Shown: in pieces, positions 1 through 64,000 of the stretch
Position numbering within the stretch: the stretch's first letter is position 1
Layout of the letters: each line of letters starts with the position of its first letter
Source of the DNA: Phytoseiulus persimilis
Lineage: Eukaryota > Arthropoda > Arachnida > Mesostigmata > Phytoseiidae
NCBI GenBank assembly: GCA_037576195.1
Contig: CM075101.1
Span: 7,750,001-7,814,000, forward strand
Direction of reading: 5' to 3'
Length of the DNA stretch: 64,000 bases
Made by a program: the position numbers and the translations under genes
The notes under the pieces: generated by a model
The model's input: only the letters and a program-made list of their open reading frames with translations
Told to the model about the DNA's origin: nothing
Database searches by the model: none

Positions 1-32
1 AATCACACGGGGGGACTCGAACTCGCACTTAC

Positions 33-159
33 CGATAGAACTGACAGGTTGTACACCATTTAAGCTTTTGCGAAACGCCATTTATCTGAATATTCTTGAA
101 CAGCGGAAATCGGAAGTCATCAGCCACATTAGTCTGACATTTCTCCTTGGGAATGATAC
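33..159 (-). CDS. ZDHHC8: zDHHC gene, coding exon 3 (start of cysteine-rich domain)
   Basis: The acceptor is CTCTCTGCAG|GT and the donor is TATCG|GTAAGT. The exon encodes IIPKEKCQTN, then DDFRFPLFKNIQINGV, then KWCTTCQFY. The WCxxC pair are the first zinc-binding cysteines of the domain. The next exon should begin PPRCSHC-like, outside the window. Confidence 0.9.
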
Positions 160-3100
160 CTGCAGAGAGAATGGAATTCGTCATTCTTCCTCTCCGAGAC
201 ACCGAACGGGGGTTCCAAAGACGTCGACCCGGAACGGTACCATCAACGACAAGGAGAGGGCAGTCAGTGGTAAGCCTGGTCGCTCTCCAAATATAGCGCT
301 CTTCGATCGAGGAGACAGAAAACGGTGACCAGGCGAGCAGGTCGGAGGCAGGATAGAACGTGTTCCACGGGTTCCACGTGTTCGACGAAACCGAGCAGGA
401 AATCAATAACTGACACGATCGCCCATCGGCCAACTCTGCGTGGGGCTTGGTTACACGAAGGGAAGCCGATTGTTCAACAAAGCTCCGATCTGATAGCAAT
501 GGAAGCGGTGCAAGCGACGCGCATCTGACGCTCCATCTGGGGCCTGTAATTCAGCCCGGTCGTCAGGTTCCGGGCCTCACCACCGCCGGCGATTCCTAGC
601 TGCGATTGACATAAATATGATCCTGCTAGCAGAGTCAGCGGCCGCTTTGAGGGTTTCTGCTTGCGTCACAGCGGATCAGCTTCCACACGCGAGTCAACTC
701 CAGATCAACACTGGCTTCGAAGCCATGCTGTTTGATTTGAGCCTGCGTTCCTACGGTTGGAGAGATACCGGGGGCTGGATGGTGACCGATGCTTTTGTGT
801 TTCATCCAAAGAGCACACAAAAAGAGAAAACTCCTCACCTGGATTCGTAAACGTTGTTAGGGCGAAGTTGATCACCAAGAAACACGTCACAATCCCCTGT
901 ACTATGTACACCGTGAGATTGTACTCGTCCGCTAAAGCGTGACACCTGAAATACAGCGGAGAACGGATCGTTAGCATCGACGCTTGAAGCGCTTGAAGAA
1001 ACACCTGAATGGATCCCAATCGGAACTCTCGCGTCGGATCCGTCGCGCGGAAGTATTTTTCTGATTGCAATGCATTCACGCTTCCGCATCGGAGTCGGTT
1101 TGGGGGCTGGCGCAAGCCATTGATAATGACTCAATCTTCAAATAAAATGACGCTATTGTTTGTCAAGTGTCTCATGTAAGCGTCCTAATGTTCGACAAGT
1201 TGGTTTTTCACGTCGAGACTCCGGACACGTCGGATGACGATTCTGACGGTCTCGTCGCTATACAGCACACGATTGAGCACAGAAGGGTGGGTTTCAGAGG
1301 AATCACAGGCTCTTGGTGTTCCCAGGGAGAGTTTCATCATCAGTTCAGTTCATTATTCACAGCACATCCACTATCAGACCACTGCCAGAATTCTTTTTTC
1401 CGGTTCAACAACTTTTTTTCCGATGAAGAGATCAATGCTCACACCAACGAACGAAATCGGATGACATCATGACGAAACGAAAGAGAGACGGGACAGATAG
1501 CGAGAGCGATTTCGAGTGCTCGGTAATTGAAGAGTACAACAGCCGTTTCGAGATCGCGCAGAGTCTGCGCTGAAACGAAGCCAGGTGGTTCACAGTGCGT
1601 TGGTGGTGTCGGCGATGTCGTTTAGAGAGAAGAGGGCCGAAAACTTGTACTCAGAGATGAGCCCGGGAGGGCCCACAAGCAAAATTTAGCAGCTTTCAGT
1701 TGACGACTAGCTTTGCATCAATGGGCTGAGTTCGTTTCGAGAGAGCACTTTTTCGCAGAGACGTCGTTGAACGATCCGCGCCAGAAGCGAACACAGAACT
1801 CCGACTGCAACCTGAACCCGAAACTCTGAGGCTGGTTTCAAGCCAGCGAAGTTATTCTCGCATCCGATCGCGATTCCGTCGGTCGTTTCTCATGATACTG
1901 ATGCTGAGGACACTTGGGAATTTCCGACAATATTCCAGGCCGTCGCTGGCCTGAAGTCCCACTTTGCTCAACGTCACACTCAGCTTGAAGACGTCATACA
2001 TTGGCTAAAATGGTGATATCGACTTGAACGGCCAGGTCTGAAGCAGATGTGATGCGAATATGGTTTGTGCCATTCGAGTGCGACTTCACGACACAATCGA
2101 TAGAACGAAGGGGTCGGATTACGCCGAGTTTCCAGTCTCACTGATCTGAGATTCTCCGATTTTCGCGGAATGAGCCGAAGCTTTGCTAATCTGTCTTGGA
2201 TGTGCTTTCTGCTCTAGAGTAGGAGTCAATGGTGGCTAGAGAAGCCTAGTGGAATGGCGAAAAGACACGTACTGAGCTCAGTCCACGGGATTCAGATCCA
2301 AGTTCCAGACTTTTACTACAGAGCGGCATGGAACACTACCTTGCGAATTCAGCGGAGTCCGGCACGGTTGGGGTGGAACTTACTGTGCGAGGAGGAGTCC
2401 GTCGTCTACGGTTTGCGAAACTTACATTTCTTCTCCACTAACATTAAAATCCCTGCAGCACAGAGTACAGTCTCAGACGGAAAGCTTCGCTACACTGCTT
2501 ATTCTATTCACAGTGCCGAACACGCTTGGCACTTATATTGCCTACGTGTTCAGTTTGTTCCTACCGTTCCCGGAATCACGACGAGCCCGGTCCAACGAGG
2601 AAAAGAAAACACCAACGGCAACGGGGTCGCGCAGGGAGCCGCTTCCCGAGACGAGCCTGGACTCTTGGATAAATGTTACGTACACATGCTCGTTGCTTCT
2701 CATCTCGATTCGGTCGTACAATCGTGAGACCAATGTGAAGCGATAGCGTCTTTGAGCAATCGTTGCTCCTTCTATTCAGTTCCATCCTGAATCAGAAGTT
2801 GAAGACTCACTCTGAGAAGCAACTCGGACAATCAGCTTCGAGCGTGCTCATCCCACCGAGGATTCAACGTGGCTCTCACGCGATAGTGATTGTTGTCGGA
2901 GCGATACGAATACAAGGAAAGCAATCTCGAGCTACACCTGTCACTCATGAACTATTAGCTCGCTGTACAAGTTCGAAGCTACGAAGTCTGTCGATCGAAA
3001 CAAATTGAGCTTGATGGCGAGAGAAAAAGATTTCTTCCTCTTGAAAGAACTTTGTTGAGCGGAGCTTCTTACCAGCATCCACACTAGGAGCCAGCAGCGA

Positions 3101-4327
3101 TGGAGTATTGAACCGCTGCGATCCTAGACCGAATAAATGGGATATGGGGTTCGCCACAAAACGCTTCGATAGGCACGAACTGCTACAATTCCATGGGGAA
3201 AAACGTGAGTTTTAGTAAGAGCTATGTTCGGAATACTCAACTTCCGCGGGCTTCGATGCATCGCCGAAAGGAACCAACAAACTTCCCCCTCAATTCTCGA
3301 ATAGTGGACCATTTTCATCATCAAATCAGTGACGAATCATCAGGGGAGACGGCGAAAGACGACGCCGACGTGAATCTACCACATGTCAGCATAGATAAGG
3401 ACTCGACTTGATTGAAATCTCGAGCGGTCAGTTGACAAGGAGAGCCAGTTCACCAGTTAACGAGCGACATTGCCGCATGGAACAATGCGGCTAATTGACA
3501 TTCCTCTTCGGAGTTCACGCCCGAACTACGCATATAGCAACCCGGAAGCGCCGGCTCGAGACGGAAAGATTATTTGCTACCCATTTCCAGGGCGTGTTCG
3601 CGAGTGTGGGAGTTCCTCTAGCCTGCAGAGAGTTTCTCCATCCCATAGGGGCGACGAGAGACTGCAATCATTAGTTACGAAAGCTTGGTACTTGTCTCCA
3701 CCTCCCCGATGCGAACCAAGTGAGTTTAGGGAAAGTCAATGGGAGCTTCCAATCCGCCAGTCCTCCGAGGGAATCCATGACTCGCAAGTCCCTCGCCACA
3801 CTCTAATTCTCGGATTCCCGAACCTGGATCAAGATGACCACACATCGACTTCACGAAAAAGACGCTCGGCGAGAAACGTTCTCGATAGCGCTGCAAGTCT
3901 CCGATGGATTCTTCCGGAGGGACTTCCTCAATTGAGTACCCTCGAATCAGTGGACGCCGCGGACGGGAACTGATAAAACAAGTAGAGATAAGTGGTGAAA
4001 GTGAGAATTCGAGGGAGGAAGCAAACAAACAGAAGCAGCCGTGGGTCATTTTGGAGTGATTCGCTCAACTGCACAGGTCCTTTCGAATGTTCCGAATGTA
4101 TGCTACAAAAATGTATGATCTCCAGTCCGGCTAACCTAATAATCCATGATGGTTCCGTCGGGAATGACTAATACGCGGACAATCCGCTGAGAATTCGGTT
4201 TCGTAAGCTACTCGGAGGCTAAGGTTCAAACTCACGGGAATATGAAGAAGATGGCCGTAGCTACGATGAGCAGCAGCCACGAGAAGAATGCCGGAACGAA
4301 CCGGGTTCGAGATCTGCACTTGCCCAT
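33..4327 (-). CDS. ZDHHC8: zDHHC5/8-type protein S-palmitoyltransferase, N-terminal part (3 exons; rest is off the left edge)
   Basis: Palmitoyltransferases of this family attach palmitate to cysteines of membrane-associated proteins. Coding exons on the minus strand are 4236-4327, 839-945 and 33-159. All introns are GT-AG and phases 2, 1 and 2 fit, giving 108 complete codons plus two bases of codon 109. The start ATG is at 4327-4325. Residues about 9-31 form membrane segment 1 (RFVPAFFSWLLLIVATAIFF) and about 42-62 form segment 2. These are followed by TNPG at 64-67, where most members have DPG, and then by DDFRFPLFKNIQINGV and KWCTTCQFYR at 100-109. That last block is the start of the cysteine-rich domain just before the DHHC exon, and the family breaks its intron there too. 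The DHHC catalytic motif is not in the window. The ZDHHC5/8 assignment (fly app-like) rests on recalled family resemblance. The family is secure; the exact paralogue is less so. Confidence 0.87.
160..838 (-). other. zDHHC intron 2
   Basis: This 679-bp GT-AG intron lies between coding exons 2 and 3. I see no repeat or other gene in it. Confidence 0.82.
839..945 (-). CDS. ZDHHC8: zDHHC gene, coding exon 2
   Basis: The acceptor is TGTATTTCAG|G and the donor is CCAG|GTGAGG. The exon encodes the extracellular/luminal loop CHALADEYN, the second membrane helix and TNP(G). Its phases (in 2, out 1) match the neighbouring exons exactly. Confidence 0.85.
946..4235 (-). other. zDHHC intron 1
   Basis: This is a 3.29-kb intron. 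I find no second gene, RNA gene or clear transposon in it. The open frames inside are short and have no recognisable domain. Confidence 0.78.
4236..4327 (-). CDS. ZDHHC8: zDHHC gene, coding exon 1
   Basis: This exon encodes MGKCRSRTRF and the first membrane helix, and ends CC|GTGAGT (phase 2). An in-frame ATG further upstream, at about 4426, would add 33 residues. I prefer 4327 because family members have short N-terminal tails before the first helix. Confidence 0.82.
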
Positions 4328-6415
4328 TCTAGATGGTAAGGCAGATTCAACATTCACGGCCAAGTCATGGCAGAGTCGATCGTTGGGCACATCAACTTGA
4401 CTGCGAGCCTCAACAGAACTTCGCACTAAGCAGCACCAGCAACACTTGTTCCGATCGGTGTCGCCTGCTCTTCAACCGCAGAAAACACCGACCTCATAGA
4501 GGCCACTTTTCTCAAGCAACGACTTGGAAGCCACGGAACACAGGAGGCGTTCTTGCAGTTTCCTCGCAGAGATCGCCAGTGTCCAGGCAAAGTTCGGAAC
4601 TGGACTAAACAGCCACTCAATGTTGCGCGGGGCGGTAGCTTACGGATGCGTTCATTCGACACGTCGAAACTCGAACGCGCCAACATTCGAATGAGGAAGA
4701 TCCGGTGCACTCACGAGTAGAATCCATGAGAAATCCAAGTGACTGTTATATTCGACGAGAACTGTGACTGCGCGGAATCCGTCCAAGGGCCTGTTGTACG
4801 ACTAGACGTCGACGGAAGCATGACTCCTCCCGAGAATCTCCTAGTCTCCGATGGGTGGGAGTTGTTTCCGTGAGCACATTTACGGTTACGCATCGAAGCA
4901 AAGCCTGAAGCTGTGCCGGTTACAGGTGTGGCCCGACGGAGGCCGCGGGATTCTTCAGCGCCCCCAGAGTAACTTTCCTTCGTGGGAGACAGGTTTTCGC
5001 GGGACGTATTCGAGAAGTATCTCAAGGGTTGACCCGGATATGGGATACTGTCCCAGAGCGCGGGGCTGGTCGGCGCCTTCCTAGAATTAACCAGAGCGTA
5101 CGGAGATGCAAAGAATTGTGTCAGCAGAACTTCGGGAACCCCCAGAAGACCTCTGTCAACAAGCGACGTCCAAGCACCCATGAAACACGGAGAGGTTGCG
5201 CAAGGAATGGTCACAAGCTCCGGGAGAGCTCTGACGCCTCAACACTGATTTCGATGAAACTCGAGGTCATGTCCAGCAACCAGCATCCCGCTCGGACTCG
5301 ATTTAAGAAACCCGCAGCAGAATGGAATTTCTGATGGTCCTTGCGACGAGATGCCTCGTTTCGTTAACGGACTTCAACCGAAACCCGAGGAGTCGAGCCC
5401 AAGGCCTCAGCGTGGATGATCACACACAGTGGACTCGAGCGAGACTGCCCCTTCTACAGTATCTCGCTCATGCTATACATGAGCGAGATGTATGAGGATC
5501 CTCCAGTTGGTGCCCGACGGAAGGTGGCCAAGGGCCATCATAGAATAGCTTAAAATCCTCTCAATGCAAACAGAGCTTAAGAGCCGATCCCGAACACGGA
5601 ATTGAAAGTGCGGCACCGATCGAATCGAGGTGGTATTCTCAGTGCAAGGGCGGCTGGCTCTGAACGCATGTCCTCAGACAGAACGGACGGACAGAAACAC
5701 AGTTTGAAAGTATACCAAAAAAGAAAACTATCTCTCAGTGTACGGACCCGCTTCCACGAAAATCTGTGGGCTGGTGCTTCCCTAGCTCTGGCACTAGCAG
5801 GCCTGCTGCCGATCAGAGCACACTCGATGCGTTCCAGAAGGCAGGAAACTAAGACCTACTTGAGCTGCGGCCGGTACGAAGAAAATGTAGAGCGCGCTCG
5901 CTGAGAAGAGGCTCTCTTCGTAAAAGTCGGACCCTGGAGGAGAGACGGATCCCAACTTTGACGAACACCACGAAAGAAACCATAGAAAACTGAGAGAAAA
6001 TGAGTCCACCTGATTTGCAGGAGCACCTCACCTGGAAGGCTGATAAATAAATTTACAAGGAGATTCGACCTGGATCGATCAACACCCATCTCCTCCTAGC
6101 ATATTCTGAGGAAACTTGTGATATAAATCAACCCCGTTGCCCGTTCGTAGCCCCATGAACCGGTATTCGAAGTATCTCGCAAAGCTCCAATAATCTTTTT
6201 TTGTTCGATCAAGGTATCAATTCTACGAGACGTCACCCTGCAGGCCTTTCCCCCGTGAGATTGGTGTCGCGATCACCTTATTCCGATAAGATTGCGGATC
6301 TTCCTTCGTTTGCTGGCTCGCAGCCCTTGGCGTTGGGGAAACGAAAATACTATTCTCGTACCTATAGGTACGGTAGCATGACAGCTCCAGCGATCAAGGC
6401 GGCGGCCGACGGGTT
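4328..6415. other. zDHHC 5' flank and intergenic DNA
   Basis: This holds the probable zDHHC promoter and leader next to 4328, then unassigned DNA. The 167-codon minus-strand frame at 4711-5214 resembles no protein I know, has no splice context that extends it, and is probably chance. A perfect 12-bp hairpin lies at 5461-5489 (separate entry). Confidence 0.4.
5461..5489. repeat. Perfect 12-bp inverted repeat with 5-nt loop
   Basis: ATCTCGCTCATG, then CTATA, then CATGAGCGAGAT, with no mismatch in the arms. It could be a cruciform or stem-loop. No flanking gene explains it. Confidence 0.85.
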
Positions 6416-6419
6416 ATGG

Positions 6420-6606
6420 TCCGGGACCCCGAAAATTCGACCCCGAAACACATGACCCCGAAAACGATGATCCCGATACAAACGACCCCGAAATCAAAGA
6501 ACCCGAAACCCAGGTCCCCGAAAACACCCTCTCCCAAAATCGAAGCGGTCAACGCTGCCTTAGCGAGATAGAGCTGTTGCTTTGTTTTGCTAGCCTGCTC
6601 TCTCAC
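6420..6606. repeat. Left copy of an inverted repeat pair with CCCCGAAAA minisatellite
   Basis: About ten degenerate 10-17-bp words of the form GACCCCGAAAA occur at 6420-6530, followed by about 70 bp of unique sequence. The reverse complement aligns along its length with 7191-7373: the word array is at the outer end of both, GGGAGAGG lies beside it in both, and GAGAGAGC-like sequence is at the inner end of both. The two copies could be long terminal inverted repeats of a ~955-bp non-autonomous DNA element. The alignment is by eye and diverged. Confidence 0.6.
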
Positions 6607-7056
6607 TCCGTCCAAGTTGAAATAGATGGATTCCTCCACATGAGTGATGACGGAGGTCGGTAGAGTGTCAGATAACACTAGGTCTCATTGGAGAGCCACT
6701 TTCGACTCTCTCAACGATGTTTCAACCGCAAGCGATTGCTCTAGATCAATGCCGAAGACAGAGTGAATTCAATTACCATCTCTACTCGTCTCTCGGCGCT
6801 GTTAGGTTTTGAAGGAAAATGCTCCGCTCATACCCGGAATCAATCCTCGGGTCCGTGTGGCAGAACACTTGAATTCCTTCCTGCAGGGGATCAATCGGGA
6901 TTTTCTCTCAGAGAATCGAGTCTTTGATAGGAGATCTCATATCCGGGAGCAAGAATATTGGAGCTCATCTGTGTTTGCTATCCTTACTATATATAATCGG
7001 CTTCGTCTGTAAGTTTGTCAGTTTGTCTGTTTGTCCGCACTTTTTCTGGAAGCCAA

Positions 7057-7146
7057 GGAGGTCATTCCGGGATCGATCTGACCATACTTTTCTGGGTCTA
7101 AGGAGGTGATTTCGTGATCGATCTGACCATACTTTTCTGGTCCAAC
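7057..7146. repeat. 45-bp tandem repeat, two copies plus a partial third
   Basis: The unit begins GGAGGTCATTCCGGGATCGA and ends TTTTCTGGGTCTAA; the second copy is at 7102-7146. A truncated unit (CTTTTTCTGGAAGCCAA) precedes it at about 7040-7056. The tract lies between the two inverted CCCCGAAAA repeats and just after a TTTGTCAGTTTGTCTGTTTG tract, so it is probably the interior of the same mobile element. Confidence 0.7.
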
Positions 7147-7190
7147 ACTGAAGCTCGCCAACCTGCAATCTATATGTATTTTGACCAGTT

Positions 7191-7373
7191 GTGCGGGAGA
7201 GAGCCACCCGAACGAAACGAAAGTTCAGTCCCGCTAGAACGGCTTCAAGCACTCCCCTGTTGGGAGAGGAGGTTTTCGGGGTCCTGGATTTCGGGGTCCC
7301 TGTTTTCGGGGTCGTTTTTTCGGGATCATTCTTTTCGGGGTCATTTGTTTCGGGGTCGAATTTTCGGGGTCGT
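7191..7373. repeat. Right copy of the inverted repeat pair (TTTTCGGGGTC minisatellite)
   Basis: The reverse complement of this stretch matches 6420-6606. The words run as TTTTCGGGGTC with 2-6-bp spacers, about eight times, at 7270-7373. The 148-codon minus-strand frame over this tract translates to a DPEKTTPK-type low-complexity string. I read that as a by-product of the repeat, not a gene. Confidence 0.6.
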
Positions 7374-9285
7374 GGGTACTCACCGGCCGACGGCATCAGA
7401 TTCGACATCAACTAGTGATCCCGGCTCTTCCTCTCCTTCAGCTTCAGCTGCCCCGGGGGTTATCCCAGGTTCCGAACTCTCCCTCCTTGTGACAGGGTCA
7501 AACGGGGTGAGCCGGGGAGACGGATATGAGATATTCTCTCCCTTATGCCTCGCAGCCCTGTTGGATTCGATGTGGTTCAGCGTCATCTCCGGAAAATTCT
7601 CGATCCATCACTCAGATCATCGAGCTTCTTGGAATCCAAGAATCTCGTCGAGTCTCCATGCTCCCTTTGAGAGAACTTCAATGTTCCCCAGATCAGATGA
7701 CCATGACATTCTAAGTAGGATAGGGTTAACGCTCGGAATTTAGTGACATTCGGAACTCGGCTGACGTCTGCCGAAGCTCATCTGATCGAGAATTCGGAGA
7801 GGAGCTGTCTGCTCCCGGTCAAAGAGCAGATGTCTGATTTCGAAAGGACGTCCGAGCCCAGGAACCTTGTTTCGTTTCGTGGGTGTCGAAAGAACGCTTT
7901 ATGCATAACGGGAAAACCTTGAAAGATAGATTCCTTATTCAGAGGGCTGACCCATATTCGACTCGATCAGTGGAAGTATGCGCCGAAGGAATGAAGGAAG
8001 ATTCGTGATATCCAGAGTTTTTACCAATGGAGGCCATATACTGGGTTGTCATCGTCAGTGGGTGAACAATTATACGGTTCGGGAGTTTTTTTTGCGTTCG
8101 ATTCGGAAGGATGGCGCATCCTTTTCTCGTCGATTTTCGTGTTCGAGAAATAGAATTTTGTAAATCGGCTTGAAGATTGCTTTTTCTTCTAATTTTTTAC
8201 AAGAACTGATGGACGAACTTCTGAAGTCGACCGATCGAATCCGGAAGTGCGAAGGCCGATGCGGGATAGGATGCTGCTCAAACGCCCGGCAACTTTACTA
8301 CCTTGACGGTACTAGCTCAGGATCTGTAAGAAGGGCGAAGGATCGTTTCAACCTTGACGATCGACCTTGAAGATCGACCTCCTCACAACATCGCGTCCTC
8401 TTCGCATTTCGGCCCGTAAGTCCTCAGGAGAGCCGAATTTGGAGAATTTTCCGACGGCAAAGAGTTCTTAGATTGGTCCAAACTACCCAGCTCGAGAGTA
8501 GCTGGGTCGGTCACGACGGATCGACCCGCGTGATCCCTGGTCGAAGAACTAGAGCCATACCTCCCCGCCCCCCGTATGCAAGGAACGCTCGAAGGGCGTG
8601 AGTCGGGTCTGCCTACAACATCCGAGCTCGAAAGTGATGTGGAACATCGGAGAAACGTCAAGAGGTTGGACAAAATGTCTCGAAGTCTTAGCGCGGATCT
8701 TCTCAAGGCGCAAACGTAGTTCGGAGACTTCCTCCCCTATGAACTACATCAGCTCCAGGCTCTGATCTTGAAGGCATGAAGGTAAGGTGGCTCTATTGCC
8801 TTGACCAATGTCAGAACCAGGAAGAGACATGCGAACAGCCCTCGACCTAGAAGTCAGGTTTCAAGAAATGAAATGGCAATCGGAAGCTCTATCCTGTGCT
8901 GCCATGTGGTTGGGTGCGCGCAGCCACCGGCTCTGAGAACGGCGTGACAAGATCAGAGAATAGGCGTACTTCGGATTCGATTCCCTCCGCTTTGCACAGC
9001 AATCAGGAGCGCTATGCAGGAAACACCGATCTCAGAGGAAGGCTCTGTTTCATTGACCGCCGCTGTATATCCTGACTCGACAGTTCCAATTCTCACGTGT
9101 ATATCTCACCGCAAGACACCACATCCCGTGAATGTCAACTGGAGTGACGCAGATGCTACAGAGCGATCGATCCTCTACATCGGACGATTGCTTTGACCCT
9201 GATTTGAGTCTCGTTTTGAGGGCTTTCCCTTCTGCTGGGCACCGGATTTCGGTGGCCACTGCGCTCTGTGGGCCACCGGTGTATG
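7374..9285. other. Intergenic stretch without a supported gene
   Basis: I find no RNA gene or spliced exon that I can defend. A plus-strand patch at about 8410-8700 reads protein-like over short segments but is broken by stops. It could be decayed transposon sequence, but I do not recognise it. Confidence 0.35.
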
Positions 9286-9751
9286 TATATGCGGAATAAA
9301 TTGGACGCCACCTGGAGAGACAGGATGGAGTCCAAATCCACACTGAGTACATACCGACGATACAAAGAGACTAGAGGAATCAACCCCGGACTGTACGATA
9401 ACTCCCGCGGAAGCCAGCTCTTAGCGTTAACCAGGGCAGGAATGCTGAACACCAAGACCCGGCAACACAACCGCGATTCCTCCATCGACATCAACTGTTC
9501 AAGATGTGGAGCACCCGAAACAGAAAGACACGTAGTCTTGGGGTGCGAGGAACGAACTTTACCCCCAGAGGAGTTTCCCTTCCGAATTGGACTCACACCC
9601 GATAGCAAACATGAAGTTCTGCGAAAGACGAAGGTGACCCTAACTAACTGGGAGCGGCAAGATCTGTGAACGCAATACGACTCACCCCTGGAATGAAAGG
9701 GACCATATGTGCATATGGAAGATCGAAATAAATCCAATCCAATCCAATCCC
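9286..9751 (+). mobile_element. 5'-truncated non-LTR retrotransposon, copy 1 (C-terminal end of ORF2)
   Basis: The open frame (about 9289-9669) starts in the region downstream of the reverse transcriptase. It carries YDNSRGSQLLALTRAGML, a block typical of arachnid 'tick transposon' proteins, and then a CCHC knuckle, CSRCGAPETERHVVLGC (C-x2-C-x7-H-x4-C). The frame ends at TGA 9667-9669. The 3' end is AATAAAT followed by three CCAAT units at 9727-9750. The reverse transcriptase and endonuclease are missing, so the copy is dead. The exact 5' border is unknown. Confidence 0.82.
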
Positions 9752-10162
9752 ATATGATCATGCTTCAACGTTTCGTCTCGGGGAGGAGGATCTACAGCGT
9801 CGACTCAGTAGGGAATCGACGGCGCCGTCGGATGGTCCTGAGTCGTATATTCATCCCGACAGCAACACTAGAATCAGATCGGCGATACGGGAAGCTCTCG
9901 GATTCTCATCGCTCTTTTTTTTATTAGAGTATCGGGATGAGATGGTGTCTTCTATCAATCTAGCGTCACAAGATTAATCAATAATGAATGGTGTGGTCAT
10001 GTTCACATCACCGTCAAGTTAAAATACACTAGGAACCCCATCGAGGGGGCGGGAGTGATACGATTTCGACAGCTCCCTCAATCAAAATTTCAGTCGACGG
10101 TATCGTCGCGTCAAATGGAAAAACTTGGCAACTTGAGCCGCATCGTCTCGAATTTGTTGCCC
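9752..10162 (-). other. 3' UTR and downstream flank of the FN3-domain gene
   Basis: Following the minus-strand stop at 10163, an AATAAA polyadenylation signal (TTTATT on the plus strand at 9920-9925) lies about 240 bp downstream. This gives a short 3' UTR. I see nothing else. Confidence 0.45.
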
Positions 10163-12684
10163 TCAATGTATATCCGCGATTAAATCTAATCCCGCTTCTG
10201 GTGCAGGCGCTCTCTGTTGATCAGGAACTCCGTCCAATAAATCTACCCTCCTGATTCGCCGCCGTCTCAATCGACGGATGTATCTAAGAATGATTTCACC
10301 TGTTCGGAAATCACTGTCGACGAGTACAATGATAGTAGACGCGAAGGCGGTCACGAATACGAGGATCACTAACAAGTTCAGGTGATCAGATTCGTGGTAT
10401 TCTTTGGGGTATGGCCGCGGCGCTGAAGTCCAGGTTCCTATGAGTTCGATGGAATCATCATCAACGTCGAGGTTCACCGCAGCCACTCTGATGTCGAGCC
10501 TGGAAATGATCTTCCCTGAGCTGCGACTCGAATAATTGTGGACGAACCATTCCGGGTTCTGCCGTGAATTCGTTCCGGTTTGATTTTTTTTTCCAAGCCT
10601 GAATGAGGGAAAGATCGCAACTCACAGTTTCTGAGCCAATGTCTTTTCGAAACGCAGCCACGTATCATTAGTGCGATACTTTTCGAGGTGAGGCACCGGG
10701 TAGCCGGGTTTATTCGAAAGAGCATGTATTATGTACGCGTTGATTGGTCCATTCGGGGATTCAGGTACTTTCCAAGTTACGAAAGCGACGGTGGGCTTGT
10801 TGGTGATCACCGCAAGCAAATCTTGCACTTCAGAAGGTCCTGTCGGTTGAATGATTAGTCAGACCTCCAATCGTCGTCTACCTCTTCAGCGGTGATCGGT
10901 TCATTGCAGGAGCACGGCAGTAACGCTGCGCTTTTCACAGGATAAAAAGGCGAAGAGAGAATGAGATTCCGGGACTTACGATCGACATTACTCTTCAATT
11001 TTATGTGGAAGTAACCCCCGCATGTATGAGTCGAAACATCTTTGGTAACGTAACAGGTCTGAACGCTGACCGAGAACCTCTGGTTAGGCGTCAAGTTGAA
11101 GGCTTCTGCCTCGTTGAACTCAAGACCAGCTCGCGACAGTTTGACTTGAGATTCAAGGTAGAACAGGATGTTTGATTGACCAAGTGCGGGTATCAGTTTG
11201 AAATGGACCCTATGAGGGCCCCGACGAAGCACTTCGACGAACACTTCTGACGCTGAAATTAAAGCGAGCCTTGGTTGAGGACACGATTTTGTATTCCGAC
11301 CGCAGAAAATATGTAGCAGAAACTTTCCGACGATGACTCACGTGGAATAGCGCGCTCGTTATCAAAGAACGCGAAATCCCCTCGATGGTGAACACCTTTG
11401 GAATCTATATTGACAGCCCTGATCCTCGTTGTATAAAGGCTGCCTCGTATGAGGGGTGCCATCAGAGTGACTTTGGGTTCGGTGGTGACGTTTTTCCTTG
11501 GATAGAGGGGAATTGAGAGAACGCGAAAGAATTATTGCTCAGGGGTCTAGGTCGAGGATTATCTGGCGGGGGAGAACGCTCCCTGGCACCCACCATGAGT
11601 AGCTCAAAGGATTCAGTGGATCAAAGACGAACGTTTCGTAGTAGTTCACCGGTCCGTTCGAGGGGACTGGGGGCTCCCACTCGATTTCCAGGATGTTCCC
11701 GAGCTGAGCGAATTTGGTAATGCAGCGGACTTCCGAAGGTGCGCCCACTTCACTGAAGCCGGGAGAGGCAGGACTCTCACGTCTCACAATCCCGATCATG
11801 GGCGCATCGTAATACGCCATGACACTCAGGCTGAACCGCGTGTAGAAGTTTATGGGGACCGTGGCTTCGAAGTCGTAGGAAGGCACTCTGGTGAATGTAC
11901 AATCATCGGTACACAAAATGATGTCGAAATACAACAAGTGTTCCGACTCGGGCCAGAGCTCCCACTCCACCGAGTAGTCCAAGGCTTGCCGCCAGTTTCG
12001 TGGAGTAACATCCTTAATGAGAGGCGTCGGATAGTCTGAGGGAAAAGGAGTGTTCGGGTTCCTCGTGTTGCGTCGTGAACCAATTTTCTCTCTGACTTCG
12101 TGAATATATTTGCATGAGAACGAACCATACCATCCACCAAGGTGATAAATGAAGACCGTATAGCTGGACTGCGTTCCCACTTGGGATGCGCCGCACAAAG
12201 GTTCAGCGTGTACTTCGTTCTCGGTCTCAAGTTCCTCCACTGATCGTGGTGTGGCTTCCTACTTGAGCTCAGGACATGCTGACTGGTTTCGTTCTTCTCA
12301 CTTACGATGCTCCCGATAAAAATAATTTCGCTAGTTTGTACGTGCTCCGGCTCGGTGTAGTTCCAATAGACCACGACGCTGTTGTAATCGTCGAACACCA
12401 CAGACAGGTTCGTCGGCGGGAGGAGAACTCGTTTATGTTCCGTCAGAACTGCTTGAGAATGTCAGTATCGGGCTCAGCGAGAGCCTAACAGATCACCAAT
12501 AATCTTTGTTGTGCTAATGAAGAAAGCACTTCTCATCCAACTCATGCAAATCCAATCGACTGCTATTCCTCGAGAGTCTAATTTCGTCGAGAGAATGGAG
12601 GTTACCTGAATCCAACGCAGCCAGCGCAGATATCGTAAGCAGGAAAAAAGTCACGATTGGGCAGGAGATGATCAACGGAGTCAT
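10163..12684 (-). CDS. Multi-FN3-like type I membrane receptor, 8 exons, 621 aa
   Basis: Coding exons are 12606-12684, 12306-12448, 12131-12254, 11594-12035, 11342-11496, 10980-11252, 10626-10839 and 10163-10598. They total 1866 nt, all introns are GT-AG and every phase joins in frame. Residues 1-23 are a signal peptide (MTPLIISCPIVTFFLLTIS). Fibronectin type III-like modules follow, marked by LPPTNLSVVFDDYNSVVVYW, NWRQALDYSVEWELWPE, PSEVRCITKFAQ, PSEVFVEVL and PSEVQDLLAVITN, with several N-glycosylation sites (NLS, NYT, NVT, NDT, NYS). One helix at about 551-570 (LNLLVILVFVTAFASTIIVL) spans the membrane. A ~50-residue tail with RRLRRRRIRR has no kinase, phosphatase or JAK-binding box that I can see. 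It is likely a surface adhesion or cytokine-receptor-like protein; the ligand is unknown. I recognise the fold, not the orthologue. Confidence 0.82.
12606..12684 (-). CDS. FN3 receptor, exon 1 (signal peptide)
   Basis: ATG at 12684-12682 opens a 26-codon exon ending TCAG|GTAACC. It encodes a hydrophobic leader ending SALAALDS. The next exon (acceptor CTCAAGCAG|TT at 12448) completes the split codon as valine. Confidence 0.78.
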
Positions 12685-13543
12685 TGCGCAAGTCTGATCA
12701 GTACGGACAACGGAGCATCACAGCATGCGTTTCGTCTCTGGCCGTCAGCGGAAGCTGCCAGGCATCACCATATGAGGACGTCTCTCCTGTCGCGTACATT
12801 ATGCTCCATGTTGGCACTTCACTCGACAGCCAGACGTGCCTGCTGATAGCTGGTAGCTGCGCAAAGCAAGAACGGAGACATGCACTCGAACCAGGTCGAG
12901 AATTCGCAACCCGAAGCGTTTATCAACCGCTCAGGCTTGAGTTCATGCCATTCATACCTGTCACTTCCCCCACAGCGCAAGGAGGATTATCGCACAAAAT
13001 ACATATGCTAGGGTACCACTCTGGAAGAACACTAGTGCACGATCTGCGGAATGTCGGCGGTTCTCACGACGTCGGGTCACAAAAGATCACAAAAGTTGTC
13101 GAGCCAAATCGGGTTCATCTCCAAATACTTGAAGGAACCTTACTTCAAGCTGAGGGGGCTATAGCTCCATTCAACTCCAGATGAAGGCGCCAAAAATTGG
13201 CGAACTTCTTGAGGAGAGAGTTCTCGCTGCGGCATATTTCCGTTGGCGATTCGAACCTGAGCCGCTTTCTGGAATTTTCAGTCTCATATCGCTTCAACCG
13301 AGTTCTACTGATAGTATCCAAAATGAGTGGACAGGCGGAACTCACCACCTTTTTTTCGAAAGCTGTGAGGAGACTTGCAACGAATGTCGCAGTCGATCCC
13401 AGTATTGATTCGGACACTACAGCTTGATTGGAAAAGAAATAAAGTGTAAAAACACCGTTGATAGATGATTCAAAACTGCTTTGTTCCCCTGCTCCTCCCA
13501 CTGATGAAACCTCACGAAACTCTCTCTCTCTCTGTCCAGCCCC

Positions 13544-13572
13544 CCAAAAAAAAATTCTGGGCACGCCCCTGT
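13544..13572 (-). mobile_element. Transposon-terminus-like sequence (CAGGGGCGTGCCCAGAATT...)
   Basis: On the minus strand it reads CAGGGGCGTGCCCAGAATT followed by nine T in all and then GGGGGG. Ends of this 'CAGGGGCGTAGCCAG' style are common on DNA transposons in invertebrate genomes. I cannot find the matching other end nearby, so only a terminus or a solo fragment is claimed. Confidence 0.35.
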
Positions 13573-13796
13573 TCGTGGTACTCTGTCATTATCTGTGGAG
13601 GCCCTCACCCTTAACCCGATTCGCATGAGCCCAAGTTTCTAGTCTCGACCCGTGTTACGAGACGATGAAAACGTTCTTGCCACCCTTTCCCTCGTTCTGG
13701 GACGCCTCGAACCCGGCCAGGGTATCCAGAGCAGCTAAATAGCCAAGAAAATCCTCGCACATCGCTCATTATGTACTAGTTCCAATTCCGAGTCCG

Positions 13797-13912
13797 GGGA
13801 ATCGCTGAAGCTTGAGTTCTTGGATTCTCTCAAGTTTGAATACGAGGATACGCTAGAGTTTGATTCCGAGGATACGCTAAAGTTTGAGTACGAGCATTCA
13901 CTGAATTCAGAG
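13797..13912. repeat. Degenerate 24-bp tandem repeat
   Basis: About four copies of a unit like AAGTTTGAATACGAGGATACGCT are present. On the plus strand they translate as repeats of LKFEYEDT without a start codon; on the minus strand as a serine-rich string. A coding role is not supported. Confidence 0.55.
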
Positions 13913-14809
13913 CCCGAAGTCATCTTGGGTTCGAAACGCGACTTTTCTTGGACAGCCATTTGAATCCACCCACACCGCTCCGGAGGGTATTATCATTTTG
14001 CACGAAGCATTTCAAACAATGCACCTCGTTCGAGCATATTCCAAGCTGAACTGACAAGTATTAGAGGGTCCGAACAGAACGAGGAAATCCATCTGAACGC
14101 CAGGACCGGGCAATGTACTGCAGAATCTGTCGGAACTCACACCTCTGAGATAGTCTCCTCGACGAGATTGTAACCGAGATCAGGCTGAAAAGTTCGTATC
14201 ACCCGAAATCCATGTGAACTCTCCCCCTCGCAAATTTACTCATGGAATTCAACAGAGTGAGTTCACGAGAACGCCTGATTTCATCAATTACGAATGAAGC
14301 GAGCAAGTCGGTAGAGATTGCAGGAAAAACTCTTTTGGCTCGGTTGGCCTCTGGACTCGACTGGCTGCTCCTTCACCACTGCCGGCCACCTTTGGGAGCC
14401 ATCGGAACTAGTTTCCGTTGGCGGGGGATTCTTCCTCGGTCTCTCGAAACCATTGGGTATCGCATGAATCCATTGGAGAGCATTTGTAACGTCACACTCT
14501 GACCATGAGCCTCAGAGGATGGAACAAACAGCATGGGTCCCATTTCGAGCTTCGCGCGCTCCGGAGCCCGCCAGCCGTAGCGGCACCACAACCGCCACTC
14601 GAATGCCTCGCGCTGGTCAATTGCCGAGGGAGAACGTGGAGAATAAGACGAAATGAAATATCTGGCATGGGACGAACAAGAGCAGAGTCACCAGACAGCT
14701 CAGAGATACATTTGGGAGTTCTTCCCCCTGAGACTGACACGCCAACGGAAGCTCCGACAGAAGCAGACGACCGCTGACTCTCGTCAACAGCGAACACACT
14801 CTGTGAGCT

Positions 14810-15079
14810 CGGGAATGCGCCGGATGACCGTAGGACAACATGGCGGCTACAGACGAATTCGAGGGAGAGGAGGAAATGCAATGAGAGCTTCCTCGGGTAT
14901 GTGTAAAACCTAACCTAACCTGACCCAATGCCATGCGCTTGGTTCATGCGATCTGCTGAGAAACGGTCTTTTGACCCCCATACATTGAGGAAATGACTGT
15001 GCCCGGGTTGCATTTCATCCTCTCCCTCGAATTCGTCTGTAGCCGCCATGTTGTCCTACGGTCATCCGGCGCATTCCCG
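14810..15079. repeat. 72-bp inverted repeat (1 mismatch) around a 126-bp loop
   Basis: The left arm 14810-14881 and the right arm 15008-15079 are reverse complements with a single difference. Both arms carry GACAACATGGCGGCTACAGA, so each could start a short frame beginning MAATDEFEGE. The loop holds CCTAACCTAACC at 14909-14920, which is two-plus units of the arthropod telomere word TTAGG. The structure ends about 320 bp upstream of the TFIIA start codon. Confidence 0.9.
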
Positions 15080-15399
15080 TGAGCCGCCACAACAACTACC
15101 ATCACATCACCAATCACCACACACCACCACCGAGTAGAAACCACCATCGAGTAGAAACCACCATCGGGACCAGCAGAGCTGGCAAAGGAGCTACAAAGCG
15201 AGTGAGCAACCAGCCCACAAACCAGCAGAGCGGGTTGAACTCCTGCGACGTTGTTACTCGAACCGGTGGTGTTTACTGCTCGAAGTTGACTTCGGAGCAT
15301 TATCTGAGTTTTGTTGCTCATTGTTGAGCCGGACCGAAGGCATCGTCGGCATCAAAACTTGCTCCTCGGTACCCGAACAAGGGTACAACCTACGACGAT

Positions 15400-18300
15400 A
15401 TGTCATCCGTCACGGTGGGCCGAATTTACAAGAGCGTCATCGACGACGTTATAACAGGTTAGTTCTGTTCAGGGCCGCTGCATCATACCAGCATTCCTCA
15501 CATTTGCCTGCCAGCATGTCGCGTTCCTTTCCTCTTTGGATCAACGAGACTCCCGATCCACGATGCTTGATTTCGTATTTCTATCGAATGCTCTCCTCAT
15601 CGGCTCCTTTCCTCCACGAACAAGTCCATTCCTGCGGGCGGCGTTGTGGAAAATTTGAGCGGATGCTGCACCGCGAAAACAGTCGACGAGAAATTCCCCT
15701 GGCGGCATCGCTGATGCCGCACGATGGGTTTCTTCGCGTGCATCCTTCGAGAGGCCAGAATTTTCGAGGACGATGCATATGTTTGGAAATGTGTGCGAAA
15801 CTCCACTGGAGCAGTGAATCAGTCGCAAACAATCGTTGGCGCATGCACCTACTTGAACTTGCGGATCGGGCTCGGAGTGGAGAAACCATGTGCTCCAAGA
15901 TCGAGGAACATCTCAAGGAAGGCATGGCTCCTGTTTCTCGCGTGCAGTTAACATGCACTCGCCGAGCGCCCATGTAAGACCAGCGGCATATGCTTCTTAA
16001 GTGATCCAATCGAGCTGTACACTCAGCTTCCTTCTCGTCTAATCGAATAAATCGCTTGCATGGTTGCAACAGAACTCCTCAGGGCCAGACTTGAGAAACT
16101 ATTGATAGTCAAGTTGGATTTCGAGGGTCCGCAGACTGAGAGAGCTCGTCATTTCACTCGGGAGCGGTGTATCGTAGCAACAATTTGATTCCAGGATATT
16201 CATCGAGTCGTTAGAAGGGCTCTCATTTGTGATTCACTATGTCTGCCGTCACCTCGCAGAAGCGAAATCTCAAGAGCGACGTTTTGGAGACCTGAGCTCA
16301 TGACGTTTCCTAGGGAAGATCCGCCTACTCGGTAGAACTCCAGACGTAGATGAACGTTGAAGAATTCAGGGGACTTCCACGCGTTTTTCAGTCTGACTCT
16401 GCTCTCCCTTCCAGGTGTCAAGGAGGCTTTCCTCGACGAAAATGCCGATGAGCAGGTTCTTATGGAGCTCAAACAGCTCTGGGAGAAGAAACTCGCGGAC
16501 TCAAAAGCCATCGAGCCGCAAGAACCTCCAGCGCCGTTGGTCAAAGTGAGTCTACCCCAGCGTTATTCATGAACTTCATGCAAGACTCACCAAAAGTCAT
16601 ATCTACGCACTAAGAACATGGGAATCGACACCTCGCTCGAGTTTTCCACCTGACTTTTTTTGGAAGAACTTCCCGGGAACAGAGTGAAAACGATTGCTGT
16701 CACAGGTGAACTCCAATAAGTCAGACTCGAATGTGCAGGCTGGCATTACGATCCAGAGATCCGGTGTGGCCCCGAATGAGCAATACACTTATCCCCAAGT
16801 CCGAGTGAGTTTTGGTTTTGTTTCTTTTTAATCGTTCGTATGCGTTCGACTTTTCGACCCCATATGTTCATCGCATCAATCATATGTTCCTTCCGGTTCT
16901 CGTTCCCAAGCCATCATGAGCAAGGGTCCCGAGATACTCTCTCTTTTTGGTTGAAGAAATCCCTCAGATTTTGTTGCTACATCGTCTCACATGTGGGCCG
17001 AAGCCCAACTTTGCCGAGAGTTTCGATAGATCATCTCGTCATGATTCCCCTGAACATCTTTTTCGGCGATGAATTCTGTTCCTTCGGAAAGTCAGGGATA
17101 ACAACGTCACGATATCAATCATCGTTGGTCGTGCTAGTGATTGCGATCTATGAGATCGATGGAACCGAATAAGATAGCGCCATGTAACTCGTTGGTGATG
17201 CTTTCTGCCAGGTTATTCAGCAAAGTCAGCCCATGGTGCACTATCCAGGCACTGCTGCTGGTGGTGTCGGAGGGCATCCCGGTAATTCACCTGTTACTCT
17301 ACGGGTACCCGCTCCCACGAGTCGACCTGGGTCAATAACACTTCCGCCGGAGATCACCGCCCAAATTTTCCAATCGAGTAGGTGTTCAAGCAGTTTCCGT
17401 TGCGCCGCCCTTCGGGTCTGCGAGCCTTGATTTCGTCCTTCCAAACTCACATGAAAATATGCGGAATCTCTTCCTCAGACAACGGGTCTATCACGCCAAT
17501 ACAGATGCAGGCCATTCAGAGTGTGATGATGGCGCAACAACAGTATGCCAGAACAACAGGACAGGCACAATACACGATCACGGTTCCGGTGAGTAGGTTC
17601 TCGTGTGAATATTTTTTGGTTCTTGCTTCCTCGAGTAGGCGAAATGCGTATCGATTTTTTCCGCCTCCTCATGTTCCAGCATGCGGATGTCTCGTTAGAG
17701 ATCGCTGTAGAGCTTCCCGAAAGTAATCTCGGATCCGACTTCCAGGTACCGGCGGGACAACAAACGGTTCAAGGGACGATGCCACACGTAGCGGGAGCTC
17801 AGCGCGTGGTCGGACCTCAGTTGCAGCCCGTCACTACTGCACAGCAGATCCAACAGCCTCAGCAGCCAGGAACCGCTGGAACTCTTCGGGTGAGTGATGA
17901 TCAGCTGTTTCGAATTCCGAGGACCGCTCTGGGATGAGAGATGTTTCTCGAAATCTGGAGCAGGATTGATCTTTCCTCGAAAATCCCGACTCCGATTTAA
18001 TGTAGTTTCTCTTCAACAGGTGGTTAAGGTGAGCGACTGCGCTCCGCGGTTTGAGGTTGAACTCCTCAGTCAGCTTTCTGGGACGCTTGATTACCCTCCA
18101 GATTGAATTCAATTCGAGATGCGCAATTTCAGATGCCTGGTCAGACTGACGGTGCCACAATGGACAGCTCAGATAGTGACGATTCTACCGACGAGGATAG
18201 AATAGGAGCGAACGACGATGATGACGGAGACGACCTGGACGAAGACGAGGACGATCAACAGGACAACGAGTTGGACGAGGAGCCTCTCAATTCAAACGAC

Positions 18301-18561
18301 GACGTCAGCGACGAGGAGGTGGGTGTCTCGTCAAACTGAAAGTCCTTCCGAGTTTTTCTTGTTCTGTTCAAGTTGTTGACCGGGAGCTCTGGACTTTCCC
18401 AGGTGTCAGAAGCGCAAGAAATCGACAACGTGGTCGTGTGTCAATATGACAAAATCTCAAGAAGTCGCAACCGTTGGAAATTCCATCTGAAGGACGGCAT
18501 CATGAACATCCAAGGCAGAGATTACGTGTTCCAGAAATCCACCGGAGATGCGGAGTGGTAG
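15400..18561 (+). CDS. GTF2A1: Transcription initiation factor IIA large subunit (alpha/beta precursor), 9 exons, 353 aa
   Basis: TFIIA-L binds TBP-TATA complexes with the small gamma subunit. Exons are 15400-15457, 16415-16545, 16706-16804, 17212-17377, 17479-17588, 17746-17889, 18020-18028, 18133-18318 and 18403-18561. They total 1062 nt with consistent phases and GT-AG borders throughout. Residues 1 to about 55 are the conserved N-terminal helical bundle (GRIYKSVIDDVIT, then FLDENADEQVLMELKQLWEK). A Gln/Pro/Gly-rich linker follows (about 65-238), then an acidic run (DDDDGDDLDEDEDD) leading into EEPLNSNDDVSDEE. The C-terminal beta-barrel half has NVVVCQYDKISRSRNRWKFH, LKDGIMNIQGRDYVF and ends GDAEW. 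These match the family's two conserved ends nearly residue for residue. The human protein is 376 aa, so this length is normal. Start chosen because MSSVTVG sits directly before the conserved RIYKSVI block. Confidence 0.95.
18020..18028 (+). CDS. GTF2A1: 9-nt microexon of TFIIA-L (Val-Val-Lys)
   Basis: CTTCAACAG|GTGGTTAAG|GTGAGC: a complete acceptor and donor frame nine bases. It is phase 0 on both sides, so including or skipping it keeps the reading frame. It lies between the exon ending in TLR and the exon starting MPGQTDG. The residues are plausible, but use of the exon is inferred. Confidence 0.6.
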
Positions 18562-19340
18562 AACCTGGATTCTCCCTTTGATATGGTTTTGTCGTAATTA
18601 TAATGCTTAATCTTGGCCGTCTCAAGTTTTTTAAGAGACGAGAGGAATCCATGGAACAAACGACATCAACATCGAATCGCTTCCGAATCGCAACTTGACC
18701 AACCGATAGATGAATTATTACACCGAGATTGTGCTCGAGATTACAAATGCAGGCTTCCTATCACAGCGTGTGAAGCGGAAAGCACTATTTTCGAATCCTC
18801 GGCGACCGGGCGGCGTCGCCAGACTGGTGTTGCGGAAGACTCCAGTCAATCCCTTAACGAGGCCCCGAGATAGCTGTCATCACCCCGTAATCGTTCGGTT
18901 ACAATCAGCATGAATCTTGATACCTCAATTAGCTCCTCTATTTTTCATACCAGTAAGAGTTCGATCCCAGCCTGTCCGGGGAAAGCAGTTTCCGATGGAA
19001 CTGAGAAAAAAAGTAAAAAATAATGTGTATTGATAGGGAATCCCAGAGACAGCGATCTGACGACACTACTTTGTTATTTTGGGAAACGTCCACGATAGCC
19101 CTGGCTTCGTGGACAGAAATGATGAAGATGTTGATGAAGATGATTCCTCATTTCTTCATTACCAGTGCTCACTCCGCATGGCATGAAACAGAATGAGACT
19201 CAACTGGGCCGCGGGACGAAGAACTTTTGAGAGCCAGCTCGTCCGGGAGCGGGTGGTCAACTGGCTAGGAATCTGATCCGACATCTTGTATGATGAAGAT
19301 CAACATATTGTAATTGTTATCAATAAACTCGTTCTCGCTG
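18562..19340 (+). other. GTF2A1: Probable 3' UTR of TFIIA-L
   Basis: The first clear AATAAA after the TAG stop is at 19322-19327, about 760 bp downstream. No gene is visible in between. A shorter 3' UTR using a weaker signal is possible. Confidence 0.35.
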
Positions 19341-22300
19341 AGTTCAACTCAGCACGCGATACCTCATTGGCGTTGTTCATTAGCTTTGGGGTTTCCCAAT
19401 CACAATCCTGGTCGGCTGGCGCTTTGCTGCCCCGACCCGAAACACCCCGTTACGGCTCTGACGGAGACTTGTTCCAAACCTTCTCTCCGATGGCGTTGTG
19501 CTGCTGGTCGAGGAGTCCCGCGTGTGATTCGGACGAGAGCGTCCTAGTGTTCGTCGCGAGCTCCGAGGCTCGAAAAAAGTCAAGGATTTGGGGAGCTCGA
19601 ATGAGGAGAGCCCACTTAGTTATGATGTGGAACCCCGGAGATTCTCTGATGGAGACGACGGCTCCGCGGAGAAACGTCATTTGGTTCTGGATTGATCGAG
19701 TCTGTCGACGCGATTTGCGAGTAGATTCCTGCGTTACTCCATCCCATGAAGGAGATTAGTACTTGCGAAAGAGTCCATGCTTTCTGCAAGACGCTCGGTT
19801 TCCGATTCACGGATAGACTGACGTTCAAATTAGTGTCCCAGTGGTGTTTGGTAGCTGAGCAGATGGATTCGACTTTTTCGTCGTGACGACGCAGTACGCC
19901 AAGGGCCACGAAATTCGTGGGCAACATGAGAAGGTGAGATGATTGTCTGATTGCGGATCTCTGGACATCTACTCAGCTCTTGAGAGGATCCCATGAGGGT
20001 TTCAGATGGAAGGATGCGCTGCCGTCAACAGCATTCCAGATCGAATCGGCTCGAAATGTCTGGGGAATCCAAGATAGCCGATTACAGCCCCGAAGTTGTG
20101 AATCCGATTCCATTCGAAATTCTGCCAACTCTAACATCGCAATAATACCGTGGAGGGTTCGCAGGTGTGTTGCACTAAATTATTGGGGCATACCTATTGC
20201 GCTGAAAGCAGATTAAGAGTTCAGCTGCAATGCCGCCAGGGAAGGTTCTTCCTTTGGGGACTTGTGTCTCGGTTCCTTGAGCGCGCAATAAGATGAAAAT
20301 ATTCCCAGCGGCTCAAACTCTCCAGAACCAGAGATGTGATGGTTATTGTTGTGCTAAGTCATCGAAATAACTGCATTCCGTATCGGCTCAATATTCTATG
20401 TCGGCGAAGACTTCGTCATCAAAGAAAGTTCAGAATAGCAACTCTCATGACATGAGATCCAAGACTTCCAGGAAGAAGGCTCGGTCGCTTTCGATTTGAT
20501 CTCCCTTGTTGGCAACCCAGGAAGGTCAGTCTATTTGTTTCCAACCTCAGAATAGGACTGCGTGACCTCTATTATTGACGCATATGCGCGCGCTCTGGGT
20601 GCAGTATTATTGCGGAGGGATTCTCCAACGAAGAAACTCGTTCCCAAAGGAGCAAGGGAAGCGTGACTTTGGGTTTCAGGTTTCTGTCTCAATATCGTGT
20701 TTGGGTTGAGTCTCGGAAGTCAGCAAAGTCGATCAACTCTCAGTCTCCCAAGCAGTCAGAGAGTATTACTTCTCGAATTTCCCGCTAGAATACCCGTCGC
20801 TCGGGGGATTGGTTGCCATTTGTGCTTTCTAGGTCTGACCCTCTCTACGAGCGTCCCATCCTATCGTTGGGGTTCGATCATCTCGCCGCGCTCAGCGCTT
20901 GCCAGATCTTTCCGAGCTCGGCGCATTAAACGCGCTGGTCAGCCTCAGGGGCTTCGAGTTAACCTGTTCTCTGTCGAGGCATTCGCGGTTGGGAAGCGGA
21001 ACGTGCAAGTGGGGAAACATCGATCCTCATCGAGCCAAGTCCTCGCTGTGCGGATCAATTTGGAGAGCTCGACCTCTGCCCCGCTTTAATGATCGTGACT
21101 CATTCCTTTCGGATAACATCTTAGCACATTGAATGCCTGAAGCTTTGTTGCTACATTCGCAAGGACTCGCATCGTCCAGAACCTGAGATTCCTCGCTATG
21201 ATGACGCCGAAACTGTCTCCGTCGCCGCCTCCCACCCGAAAGGCCCTCAGCAGAGCATATGGCGACTTACTTTCCTGAATGTTCAAGAGGAAAGGAATCA
21301 GCCATACTAGGTTCTATATGAAGTGTTGTCAGGACCGATTTCTGCCTTCGACATGAATACTGCTTCAGAGGGTGTCAGAGAAGTTTTTCTGTTTCAAACA
21401 CGACTCGTAGTTGGTCCCACTTGGGACCGAACATACTCCTGCTGAAGTGGTCACTCATTTCGTATCCAGGGTGAATCCCTTCGGATGGATCTTTCAAATC
21501 TACATCAATGACAACGAGTGTCTCAACTCTCCTCCCCAGGCAAGTTGTATCAGCTTGTAGGAGGAACTTCCGCATTTTTGAAGTTATTGAAAAAAACCGC
21601 TTCATGATGAATCAGACTGGTCGTTGGGTGAGAGAAAGACGAGGGCCCCGCTGTACTACCATGGGGGAAGTAATGATATTACAGATGACAAGTGAGTACC
21701 ATTGTATAGCTCGAGGGGAAACTATACTACGAAAGATGGAGCCACCAAGATAAGAGGCGTGAGAGAGATCACTTGAAGAGAGCGCTTAGTATTCCTGGGA
21801 GTTCAACCGGCTAAGCTCCGATACCAGGAGCAGATCCTTCAAGTCAGGATAGGTTTTGTGAACTGATGTCATAGGTCCTCTCGATCTTTCAGGATGATTT
21901 ACCGAGTCTGTTTTTTTTTTTCCGGAGAACAAGTCAGAGGCATCTGCAGCGTTGATGGGAGTGCATACTCATGCAAATACCACGCGGCACAAAATCTCGG
22001 GTTCTGAGTGACCAAGGAGGCGAGTACGACACTACCCAGATCAAAAGAATCTTGCCAAGCGCAGGTAATACCTGAAGGTTCGCGACTGGTTATTGCCCAG
22101 AACAGAATCAGGCCAGCTGAGAAGAGAGAAACAGACGAAAGTAGAACTGGCAGGGTTATTCGAGCATGCAAATCAAGGAATCAGCTTCCTTCCCGCGCCT
22201 TGGGAAGAGCTTGTACATGCGGCCGTTCAGATCCTGAACAGAAGTCGAGAGCGCCATCGCACACGGATCATGCGGAGCGCATCTACGTCGCCGAGTGGAA

Positions 22301-22640
22301 ACACCGTGAAGTGGAGGAGAAGCCAGTTAGAGGTTCCCTCTTAGGCTACGATGGCCCTGAGCGGCGGACCCCTTGTTGAACTTTTCAGAATACGGTCGTA
22401 GCGGCTAGGCCTTCAATAGATCCGCAGATTTTACAGATCCGCTGGAAGGCCTAGAAGCGACTCGAGAACATGCCGAAGGAAAGAGACGGCAGCGGTAACG
22501 ACGAAGAAGGATGATATGAGCTGAACAAACGAAGAAATATATGAAAGGGAGGATAGCAGAGCAGATGAAGAGGAATCGAGGTTCGAAGATGCAGCTGACA
22601 GTGATTCGCTCAACTTCGGTGATGTCGCTTCTCAGAACTA
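19341..22640. other. Intergenic DNA with exon-like minus-strand segments but no assignable gene
   Basis: Minus-strand pieces at 19764-19946 (acceptor CAATCAG, donor CAA|GTACTA) and 22072-22116 (acceptor TCTTCTCAG, donor TTCAG|GTATTA) look like short exons of a membrane protein. I could not chain them into a gene. A 10-bp inverted repeat lies at 22405-22454. Confidence 0.3.
22405..22454. repeat. Perfect 10-bp inverted repeat with 30-bp loop
   Basis: The arms are CTAGGCCTTC and GAAGGCCTAG. The loop contains two copies of AGATCCGC. It stands roughly 200 bp before non-LTR copy 2. Confidence 0.7.
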
Positions 22641-23475
22641 ATGCGGTCACAGTTATTTCCAAAACTCTGCAAAAGAAAATAACAACAGCCCAAACGGAGG
22701 CGGGGAGGTACGCTCTTGGTATCCCCAACAGTAGAGTGGCAAACGAATTCGTCACAGGAGAACTGGGCTGGTCTTCGTTCGAGGCGAGATAAGCCCAGAG
22801 CAAGACAAGATATTTCACCAGAATTAAGTCCATGCCTGACCATAGATGGCCGAAAGCCATACTGAACATGATGGATCTAACCGGAGTCGAAACAGAAGTA
22901 TATCGGAGAGAACAGGACTTACGCCGTGTATACAAGTGCGAAGACATCACACTGACGTACACGGAACTAGGTACACCTCTACATGGGATATTCAACAAAG
23001 CGATCAAGGAAAGGATACGCGAAACTGAAATGGCTAACTGGAGAAGCTCGATGAGATACAAAAGTAGCCTGACCCGTTACCGAACCCACACGACTGGAAT
23101 GGGACATAGAAACAGTCCATACGACAACAGTCGAGGTTCGGCTCTACTGGCACTGAGCCGAGCAGGTATGCTCAGGACCAGAGAATTCAGACAAAACTCC
23201 GAACCGGGATTAGATACCACATGCGTTAGATGTGGAGTATACCAGGAAACCCTGAGCCACGTCATCTGGGAATGCAACGAAATATACCACGAGGAAGAGG
23301 AAACACTAAATCGACTGGGGCTCGACGAAAACCCCTCCTCAGAGATGACAGGCCACACCAAGAGACTCCTACAGCAGTGGGAGAAAGAAACTACAAATAT
23401 CCGCTGAGGCAACTCGCCACTGAAACGAAAGTGTCATATAAACATGAGGATAAATAAATACCAATACCAATACTG
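22640..23475 (+). mobile_element. 5'-truncated non-LTR retrotransposon, copy 2
   Basis: One frame runs from about 22660 to 23407. It holds QTEAGRYALGIPNSRVANEF then TGELGWSS (end of the reverse-transcriptase region), RWPKAILNMM, YDNSRGSALLALSRAGML and the knuckle CVRCGVYQETLSHVIWEC. It is interrupted by one in-frame TAA at 22790-22792, where copy 3 has GAA (Glu), so a single G-to-T change broke it. The stop codon is at 23405-23407. The element ends ATAAATA plus ACCAAT-type repeats at 23455-23475. The catalytic reverse-transcriptase core is absent. Confidence 0.87.
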
Positions 23476-23529
23476 CGCCTGCGCGATGTGTTCTTGATAT
23501 CGCGACTTGTCTTGAGTTCTGGGATCTCT

Positions 23530-24631
23530 TCGCTACTCCTCAGATCTATCCTGGAGCATTCCCCACCACCAGAGTCGCAAACGAATTCATCACTGGTGAA
23601 CTCGGCTGGTCCTCGTCCGAGGCGAGGGAAGCGCAAAACTAAATCAGATACATGGAGAAAGTTGAGGTCCTTGATACACAGTACAAACTCGATAATTTCA
23701 ACCAATTGATGCAAGAAAAAGTTGAAATAATCGAAAGTTGAAATAATCGAGAGATGACAAAGTTACCCACATTCTTGGACTCCGCAACCGATTCGGGAAT
23801 GAGAGTCCGAGTTCGAACGCTAACCGATCCAGAATAATACGAGATATATTGACGATGGAAGATTCTGAACGATGGATTCATCTTCCACTTAAAAATGCGC
23901 TTCCCGCCGACATCCTTCGTCAAATAATCAAAGTTGAAATAATCGGGGTTGAAATAATCAAGGTTGTACTGTAGAAAGGTGGCCAAGAGCCATCCTGAAC
24001 ATTATGTCGATTGTGGGTATTCATGCGACGGCATGGATCAGAACTGAAACTCCGAAGGAGAGGTATAACTGGGTTAATATTGAAGCTATATATACAGAAA
24101 GAGGATAACCATACATGAACGTCTTGAATCCACGGATAAGAAAGAGGATTAGAGATACACAGAAGATCAACTGGAAGCGTGACAGGTCGCTGAAACCAAG
24201 CCTGGAGTTCTACCGGCAAGGCAAAAAGAGTCTCGGTATGAAATCCTTCCTCCAAGGGAACCGAAGAGGAGACGCTCTCCTGGCGCTGGCTAGAGTCGGT
24301 ATCCTACCAGGACAACGCCCTGGGGGGCATAACCCACTCAATGACAATGAAAACAAACGCATTTGTCATCGATGCTGAACAGATGTACGAAGAAATCGTG
24401 GAACGCGTCATTTATGACACTCGACGCGAATGGATGAGAATTTCCTCCTCAAACTGGGCCGCCAGGAAGGAATGAGAGACCCTCAATCATGACACGAACG
24501 ATAAAAATCCTAGAAAACTGGGAGAGGAGACCTATGATCTTCTGCAAAGCTCCTGACATGAAAGAAAGATTGGTGATGTATGTAAGATAACACGACAACC
24601 CACATCTGGATCGATGAATACCATACCATAC
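23530..24631 (+). mobile_element. 5'-truncated non-LTR retrotransposon, copy 3, interrupted by a DNA transposon
   Basis: The first part (about 23539-23678) encodes RVANEFITGELGWSSSEARE, aligning with copy 2. The second part (from 23972) resumes with ERWPRAILN, then RRGDALLALARVGILPG and remains of the CCHC region. Stops and frameshifts show decay. The gap between the parts is exactly the pogo-like insertion at 23679-23971. The 3' tail is GAATACCATACCATAC at 24616-24631. Confidence 0.83.
23679..23971. mobile_element. 293-bp non-autonomous pogo/Tc1-mariner-like element (MITE)
   Basis: The left end reads CAGTACAAACTCGATAATTT. The right end, on the minus strand, reads CAGTACAACCTTGATTATTT. They differ at about three positions over the terminal 24 bp. 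TA abuts the right end, and a TA lies 2 bp outside the left end, as expected for TA-targeting elements. Two copies of GTTGAAATAATC lie inside each end (23721-23748 and 23933-23959). There is no transposase frame. It splits non-LTR copy 3 and is therefore younger. Confidence 0.8.
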
Positions 24632-27430
24632 AAGGATGGAAGGTATGAGATTGGTGATGGAAAAGGTATGTCCACACTTCCATCGGGAAGCTTTCAGCTC
24701 AATTGGCACCCTACCGCTCTATTCTCAGCGAAGTAGCGAGCGAAGTGTTATCTCTCACTGTACGCCTTGAATGCGATGGACTTTGATATTTACATGAGAA
24801 GTCTAGAGTCCTACGAGTTTCTGAGCAAAGAGAGTCGGGGAGATAGGTCTTCCGGGGAATGAGGCAGATTTGTTCACGCGAGGAACAGTGGATGAGGTAA
24901 TACTTCTCGCGATGAGCGCGAATGATGACCCAATGACAGCCAAAAAGGAGTCGACATTCGACGCTTGTGAGGAAGGTTACACTCTCCGGCTACAGTTTCT
25001 GGCGAGGTCGGAGGATGCGAAGGAACATATTCGGAGAGTGGGATTCCGTGGAGATAAGGCCTGCTTTCACACCTCCTGAACCCGGGCAAGGGAAACGATG
25101 AAGGAGAACCGTGCAATCATTGTAAAGAGTATTTTCTTTAGCGGCAGGCAAGTGTTGGTCTGAAGTCCCTCACGTGAGTCTCTCAAACAAACTAACAGTG
25201 TGAGGGTTCCACCGACAGATTTTGTCAATCCTCTCAGGGACGATACGGAGTTTTTCCAAGATTCCGCAGATTCGTGAGGGAAATCGGGTTGGACAAAATT
25301 TCATCAAACCTGTATCGAGAGCCGGGCACAGGTAGCTCTGTGAGCTGCTGGGCATGCTCTCCTGACGGCACCTCTCACCGAGCTCTCGGCTTGATATCTT
25401 AGCTGAGAACGCGGAAGTAGCCGGACTCCGATGCTTCCCGCGGACACACGAACACTCGCCCCTGGAAGTTTTGGCGAGGGTAATGGTGACGAGAGCATCC
25501 GAAAGAAAACAAGTACGGAAGAATGAGCGCTTCTTTCGCCATGTGGATACTGAAACTCATGCCCCACGAGTATTCGGAGCTCGCTGTTCTATGGCTCAGG
25601 CGATCGTTTTTCAGGGACCGAGGGTCAGGAATGAGCGCCACAAGATTTGATTGCGAACATTGGACGCGTTTCTAAAAAGCGGACGATCAAAGGGGTGCGG
25701 AGCCCGAGGCAAAACGCTCGCGTTGAGGTCAAGCCCGTTGGAATCAACGGAATGAAAGGTTCCATCGGTATGTCGACTTCAGCACCGCTCCGATTGAGGG
25801 GCTGGGAAATCCTTCCCCAACGGATCCCCCGATGTATCCCATGAACTATGCGTCACATCGAAATAAGATGGAGTGTCGGATCCAGGACTGTTGATATCGA
25901 ATATCAACGGGATGCAAGCTTCGAATTCGATCGGGAACGTCGACGCGAGTCCTGGTGCTCAGGAACCGGCGAGAAAAGAGATGAGCATCAAAGGGGTTCT
26001 TAAGAGTTTTGAGTTCAGGTCTCGTCTGGGAGCCCAGTACCGATAGATCCAACGCTCGTAGCCGAATGAGGAAGTCGAATCAGTGAATTCAGTAACTGGG
26101 TCGAATCGAGAGGCGTCCGGGTAAGCTGGCTCCAAAGTCACCTCCCGAGACCTCCGAAGAAGAGATCGCGCTCGAAGAGGGTCTCGCATATGAGAGACCT
26201 GTTTTCCGCTCTGCGGCGAGGAGGTGAGCACATGTTCTCTCTCTCTCCTGGATTCGTGTTCCCGTGATAGGTTCTCGTTTCGTTGTCTCGGGACTGGTTC
26301 TTCGAGTGCCACCCATGCGACGTTCTGGGTTCAGTATCGAATAGCGCCCGACGAAATCTTGGCTCCCTTCGCTATCGAATGAAATCGGGGCATCGAGATT
26401 CTATCACTGGAAATAGGTCCACTCAAGTAGCAGATAAACATCACTCCGAGATTGGATACCGTTTCAAACGGATTCATCTCACGGAACGCTCAATTGAGTG
26501 TAGTTTTCGGAGACGGAAAGGGGCGGAAAAAGTGTGGAATCGTGAAAAGGATCTGGGAACAGTGAATGTCACGTCTTGGCCCTCCATGGAACTGAAGAAC
26601 ACGATGGATTCTGCGCGAAGCCGGGAGAGACATTCTTCGCTTTGCCGATGGCAAGGTGGGTATTTCTCACAAGCCCCAAATCTCTGTTCAAACGGATTGA
26701 TTTGAAATATTTATCGGGGAATCTAGGAGAAAAGGGATCGGAGCGTCGGTAGCGCTCTTCAACTGAAAGCCGACTGTGGGCGACGAGATCGATATGCGAC
26801 GACTCATAGGAGCTCATGGACTCCGTATCACAACAGTTATTAGGAAACGCGTGGGAGCCGGAGTATAATCAATGGTATTCCCTCTGTTCTTATCAACGTC
26901 ACACAGCTGGAAGACGGTGTTCCAAGAACCTTTGAAATAGAGAAGCTCCGCCGTCTCTGTGAGAGCTGAAATCTGGCGACAGTCGCGTTGAGCATTGAGG
27001 ATAATCTTCACAATTCACTCCGTAGAAGAGATGACGACACGACTAGCGCGCAATCAATTAGCCTGGACCGTACGTCGTCAACACTTTCACCCTTGGTCAT
27101 CATCGGCAGAATATTCCGCCCGAGTATAAATCCATGGGAATCCAGCGAGTTTCTAGAATTCGAATCGAGGCATCCAAGTATCCCAATCGTCGTGATCATT
27201 TCAAGATTCACACGAGGAGTGCGATCCAGTAATCCATAGGAGGTATTGGTTGTCGAGGCTTGTTTGCCCAAACTGATTTCTAGCACCAGTACACACGAAG
27301 ATTCTGCATAATGATATCCGGTATTTAGCGCCGGAGCTTCATTGCTCGGCGGCGGAGACGACTCAAGACCATAACGAACACAGACAAGCCCATTCGCGAA
27401 AACAGTTTATGCGAAGCGTGAGCGTCGGGG
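24632..27430. other. Intergenic DNA upstream of split ends
   Basis: There is no supported gene. Minus-strand frames at 25399-25641, 26814-27011 and 27008-27286 read protein-like over 60-90 residues, with no domain I know. I could not join them with sound splice sites. They may be decayed or unrecognised exons. Confidence 0.3.
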
Positions 27431-27439
27431 AATACGTTG

Positions 27440-29202
27440 GATTCCGCTAAGATGGTGAACAAGATGTCGCACCAACTAAAGCTTCGGATGCAGCTCACAG
27501 CGCTCCTAGACGGCTGCCAGCGTCCACCGCTCTGGGTAGCCGCCGCCGTTCTCATGAGGCGTTCACCGAGAGGCTTTGGCGGTGGAGAGAGTAAGGCGCG
27601 CAGCTGCGCCAACGCCAGCGGCTCGCTTGGCGCCGCTAAGTGCAGTGTCCGCTGTGCTGAGTCGGACGGCCGAGGCGGGAGAGAGTGAGAAGAAGAGGCG
27701 ACAAGTTATCCCAAAGCTGCGGCGGCGAGGGAGCCGACGCAGCGAGTCAGCGGCCGGAGCTTTCCCAATCAGCCATTCCCTCGCCGAGTATCCTCGCCGC
27801 TTACTCTCTCATCGGGCGGGCGCTACGTGCGCGAATCTCGCGAGACTTTTCGAGACTTGTGGATATGTGACGCGCCTGATTCTCTAGATGGCCGAGCGAC
27901 GTAGCGAACCGCAGAGTTGATAGCGCCAACACCCGGAGAGGTTGCGCCAGACAGTGTTGGCTCAGTACCGTTTCCAACCGGATCTGTTGCCGAACCTTCG
28001 GCCTCGACTCGACCACCATTTTTCCACTCATCTACCACTTCTTACTGTGTGGTGTGACAACTCTTGCAACTCTGAATACAAGTTCTTCCACGACGACTAC
28101 ACGTCCGTAACTGCAAGGAAAAGCAGCAGCAGCAACAACAACGACGACGACGACGAAACAACAGACGGTTGGAGTTTGTTGTTGTGGTGGTGACGGTGGC
28201 TAAAAGTGTGTATATTGTGCTTTGATGTTGAGTTTCCCTCCGTAGTTGGAAAGGAGAAGAGAGCCCCGAGGAGATAGCTCTCGACTAGTTTGTCGTCTAA
28301 TTGTGACGGCAACAGCTTCATCATAGTGATTGTCGTCATCATCAGTGCCAGCTGCAACTGCAGCGTCGTCGACAACAACAATTTTTTGTTTTCTTGCTGT
28401 TCCCCCAACGGAACCAACTGCGTCTGCTACGACGACGGAGCCACCAGCTCGTAAGGATTAGTGCGTTTCAAATCGTGTTCAGTGATTGTCGGTCTTCGAG
28501 CAGCCGCCCAATCTAGCAACTCGTTTGTGTATTGTGCGCTCTTGTATATAGATTTAGACGGAGAAGGCGACGAGAAAGTTCAACAGCAGCAACAGCGAAA
28601 TCCCAAAATACGGGGTTACGACTACGACACAGTTGTAACCCTTCGTCCTCAGAGAGCATTCACCATTCAGTCATTGAGATCACGTCGAACTCTACGACTT
28701 CGACCAGCACTCGCATCACGTTCGCCAACGCATACTTGCGTCGAAGTGAAAAGCTTTTCCCCCGCAAGCTAAGAGACATTCTCGGAGGCAGCCGAATAGG
28801 CCGCCGTCCCAGCTTCAGAGATGGACAGAAGCCCTGCCGGCAGTTAGACTCTGGTGTGCTGGATTCTTCACAGCAGTGTGAACGAGGAAATTGTGTGTGA
28901 ATCAGTGTTGTTGTGGAGTGCGCAATTGTGGATCGCGAGGGAGTGTGAAGCGTTGCGGACCCGGCAGCAAGGCCACCGAAGTCTGCACGGACTCGGTGGT
29001 GCTGGCGCGTAACCCGCAAACCGATAGGAGGAGGAATCCTAGCAAGCAACGCAGCTCCAACACACACCAGAGCACGGCCGGGCGGCATCAACAGTGTGCT
29101 AGCAACGGCATCTCGTTTCTCGAAGTCAACATATCGCGCCATGATTATTGGCCATGCTTGAAGAGCTTCAGGACTGGCTCTCGCTGCTGTTGACTTCTGA
29201 CC
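27440..29202 (+). promoter_or_regulatory. spen: GC-rich promoter region and 5' leader of split ends
   Basis: Sequence becomes markedly CpG-rich from about 27430. The leader before the start codon holds CAG/CAA/CGA runs (for example 28120-28165), usual for long arthropod 5' UTRs. The transcription start is not fixed; GTTCAGTGATTG at about 28477 resembles an arthropod initiator. An in-frame TGA 12 nt before the ATG shows that the coding frame does not extend upstream. Confidence 0.5.
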
Positions 29203-29285
29203 ATGGTTAGAGAAACCAGGCATCTCTGGGTCGGTAACCTTCCCGACAAAATCCGAGAAGAACACATACGGGACCACTTCAAACG
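29203..29285 (+). CDS. spen: Split ends (SPEN/SHARP) first coding exon, N-terminal RRM1 start
   Basis: ATG at 29203-29205 sits in a good context (GACCATGG). The 83-nt exon encodes MVRETRHLWVGNLPDKIREE then HIRDHFK, and ends AAACG|GTACGC in phase 2 within the codon for the next Arg. This is almost identical to the known SPEN start MVRETRHLWVGNLPENVREE..., including RNP2 (LWVGNL) of the first RNA recognition motif. SPEN is a large nuclear RNA-binding co-repressor with four RRMs and a C-terminal SPOC domain, acting in Notch and other signalling. The following exon (expected YGRVESVKIL-like) was not found anywhere in the remaining 34.7 kb. Confidence 0.93.
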
Positions 29286-32200
29286 GTACGCATCGAGAAC
29301 AGCCCCGCGACAGAATCCGCCTTTTCTGTCTGACTGGCTCGAATTTCTTATTCCTGCGTAGTAGACCGTAGGCTTCTTCACTTGGAATCGTGTTCATCTT
29401 CAACTTTTCCTCCATGACCCGGTCGGCTGATTGAATTCGCCAAGATTTGAGGAGGAGGAAACAGGAGAACGAGGATGTTATTCAAAGGGCTGCTCTCAGT
29501 TAGCGGTATTGGTCGACCATTTCCTCAAGAGCCAGGTCTCGAGCAAGGCTCTTCCTCTTCTGCAATCAGAAACGATTCTTGGAGATGAAGACGATCAGCC
29601 AAGGAAGAAGCGTAACGATTTCTCTTTCAGTGAATCTGTGAATACCTCGATCAATCATTGAATCAATCTTTACTAAATCGGAGTGAATGATTCTCGCTGC
29701 GTCTGACCCGCGCCCAGCGATACTGGATCATGCATAAGCTATTTCCGCAGGATATGTTTGAGCTTAAGTCTTATGGAGTTTCTTTCGTGGACGGATACTT
29801 CGTACAACACTTCATTTTGTTCCCCGTCCTCCTGGATATGTTTGAGTCATTGCTGTGGCATAACCGGATACAATACTAAATGGATACGTTCTGTTCCTCC
29901 TGATGTTGTGCACTACGGATATCTACCAGCAGGCCGTCTCAACATCGAATTTCACTCGTTCGTGTCTCGAATCGTGCAATTTGCTCCTGATCATCCTGCG
30001 ATCGGGAATCCATGGCTCGAAGCCGCCGGAGGATTCTGTCGTCGTTGCAATTGATCCATTGATTGATCGATAGACGTCCGACGTACCGGTTTCTGAGGCA
30101 GTTCCTACGTCAATGACGCGGACTTCAAAAGGGCCACGACCTCATCGACGACGACAACGACGGAGTGAAGTTCGATGTGAAGGATGTTCTCTGCCTGGTC
30201 TAAGTGGTCATATTCGGATATTCAGTGGATACTCAGGGTGCCGTGGCCCACTTTGCAGACTCCATGGCGGTGAGTCCCTCATATTCTGTTTCTCCCATTG
30301 TGCTGACTTCTTCAGTCGTTCCCACTAAGATTTGCTAACCCCGATTTCAAGTGCTTATATGCTTCATCCGCAGTTGACTAACTTCGTGATATGATCACGA
30401 CTTGATTTCATCCGTATGTCCTTTCGGTACGTGACCAGTGTTAACGCGATTTGTTCCGGATTCCGAATGAATTTAGAAGTTGAGCTCTCTGATGTGTGGC
30501 TGAGATCGCGCCTCGTCCTGGAAGTGTCAAAGCGAAACGAGAACCTCTGTTTCCTGCGCATGACGCCGCGGAGCCCCTCAAGAGCTGGAAAGATGTCCGT
30601 TTTCGGGTTGGAACATGACGTCCCCCCACCGGGTGGAGAACCCCGCCCGTTTCGCCCCGAGCAATGGTTCCGGGAGCGAGATTTTAGCTGTCTCTTCGAG
30701 CCTCTCAGCTCTCGGAAAAGTTCCTGGGCGCGAGTGAAGACATTGCCCGGAGTACGACGGATGATTCCTATTCCGTTCTGCTTCTTCTGAGCCCTGCGAA
30801 AGCTCTCCGAGAGTGGGTTAGTGGAGAGCAATTGGTGAGCAAGCAGTACCGGGAAACGGCGGGATTTATGGCGCTGTCGGGCATTACCGTTCTCTCTGAA
30901 AGCGTGGGATTGGGCCATCACCTGCACAAAACATTATTCTTCCGCGCCGAGGAAACTCAGCAGAGATTTTGCGCACCTATCTGCTGCTCGCTGCCTACTT
31001 TCGACAGCGAGTCAATGGATGACGCGCTTTTTAGCAGTATATCGAGCACGACGCCCCCCGGACTGGTCTTCATTCTGGTCTCCCCTGCTTGCACGCCTCC
31101 TCTCTAGAGGAGGGGGATCGTCGCGGAGAAGCTGGGAAGAAGAGTGAACCTCCGACTCGAAAAGTCGGATCGCTGAGTTGAGAGACCGAGCTCTGTCCGA
31201 AAGCGGGGGCGGTTGCAGAGGTTCTTCGGAGCGCACAAACCCGAGGTTTTCTCGCACCGCAGCTTCCGTGAAATCGAGCTCTGAGGCATGGCTAGTTTCG
31301 AATTTTGGGTGCGGGCTTGTTTTCGAGCCTTTGCGTCGAATCTGAGCTACCCTTCCACGTCGCTCCGAACTGTTTTCGTTTCCTCCCGCCTTCGGACAGA
31401 CAGGTTCTGTGCAGTATTTCACTTCGGCTCAACAGAAGTAGCGTGATGTCCGCGGTGCCAGTGAACCGGCAGGGTGAGGGTGTGGTTGGATTCTTGCCTG
31501 AGTGGAAGATCTTGGAGCCGAAGTGATTTATGCGTTTTCTCTACTTTTCATTCGTCATCCATCTCGATCTACTTCGCGTTCCGAGAAAGCACGGTTGTCG
31601 GTTTTCCTTCCCTCATGCTGGTCAACTCCCATCCATGACCGGCTATGACGTCACGGTCTTCGGTTGGAGCGCTGGACGATCCTCGACCAGTAACGATAGC
31701 TGGGCGTCAGACGCAATTATAGCTCTTGGTCTGTTGGGCAATCGATGACGACGTCTCCTCACGCGTCTCACTCGACGAGAGTTAGCCGGCATGAGCGGAG
31801 CGTCCCCGGACTAGGTATCGGAATATTCTGGACGGGATGGGAACGAGATTCGCGAGAGAAGTCCGGCAGCTGCCGCTTTGTTACGTGGCCGATGGGTTCC
31901 TCACAGATTTTTCTGTATTCAGCGTTTCCATTATCTTTCTCTGGGCCCTCCGCCTCGTCCACGCCGTTCCTCGGCCGTCTAGCGGTGATCTTCCTGCAGT
32001 ATATGCTTTCAGAGCCGGGTTGTTGCTTCTGGATAGGAAAAAAAGGTTCCAACAATGACCAAAACAATGCAATGAAGGAAGGTGGACCAGAAACATTTTT
32101 TATGTGTTTCAAGGGGTGTCCCAGTTTCTCGCTTTGTTTCGCGTCTACAAAGTTTCGGTTATACCCTCTCCTGTTTGGATCGCCAGGCTGCTCCAATCAG

Positions 32201-35200
32201 TCGCGGAGCCGTGATATTAGTCTCAAGTGAATTTTCGCGGGCGGGAAATCCCAGCTCCGGAAAGTTCAACGATCAGTTCTCGGAGGAACTCTGGTTCCTG
32301 GATCGAAATAGAGGGACCGCTTTGCGCATGTTGTCCGGCGAACGCGCATCCCGTGTGGTGGATGCGTTCAGACTTCACGAAGGTCTTCAATCGAAAACGA
32401 TGTTGGAGCCTTTTCAACGGCTGGCGGTGAACCGGCGAGGCCGGAGCCCGCCAAAAATCACCCCATCCAAGCCCAGGGGCTTTGTTCTGGTTCTGGTCGA
32501 GCGCTCGCTCTCGCGGGGTTCGACTCCCGATCCAGGAGCGCAGCACACAGACGCATTTGTCTTTGAATCAGCGAGGCTGTTGATACTAGTCGGGGAGCGT
32601 ACGAGGTTTTGCTTGCTGGTAAATAAATCAGTTTTCGTCCGCCGTTCTTGGGCTCCTGGTCCGGTGGCCCACAAAAGCTTCATGCACGACTTGATCTGGC
32701 TCAAACAAAAAATCCCGTATCCTTTGAGGCAGCTCTCTATCAATGGCGGCGGCGCACTTTCGTGGCTGATGTATTCATCCGCGGAAACACTCGATTCGCT
32801 GACTGGAGCTCGTGCTTGAGATTCGAGTCTGGAGTGACGGGCTCTCCGATTTCTTTCGATGCAGACCTTCGAGAGAAGGATTCCAATCGTAGCGTTTCTC
32901 GATCCTTTGATCTCGAGTGGACCGTCGACGCGGTGAATATAGCTTCCCGTGTCTTCCGAAGACGTCTGTCCGTCTCCCGTGGAAGCGAGGCAAGTCCACG
33001 TCAAGCGTGACCTCGGTGGTTGCTCTCGTGACTTCTCATAGTGACGCGGAAACTCAATTTAACGGAAAGCTTGGAGAGCAACTCCTCCTCAGGAAATCTC
33101 TGGAGCTTTCGATAAACGTATCCATTCGGAGTAACTCCTTCGCGATCAAAGACGCCTCCGTCGAAACTGGATTGCTGATGGCGTTCCTGCGGAATCAGTA
33201 CATCTAAGAGCTAATTCTGCCCGTGACAAACCAACGAACGTTGGAATTCCGTTTTTCGCCTGTGGGACGACGGTCATATTTTCCCTGAGGGAGCGCTCGC
33301 GTAGGCGGTGTGAAATGTCGCCGGGCCGCCAACGATCTCATTCTAAGCTTTGGCTCATCCACATCGGTCAGCTGGTCCGGCGAGCTTGTGATCACTACAA
33401 CCGTCTTCGTCGACGTTGTTTGCACGCTTGGCCTGCATCGTCTTCTGGTATGAGTCATCGCTCTTTCTCATTCCGGCCGAGAAGTTCTATCTCACTCGGA
33501 AGTTCACGTTATCGAGACGGAGAAACTTCCACTCTCGGTCAGTTGGCGTCGTTGGAGATAACAGCGGTGCGGGAACAGCGCACGTGCGTAAGCTCAAAGC
33601 CTCCTCCCCTCCGTCAGCCGGTACAGTGTTTTGAGATGGTTGGCAAAAGCCCAGAAAGCATTAGGGCTATCACGAATATTCTCTGTGAGACGAGGAAAAA
33701 GAGGTGAGCAATCTCAGCGAGACGAATTTCGTTCGTATCGACCTTGAAAGCGAGAATCACGTTATCGGCTCGGGTGCTGCATGACACCTCGGCCCTGACG
33801 GTGCTGGAGCCGCCGAACCCGAGAAGAGACCTGTTCCAGAAAGCCCGGTCCCGGACCGACCGCAGAACTGCGAATCGAAAACAGAACGAAAGACAACGAC
33901 GAACTCCGGCCATATGACCTGAATAAGGCGCGACTCGAAATCAGCACCACGGAAGAAGCGGCCCGTTTCTAGATTGGGGAAACACAAGGGGAAAACATTG
34001 CTCTGCACCTGGTGCGCGTCGTCTGCTGCAGCTACCAGATGGCGTGAAATCCGCTCGGAACGCCCGATTTGTTCTCGGTGGTGACGTCGGGATCTCGTTC
34101 GTGTCGCAGCGGAGGGAGGGCAATCGCGGATTACGTGCCGTCCACGGATGCGAGCGATAACACGAGCAGCAACAATAATAAAACACCAGCCGCTGTACAC
34201 ATTGTACTGAAGGTCAAACGCTGGCGGAGAAGCGCCTCTCTTGATGATGCTTCTCTCTTTCGGAACTCGTTCAGAATCTCGGCAGAGTAGTCTTGGTGAC
34301 GCATTGACGACCTTCCAAGCACATCCGTGTTCAGGTTAAGAGTCTACCAGTGCACTCGACTCACTTTCCTACATTCGCGCGAGCTCATCAGCTAGCACTC
34401 GAGAGAACCTCTCTCATTCAACGGCCTGGGCACAGATCAAGAGATACGCATCGTCCCTCGCGCCGTGCTCGACCGTTGATCATTGCTCCATTCGTGGAGC
34501 TGTTCCCGACGTCAGAAAGGAGCGTGAGCGTTGCTCTCCGCAGCGGAGCGCTCGACGCCGAAAAGCCATTCGTTCCCGCAGCTCCATTCTCGCAGCTCGC
34601 CTCAGCGTTCATCGGACGGAGCGAAAAACGAGGAAGCCCCTCGAGTAGGCTTCTAGTTTGGGCGTCCACCTGCGTGGAAAGCTCGTGCAATTCATTAGAG
34701 TTCGACTCCCCTACAGGGCTCGGAGCATGACGGCACGGACAGATAGCGCTCCTCTCGGTTGGGCACACGAACAACTGAACAGGGTGCGTGTCGTTCGGCT
34801 CGCTCTCAATATGTCCGCCGTGCGCATAGGAGCTTGAGTCGATGGCGGCGGCAGCAACGATAGCGGCGACCGCGACAAAGGAGTGGAAAGTGGAAGTAGA
34901 GGAGGCTGGCCGACTCGAGGAAAGAGCAGGCTCCAATATGAGTCGTCCTGTGGCAATCACGTCCCGGTGGCGTTGGAGCACCCGGAAATGAAAGCGCGCT
35001 CGTTCGCCGACGGCGAGTCAGCCTCAAGCAGTAATAATCTCGACAGCTCCGAACTCGCTTCTGTCCCGCCGCGATGCTCGAGAGACCGAATAGCTTGCTC
35101 TCAGTCAATATATCGGAAGCAAGACGGACACACATGGAGTTCGCGCAGTGGGTCCCACGGCGGTGTGTGCGCACGGAAGTCTCGTGCTTCGAAAAAGTTC

Positions 35201-38200
35201 CTCGGTCCTGGAAAACTCGCTCATCGTTGTCGGGGGTTTGACGGGGGTTGTGTTCGTACGTGTTCTCCGTGTGTCGCGTTTCCGTCCGTATGGATGGGCT
35301 GCGGAAGCGAATCGACCGTTCTGTGGTCGATCTTGTTCACGGAGATCGTGAGACATTCCCTTCTCTTCGCATTTGCGGGAGACACGGGCATCGAAATACG
35401 AAGGATGCCGAGTATCGTCGTGGTCCCGCAGACGGAGGGGCGGGGCGAGGGTTGCCGGTGGAGGAAACCGCATGATCGCGCGCTGCCCGGAGCGTACTCG
35501 TCGACGAGGAAAACCGACCGGCGGGACGCGTTCCACAGCGGCGGGGTATCCAGGGAGTTTATAAGCTGGAGGGCGCGAGGAGTTTCTGCATAATTCGGCC
35601 GCTGACGCCACCGCATCATCACGTTCATTACGCTCAATTATTCCAACAAGTCCGTGTGCTCTCCCATCGAGCTGCGGTTTCCGTACTGACGGTCGTTATT
35701 CTCATCCGTCATCGTTGTTATTTAGTGTTCTTCCGCCCGTAAGTTCGGCTCGATGTCGAGAGCGCCCCTCGTTGAGAATCGGACGTTCAGCTCGAAACGA
35801 AGTCGCGTCCTTTTGGAGGCCAACGTCGCGACGTCTGCCAAAGGCGGCGGCCAACTTGAACGTTCAGGTCTTTCGGTCGTCCTGCCGGCCGACGTTCGCC
35901 GGGTGGCAACGCATTTTGTATCTCTCTACGCTCAAGGTCTCCTGTATTGGCAAGAGGCCCGATCGATCATTCTGTTTGGTTGTGCACTGTTACCAGCGAT
36001 CCAATGAGTCAGCAGAAACCACCTCTGCAATCGGCCGCCGCCGCCGCCGCCACCGCCAGACAGCGGAGCACTGCAGCGTAAAGCTTTGTGCCCGGTCACA
36101 GACCTACACAGCAGCCGCATCGTGTTTTACCGGGTTGTGTCGCAGCCCGCGTCGCGGCTGCTGAGGAAGTAAACCGCTGGTGTTCCGATCGTGCGGGGCA
36201 ATCGGACAGCAACACTGGCCGCGGCTCGGCTCGACTTCGGTGGTCTGGTCTATCTTTCGTGCAGCGAGCCACCGATTCAAGTGGCGAAAGGCAACTCTTC
36301 GGTCGCAACGAATCCGCTCGCTCGATTGGCGTGGTTCGCTACTGCACCGGACAATCTTGCGCAGCAGTGGAAGGGGGGTAGGGGGCAGCTGCCCACCCAT
36401 CAGGCGGCGGTGGGAGGGTGGACATTGTAGAATCTTTTCAGAGCAGTAGTCGTGGCCGACGTTGTTGGCAGCGGTGTGAATCACCTAAATAGTTGCCGGC
36501 GTCGGCGAGGTGGCTGCCGTCAACCGAACGGAGAGCGTTCGATGACGTGGAGATCTCTTAGCGCGTAGACGATCAAATGCTCGCAGAGCCGATCGAGTCC
36601 GCCTGTCGACGACCGAACGAGTTCACGAACAAGGTTACAGTGGAGCTGGTTCCGAGAGCCGTGGGCTTCGGCGACGGAGCAGAACCCGAACGGACGAGCT
36701 AAGTTGACGGCTCCACGACACGTTCGGATCATCGGGAGGCATGGAATCCTGGAAGCGATTTCAGGACCGCTTTCCGAACTACGTCCTGGATGACGGGCAT
36801 CCCGGGACGGTTTGCGCCTGCAGGACACTCTTCAGCTCTAAGCCCCCCCTCGTTCCGCGCGAAGCCAATCGATCACCGGCGCATGCCGTAACGAGCGTGC
36901 CGCGTGTACACCGGCCCAAAATATCTGACGAGCGACGTCCAGCCATCTTGAGGACGGTGGATGGCTGGCAACACAGCTTCTCGTCGTCAATCAAGCCACC
37001 GCCGCGGCACGCCAGCGAGCGGGCGTCTCCGTTGCGTGTGGGACCCGGGCGAGAACACGACGGGCACGAACGTAACTCCACGTGCCCGGGCTCCGTTCCT
37101 GTTCGGTAATGCTGTCCGTGGGGCAAGTTAAGCAAGCGCCGAAGATGCCGCCAGAAACTTGGCATTCGCGGCCGAAGAGCTTTGCGGATCTCTTCGAAGG
37201 ACCGGTAGGAAGGAAACGGATGACTGACGCAAATCCGTCCAGCGCCAGCTGCGTTCTGATCTCTCCCAATATCTGGCTGTCTTGACAGACGACGCGCGCA
37301 GCTGGTGACATGGTTGTCGGGAAGTCTTCTGCTATTCGAGTTCATTCCGTGGAGAAGTGAAACACGGTGCCGGGCGCGAATCTCTCGGCGAGGCCAATCG
37401 ACTGCCACTCGGCCCAGCATTGAGCTGGATATCCGATACACAAACCATAGTGAGGTGGCTGGTTTGCTCGCTCGCTCGTTGCCGATCCAATTGAATCCGT
37501 ACAACCATCCCGCTCACGACGAGGCGCCGTCAGATGTTTTCGCCGAAAGATGACCTGCTCAAAGGCCCTCGTGCTTATCTAGGGCTCTCATAGACCTTGC
37601 CGTTGAAGGCAGAGCGGCGGGCCTCGATGGAAAGAAAACACGCTCAGGCGCCGATCCCGGTCAGCTGATTCATTCTCTCAATTTATTTTTGGATGAAAAA
37701 AGAAATAGGAAACGGGCTCGTCGCGTTGTTGAACGCTTCGGAGATCCCTCCCGCTCTCATTTGAGAGACGAGCTAAAAGTGGACGACCATCACAGAATTG
37801 ATGACGACGCCTCTGGGGAATTGATCGAGTTGATGATGATCACAGAGGACGGAAGATCTGAAAGCGCTGGAGTGCACTCGAACAGCGCCGGGTGCTCTGC
37901 CCCGTTGCGCGGTTTCAGGGCCACGACGGGAGCCCCTCGCTTACTCCTTCGGCGAGGTGCGCGCTCTTTCGTTCACTCCTTCCTCCATTCGCTTTCTACA
38001 CGAATTGAACTCGTTCGGGAAGAATACGGTTTGATTGCTCCCGTAATGCCTGCTGTTACGTCTCACGACCAGCTAGCGAGGCAGCCAGCCGGGCGGGCGG
38101 GGGGGCGGACGGCCTTTTTAGCTGGCCTTATTCGACGGTACGGCAGCAGCGACCCCCTACCCTCGGTTCGTCGTCTCCCGAGCGCCCCTGTCCCTCCAAG

Positions 38201-41200
38201 GGCATCTCGAGGGAGGGGAGAGAGTGCAGTCTGTGCGCAGCGGGCCAGTATTGCAAGCGAGGCAGCTACGTTGGCCGGCTGGCAACCTCCACGGGCGACG
38301 AGACTGGTCGTCGGACTCTGTCAGCACACAGAGGAGAAACCCTCTTCTCCTGCGCAAGGGGTCTCTCCTTCAGCGGCGGCATCCCCCTGCTCCCCGGGGG
38401 CAAATGGGCGGGGCTCAATGGCAAGGGCAGCTCAGGAGGAGGGAGCACATTGAGAGTTATTATGTGGGGGAAGGAAGACAGGTTGGTTCGGCGAGGTAGC
38501 TGGCCCGCCGAGGAGGAAGACATGCGCGCCTTGCAGACGGCGCCGCAACGCTCCCCCCATTCCTCTTGTGGCCGCGAATCGTTGCTGGTGGGTATTCCCC
38601 ATCCGACATCGCTTCGCTCCCCTAAGGCGAACAGAGAGAAAACTTGATGGTCGGTCGGTCCGTCCGTCCGAAGATGAATCGCCGTAGGCAGTTGAGCGAA
38701 GGTCGCTGCGAACTCCTCCCGGGAGCCGGCGACTCCGTAACGAAATCCTCGGAGTTTACATAAGCTACGACCGGAGCTTCTCGTTCGACTCCGAGCTATC
38801 TTTGGGAGGATTCGGATGGAGTTGAACGGAGGGGGTTCCTCGCGGTCTTCCCGAGAACGGCCTGCGCGAAAAGGGAGGCGCTCAGAGCCGAAAGGAGGTT
38901 TTCGACCGAAAATACTCGGCTCCGGTCAGCATGTTCCGTTTCTCTATCTGAAGGCTGAGCGGCATTACCTCCCGCGGTGGACACCTCGACTTTGGCATTT
39001 TCGCGCTCGCTCGACGAGCTTGTAATGACCCTTGAATCCACCGTGAGCCGTTCGCAGCGGTGAAGAATGGGAAAAGCGTCGTCTCCACCTGGAACAACAT
39101 TTGTGTGCCGCGCAGACAATTTCCCCTAACAAGACAGAGTATTGCGATTGCTGGCTGGGATCGATAGACGCTTTCGCAGGGGGTGGGAGACCAATTTGTT
39201 TTCGCTTTTGTGGAGCAACTGCCAGACCGCCCACGTACGCCGCGGCGCGGTCGTCCGAGCAGTGGAAACTTTCAGCTTCCTGGAAATAACAGAGAGCCGG
39301 GAATTCCTGTCGACAACAGCTGAGGGAATTTTTAATATAAAATCACTGGAATCCAGGAAGAGGCTTTTATGAATTTTCGGCGCGTACGCCACCCGGCACT
39401 GGCTAAATCATTACCTTAACGCTCGGAGCTAAGCTCGCATGATAATGAGATTCGTTCGTAGGCGACCACGATGGCGACAGCCTTCAGCGGAGTTAGCTGA
39501 TCCGCACGATGTCGGACAGCATCGACATTCAGAACGGCAACAACTGGAGCGGGAGCATTCGAGATCGAATCGAAAGCATCGAACAAGAATCCAATGACGT
39601 CCAGGCTTCCCGCCGGAATCTGTCCATGCCGTGTTGTGGCGGCGGTCGTTCTCGTTGTTCTGTGGCTCTTCTTCGAGCGTCCTGAATGTAACGGCTCGTC
39701 GAGAATCCGCCGTTCGGGCTGACGTTGGAACGCAGACGTCGCCGCCGAGGAGATTACGCTCGATGTGACCTTGAACGATGGAAGCTCTTGACATGGAGGG
39801 GTTCGTTACGCGACGAGTCCAAGCGGCCCTGACGGCGTTGTTCGAGGGTGCACGACTCACAACTGTTGACGAGATTTGGGGCGCAAAAGGAAACTCTCCA
39901 TGGACTGTGTGTCTGCGTCCGACCCCAAGTTTCGTTCGGGAGGCTCGGAACGAGCCCATGTGACCAGCGTCACTGATTGGTCCGCGATCCACGTACATCG
40001 TACCGCGGGACGACGATTCGTGACAGTCACGGACGCTCGCGTCGTTCGCAACCGTGATCTCGGTCGAGTTTTCCGGATGGCCGCCGCCTCCGTCGTATCA
40101 GCTCGAACGTCTGAAGCGTCCGTTCGCTCCTTCGCCTCGGGAATCGAATTATTATCGATTCGATTCGTTCATCCTCTGCGGAGGTGATCGACTGAGTCGT
40201 GACGCGAATTATCGTCGAATGACAAACTATGTCGAACGGTCATCTCGAAGACGCGATTGCCTCGTGACTCTGCCCAGCGAGAGCTATTCGGGAGCCTCGG
40301 GGTCTGAGTTCCGCGTTCGGACCGCTCGCCCGACTCGCTCGCCACGGGCTCATACGAGAAAAGCTCAAACATCGAAAAATAGCTCCGAGTGGGGAGCCAG
40401 CCAGCTCCGAGAGCCACAAAGCGAGGGAACCACGACCGACGAAGAGAAGCGAACAGGCATGCGCGGAGGGTTAGGTTGGGCGCATTCTTCTCGCTCGTTC
40501 GTTTCCTCCCTCTCTCCCTCGATGGGGTTTTCGTCCAAGTGGGAGCCCGGGGTTCTCTCTATCTTGCGTCAGGATCGAGCCACTTGTTCGCTTCGGCTCA
40601 AGCGAGAGCTTCGACCGGCGTTGCAGCCGCCGCAGACGGTCCGCTCGCTCCGAGAGTTCTTCTCCTCGAGCGGGCAGAGCTTTCGCTGATATTTTCGAGC
40701 GCCGTAATAAACGTCGGGAACAGCGTTCGACCCTGTCATCGAGGCTCCGGTTCAGCTCTTGTTGAGCTGAGCGGAGTTTCGGGTGTATCGGATGATCCGT
40801 TTGTCCGGCCGACGCGGATTCGATAACGTTTCCGCCCGTCGGCGGTGCTTTTCGACGGCAACACAGGGAAGAAAAAGTTGGAAAACGCCGCGCGGGAAGT
40901 TTTTGTTCCGTCGACTCAACTGATGGGAAAGTTCTCCGTCGCCGAGCTCGACGCAATTTCTTTCCCGGACGGCGGCGGCAGCAACAACCACCTCCACAGC
41001 TGCTATCGCGACCGTTGCATTGTCGCTCGGCTTCAGTGGTGGCGCTGCGTTATTGTTGCGAAAACGCATGACGTCACCGCCCAGTTGTTGTTGGTGGTTA
41101 TTAATACGACCGGTGATACTCTTCATATTTCGGACGATCGGGCTCGTCGTGATCAGAGTCGACTCGCTTTCATCGGACTAGCTTCGATCGTTGCCTGGAT

Positions 41201-41460
41201 TGTTTCTCTTTCTGCGCGTAATCACAACATTCGGTCGTGGAAGAGAGGAAGAAAGTTTGATGACGAACAGCGGCAGCAGAAAAACGGCGACGAATGTGTC
41301 CTGCCATTTCTGGCGGCCGGCGTTTTTCTTCGCTCCCTCCGTCTCGCCGCGTCGGATGGTGCTTCGGCGTTCTTCTGTGTTCGGCGGGTCGTTCGCTCGC
41401 TCGGTTGCTCGTAGGATGCTTAGTTTGATGCTGACGGTCCCGACTGGCTTCGCGTTCGCC

Positions 41461-41500
41461 GCTCGCTCGCTCGCTCGTTCGCCGCCGCCGCCGCTGCCGC
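41461..41500. repeat. GCTC tetranucleotide run followed by GCC run
   Basis: Four GCTC units (41461-41476), then GTTC, then five GCC-like units. Part of the SPEN-intron simple-sequence set. Confidence 0.8.
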
Positions 41501-41544
41501 TGCTAGTGATTCTGCCGCAGCTTTTTCTGTCTGACGATCTGTGT

Positions 41545-41580
41545 GCGAGCGAGCGAGTTGGCTGGCTGGCTGGCGGGTCG
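41545..41580. repeat. GCGA run passing into GGCT run
   Basis: GTGCGAGCGAGCGAG is followed directly by TTGGCTGGCTGGCTGGCGGG. The period stays 4 bp while the word changes. Confidence 0.75.
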
Positions 41581-41679
41581 GCTCGAGCTGTGCCGGGCTG
41601 TTTCGCTGGTTGATGACCTGACTGGCCGCGCACGGCAAAGCGGACGAGTCAGCCGGCTGGCTGTGAGGAGGATTCTCTT

Positions 41680-41703
41680 TCTAGCTAGCTAGCTAGCTAG
41701 CTA
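41680..41703. repeat. (CTAG)n microsatellite
   Basis: About six perfect CTAG units, each self-complementary, so the tract is also a palindrome. Confidence 0.85.
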
Positions 41704-44700
41704 ACACTAGCCATTCAACAGTCGGCCGCACGCCTCGCCAGCCGAAGAGCACTACATCTGAGCCATCATCTGAATCGTCGTTCCTCGGCGGCGCAGCTAC
41801 TGCCGGCATCGGTCGTCTCTCTGAAGATAGATGGATGCTGTCTTTCTGGCTGCTGATGTTGTTCTCACCACCACCTCGAGGGACACTCGATAACCGCGTG
41901 CTCGGCCACGCGGGAAGGTTGACGTCGCGCCTGTTGCTGGAACAGGTAACGCGGGACTGGGTTCGAGTGAACGTTCCCTCAAACCCCGACGGTTTCCGCT
42001 CGGAAACAGTTGGAAGCGAATCCTGAGCAGCCTCGACAGCCACGAGCGCGCAGACTGCGGTCGTTGCTTCGCAGCCGTCGTGGTTGCCCGACACGAGTGG
42101 TAACACTTCTGCTAATTGCGGCTCTTCTTGCTCGCCACGTCATTACGCCGCTGAGATTGTGTTTTTCTCGGGGCAGCTGGAGTCCGTCAGTCGGCGTGCC
42201 GTCGAAGTTTCGGTAAAAACGCCACCGCGGGAAGGACGGCTCCGGCCGTGCTGGAAGTAAGGACAAGGACAGCGCCAATTTTTAATAACAGCGACCGAAA
42301 TCAGCTGAGACGGAGAGATCTCCGAGATGCACGTCCCGTCGGTTTGAAGTTATTCACGGCGATTTCCGGACCAGCCCTCGAATCCCGAAGGCCGCCTCAA
42401 AAGTCAGTCAGAACACGATTCGCATCCTCCGAGCCCTGCACCGCCCCGCGGCTGAGCTCTCGAACCTCCTGGTGTCGAGTTCATCTCATCTCAATCATGA
42501 TGCGGTCTTCCAGGACCAAGGGGTGCCGGCTCGGGCGGCGCCGCGACCCGGGCCGGTGGCAGTAACACGAGAGAACAACAATAGCAACAATTGGGCGTTT
42601 AATTGCAGCGCCATCGACGTCGTGTCGACGCCAAACACACAGCTCACAATGATGAGGAGGATAGCGATGATAATAACTCACATTCTTTCCATTTACCCTA
42701 CCATCTGTCCGAACAACTATTGTTTCTGAGTCAGAACTTTCATCCTGTTCCACCGTTTCCCCGTCGTTATCTGATGTTTCCGCGCAACGGCGGCGTTCGG
42801 TCGAACGATTCTGTTCCGTCGATCAGTTCCAATCGTCGTCGTCGTCGAGAAGCTTCTCCGAGTCCGGGCGAACCTTGGAATATTCCGCTGGGGCTTCTGG
42901 AGTGGAGTTGCGGTCGGAGTCGGGCGGGCTCTCAATCGAGCTCCAGCGAAACGCGTCGAGTATATCGGATACCATGGTGAATCGGACGCGGGCGCGGAGC
43001 CAAAGCTCGTGCGGATAAATTCCCCCTGGCTCGCGCTTGCCGTTGTTTAATTACTGGAGATGTGAGGCCACGACCCGAACAAACTCGTTTCGTCTTCTAC
43101 TTGTTGTTCGTTATTCCGAATGGTCGGTGGCGTTCGCCCGGCAGCGTCGGCAGGTACTCTTCTCGTTTCTCGCCCGGTTCTGTCCGACCGACCGGCCGGC
43201 CGGTCGCTTCTTCTCCTCCTCGCCTGGTAACTTGACGTCGACGCGGCAAAGAGCAGGAGTTAGAACCGTCATCGCGAGTCACCGCTCCGGGTCGCCGGCG
43301 GGTCGACCGACCGAACGGCTTGCTTTTGCTTTCAGCCGCCCCTGAGATTGTCTCGACACGGAGCGTCGTTGGCTGAAAGCTCTTGTCCAGCCTTCCTTCG
43401 GTCCTACGTACGGCGACCCATTCTCAGCCGTGACTGGGTCGTAGCTGACCAGCGCTTGCACTTGTCCAGCGAGCCAGCGAATGACTGACTGTTTGACTGA
43501 GCGTTAGTCAGCCGATCTTTCGGCTTCGAGCAGAAGCAGTGAGAGCGACGTCGGCGATCGGGTTGACGCCGCTGAAATCCCACTGCGCAGTTGGATGATG
43601 AAATGTCGAATACTGTCGTTTGGGTCCGGCCGAGGGAGAACGAGCCAGGATCGGAGAACCAGAAGCTCACGCGCGCCTCATCAATTACTGCTCGCTCGGT
43701 CAGGATCGCACGCCAATCGATCGATGCGCTGGAGAGCTCCAATCCAAGCTGAATGAGCTCCGTGAGAATATGTAGTGAAGGAATGGCCGGAACTGGTCGA
43801 GAGGAAGGTCCTCCGGGAGCGACCAGCAGCAAAGGTCGCCCGTGACGTTTCCTGTAGTTCCCTCAGACCCACGAAGTGAGCGGCCGTGACTCCCCCCGCC
43901 GCGACCGTCCGCAACGAAAACGACAGTAACAAAGGGCGGCGATTACCGCGACAGGCAGGGTGAGTGAGTGATGTCTGGTGGTCAGACGGCATTTCGTGTA
44001 CCAAGGTACTGCCCAGCCGCGCTGTTTGAGCTTTCGGCAACGCTTTGCTCGATCGGACGATGTAGTATGTGGACAACCGTGGTGGGGTAACGGAATCAGG
44101 AGGTGTTGACGCAGAGCTCGCGGGGAGGACTCCGTGTACTGCGAGGAAAACGCGCGGCTCCCTTTCGGGAACTTTCTCGGAGCTCGGGCCGGAATCCGAT
44201 CGGAGCTCCAGGGCCGCTGCAAATGGTCAAAATCTCAAACTGATAGTTGTTCGCACTTGTCGTCGCTCCACTGATCGTTGTTGTCGTCGGATCGGGGACG
44301 CCGCACTGCGAGGCTCGGCGTCGGGTTCCCTCCATCAACGAACCAAATCTTCCCGAAGAGACGCCACAGCTTTTGGTGGCCGTTGCGTGGGACGTCGTCG
44401 TCATTTCCATAGATGTTGTTTTTGGTGCGTGAGCATGTAAACCTCCTCGGAATCGGCGATCTCAGAGCCGTATTGTGTTCATGGATAGTCGTCGCCGCTG
44501 TTGTTGTTATGATGACGGCTGATACTGCTGACCAAATATCGGGCCGACGTGGAAACTGCTGATGCTATTGCATCTAAGTGGGAATCTGATTGAGGCTCGT
44601 TCCAGTGTCGACGGCAATAGCAGCAGCTGCGGCAGCGTCTGCATGATGGTCGTTCTGGCGCGGGATTTCGTCGATCCAGATGTCGTCGTGCCGAAATGTT

Positions 44701-47450
44701 CCGTGCGTCCAATGAGGCAACGAAGCGTCCGTCGTTGGTCTTCTGCGTTGAATGCGCAACGGCTGCTGCCAAGGCTGAGATTGTATGTTTTGCTGTCGGT
44801 GAGAGGAGTTGATGGGAGGGATTTTCCACCGATTCTCCTCCAGAACAGCGTTTCGGGTCAGTCGAGGCAAGACCACCGACTGGATGGCATTTGTCGAGCA
44901 CCCTCTGCGCCGAATCTATCGATCGAGCTCGCGGTAAACCTCGGAACGACAGTATCCTCGATGACCTCCGCAATAAGGGCCGGTCCTGCAAGATGGTGGC
45001 GGGAGGTTTGCTTTCCGTAAACTCTGTGAGTGTTTCAGCTCTCAGGAACGAACATGTTTACGGAGCCTTTTGACCCGTTTACACTTCGGCTGGATGGCTG
45101 TCTGCTCGGCGACCGGTGGGATCGCTGTGCCGCTGCAATTGTCATCAGGAAGGTTCTGTCGGCGTTGGTCGAGCGCGTTCACGTTGGCTGTGCTGCCACG
45201 CCGTGTCGGGCCACGATGGTGTCACCGCTGGCGACGTTCGAAGCGTTGGCATGCCCGTAACGCATAAACGATCATGTACTTGCATCGAGAGCATTGTTCG
45301 AAATCGAAACAGGAGCTTCGATGTCTGTTTCGGTGGTTGGCCTTCTCGCTGAGAGAAGCCAGGGAATGAACGTCTTCCGATCGTGCGCTGGAGCGGCCAA
45401 GTGGAAGCCTAGAAACGCGCTTTCGATGTTGTCGCGACCGTCACGAGAGACCTCCTGCAGTCGAGGAACAACGGCACCTCGGTCTTGAGGAACGACACGC
45501 AGACCCCCAGGGAAGATTCGAACGAGATAGGAGGTAGGCGGACGGACAGTCGAGCGCCAGAGCTTTCCACATTGAACACAACAGCGACGACCCTGGGTTA
45601 TTTTCGTGAATAAGGTTGTCTAAGGCAGCGGCTGAGAATCATCATCAGATCCGACGGAGAAAGGGGAGCGATCTATTTTGGTTGCGTGAACATTTGAGAG
45701 AGCTAGTTCCATCATTAGTGACCAGACGACGGTCCGTGTTGATCTTATTGTGTCACGTTCTCTAGTTTTGTCGCCAGAAGCCTGAACGAGATCGGTGCTC
45801 GGCTTCCGATCCCGAGGGAACGGATCAAGACACGAGAAGCAGCTCGAGGTTGAACGTAGCGTCGCCTCGGTAGCTTCGTTGACGCTCGGGCAGAAAGGCT
45901 GGCTGAACCTGCCTGAACTCGTCCCGCGCTGCGGACTGTGGCCTATTGTCTCCCTACCGCGCTCGCGGAAAACCCAGAGGACTGTTGTAGTTATCGAGAA
46001 CTCGCTCGACATGTGGTCGCCATGTGGTTTCTTGAGAAATTACGCGGCCGTCACGAGGAATTTCTACGACACTCATGCTCCGAGCTGGCGCAGTTCCAAA
46101 TTCAAGTCGTAAAACAAGTTGAACGGATTCAAATTTTTGACTCTACGGGGAAAGAGCTGCTCTCACGGGGGACGATCCTTTGGGCTATTCAAAAGTATCC
46201 CTACAAATCTCACGTGACGCCCGCTCGCTCGCGGGACGGAACACGCCGCTGACCGACGTGGTCTTACGGCTGCCGCCTTTGGCTCAGCAAAGCACCGAAC
46301 ATGGTTCGTCAAGCGGTGCCATGATTCTGCAGCGAGGGCTAGACTTGCCCGGTCGATCCTCGTCTCGCTCGACGGTTCTCTCTGGAGCCGTCTTGCTCGA
46401 AGAACGGATTTGGACTCCGCGCTCGTTTGGCTTCACTTTCACGGCACGAACCATTTTCGTACGAAGAGGGGCTCGAGATCAGAGTTAGGAGGCTCCTGTA
46501 TCCCACCCCTTATATCGTACTCGTTCGAAGAAATCAGAATCAATAAGGGTAGGCCAGGAATCCGCTCGACACCCACTGAATCAGAGCGGCTTTCTTCAGC
46601 TAGTGGGCTTAGGTGTGTGACGGAGATCGCCGAGCGCTGTGGAATATCCCTCCGAGAACCTAGTTGTTGCACGGCCCGAAGCTGGTTCCGACTCCTCGTT
46701 TGCTAGACGGTGTTCTTCGAAGTTCCTAATAGACGCGCGGAGTGAACGCTCGATCAGAGAACCCGGAACCGTCACGAGATCCCCGTTTCAACTCCGATCT
46801 CCTTAGCACACAGCTGTTTGACCGTATTCCGAACAATCTGTCAGGAAAGAGGGAACGGATAGTGACGGATACTCCGTTGAAACGAAATGAAGGATGGCGT
46901 CTTACAGCATACTTCGGGAACCTGCACCGGCCCTCGGGAGGGCTCCGCAGGGGATTCTCGCGCAGTGAAACTGTGGATCAGCTGCGACTGCGAATATCAA
47001 ACACAGTGGCAAGACAGATCGCCGCAAGAACCAGTATGAAAAAAAGAGAGAACTCTCGAACTGCACCAAGCATTCGGGATGATTCCGTGGAGCTTTGAAC
47101 CGCTTTCGGCCTTGTGGGCCCATGTCAGGCTGAGAAATCCTCGCACGCTGTTGCGGTTCCTGCCGTAGCAGGTCCAAAACGGAGGCCGCGTCAGTCCAAA
47201 CTCCGAGCTGCCGCGAAATCCGGCTGGATTGTTGCTGCTCGAAGGCGGCCAACACGCGAGACCACGAACTCCGAAGCAGACGAGCGGGAAAGCTTCAAAT
47301 GAGCGAGTTAGGTGTTTGACTAGTTTGGGTGGTTGCTTGCCTGCTCGCTGGCTACTAGGTGGTGTCTAGGTAGAAAGGAAGGAAGCGGGCGACTCGCTAG
47401 ACTGGTCGGATATTCTCTCGTTCTTCCATTTGAGCTTCTATGAGTTGTTG

Positions 47451-47495
47451 GCGGGCCGGCCGGCCGGCCGGCGGGCGAGCGGGCGGACGGCCAAG
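47451..47495. repeat. GGCC/GGCG tetranucleotide tract
   Basis: GCGGGCCGGCCGGCCGGCCG runs into GCGGGCGAGCGGGCGGACGG. Perfect GGCC units are self-complementary. Confidence 0.8.
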
Positions 47496-47877
47496 CGGGC
47501 TAGCGACGACGATGACGACGGCGACGAGAGCGCAGCGGCGGCCAAACAGCATCAGCTTCTCACACCGCCATCACAACTAACGCAGCAGCGGGCAAGCCAG
47601 CGAGCGGGCTAGCGAGCGAACGCGCCGCCATCAGCCGAGTTCTGTGTGAGTGTTGTCTGTGAGTATGGAGGCTGGCTGGCTCTTCGGCAGGGCTGAGCCA
47701 GCGAACGAACGAACATGGCGAGCTGAGCTGGCTCGGCGATACCACTTTTAAGGCGCGGGGGACGAACACCGCGGACGCTCCGTATCGGCCGCTGCTGCTG
47801 CCGCCGCGCGGGAGCAGAGGCAGCCGCATAGAGAAGAACGAAAACGAGGGACGAACTCGGTCGGTATCGCCTTTTCA

Positions 47878-47935
47878 CCGAGCGAGCGAGCGAGCGAGCA
47901 AGCAAGCAGGCAGGCAGCTAGCAGGCGAGCCATCA
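47878..47935. repeat. Drifting tetranucleotide tract (GCGA to GCAA to GCAG)
   Basis: GAGCGAGCGAGCGAGCGAG is followed by CAAGCAAGCAGGCAGGCAG and then CTAGCAGGCGAGCC. The 4-bp period is kept over nearly 60 bp. Confidence 0.8.
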
Positions 47936-50900
47936 GCGAGCAACGACAGAGGCATCATGAATGCAGTTTTCTTTCTACGGGCTTTTTGGCCGACTGCTGC
48001 TTCTTCTCGACTATCTGACTGACTGACCAACTGACTGACTGAGTAAATTTCAAAACGAATAGTCAGTGAGCGTGTTCACGCGACGGGAATCGAGAGAGCA
48101 CTAAGGCATCCGCATCAGGCATCCCTGTCTGGTTCATCCGATTTTCCAGCCAATCCGGAGCCGAGGAACTCGGGTGGAGGATCATGCCCGCTCAGAACTC
48201 TCCCTGGAAGGGTGCGAGTTCCGCGATTGGTTATTGCTTTGGGTCTTCATTGGAACAAATCGGGGATTTGTGTACCGGATCCCGAACTAGTGTTTCGTTC
48301 ACTCTGGTGAACGAAGCGTTCGCACGTGCACATCTCGGTCAACTCTTCGACGTCGTCGGCCAGCGGGAACATCGCAGCAAGCAGAAAACGCGAGAAACCG
48401 TCGCCATCCAGAGCTTTCTATCTCTGTACGTGTTCCTGGGAAAGATTTCCCTCGTCCCGTATCTTATCGATCAGTCCATCCTTTCGGAAAATTTCTCTCG
48501 GGGGATACATCATTCAAGTCAGGCTGCATCTCGAAGGAGCTTCGACTGTTTATCGGTTTTATCGACTCGATGCCGGCGGTTCCGAGAGAGTCTCCGTCAC
48601 ACGAAGCGCTGTTTGCAGTGAAGAGCCTTAGCTCAGACGAGAGTTTCGGTGATTTCGCTTCGAGGGATCCTCGTTTATTGACCTGGACGCGACTGGCCTC
48701 CACGAGTTGACGTCCTCTTGCCATAGATGCAAATCCTCGCGGGAGACTTCCTCCGTTCCGAGGAGATACTTCCCTCTAGACGTGAGACCATGTTGTAGGT
48801 TTATCAGCTAGATGATTGTCGGCGTGTCGAGGAGCTTCGCTCCCGCGAATACCTTTGTTGTTCTCGTGCTATCTTTGTTCGCTCACTCGTAATCTCACGC
48901 TAGGATCTCCTTTCTTCTTCTATTCTGGAGTTTCGAGAGTGAACGAGTTCGTTCAAGAGCGAGGGACGGCGTGGAAGGGTCTCGTTGGAGGAAATATTAT
49001 TCACCAGATGAAAAGCCGTTCAAGTTCTCGTTGGATTCGGGGATTGAAGTGCTGGAACGAGCTCTGGAGTTCCCTTCGAGGGACGAGTGGGTATATCGAT
49101 GCCTCGGCTCAGCGAATCTTCTTGAGAAACGTTCGCGCGCGTTCCATTCACTCGTTGAATCTTCAGGAGAGAGGAACCTTTGTTCCGAGATCGCTTCTCA
49201 TATTGCTGGTGGCCGATCCACCGCTCCAGTTGTTGTTGTCTTCGGCAGCGGCCGAAGTGGGCTTGGTGGGCTTTCGATGAGGATCTTTCTTCCTCCTTTT
49301 GTTCCGATTGCCCCCTCCCCCGTCCTCGGAGCAAGAGCACACGAGCAGCTTCTTGTGTAACGGAACAAAACGCTCCCTTCCCTGATCGCTGTTTTTGGAT
49401 TCGAGATCCCAGATAGGTCTCTCAGGGCGGGGAATTCCGCGGCTCTCAAAGAAACTCTTGGAGTTTCTATTCGACGGCGGGACTGTCAGCTCGGCAACCT
49501 GCTTCCGAGAGCTCCAGAGCCGCGGAGAGAAGCGGCGGATCTTGAAAAAAAACGACGAGGGAGATGACTGAGACGACATGCGACGGCGTTTGGTCTCTCT
49601 CGATGTCGTTCCGTTCTTTAAGAAAGCTTGCCGACGTCGCGCTCCCATGAAACCCTGCAGAGAGAAGAACCACCGCTCGGGAAACGAAGGGAGACGACCC
49701 AATTTCCCACCCCGCCTTCCGCTTCCTTATGGTGAACCCTTACGGCCGCGCCAAAAACGCACGCTGTGCTGTGGAAAAACTCACCGTCGAGGCACGTAGA
49801 GAACTTCGATACTGTGTGTTCGGACCGGCATGCGCTCATTCAATGCCTCCACGCCTGCCGAAGGTCGTCCAGTCACTTCTGTCGTTATTTCTTCTCAATG
49901 GCGTGAGGTGGCCGGACGTTGTTCTTTGTTTTGGGATGAACCTGAGTCGGAGCAGAATCGGGTAACGGTCCTTACCAGGGGTTGGAGTCGCCTGCCTTCG
50001 GTCGGGACGGATGGAGAACTTCTCAGATGTATGAAATATAAGAATGTCTTCTCCGTCGTTCCATCTCGGCGTTGTTCTCTCCGCTGCTTGATGTGCCTCT
50101 GCTGCATTCGGAGCTTTTCTCCATTCGTTTTCCCTCTTAGCTGTTTCTTGGCGACCGGACGGTTTTTGATATGAGATGTTCGCTCGCTCCCTGAGACAGA
50201 AGGCTGCGACAGGAACAAGAGGGAAATTCAGCGAGCGAGATACGTTTGGAGGAGAGACCGCGGGAATGCAGATGAGCTGTAACCTTAGGGCGCGCGCGCC
50301 CGGGGATGTGCGATCAGCCGGCGTCGAGTCATCATCTACGTAGAAGCCGCGGTTGAGGCGCTCGCAAAAACGTTCCCAAATGCAAAGTTCGCAAAACGAG
50401 AAATTATGTGAAGGAGCCGAGCGGGAGACGAACATGAGAGCACGGTGTAGCATGAATGTATTGTATGTATTCTTGGTATTTCGCGAAGGTTTGTCGAGGG
50501 TTCAGAGAACGACGCCCGCTCCACGAACCAGTCATTATCCCCCCGCTAGAGACCGAGGTTCTCGAACTTCACGGGTTGTACGGATCAATCGTTGTTCCGG
50601 CCGAGAGTCGAAACCGTCGTTAGGTCAGATACAATAGATGGCAACAAACTCATACTGAATGAGGAAAAGTTCAGGATTCGTGAATAGAGGGCCGGTGCTC
50701 GCAGGCCTGAACTCGTTACCACGTGCAGCACCTCGGCGTGTTTGGAGTTCTTCGAGGTATTTCAGATCAGTTTCTCCCGAGTTTTCGGCCGGATCGGGTT
50801 CCAACCTCGGTTCAGGCCTCGTCTGGAAACGATACGTATCTCGTATCCAAAGTATGGACAACGATACCGGAGGCGACCCGCAAAAAAAAAATTGGCGGAT

Positions 50901-53120
50901 CCCAGCTTCGATGCTTCGGCGGATTGTTGAAAAGCATTCGTCGGGAACCAAAGCTAGGCCCGACAGACCGCTACAGTTTGTTATCGGATATGAGAGACTG
51001 TCGTGCCTAATTACATTAAGTGTGCTGTTTCTCGGATCCTTTATCTCTTCGTCTGCCTTCCTGGCAGTTATATAAAGCGGCCGCCCGCTCGGCCGGCCCC
51101 AAAAATCGGGCCATTCAGCGGTCGCTCGTATCAGCAGCTTTACAAACTTTTTCCTTTTCTCTCTCTAGGAGGGAAGATGTCGAGTTGATGCGACGCTGCT
51201 GTTGACAATCTCTGAAGAGTTATCGGGCCGTCAAGATTAGCGTCGTCGACACTATTCACCAGCTCTCTCAAACGAACGCTGCGCGAAACCGGAGATAGAT
51301 CGCGACGAGCGAGATCGGGCCGACGTCGAACTTTGCGAAGGATTTTTTTCCCCCGGATGTCCCTTCGACTAATAAGCCCTCCAGGATGTCGAACTTCGAA
51401 ATGACGCTGTCACTTCAAACTCGTCTCGTCTGCCAGAGGTCGCTCCCGGATAGCCGTCTCACGGGACGCCTCTTCGGAGCTCGCGGAGGTCCTCCGGTTG
51501 CTCCGGGCGGGTTTCCGGAAGCCTCCAAGCGGAGAATTTCATTCGAGGGACCCTCTCTGAGATCGGGGAGCGAGCGGGGACGCGGGATTTTTGAAACGGC
51601 CTCGGCCGCGAGACAGCAATACTTCGACTCCACTCGCCTCAGCTCGTGACAGCCTACACCTTACGTGCGGCCGATCGAATCGGAACGCGGCCCTTGTCCG
51701 ACTAGCGATTTCTCATGGAAGTGGAATCCGAGTTTGGACGGTCGAGGCTGAGAGTCTTGCTGGGGAGGGAGCCGTCCGGCAACTAAACGTGTCCTCCCAG
51801 CTGTCTTAACGATGTCGCACGACGTTAGAGAATTGAGCGATATATACGGGAGGAGTTCGGGTGGAGTCCGTGCCATCCCACAGGGCCCGCTGGCTGGAGC
51901 CATCTCGGCCGGAGTCATCACGATTGCGAACGCCTACAACTCCCTGATGATGTTTATGCGCATTGCGCGTTTGCTCTCTTGTGGCTAACTAATTGTGGCG
52001 CGAATTGTGACTGAGAGTCATTACGGACGGGCTCGCTATTGTTTGATGAACCTGTTTTCGAGCACAATTCGAGCAGAGATCGTTGTTCACCAACCGGAGC
52101 AGCGATCCTTCAACGAGCAAGCTGACCAGCTCGCGCATCCCCTTCTTGTTTGACCTCCGTGGCGCCGACGTTACGCTAGTCGAGTGATTCTCAGACGGCT
52201 GACGCGCTCCGACGGGTCAACTCGCATTGGGTCCATTTGAACGAGAGGCTAGAACGACTCTGAAGGTCTCAGATGTCGATCGTGGGATCTACGGGGGTCG
52301 CAGATCCATCAAGACACGAACGGTGCACCTTCTAAACGAGGTTCCCGGGAGATGTTCAGAACAGTCGAACGGGGACCCCCTTTCCGGCGGGTGCCATCGG
52401 TCCCTGAAGTTTCCATCGTTGTGCTCCCTCTAGTGGGCCGTGACGAGCTTCGACCTCTACTGATATAGTGGGTTCGATATTAGCATCGGGAGCAATCGTA
52501 CGCAAGGCCAAGAAAAATAGGGTCCTCGCTGCGATGGACAACTTCGCGAACTCGACAACTCACGCGCATCTGAGCTATGTATGCACAGATGAATGCAAGT
52601 TATCAACGGGGAGAAACTGCTGCGCTCGGTACTTTGTTGAACGGCGAGCTCCTCATTTTTCTTGATGATGCATGGAACGGCGGACGTCGGGATAGAATAA
52701 AAACGTGGTACCGTCTTAGCGATCGAATCAAATGCCTGGGAACCGTTTGCGTGTTTTTTCAATTCAACTTTTAACAATGTGTTTTAATTGGTTCTACTCC
52801 GTGAGGGACCTTCAGGTCTCGCTTCATAGTTTCCGAGAAAGGTCCGCAAAGCTGTCCATTGCAATCTGCGGACGCTTGGAATGTTACAGCACAATACGAA
52901 ACAGCTCAATTTATTAATTTATCTTACTGGTCCATTCATGGAAGGACGCGTCGGAAGCCAGATAGCAGTGCGTCACGCGTTGATTGATTCAATGATTGAT
53001 GAATTGATCGAGAGGAATTCATGATAAGATTAGTCGGTCCTAAACGGAACAGGAGTTGGACAGCTCTCGGCTTCCACGACGCGCTCGATATAATCAGTCG
53101 AATGCTTTCAAACTCAATTT

Positions 53121-53152
53121 CCTAACGTGCCCTTCTTTCGTTTCCAGGTAAG
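53121..53152 (+). promoter_or_regulatory. spen: Candidate recursive-splice (ratchet) site
   Basis: CTAAC at 53122-53126 looks like a branch point. It is followed by a pyrimidine tract and TTTCCAG|GTAAGAG, with the junction between 53147 and 53148. An acceptor fused to a donor with no exon between them is the hallmark of recursive splicing in long arthropod introns, and it lies in sense inside a >34-kb intron. Chance occurrence is possible. Confidence 0.5.
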
Positions 53153-56100
53153 AGCTACGAGTATCCGTACGTAAAAAACAGATCGGTCGTGTGGAGAGCC
53201 ATGCTTTTCCAACGCTGCTCGGATTTGCGGACACGCGATGTTGGCAAGTTGTGCTCTGATGGGGAGAATGACGAATATGGGTGTTCTTTCCGTTCCGTTC
53301 GAACCGAAGACGGGGTCACAACTGGTCCTGGAAGCCAACGAGTTGAATTTCGATCCATCAGCGGGTGGGGAAAGAAGAGGGACCTCAAACTTGAGAACTA
53401 CAGTTTCCCCAACGAACTTCCAAGAAGGAAGCGCAGACGATCCTTGCAGGTGGGGGTTCGCACCACACTCAAGGAAGAATTCCATGAGAGTGAACGAGAC
53501 GCCCGTTCCGATCTGTCTCTCCAATCCGTTTCAATACACCGTGGAGCCAGCCACAGCTTTGATTTCGTCCCATGAGGAGACGAGAGAAATTGGATCGGGG
53601 TGGACACTGAGGAATGGAGAATAGATCGTTGGATTGGTTCTCTGATTGGATTTTGTCCGCTGAACGGCAGGAATCTTGATCATGCAAACTCGAATTGCTC
53701 AACCATTCAAAGAGGGGCCCCGTTGTGGAGACGATAGATCTCGCTGCGGCGGAAGAGACGTCTCCATGCCGGGATCCGAGCCAGTCTTGAACATTCCATC
53801 GATTGTACCATATTCCCCTTGTGCTGTGTGCACAACTCGCGTCATCCGAGATACTTCTTTTCTCTCCCGAACCAAATCAAGGGAATATCTGCGTTGAGAA
53901 GACCTTGGGACTGGTAGAACACATTCGACGTATTCTCGGCGGCCTTCCCCTTGGAATATTCTCGGGCTGCGCAGACGCCCGACGTAGAGGGGAGGAGAAC
54001 GAAAGTACTGTCCGCCAAGTGCTTTCGATTCTCTGCGTGGCGAGCGACGCAGAAGCGGTTTCGCGAGAGCTTTCATGCTCGACCGCGTGGTTTTCGCGGA
54101 GTCTGTTTCGCTCCTCTTCTGTGCGGGAACAGCGCGTTTCCATTCAATGTGGAACGAAGCTACAAACTAGCTTCGTCGTTGTGAGCTGATGTCAATGCTG
54201 CTGTAGCTTCCGCAGCTGTAGACGTGTTCTGCGGCATCGCTCATGCTTCTCGTGTTATTGTTGTTCATGCAAATGCTGATGCAGGAGTCGTGCTCGTTGA
54301 TAACAAATTGAGTATTATTGTTGTTGCTGCTGCTGCCGCCGCCGCTGTTATTCCTCTCGCCGCGGCTCTGGCGGCATCAGCAGTAGCGATGCGGTTGTTT
54401 TCCACCCAGCAATGCGGCGGTGACCGCGGCAAAGCAGAGCAGCCGTTTTGTCCATAAAGAGTCAAGGAATGACTTTCTGTTGGCGTTTCTCAGCTGCTAG
54501 CCACGCACATAATAGCGACGGTCAACAACGACTAAACCAGAGAAGAGCGAGGGATTTTATTCGGCTCTCAGTCGACCATCCTGAACAACCCCGATCTTCT
54601 GGCGGCGTTGTATGCGAACTTCTCGACGAATCAAATGTCGTTTCGTCAACGAGAGACAACGAGCAACTACTATGGCAGCGGAGATGAACCAGAACCACCG
54701 GCAGTCAGAAACCAGACTCTTTGGGCGAGAGCAACGATGGGACGCGAGTGCGTCGATTACTGGTCGCTTGAAAGTAGCGGAGTCCGAATCAAGGAAAGCG
54801 ACAGTTCCTGATCAGGAGCTGCTGGGGCGAACCTTGCGCGGGACGTTCGGCATCACGGGAAGACCTCTTGATCCGTAATCACCTGAAACCTTTCCTAATG
54901 CTTTGATGGTGTTCTGGCTAGTTTCGTTCTGGTGATTACGCTGCTCATCGGTGCTCCTTCCGCTAGTAATGCTCTTGTGTAGGCTGAATAGCTAGCGAGC
55001 GAGCGAGGCTTGTAATTATGTTTGCCGGGCTCGGCGGTCACTCACTGGCTTTCCAAAGCTAGCTAGCCAGGTAGCTGGCGAAGCAACCGACCCACCGGTG
55101 AATCAGCATCGCGAATCATTACCGCGTTTGGCAGCGCCAGACCAAAACAACAACAAGCTGGAAAGATAGAAACAAAGAACGAGCGAAGTACGAGCTGATC
55201 GGATCATAGGTTACGCGCACCAACCGCTCCACGAAAAACGAGCTCCGGTGAGAAACGCTTGTCCGCTATTCTCACAGGAGGTGATCGTGATCGGAGTCTG
55301 GATGGTGAACACTCGCTCTAAAGTGTTGGGACGGGTTTCTTCCGCGTGAAACACGCGCCATGTCTTTCCACACGTCGCTCCAAAATATCGATGTGTCTGG
55401 ATGAGCGGCGAGATCACACCACGAGACCTCCCCCTTGTCCATGTGTTCTCACTCCTTGTAACTTCAAGATTCCCAACGTGAGAAATTCACGTAAAAGTGG
55501 GGTGGGGGCTCTGTGTCGACACATGCGACTGGGTTCGGGCCTCAGAGAAAGTGTTGGTAGAACAGTGATTTGGTAGGCCACCTTTGGAAGGTCAGCCGGA
55601 GCACGTTCTCGAGGCTCCAGTGAACCAGACCGTTCGTACAGGCCTCCAAAAGTGACAGGAGGGATCAGCTGCATTGCCAGAGTCGCGACAGATTCGAATC
55701 TGAGGACCGGCGCCACATACCTAAGTCGAAGGAGCGATGCCAAGCGACGAGGACCGCCGACGCAATTTTTCCCTCTTTTGCATATGTGCATCAGCTGCAG
55801 AATCCTGTGTTATTCTTCTGTGTCTTGCTCGTGTTCTGAGCGAGCGAACGCGGGTCGTCCATAGCTCGCTCGTTTCGTTCTGCCATGCTATTCCTCCATC
55901 CTCGACCCTTCCGTCATGACGGCCACGAGCGGAGAAGAAGTTGCTCTTCTTCTAATTCTTCGTCAGCTGCTGCCGCCGCAGCTGCTTGTTTCTCCACGCG
56001 CGCAGACTCGCATGTCCGTAGCTCGGACCCGGCGGTGGATTTCTGCTTCTGCCGGTCCATCTTCTGCAACCACGGATGCTGCTGCTGTTGTCGTGGTCGT

Positions 56101-56339
56101 CGTTGACGTCGACAACAACAGCTTGGTCGTTGGCAATGCCGGTGCGTCGACCTCCGCTGCTGCCGAAAGTGCCGAAACCACTTCTGCTCCAGCGGCAGCA
56201 ACGAACGGGCGAACGAAGCAACCATCCGACCAACCCTAGCAGGCAGCTCTGCGCTCTTTCTTTTTTGTTGCCGCTGCTTGGCTGAGTGGTCAGCGATGCT
56301 CTTCTTCTGCGTCTTGCATTTTCTGCGGACTGGTTCGTC

Positions 56340-56405
56340 CGTCCGTCCGTCCATCCATCCATCCAGCGGTCGGTCGGTTGGCTGACTGGTCAGACAGACT
56401 GTCGG
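56340..56405. repeat. GTCC/ATCC/GGTC/GACT tetranucleotide tract
   Basis: GTCCGTCCGTCCGTCC is followed by ATCCATCCATCC, then GGTCGGTCGGTTGGCTGACT. The period is 4 bp with successive word changes. Confidence 0.8.
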
Positions 56406-57911
56406 TCGGTGCTTCGTCTCGTTGTCGGCCGCGGTGAGGGAGGAAAGGCTGCTTGGCAGACGGACAGGCCGCAGAAGGAGACGCTGCGAGCGATCCAACT
56501 GCTGCGTTTCCGATGATTCCGTTCTTGTTACGCTGCGGTGGGAAAAACACGAATCGGACTCGAGCTCCTCGTTTATGAACGGCTGCGCTCGCTGTGCCGG
56601 CAGTAGGAATTGTTGTCGCCTGGTCGTTCTTCCAACCCTCCCGCTTCACCTCCCCCCGGCCGACGTCAACGAAGCTGAACATTTCTGTCTTGTTTTGCAA
56701 GACTGACTACCGTCGACGTAACCCAGTACTCATCCGACTCATTTGATGATAATGATGGCCGACAGGAACTCCGTCAATCATGATGGCTACCCTGAAGACG
56801 ACAATGCCACCGATGTTAACGATGAAATCAACAAAAAGTAAAACAGGGACGACGTTGCTCGAGTAACAATGAGCGCATTCTCTGAAGTTGATGGCTTCGA
56901 GGTCAATCGCAATGTTTTGGGGCTTTGGCGGTTTCTGCTGTTCTCAGATATCTGGCTCGATTCTTTGTCGCTCCTATCTCAACAAGTTGGACTTAAGGCT
57001 CGAACTCTATTGTATCATCGAAATCACGCGAGGCCCGACGAGGCGAGCGAGCGTGCGCGCGTATGCTCGACGGTCCCGCCGGATTGGTGGCTCTGTAGCA
57101 ACCGCGCGTGATGTTTTTTCTCCTTTATCATCTAGGCCGGAGACCGGTCTTGTCGGCGTCGGACGCCTCCTTCAGCAAACTGGTTCTCCCGGGCTCTGGA
57201 AGCAGCAACAAAGAGATTGGGTGGAAAGCAGAGGTGTAGTGCCGGTTGCATCATCGACGCTCGCGATCGAATCAAGCCGGACTAGTTTTAGATCGGCGAA
57301 TTTGAATAATAATCCCAAACTCTCCCGAAGAACCAGCTCGACCGGCCGCGCTGTTTAGCAGCCAGAAAAGTGAACGACGATGGACTTGTAAGCTAAGGAG
57401 GTATCGACAATCCGCCGCATGACGCTGAATCGATAAGAGCTTGTCCGATAGTTGACCAGGTCTGTGATGCCTCCAGCGGACCGGGAAAATCGGTCGACGC
57501 TGGCGGTGTTGCATACGAGAGGAGGCGCCCCAGTCCTGAGCCCCTAACGTGCTGAATGGGCTCAGTTGTGTTTTACCTTCGTTCTTCGCGAGCACCTCAC
57601 GGCAGCGGGCGGAGCTTTGCTCGTTCTGCGTGCTCGTGACCCAGGCGAGGGGTTGTTGACACAGCGGTCAACCTTGTTGGAGATCACCAAAATGTTTCTC
57701 GAACACACGAGCGTTAATAAGTGAAGTGCATGTTCTCTTTTCCCTTTCGCTCTGTTGACGTCTCATGATCACGCATGGTTCCACGCGAATTTCGGAACAA
57801 GTTCGGACATGTTCCGAGAGCCAGAACACTAAACGAGCAGATAAATCGATTTGAGGTTGTTTACTATGACCCCCGACTGAGCAGCGACATTCTTTCGGAA
57901 CAGGAGAGGGA

Positions 57912-57924
57912 GGGGGGGGGGGGG
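57912..57924 (+). repeat. Run of 13 guanines
   Basis: A homopolymer flanked by GAGGGA. It is prone to G-quadruplex formation and to sequencing-length error. Confidence 0.9.
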
Positions 57925-60900
57925 CATACCCAACCCGAAGTGTCTCGCGGAACGAGCCCTGAGCGGGATCCATCTGGGGGGATGAAGGAGGACCGCGCTC
58001 TTTTTCCGCATCTCTCTCCGGATGATAAAAGCTACATCGAGGAACTGAAGTCAGCTCGAAACTCAGCTGGCTCATATCGATCGAGTTTTCCTGAGAACGA
58101 ACTTCGGTTCCATCGAGCAGTTCTCCTGGAGTTTTTTTGTTGATCCGAAACCGAGGTCCAGCCCATTTCCCCGACTACGCCCGACACACTGGATCGAAAT
58201 CAGTGTTCTTCGAGCTTCCAGTCGGGCACGTACGGCCCGAGCGTAGCCGACGTTCGCTCGTGGATTCGTGGAGCCGTCGCCACAGCAGCGCGGTGTATAT
58301 GTTTCACCCCGCCATCATTGCTCGATCCATCTACGAGCTGCATTCAGACCCACACAAGCGGCGAGCTATGGTTTGTGGTTCGAGCTCGACGTAATCATAA
58401 ATTCTAATGGCCATCATCATACAAGGCGGATGACATCGTAATAGGCGCGGCATGACTGCCTTTCGTTACCACGCCAAGCCCGGGCCTGAACAGCTCTTGA
58501 ACCCATGCTCATCGGATTTGTGCACACATGCCATGTCTTGCGGCGTACGATCTCCCGGATGCGTTCCCTCCAGCGTTCCGAGACAGCTGAGGCCACCACC
58601 GCACGTTTCGATATCCGGCTAGGGTTCCGCAAGGTGAAGCTCTCGCAGTAGCTGTTCTCCGGATCCGCCGATTCTAAAATCTGAATCACCGCTGACGGGG
58701 GAGCGGGGACCCCGTCCGTCGAATCGGAAAAGCCGCCCAGCCGGATACGACGACGCTGACGAGCTTGAATGGACTCCAACGCCAATATTTTTATGTGTCA
58801 TCCAGGAAGTTTATGCCCAGCATCGCAATATGGATGGAGATGACCTTGGTCGTTGAACTTTTCGCAGCAGACCAAGCGAGCCGCCGTCGCCGTCGTCGTC
58901 GGCGGTGGAACCACTTCAACGTTATCATTTATCGTGGCCGGCAGGCCTCTCGGAAAGAATCGAAGCTGACGATCTCTCATATTCATCGAACGTGCTTGCG
59001 AGAACGGCGGAGGTTCGAGAACTTTCCGAATTCGAGGGGCGAATCGAAGACTCCGAGTGTTGTCCAGCTCGCTTAGTCGACATTAATGGACGGCGAGCGC
59101 TATTTGAACAGACCGAACACAGTTCGCGTGAGCGATTGCCGATTCGGCGCGATCCGTGAATTCGTCCCTCAGCCTTGAAGTGGGAGCCGGCTCCGCGGGC
59201 TGGATTCGACTCGGATCGATATCCGCTGATGTCGGTCGAGGCTGCTGAGTATCCTCAACCACCGAAGACGGCTTCTTCTGCGGCCGTGGAGCGGCTTCCG
59301 AGCCAACATTTACTGGAGTTCGGAATCGCCCAGGGTTCGATCATGCCGGATCCTCTCTCTGACTCCCCGCTCGCGCTGAACTCGGTGCGGCAATCTCGCA
59401 ATGACGAGTGATTACTCCAGAAGCGAGTGGAGCCCAGACCGTCTACTGCGTCTACAGCTACTGCGTCAGAACCGGTGGGGGCTCCAACAGAGCGGCTCGC
59501 TGCTTCCACGATTGGACCAAGAGTGGGAATCGAGGAACCGAGAGTAGGAAATCGGATCTCGGAGGAAGCCCGCATCCGCAATTTGCTCCCATCAAGCGGA
59601 ACAGCTCATCAAGCGGCGAGGAAGCACTAACCTCACGAGGAGAAGTTGGGGACAATCAGCGGAACACATTCGTTCGCGTGGTTTTCCAGACAATCACCAA
59701 GCTCCTGGCCTGCGTTCTCTCCCGATGTTTTGTTGCCACAGAGCTGCGAACGGTAGCAGTGGAACTCTGCGCTAGGGGACAATCCAGAAGGATTCTCAGA
59801 AATCTGCGGAAATATCTCCCCAGGTTTTCGGTGCTCGCCGGCGCCGGATATCAACGAGAATCCTCCGTCTGGAAGTCCCGCTCGTCGAAGAGTCTCATTT
59901 ACTTCTCCGTAGAAGGCCGTTCTGAGGCTGCTCTCGGAGACGGACAGAAAATACCGAGTGTCACGTTCGGCATCACAGCGTTGCCGTAGACGCATTATAA
60001 ATAGCGTCGCCGCTCGATAGACACGGTAGACGGTCGCTTTGAGATTAAATAGAGCGAAAATGTCATCGGCGGCTCAGCTGACGATTCTCAATGAGAGTCA
60101 GGGCGGTGACACACCGTTTTCGGTGTCATTCGGCTTCTCCGCCAAATCGAATGTCGATTCCCCGAACTCGATGTGAGTAAGACAAGCCGTTGTTTCATCT
60201 CTCGCTGAACCTCGTCGTCCAACTCGTCCATGGCGAATTGTGCCAACGACCAGTCGTTGGACCGGTCGTCCCCGCCAACGCCATCGATACTTTCTGATAC
60301 AATATTCGCGCCGCTTGGAACGAGCGAGGCTAGAAGCGCAGAGAGTAAACCCACACAGGCTTTTCTATCCCACACAGACACGGGGGAAAAGATACATCAT
60401 TGACGTTTCATCACGTGATGACAATATTTCCCGGCAGTGGCTCGAGGGAGCCGGACGGGGGCAAGACGCAGGCTTCAGCGGAAAGGGAACTCGGCGCACA
60501 GGGCGTACCAGGCCTGGGGGATCGGGTCTTTCGGAAGGGCGGCGGAGAAGGGGGGAGCAGATAAAGAGCCCTAGGGAAGGGGGCGCATGTGAAAGAACCC
60601 TCGCCGACACTGGGACAAAGGACGCAGAGAGAATATAGCATGGCGGAAAAAAGGATGCCCTTCTCCGTTGGCTTCATCCTGAAAGGGACGTCAGAGGGAC
60701 GACCGGAGGCAGGCTACGTCAAGGGGACGACCGGCGGCGTCGGGGGAGGGGGACGAGGAGGCAGTCAAAGGGAATACGGGATGGGCTGGGTGGAAAGAGA
60801 GAACGGACGGAATCGGGGAAGGGAACGTTCTTCCCGATGGACGTTGTTGGGGTTATCTTGTGTGCGGGTCCTGACGGCCCTCCTCCTGCTCCTCGGACCC

Positions 60901-61280
60901 TTTCCAGGACGACAGCCAATGCGGAGCTTGCCCCCTCTGCAGTAGGCACCAGTGGCCAATGAGAGCCGGGGCCCCGGTGAGGGTCGACGCTAAAACATGA
61001 AAAGATTCTTCGACCGGCCCGCTCGGGGGGCCGGTCCTGGGCGCTGGCTCGAGGCATCGGAATCGGGGGACGGCGGCGAGAGAGAGGAAACCGGGAGCCT
61101 GCAGAGGGACGTCGGGGACGCAAGCGGACGGGTGGCCTGGGGATCGGGGGACGAGTGAGTGCTGCTGGCGGTGGTGGCGGTGCAGCAGCAGCAGCACCAG
61201 GCCCTCCCTTGCGCTAAATTGCCGCGTGGTCGATACCACCGACTGCGCCAAGAGGGACGAACGCACAGGAGTTGGTTGGC

Positions 61281-61395
61281 TTGCTTCGTTGGTTTGTTCG
61301 TTCGTTCGCTCGCCCTGCTCGGATGGTCGGACGATCTATTTTCGAAGGAGAACGTTGCTGCTGCGAGCCAGTCAGCCAGTCAGCCAGCCAGCTCG
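61281..61395. repeat. Two tetranucleotide tracts (TTCG/GCTC and CAGT/CAGC)
   Basis: TTGTTCGTTCGTTCGCTCGC lies at about 61300-61319, and GCCAGTCAGCCAGTCAGCCA at about 61363-61382 with further CAGC words. Both keep a 4-bp period. Confidence 0.75.
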
Positions 61396-64000
61396 CACAG
61401 AGACAGACTCACTCACATGGAGAAAGGGGACCAGCGCCGCATTGGCACTGCTACCATCAGTAGCGAAGGAAGAAGAAAGCCTTTTCCTCTCAACCAACTC
61501 TGGTGGTGGAGGCGCTTCTTCGTCGACGACGATCCCTTCCCTCAATGGCAAATACGACCACTATCGCCCATAAACACGAACGTCAAGAGCCCGGAATGAT
61601 CTTTGTATGTTTGCTGAAAACAGTTATGTAATACACGAGGTACAGAGCAATTAGCGCTGTCGTGCATCTCTTGCATCACCCTCACTTAGGGCTGAGAAGC
61701 TTTTCGAATCGGACTTCTGAGGGAACGAGCGACGGGTGCCAGATGATGTTGTGAAAACTAGCGATGTCCTACGTTACGCTATTTTGCGGGAGATGTAATT
61801 CCTTAGCACATGCGCTTACCTGATCCGGGCTGCTCCATCATAACTGAGGACGGGCATTAGGAGACAGTATGATGATGGCGATCCGAAAGATCACATGAAA
61901 AAGGGCCCACGGCACTGACGCCGGAAACCTGCCCTGTATCAACAACTACGAAGACAGCAACATCGAACGTGGCATCGACAAGAGCAACAATATTATCAGC
62001 ATCGGTTAACGACAACGGTCTGCAGCTTTTGCACGATCAAGTTATGGACATTATACTTGTTTACCGTTGGTTTTGGTAACTGCTGCAATTTTGAGGCTCC
62101 CTGCGGAAACGCTCCTCAATGCGTGATGCTCGTTGATTAATTCGGGCGCTATCTGAAAGCTTTAGCTTGCGTCAGACAGAACCTCCGATGTAGAACTATC
62201 CCGTCCCGGGGGACTCGATTTGAGAGGAGCATGCATCTCCCGCGAGCAGACATACTGTTTTCGGTCGGTTCTGAAGGTGGTCGGGTCTTGCGCGAAGGCG
62301 GAGAAAGACTGGAACCGAGGTTGCCGGAGCCCGAACCCTGGCCACTTTCGCTCTCGTTGTCCTAGCTTTCCGGCTTCGTTCTCCCTCTGAAAGCCCGATT
62401 GGAATGTTCGCTGCAGCCGATGCGGGTGACACGGCTGCCCGAGAGAGACGCGGTTCGGCAAACTCGATATTCAAGCTCTCTCCGTCTGAAACCGGGGAAA
62501 AGTTCCATTTTTTTTCTCCTTCGGTAGAACCGGCAGCGGCTGTCGCAGCAGTGGCGTCCGTGTTATGACCACGGGGCGCGCAAAGCACAAAAACATCCAG
62601 ATGGTGGCTCATCCAGTCGGGTGAGCTGGCGAGCTAGCCAGCCAGACAATCACTCACAGCCAGCTAGATACGCTCTCCAGCGATCGTAGAAACAGCAGCA
62701 GTACTGCGCAAGGTTCAACTGAATTCGGGATCCTAGTCTGTGGACTACGTTCTCGAGCGCTGCCCTCTCGTGTCAGTTGGCAAACAGGCAGGCAGGTGGG
62801 CACTTCGCATGCTCTCTGGACGTTTAGTTCCGAGTTCACGGAGAGGGAAAGAGACCGCTCGAGAATCCCATGTGGATAAAAATGTGTTCCGGTAGGTCGA
62901 GTGCGAAGGCTCGTTCCAAAATCGAGCAAACTGTCTCCTTCGGAGGCAAAGAGCATTCTCTGGAATCGTCACCCGTCCTCTGGCAACCCAAGTCATACTG
63001 CCGCTGAGTTTATCAGAGTCGGCTTGTTGCCAAAGATCGATTTATCCGACGAGCAGGAAGAAGTCGCTTGAGTTTTCTTCATCTGGAAAAGAAATGAACG
63101 GACACCTCTGCACGGGGCAGGGGAACGACCCCGAACCCTTTTCTGTCCGGTGACCTCAGCAACAGCCGGCGGTCACGGCGGCGCTCAGTGAGGCTCGTCA
63201 CGATTCGGGCTTGAGGGGATCCGCCACCGGTCATTCCGGCTGACTTGGGATGTCCCTCAATTTTGCGCAACCAGAGTCCTTCGAACGGGATCGCGGACGA
63301 TTTTTCTGATTCCGAACCGACCTCGAACCGCTTCTCGACGGAGTGTTTTTTTGTCCGGCGCCAAACGGAAGCGAGCGTTCTGTTGTGCATCGTCCTGGGG
63401 GTGTGCGTTTCCAGAGTTTCTGTAATCGTGGAAGTATGTACGTATGCACTCTTTCAGACCGCACAGCTCATAATTGCCAGCCTGATGTGCGTCGTGCGGA
63501 GTCTAGTTCGTCAGAATGTGGCCGAATAGCTTCGTTCTCGACGTCATAATAACTACAGAAGTCCGCCGGCCGTCGGGAGAGGGCTTTCAGAGTCAGCGCA
63601 ACGACGGAGACTCGGGGAGTTGAGCAGTGATTTGCACCCAGGATCTCGGTGAACTGGAGCAAGGGTGTGATCTCAGTATAAACGGCCGCAAGCTGCACCA
63701 TGAGACACTTGACAGCCCTTTACGATGCTTTCTAAATTTAGTTTAAGACGTTATCAGCAAACGCAATCATACTTCCTGTGTGGAGTCGATTCTGATTCAT
63801 CGGCAGACCACCCGCATTTTATTAGCAAAGTAGCTCTCAAGTAGGAGAACGCGAACTCGGACGAGATGCGACTCGGCGATGGGGCTGTATCATCGAATCA
63901 GCGGAGAACTCTTAGACTTAAGAGTTCGGATTGGAACCGATAGGGAAGAGCCGCTTTGCAAAGCAATGATATTCGCAAAGCTACTGATCTGCTGCGGCGT

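Follow-up and report, generated by a model that had tools for sequence, protein, structure and literature searches.

Does the first coding intron of spen in the mite Phytoseiulus persimilis contain an intronic ratchet point, a zero-length exon for recursive splicing? A first-pass annotation had proposed one in the window, by which we mean the whole stretch of 64,000 nucleotides analysed here, and we consider it probable that the site is of this kind. The properties that are testable from DNA support the proposal: the host is spen, the site lies in sense orientation within a 35.1-kb first coding intron, the motif is complete and unique in the intron, and similar sites form tandem series in the genome. 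The features of the locus are collected in Table 1, in which, as in the text, a slash marks a splice junction.

Table 1. Sequence features of the spen locus, in window coordinates.
Feature	Position	Strand	Remarks
Coding portion (83 nt) of spen exon 1, which encodes the N-terminal half of RRM1	29203..29285	+	tblastn; weak RRM_1 match
Host intron 5' splice site ACG/GTACGC, weak donor	29286..29291	+	U1 duplex -4.3 kcal/mol; normalised donor score 0.805
Part of host intron 1 (spen) inside the window	29286..64000	+	exon 2 and acceptor found past the window
Branch-point-like CTAAC	53122..53126	+	A at 53125, 22 nt upstream of the last acceptor base
Pyrimidine tract, 18 bases, without internal AG	53127..53144	+	direct reading
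Putative ratchet point CAG/GTAAG	53145..53152	+	acceptor 53145-53147; regenerated donor GTAAGA from 53148
Candidate cryptic RS-exon donor GTACGT, would give a 19-nt exon	53167..53172	+	weaker than the ratchet donor

The host gene and its intron

Exon 1 opens with an ATG at 29203 and encodes the peptide MVRETRHLWVGNLPDKIREEHIRDHFKR. A SPEN RRM1 query matched it at 79% over a 29-residue tblastn alignment, which extends 4 bases into the intron, and the match to RRM_1 is weak (18 against 20.7 bits, just below the Pfam cut-off). We examined 60 kb past the window end to locate exon 2. Its first bases, G-TAT-GGC, follow an acceptor ending in ...TTCTTTTCCAG, and its start lies at extended coordinate 64377 (G000:C1:7814377). 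This exon completes the R codon in frame and continues RRM1. Further downstream on the same strand, RRM3/4 are encoded in an open frame of 4184 codons (4184 aa); Spen is a giant protein, and a long open frame is as expected.

Given that exon 2 begins just past the window, the host intron runs from 29286 to 64376, a length of 35,091 bases, and ends 376 bases beyond the window. The candidate site splits it into segments of 23,862 and 11,229 bases. The first-pass annotation had named spen as the host and placed the site in its sense orientation within a very long intron. Both statements hold: the two exons join RRM1 in frame on the plus strand, and the intron is the first coding intron of the gene. 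The GC content of the window is 48-59% in 2-kb steps. Exon 2 itself begins with GTATGG directly after its pyrimidine-rich acceptor, a donor-like exon start.

The composite splice motif

Direct reading of the plus strand at 53122-53152 gives CTAAC, a C/T-rich tract and CAG/GTAAG, so every element that had been claimed for the site, in the sense of the host, is in place. The acceptor/donor junction falls between 53147 and 53148, and the next base, position +6 of the donor, is A and not T. There is no AG between CTAAC and the acceptor CAG. CAGGTAAG occurs twice in the whole window, once on the plus strand, at the ratchet candidate, and once on the minus strand (61822). We found no stable local structure at the site (z +1.1; equalled or surpassed by 177 of 200 shuffles), and the candidate is not buried in stable structure. 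No exact 23-base copy was found in viral contigs, a result that says little on conservation.

Strength of the site within the window

We scored AG/GT composites with a generic metazoan splice matrix and normalised the scores. The site scores 0.884, the highest of 326 AG/GT on both strands of the window; the runner-up reaches 0.843 (minus strand, 6031) and the antisense maximum within the in-window intron is 0.764. These values agree with the earlier statement that no other equally good site is present in the intron. The second composite of the window, at minus-strand 6031, reads CAG/GTGAGG, and no host gene is established for it.

By the same matrix, the acceptor half ranks 2nd of 2158 AGs in the in-window intron and the donor half is among the best 12 of 2000 GTs. 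Without the matrix, the donor has the strongest U1 pairing among 2001 GTs of the in-window intron, by a score that is blind to the pyrimidine tract beyond CAG. The tract preceding the site has the highest pyrimidine content among 604 CAGs of the in-window intron, only seven of which are preceded by CTAAC at -45 to -13. Simulated introns reached the score of the site in 2 of 2900 cases (1/300, 1/1000, 0/1000 and 0/600), and the juxtaposed AG/GT core with its pyrimidine tract is thus stronger than chance would give. Loose matches to the consensus, with at most two mismatches, show no enrichment in the window (8 found; shuffle mean 5.7; 25 of 100 shuffles had as many). As these weak matches are not enriched, the evidence lies in the strength of one site and not in a surplus of weak ones.

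Same-strand series of composite sites in the genome

General use of ratchet points would be expected to leave same-strand series of composite sites in long introns. In the assembly (181 Mb in 127 contigs, four of them large), the pattern Y7NCAGGTAAG has 75 sites that form 10 adjacent pairs within 41 kb, with strand agreement in 10/10 and members at least 9.8 kb apart. Chance would give 1.25 pairs, and 0 of 4000 random placements had as many as observed. Scrambled-donor controls remain near chance: GTAGA has 43 sites with 1 pair (0.37 expected), and the first 100 of the 123 GAATG sites give 5 pairs, 4 of them on the same strand (3.1 expected).

A second list, based on the CTAAC pattern, holds 53 sites with 5/5 pairs on the same strand (0.64 expected). 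The 40-kb cut for pairs was picked after these five pairs had been seen and was then applied to the Y7 list, where 9 pairs lie within 40 kb and 10 within 41 kb, all on the same strand; at 60 kb two opposite-strand pairs are added, one of which is L061/L062, a pair of repeat copies. Since the CTAAC and Y7 lists have sites in common, they are not independent. Their union comprises 113 sites with 15/15 pairs on the same strand (2.95 expected), one of them at 7.8 kb, and 28 of the 113 sites belong to 13 same-strand series, in which adjacent sites are separated by 8-41 kb. This spacing is wider than we would expect of neighbouring exons, and the same-strand tandem pattern is the arrangement to be expected of ratchet points in long introns. 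A G at -8 keeps the spen site out of the Y6, Y7 and Y9 lists, and it was picked up by the CTAAC pattern.

Raw counts of composite sites show no excess over every control (Y7: GTAAG 75, GTAGA 43, GAATG 123; Y9: GTAAG 38, GATAG 15). We dropped them as evidence because the exon-like control 5-mer GAATG is commoner than GTAAG.

Tandem and single sites compared

There are 118 Y6 sites; among the 100 listed, 59 were compared by letters: 19 tandem sites and the first 40 single sites by coordinate. Sites L005 and L006, five identical repeat-like sites and the tandem sites on C4 were left out of this comparison, and the single class includes the repeat copies L061/L062. Features that had not been used in choosing the tandem sites differ between the classes. 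CTAAC is present in 6/19 tandem sites, against 1/40 single sites and 7/604 control CAGs, and an AG in the exclusion zone occurs in 0/19 tandem and 6/40 single sites. The looser branch-like motif CTNAY is found in 11/19 tandem sites, 9/40 single sites and 74/604 control CAGs; with no AG at -20 to -4, the counts are 10/19, 8/40 and 26/604. Pyrimidine content at -20 to -11 is 0.68 in tandem and 0.55 in single sites, and composite scores are higher in the tandem class (Mann-Whitney P 0.0017), with 8 tandem and 5 single sites scoring at least as high as the spen site. The flanks of the tandem sites are not mutual copies, with one 31-base match among them. At +6, the tandem donors (L015-L033) have C in 10/19 and T in 5/19. 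In ordinary homeodomain-intron donors (L075-L094), counted by eye, T is at +6 in about 17/20, and 8 read GTGAGT.

The hosts of the other composite sites were approached through recognised domains (homeobox, RRM, Ig, kinase and ion-channel; 384 places from 619 matches, neighbours merged by hand). Relative to the nearest such domain within 50 kb, one list gave 8 sites on the same and 4 on the opposite strand, and the other 2 and 3, a mixed outcome. Coding segments in the 10-kb stretches around the tandem sites, three of which were run through Pfam, gave MBTPS1 as the sole identification, an exon about 3 kb from tandem member L017 and on the opposite strand. Tandem member L031 resembles, by eye, an ordinary exon end. 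Between the members of the pair at C1:25.29/25.33 Mb lies a same-strand Ig-domain exon, an arrangement compatible with a single gene but not with a single intron. These three cases indicate that the tandem set is not pure and that not every pair lies in one intron; we regard the set as mostly, not wholly, ratchet-like.

A proposed model for recursive splicing of spen intron 1

We infer from the arrangement of the motif that the spliceosome uses the site, in two ordered steps. U2AF and U2 would recognise CTAAC, the pyrimidine tract and CAG. Exon 1, ending at 29285, would then be joined to 53148, freeing a 23.9-kb lariat and recreating a donor, ACG/GTAAGA. In the second step this regenerated donor would be spliced to exon 2 at 64377, the remaining 11.2 kb would be removed, and no trace of the ratchet point would be left in the mRNA. 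The computed U1 pairing of the regenerated ACG/GTAAGA is -8.2 kcal/mol, against -4.3 kcal/mol for the original ACG/GTACGC.

Donors further downstream could compete with the regenerated one. Candidate RS-exon donors at 53167, 53171 and 53189 would give exons of 19, 23 or 41 nt. The ratchet donor has a normalised score of 0.934, against a maximum of 0.886 (GTACGT at 53167) within 250 nt downstream, and a U1 pairing of -11.0 kcal/mol, against -1.9 to -3.1 kcal/mol for the three downstream donors (GTACGT -3.1). Since these donors are weaker, skipping of the RS-exon is predicted as the rule under the donor-competition model for Drosophila, as set out in the part of PMC8605326 cited here, which also mentions cases unexplained by donor strength.

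Alternative explanations

A random AG/GT in a 35-kb intron might score well and never be used. The lack of excess among loose matches would fit such an accident, as would the weaker 0.843 site at minus-strand 6031 with no known host. Some genome-wide matches must also be random, CTNAY being found in 9/40 single sites against 11/19 tandem sites (controls 74/604). Yet only 2 of the 2900 simulations reach the score, donor strength, pyrimidine tract and branch motif all peak at one place, and the antisense maximum is 0.764, all of which makes a chance origin unlikely. The motif might instead be borne by a transposon, or be a duplicated splice module that did not evolve in the host. L061 and L062 are near-identical, 50 kb apart and on opposite strands, so a repeat does carry the motif elsewhere, and CTCTTCTCAGGTAAG is listed five times among like sites. 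Around the spen site, however, no direct or inverted repeat of at least 14 bases was found within 52600-53700, and its flank is unlike those of the other sites compared (the opposite-strand sites L001, L003, L005 and L006 being outside the comparison). We regard this origin as exceedingly improbable.

The upstream half might also be an ordinary acceptor, whether it served an unannotated or alternative exon starting GTAAGA or an RS-exon of 19-41 nt kept in some mRNAs. The rank of the acceptor (2nd of 2158 AGs in the in-window intron) suits an exon, the matrix rates GTACGT at 53167 as a fair donor (0.886), and a 149-aa open frame at 53126-53575 spans the site. That frame has no Pfam family, though, and the overlapping frame at 53175-53624 gives a weak Pfam match far under the cut-off. 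The tested downstream donors pair poorly with U1 (-1.9 to -3.1 against -11.0 kcal/mol), and an exon opening with the strongest U1 site of the intron would seem an odd accident. An exon at this position is thus very unlikely, and we favour the ratchet point.

Comparison with known systems

There is ample documentation of recursive splicing in Drosophila, and of another form of it in vertebrates; for other invertebrates, the papers cited here offer sequence statistics alone. Intronic ratchet points of Drosophila include those of Ubx, kuz, Bx, Ten-m and mgl (PMC8605326, PMC6110457, PMC8906543). According to the sections cited from PMC6110457, recursive segments in Drosophila measure about 9-15 kb, first introns are enriched, and 63% of introns over 40 kb have a high-confidence site. 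As described in these sources, Drosophila sites resemble the spen site in having a branch-like motif, a pyrimidine tract and NCAG/GTAAG on the sense strand of a very long first intron. The spen ratchet donor is likewise predicted to be stronger than the donors downstream, and the sites of this genome likewise form same-strand series with spacings of the same order. In contrast to Drosophila ratchet points with junction reads or sawtooth coverage, the spen case is a prediction from DNA. It also differs in its +6 base, which is A (C in 10/19 tandem sites) where the published fly consensus has T (GTAAGT), and in that the intron has one site and no series, with a first segment of 23.9 kb, longer than the usual 9-15 kb.

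The nearest precedent in terms of sequence statistics comes from mosquito, bee, beetle and sea urchin, in whose large introns RP-sites have been predicted from sequence alone, with ratios of sense to complementary strand of >>10, 4.0, 8.0 and 8.2, respectively, in the portion of PMC2773006 cited. The motif logic is the same; that work relied on annotated genes and on introns longer than 50 kb, whereas we used one 35-kb intron and strand-tandem clustering free of annotation. In the model for the human brain, each RS-site acts together with a short RS-exon that brings a further, competing GT, and fly and human sites differ in composition, as stated in the text cited from PMC5126111. The spen site is like these human sites in joining an acceptor to a donor within a long intron, and unlike human RS-exons in that the downstream donors scored are weak. 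Among the open-access papers searched, judged by title and the first lines of the abstract, none deals with recursive splicing in ticks, mites or other chelicerates, and none came up that links it with 'split ends'.

The type of site is thus known from Drosophila, and what is new is the taxon and the genome-wide tandem pattern. As RP-type sites were already predicted in mosquito, bee, beetle and sea urchin, at least in the material cited from PMC2773006, a chelicerate case would be an extension and not a surprise. We lean slightly towards the view that this genome uses ratchet points widely, given the 28 of 113 sites in 13 same-strand series, with donors that favour GTAAGC where the fly favours GTAAGT. 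If so, recursive splicing of long introns would be a trait common to arthropods and perhaps older. The spen intron would be a clearly resolved case of it, with a ratchet that in addition swaps a weak exon-1 donor for a strong one. Together, a resolved chelicerate candidate and an annotation-free signature, same-strand tandem composite sites, would allow direct tests, by ordinary RNA-seq in any arthropod with a sequenced genome, of how old ratchet splicing is.

Other features of the window

A nested gene in the intron was considered and rejected, as no Pfam family at or over the cut-off was found in the 11 intron open frames tried, of many more. Scans of the window for Rfam families and tRNA genes gave no hits. 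Two plus-strand open frames, at 9220-9669 and 22793-23407, match zinc-binding reverse transcriptase weakly, under the Pfam cut-off, and are probably retroelement remnants. On the minus strand, an open frame at 11850-12461 has a weak fibronectin type III match, also below the Pfam cut-off, and perhaps belongs to a receptor gene that lies upstream of spen and is encoded on the other strand. Short tandem repeats with a GACCCCGAAA-like unit are present at 6425-6527 and 7273-7375, in both orientations.
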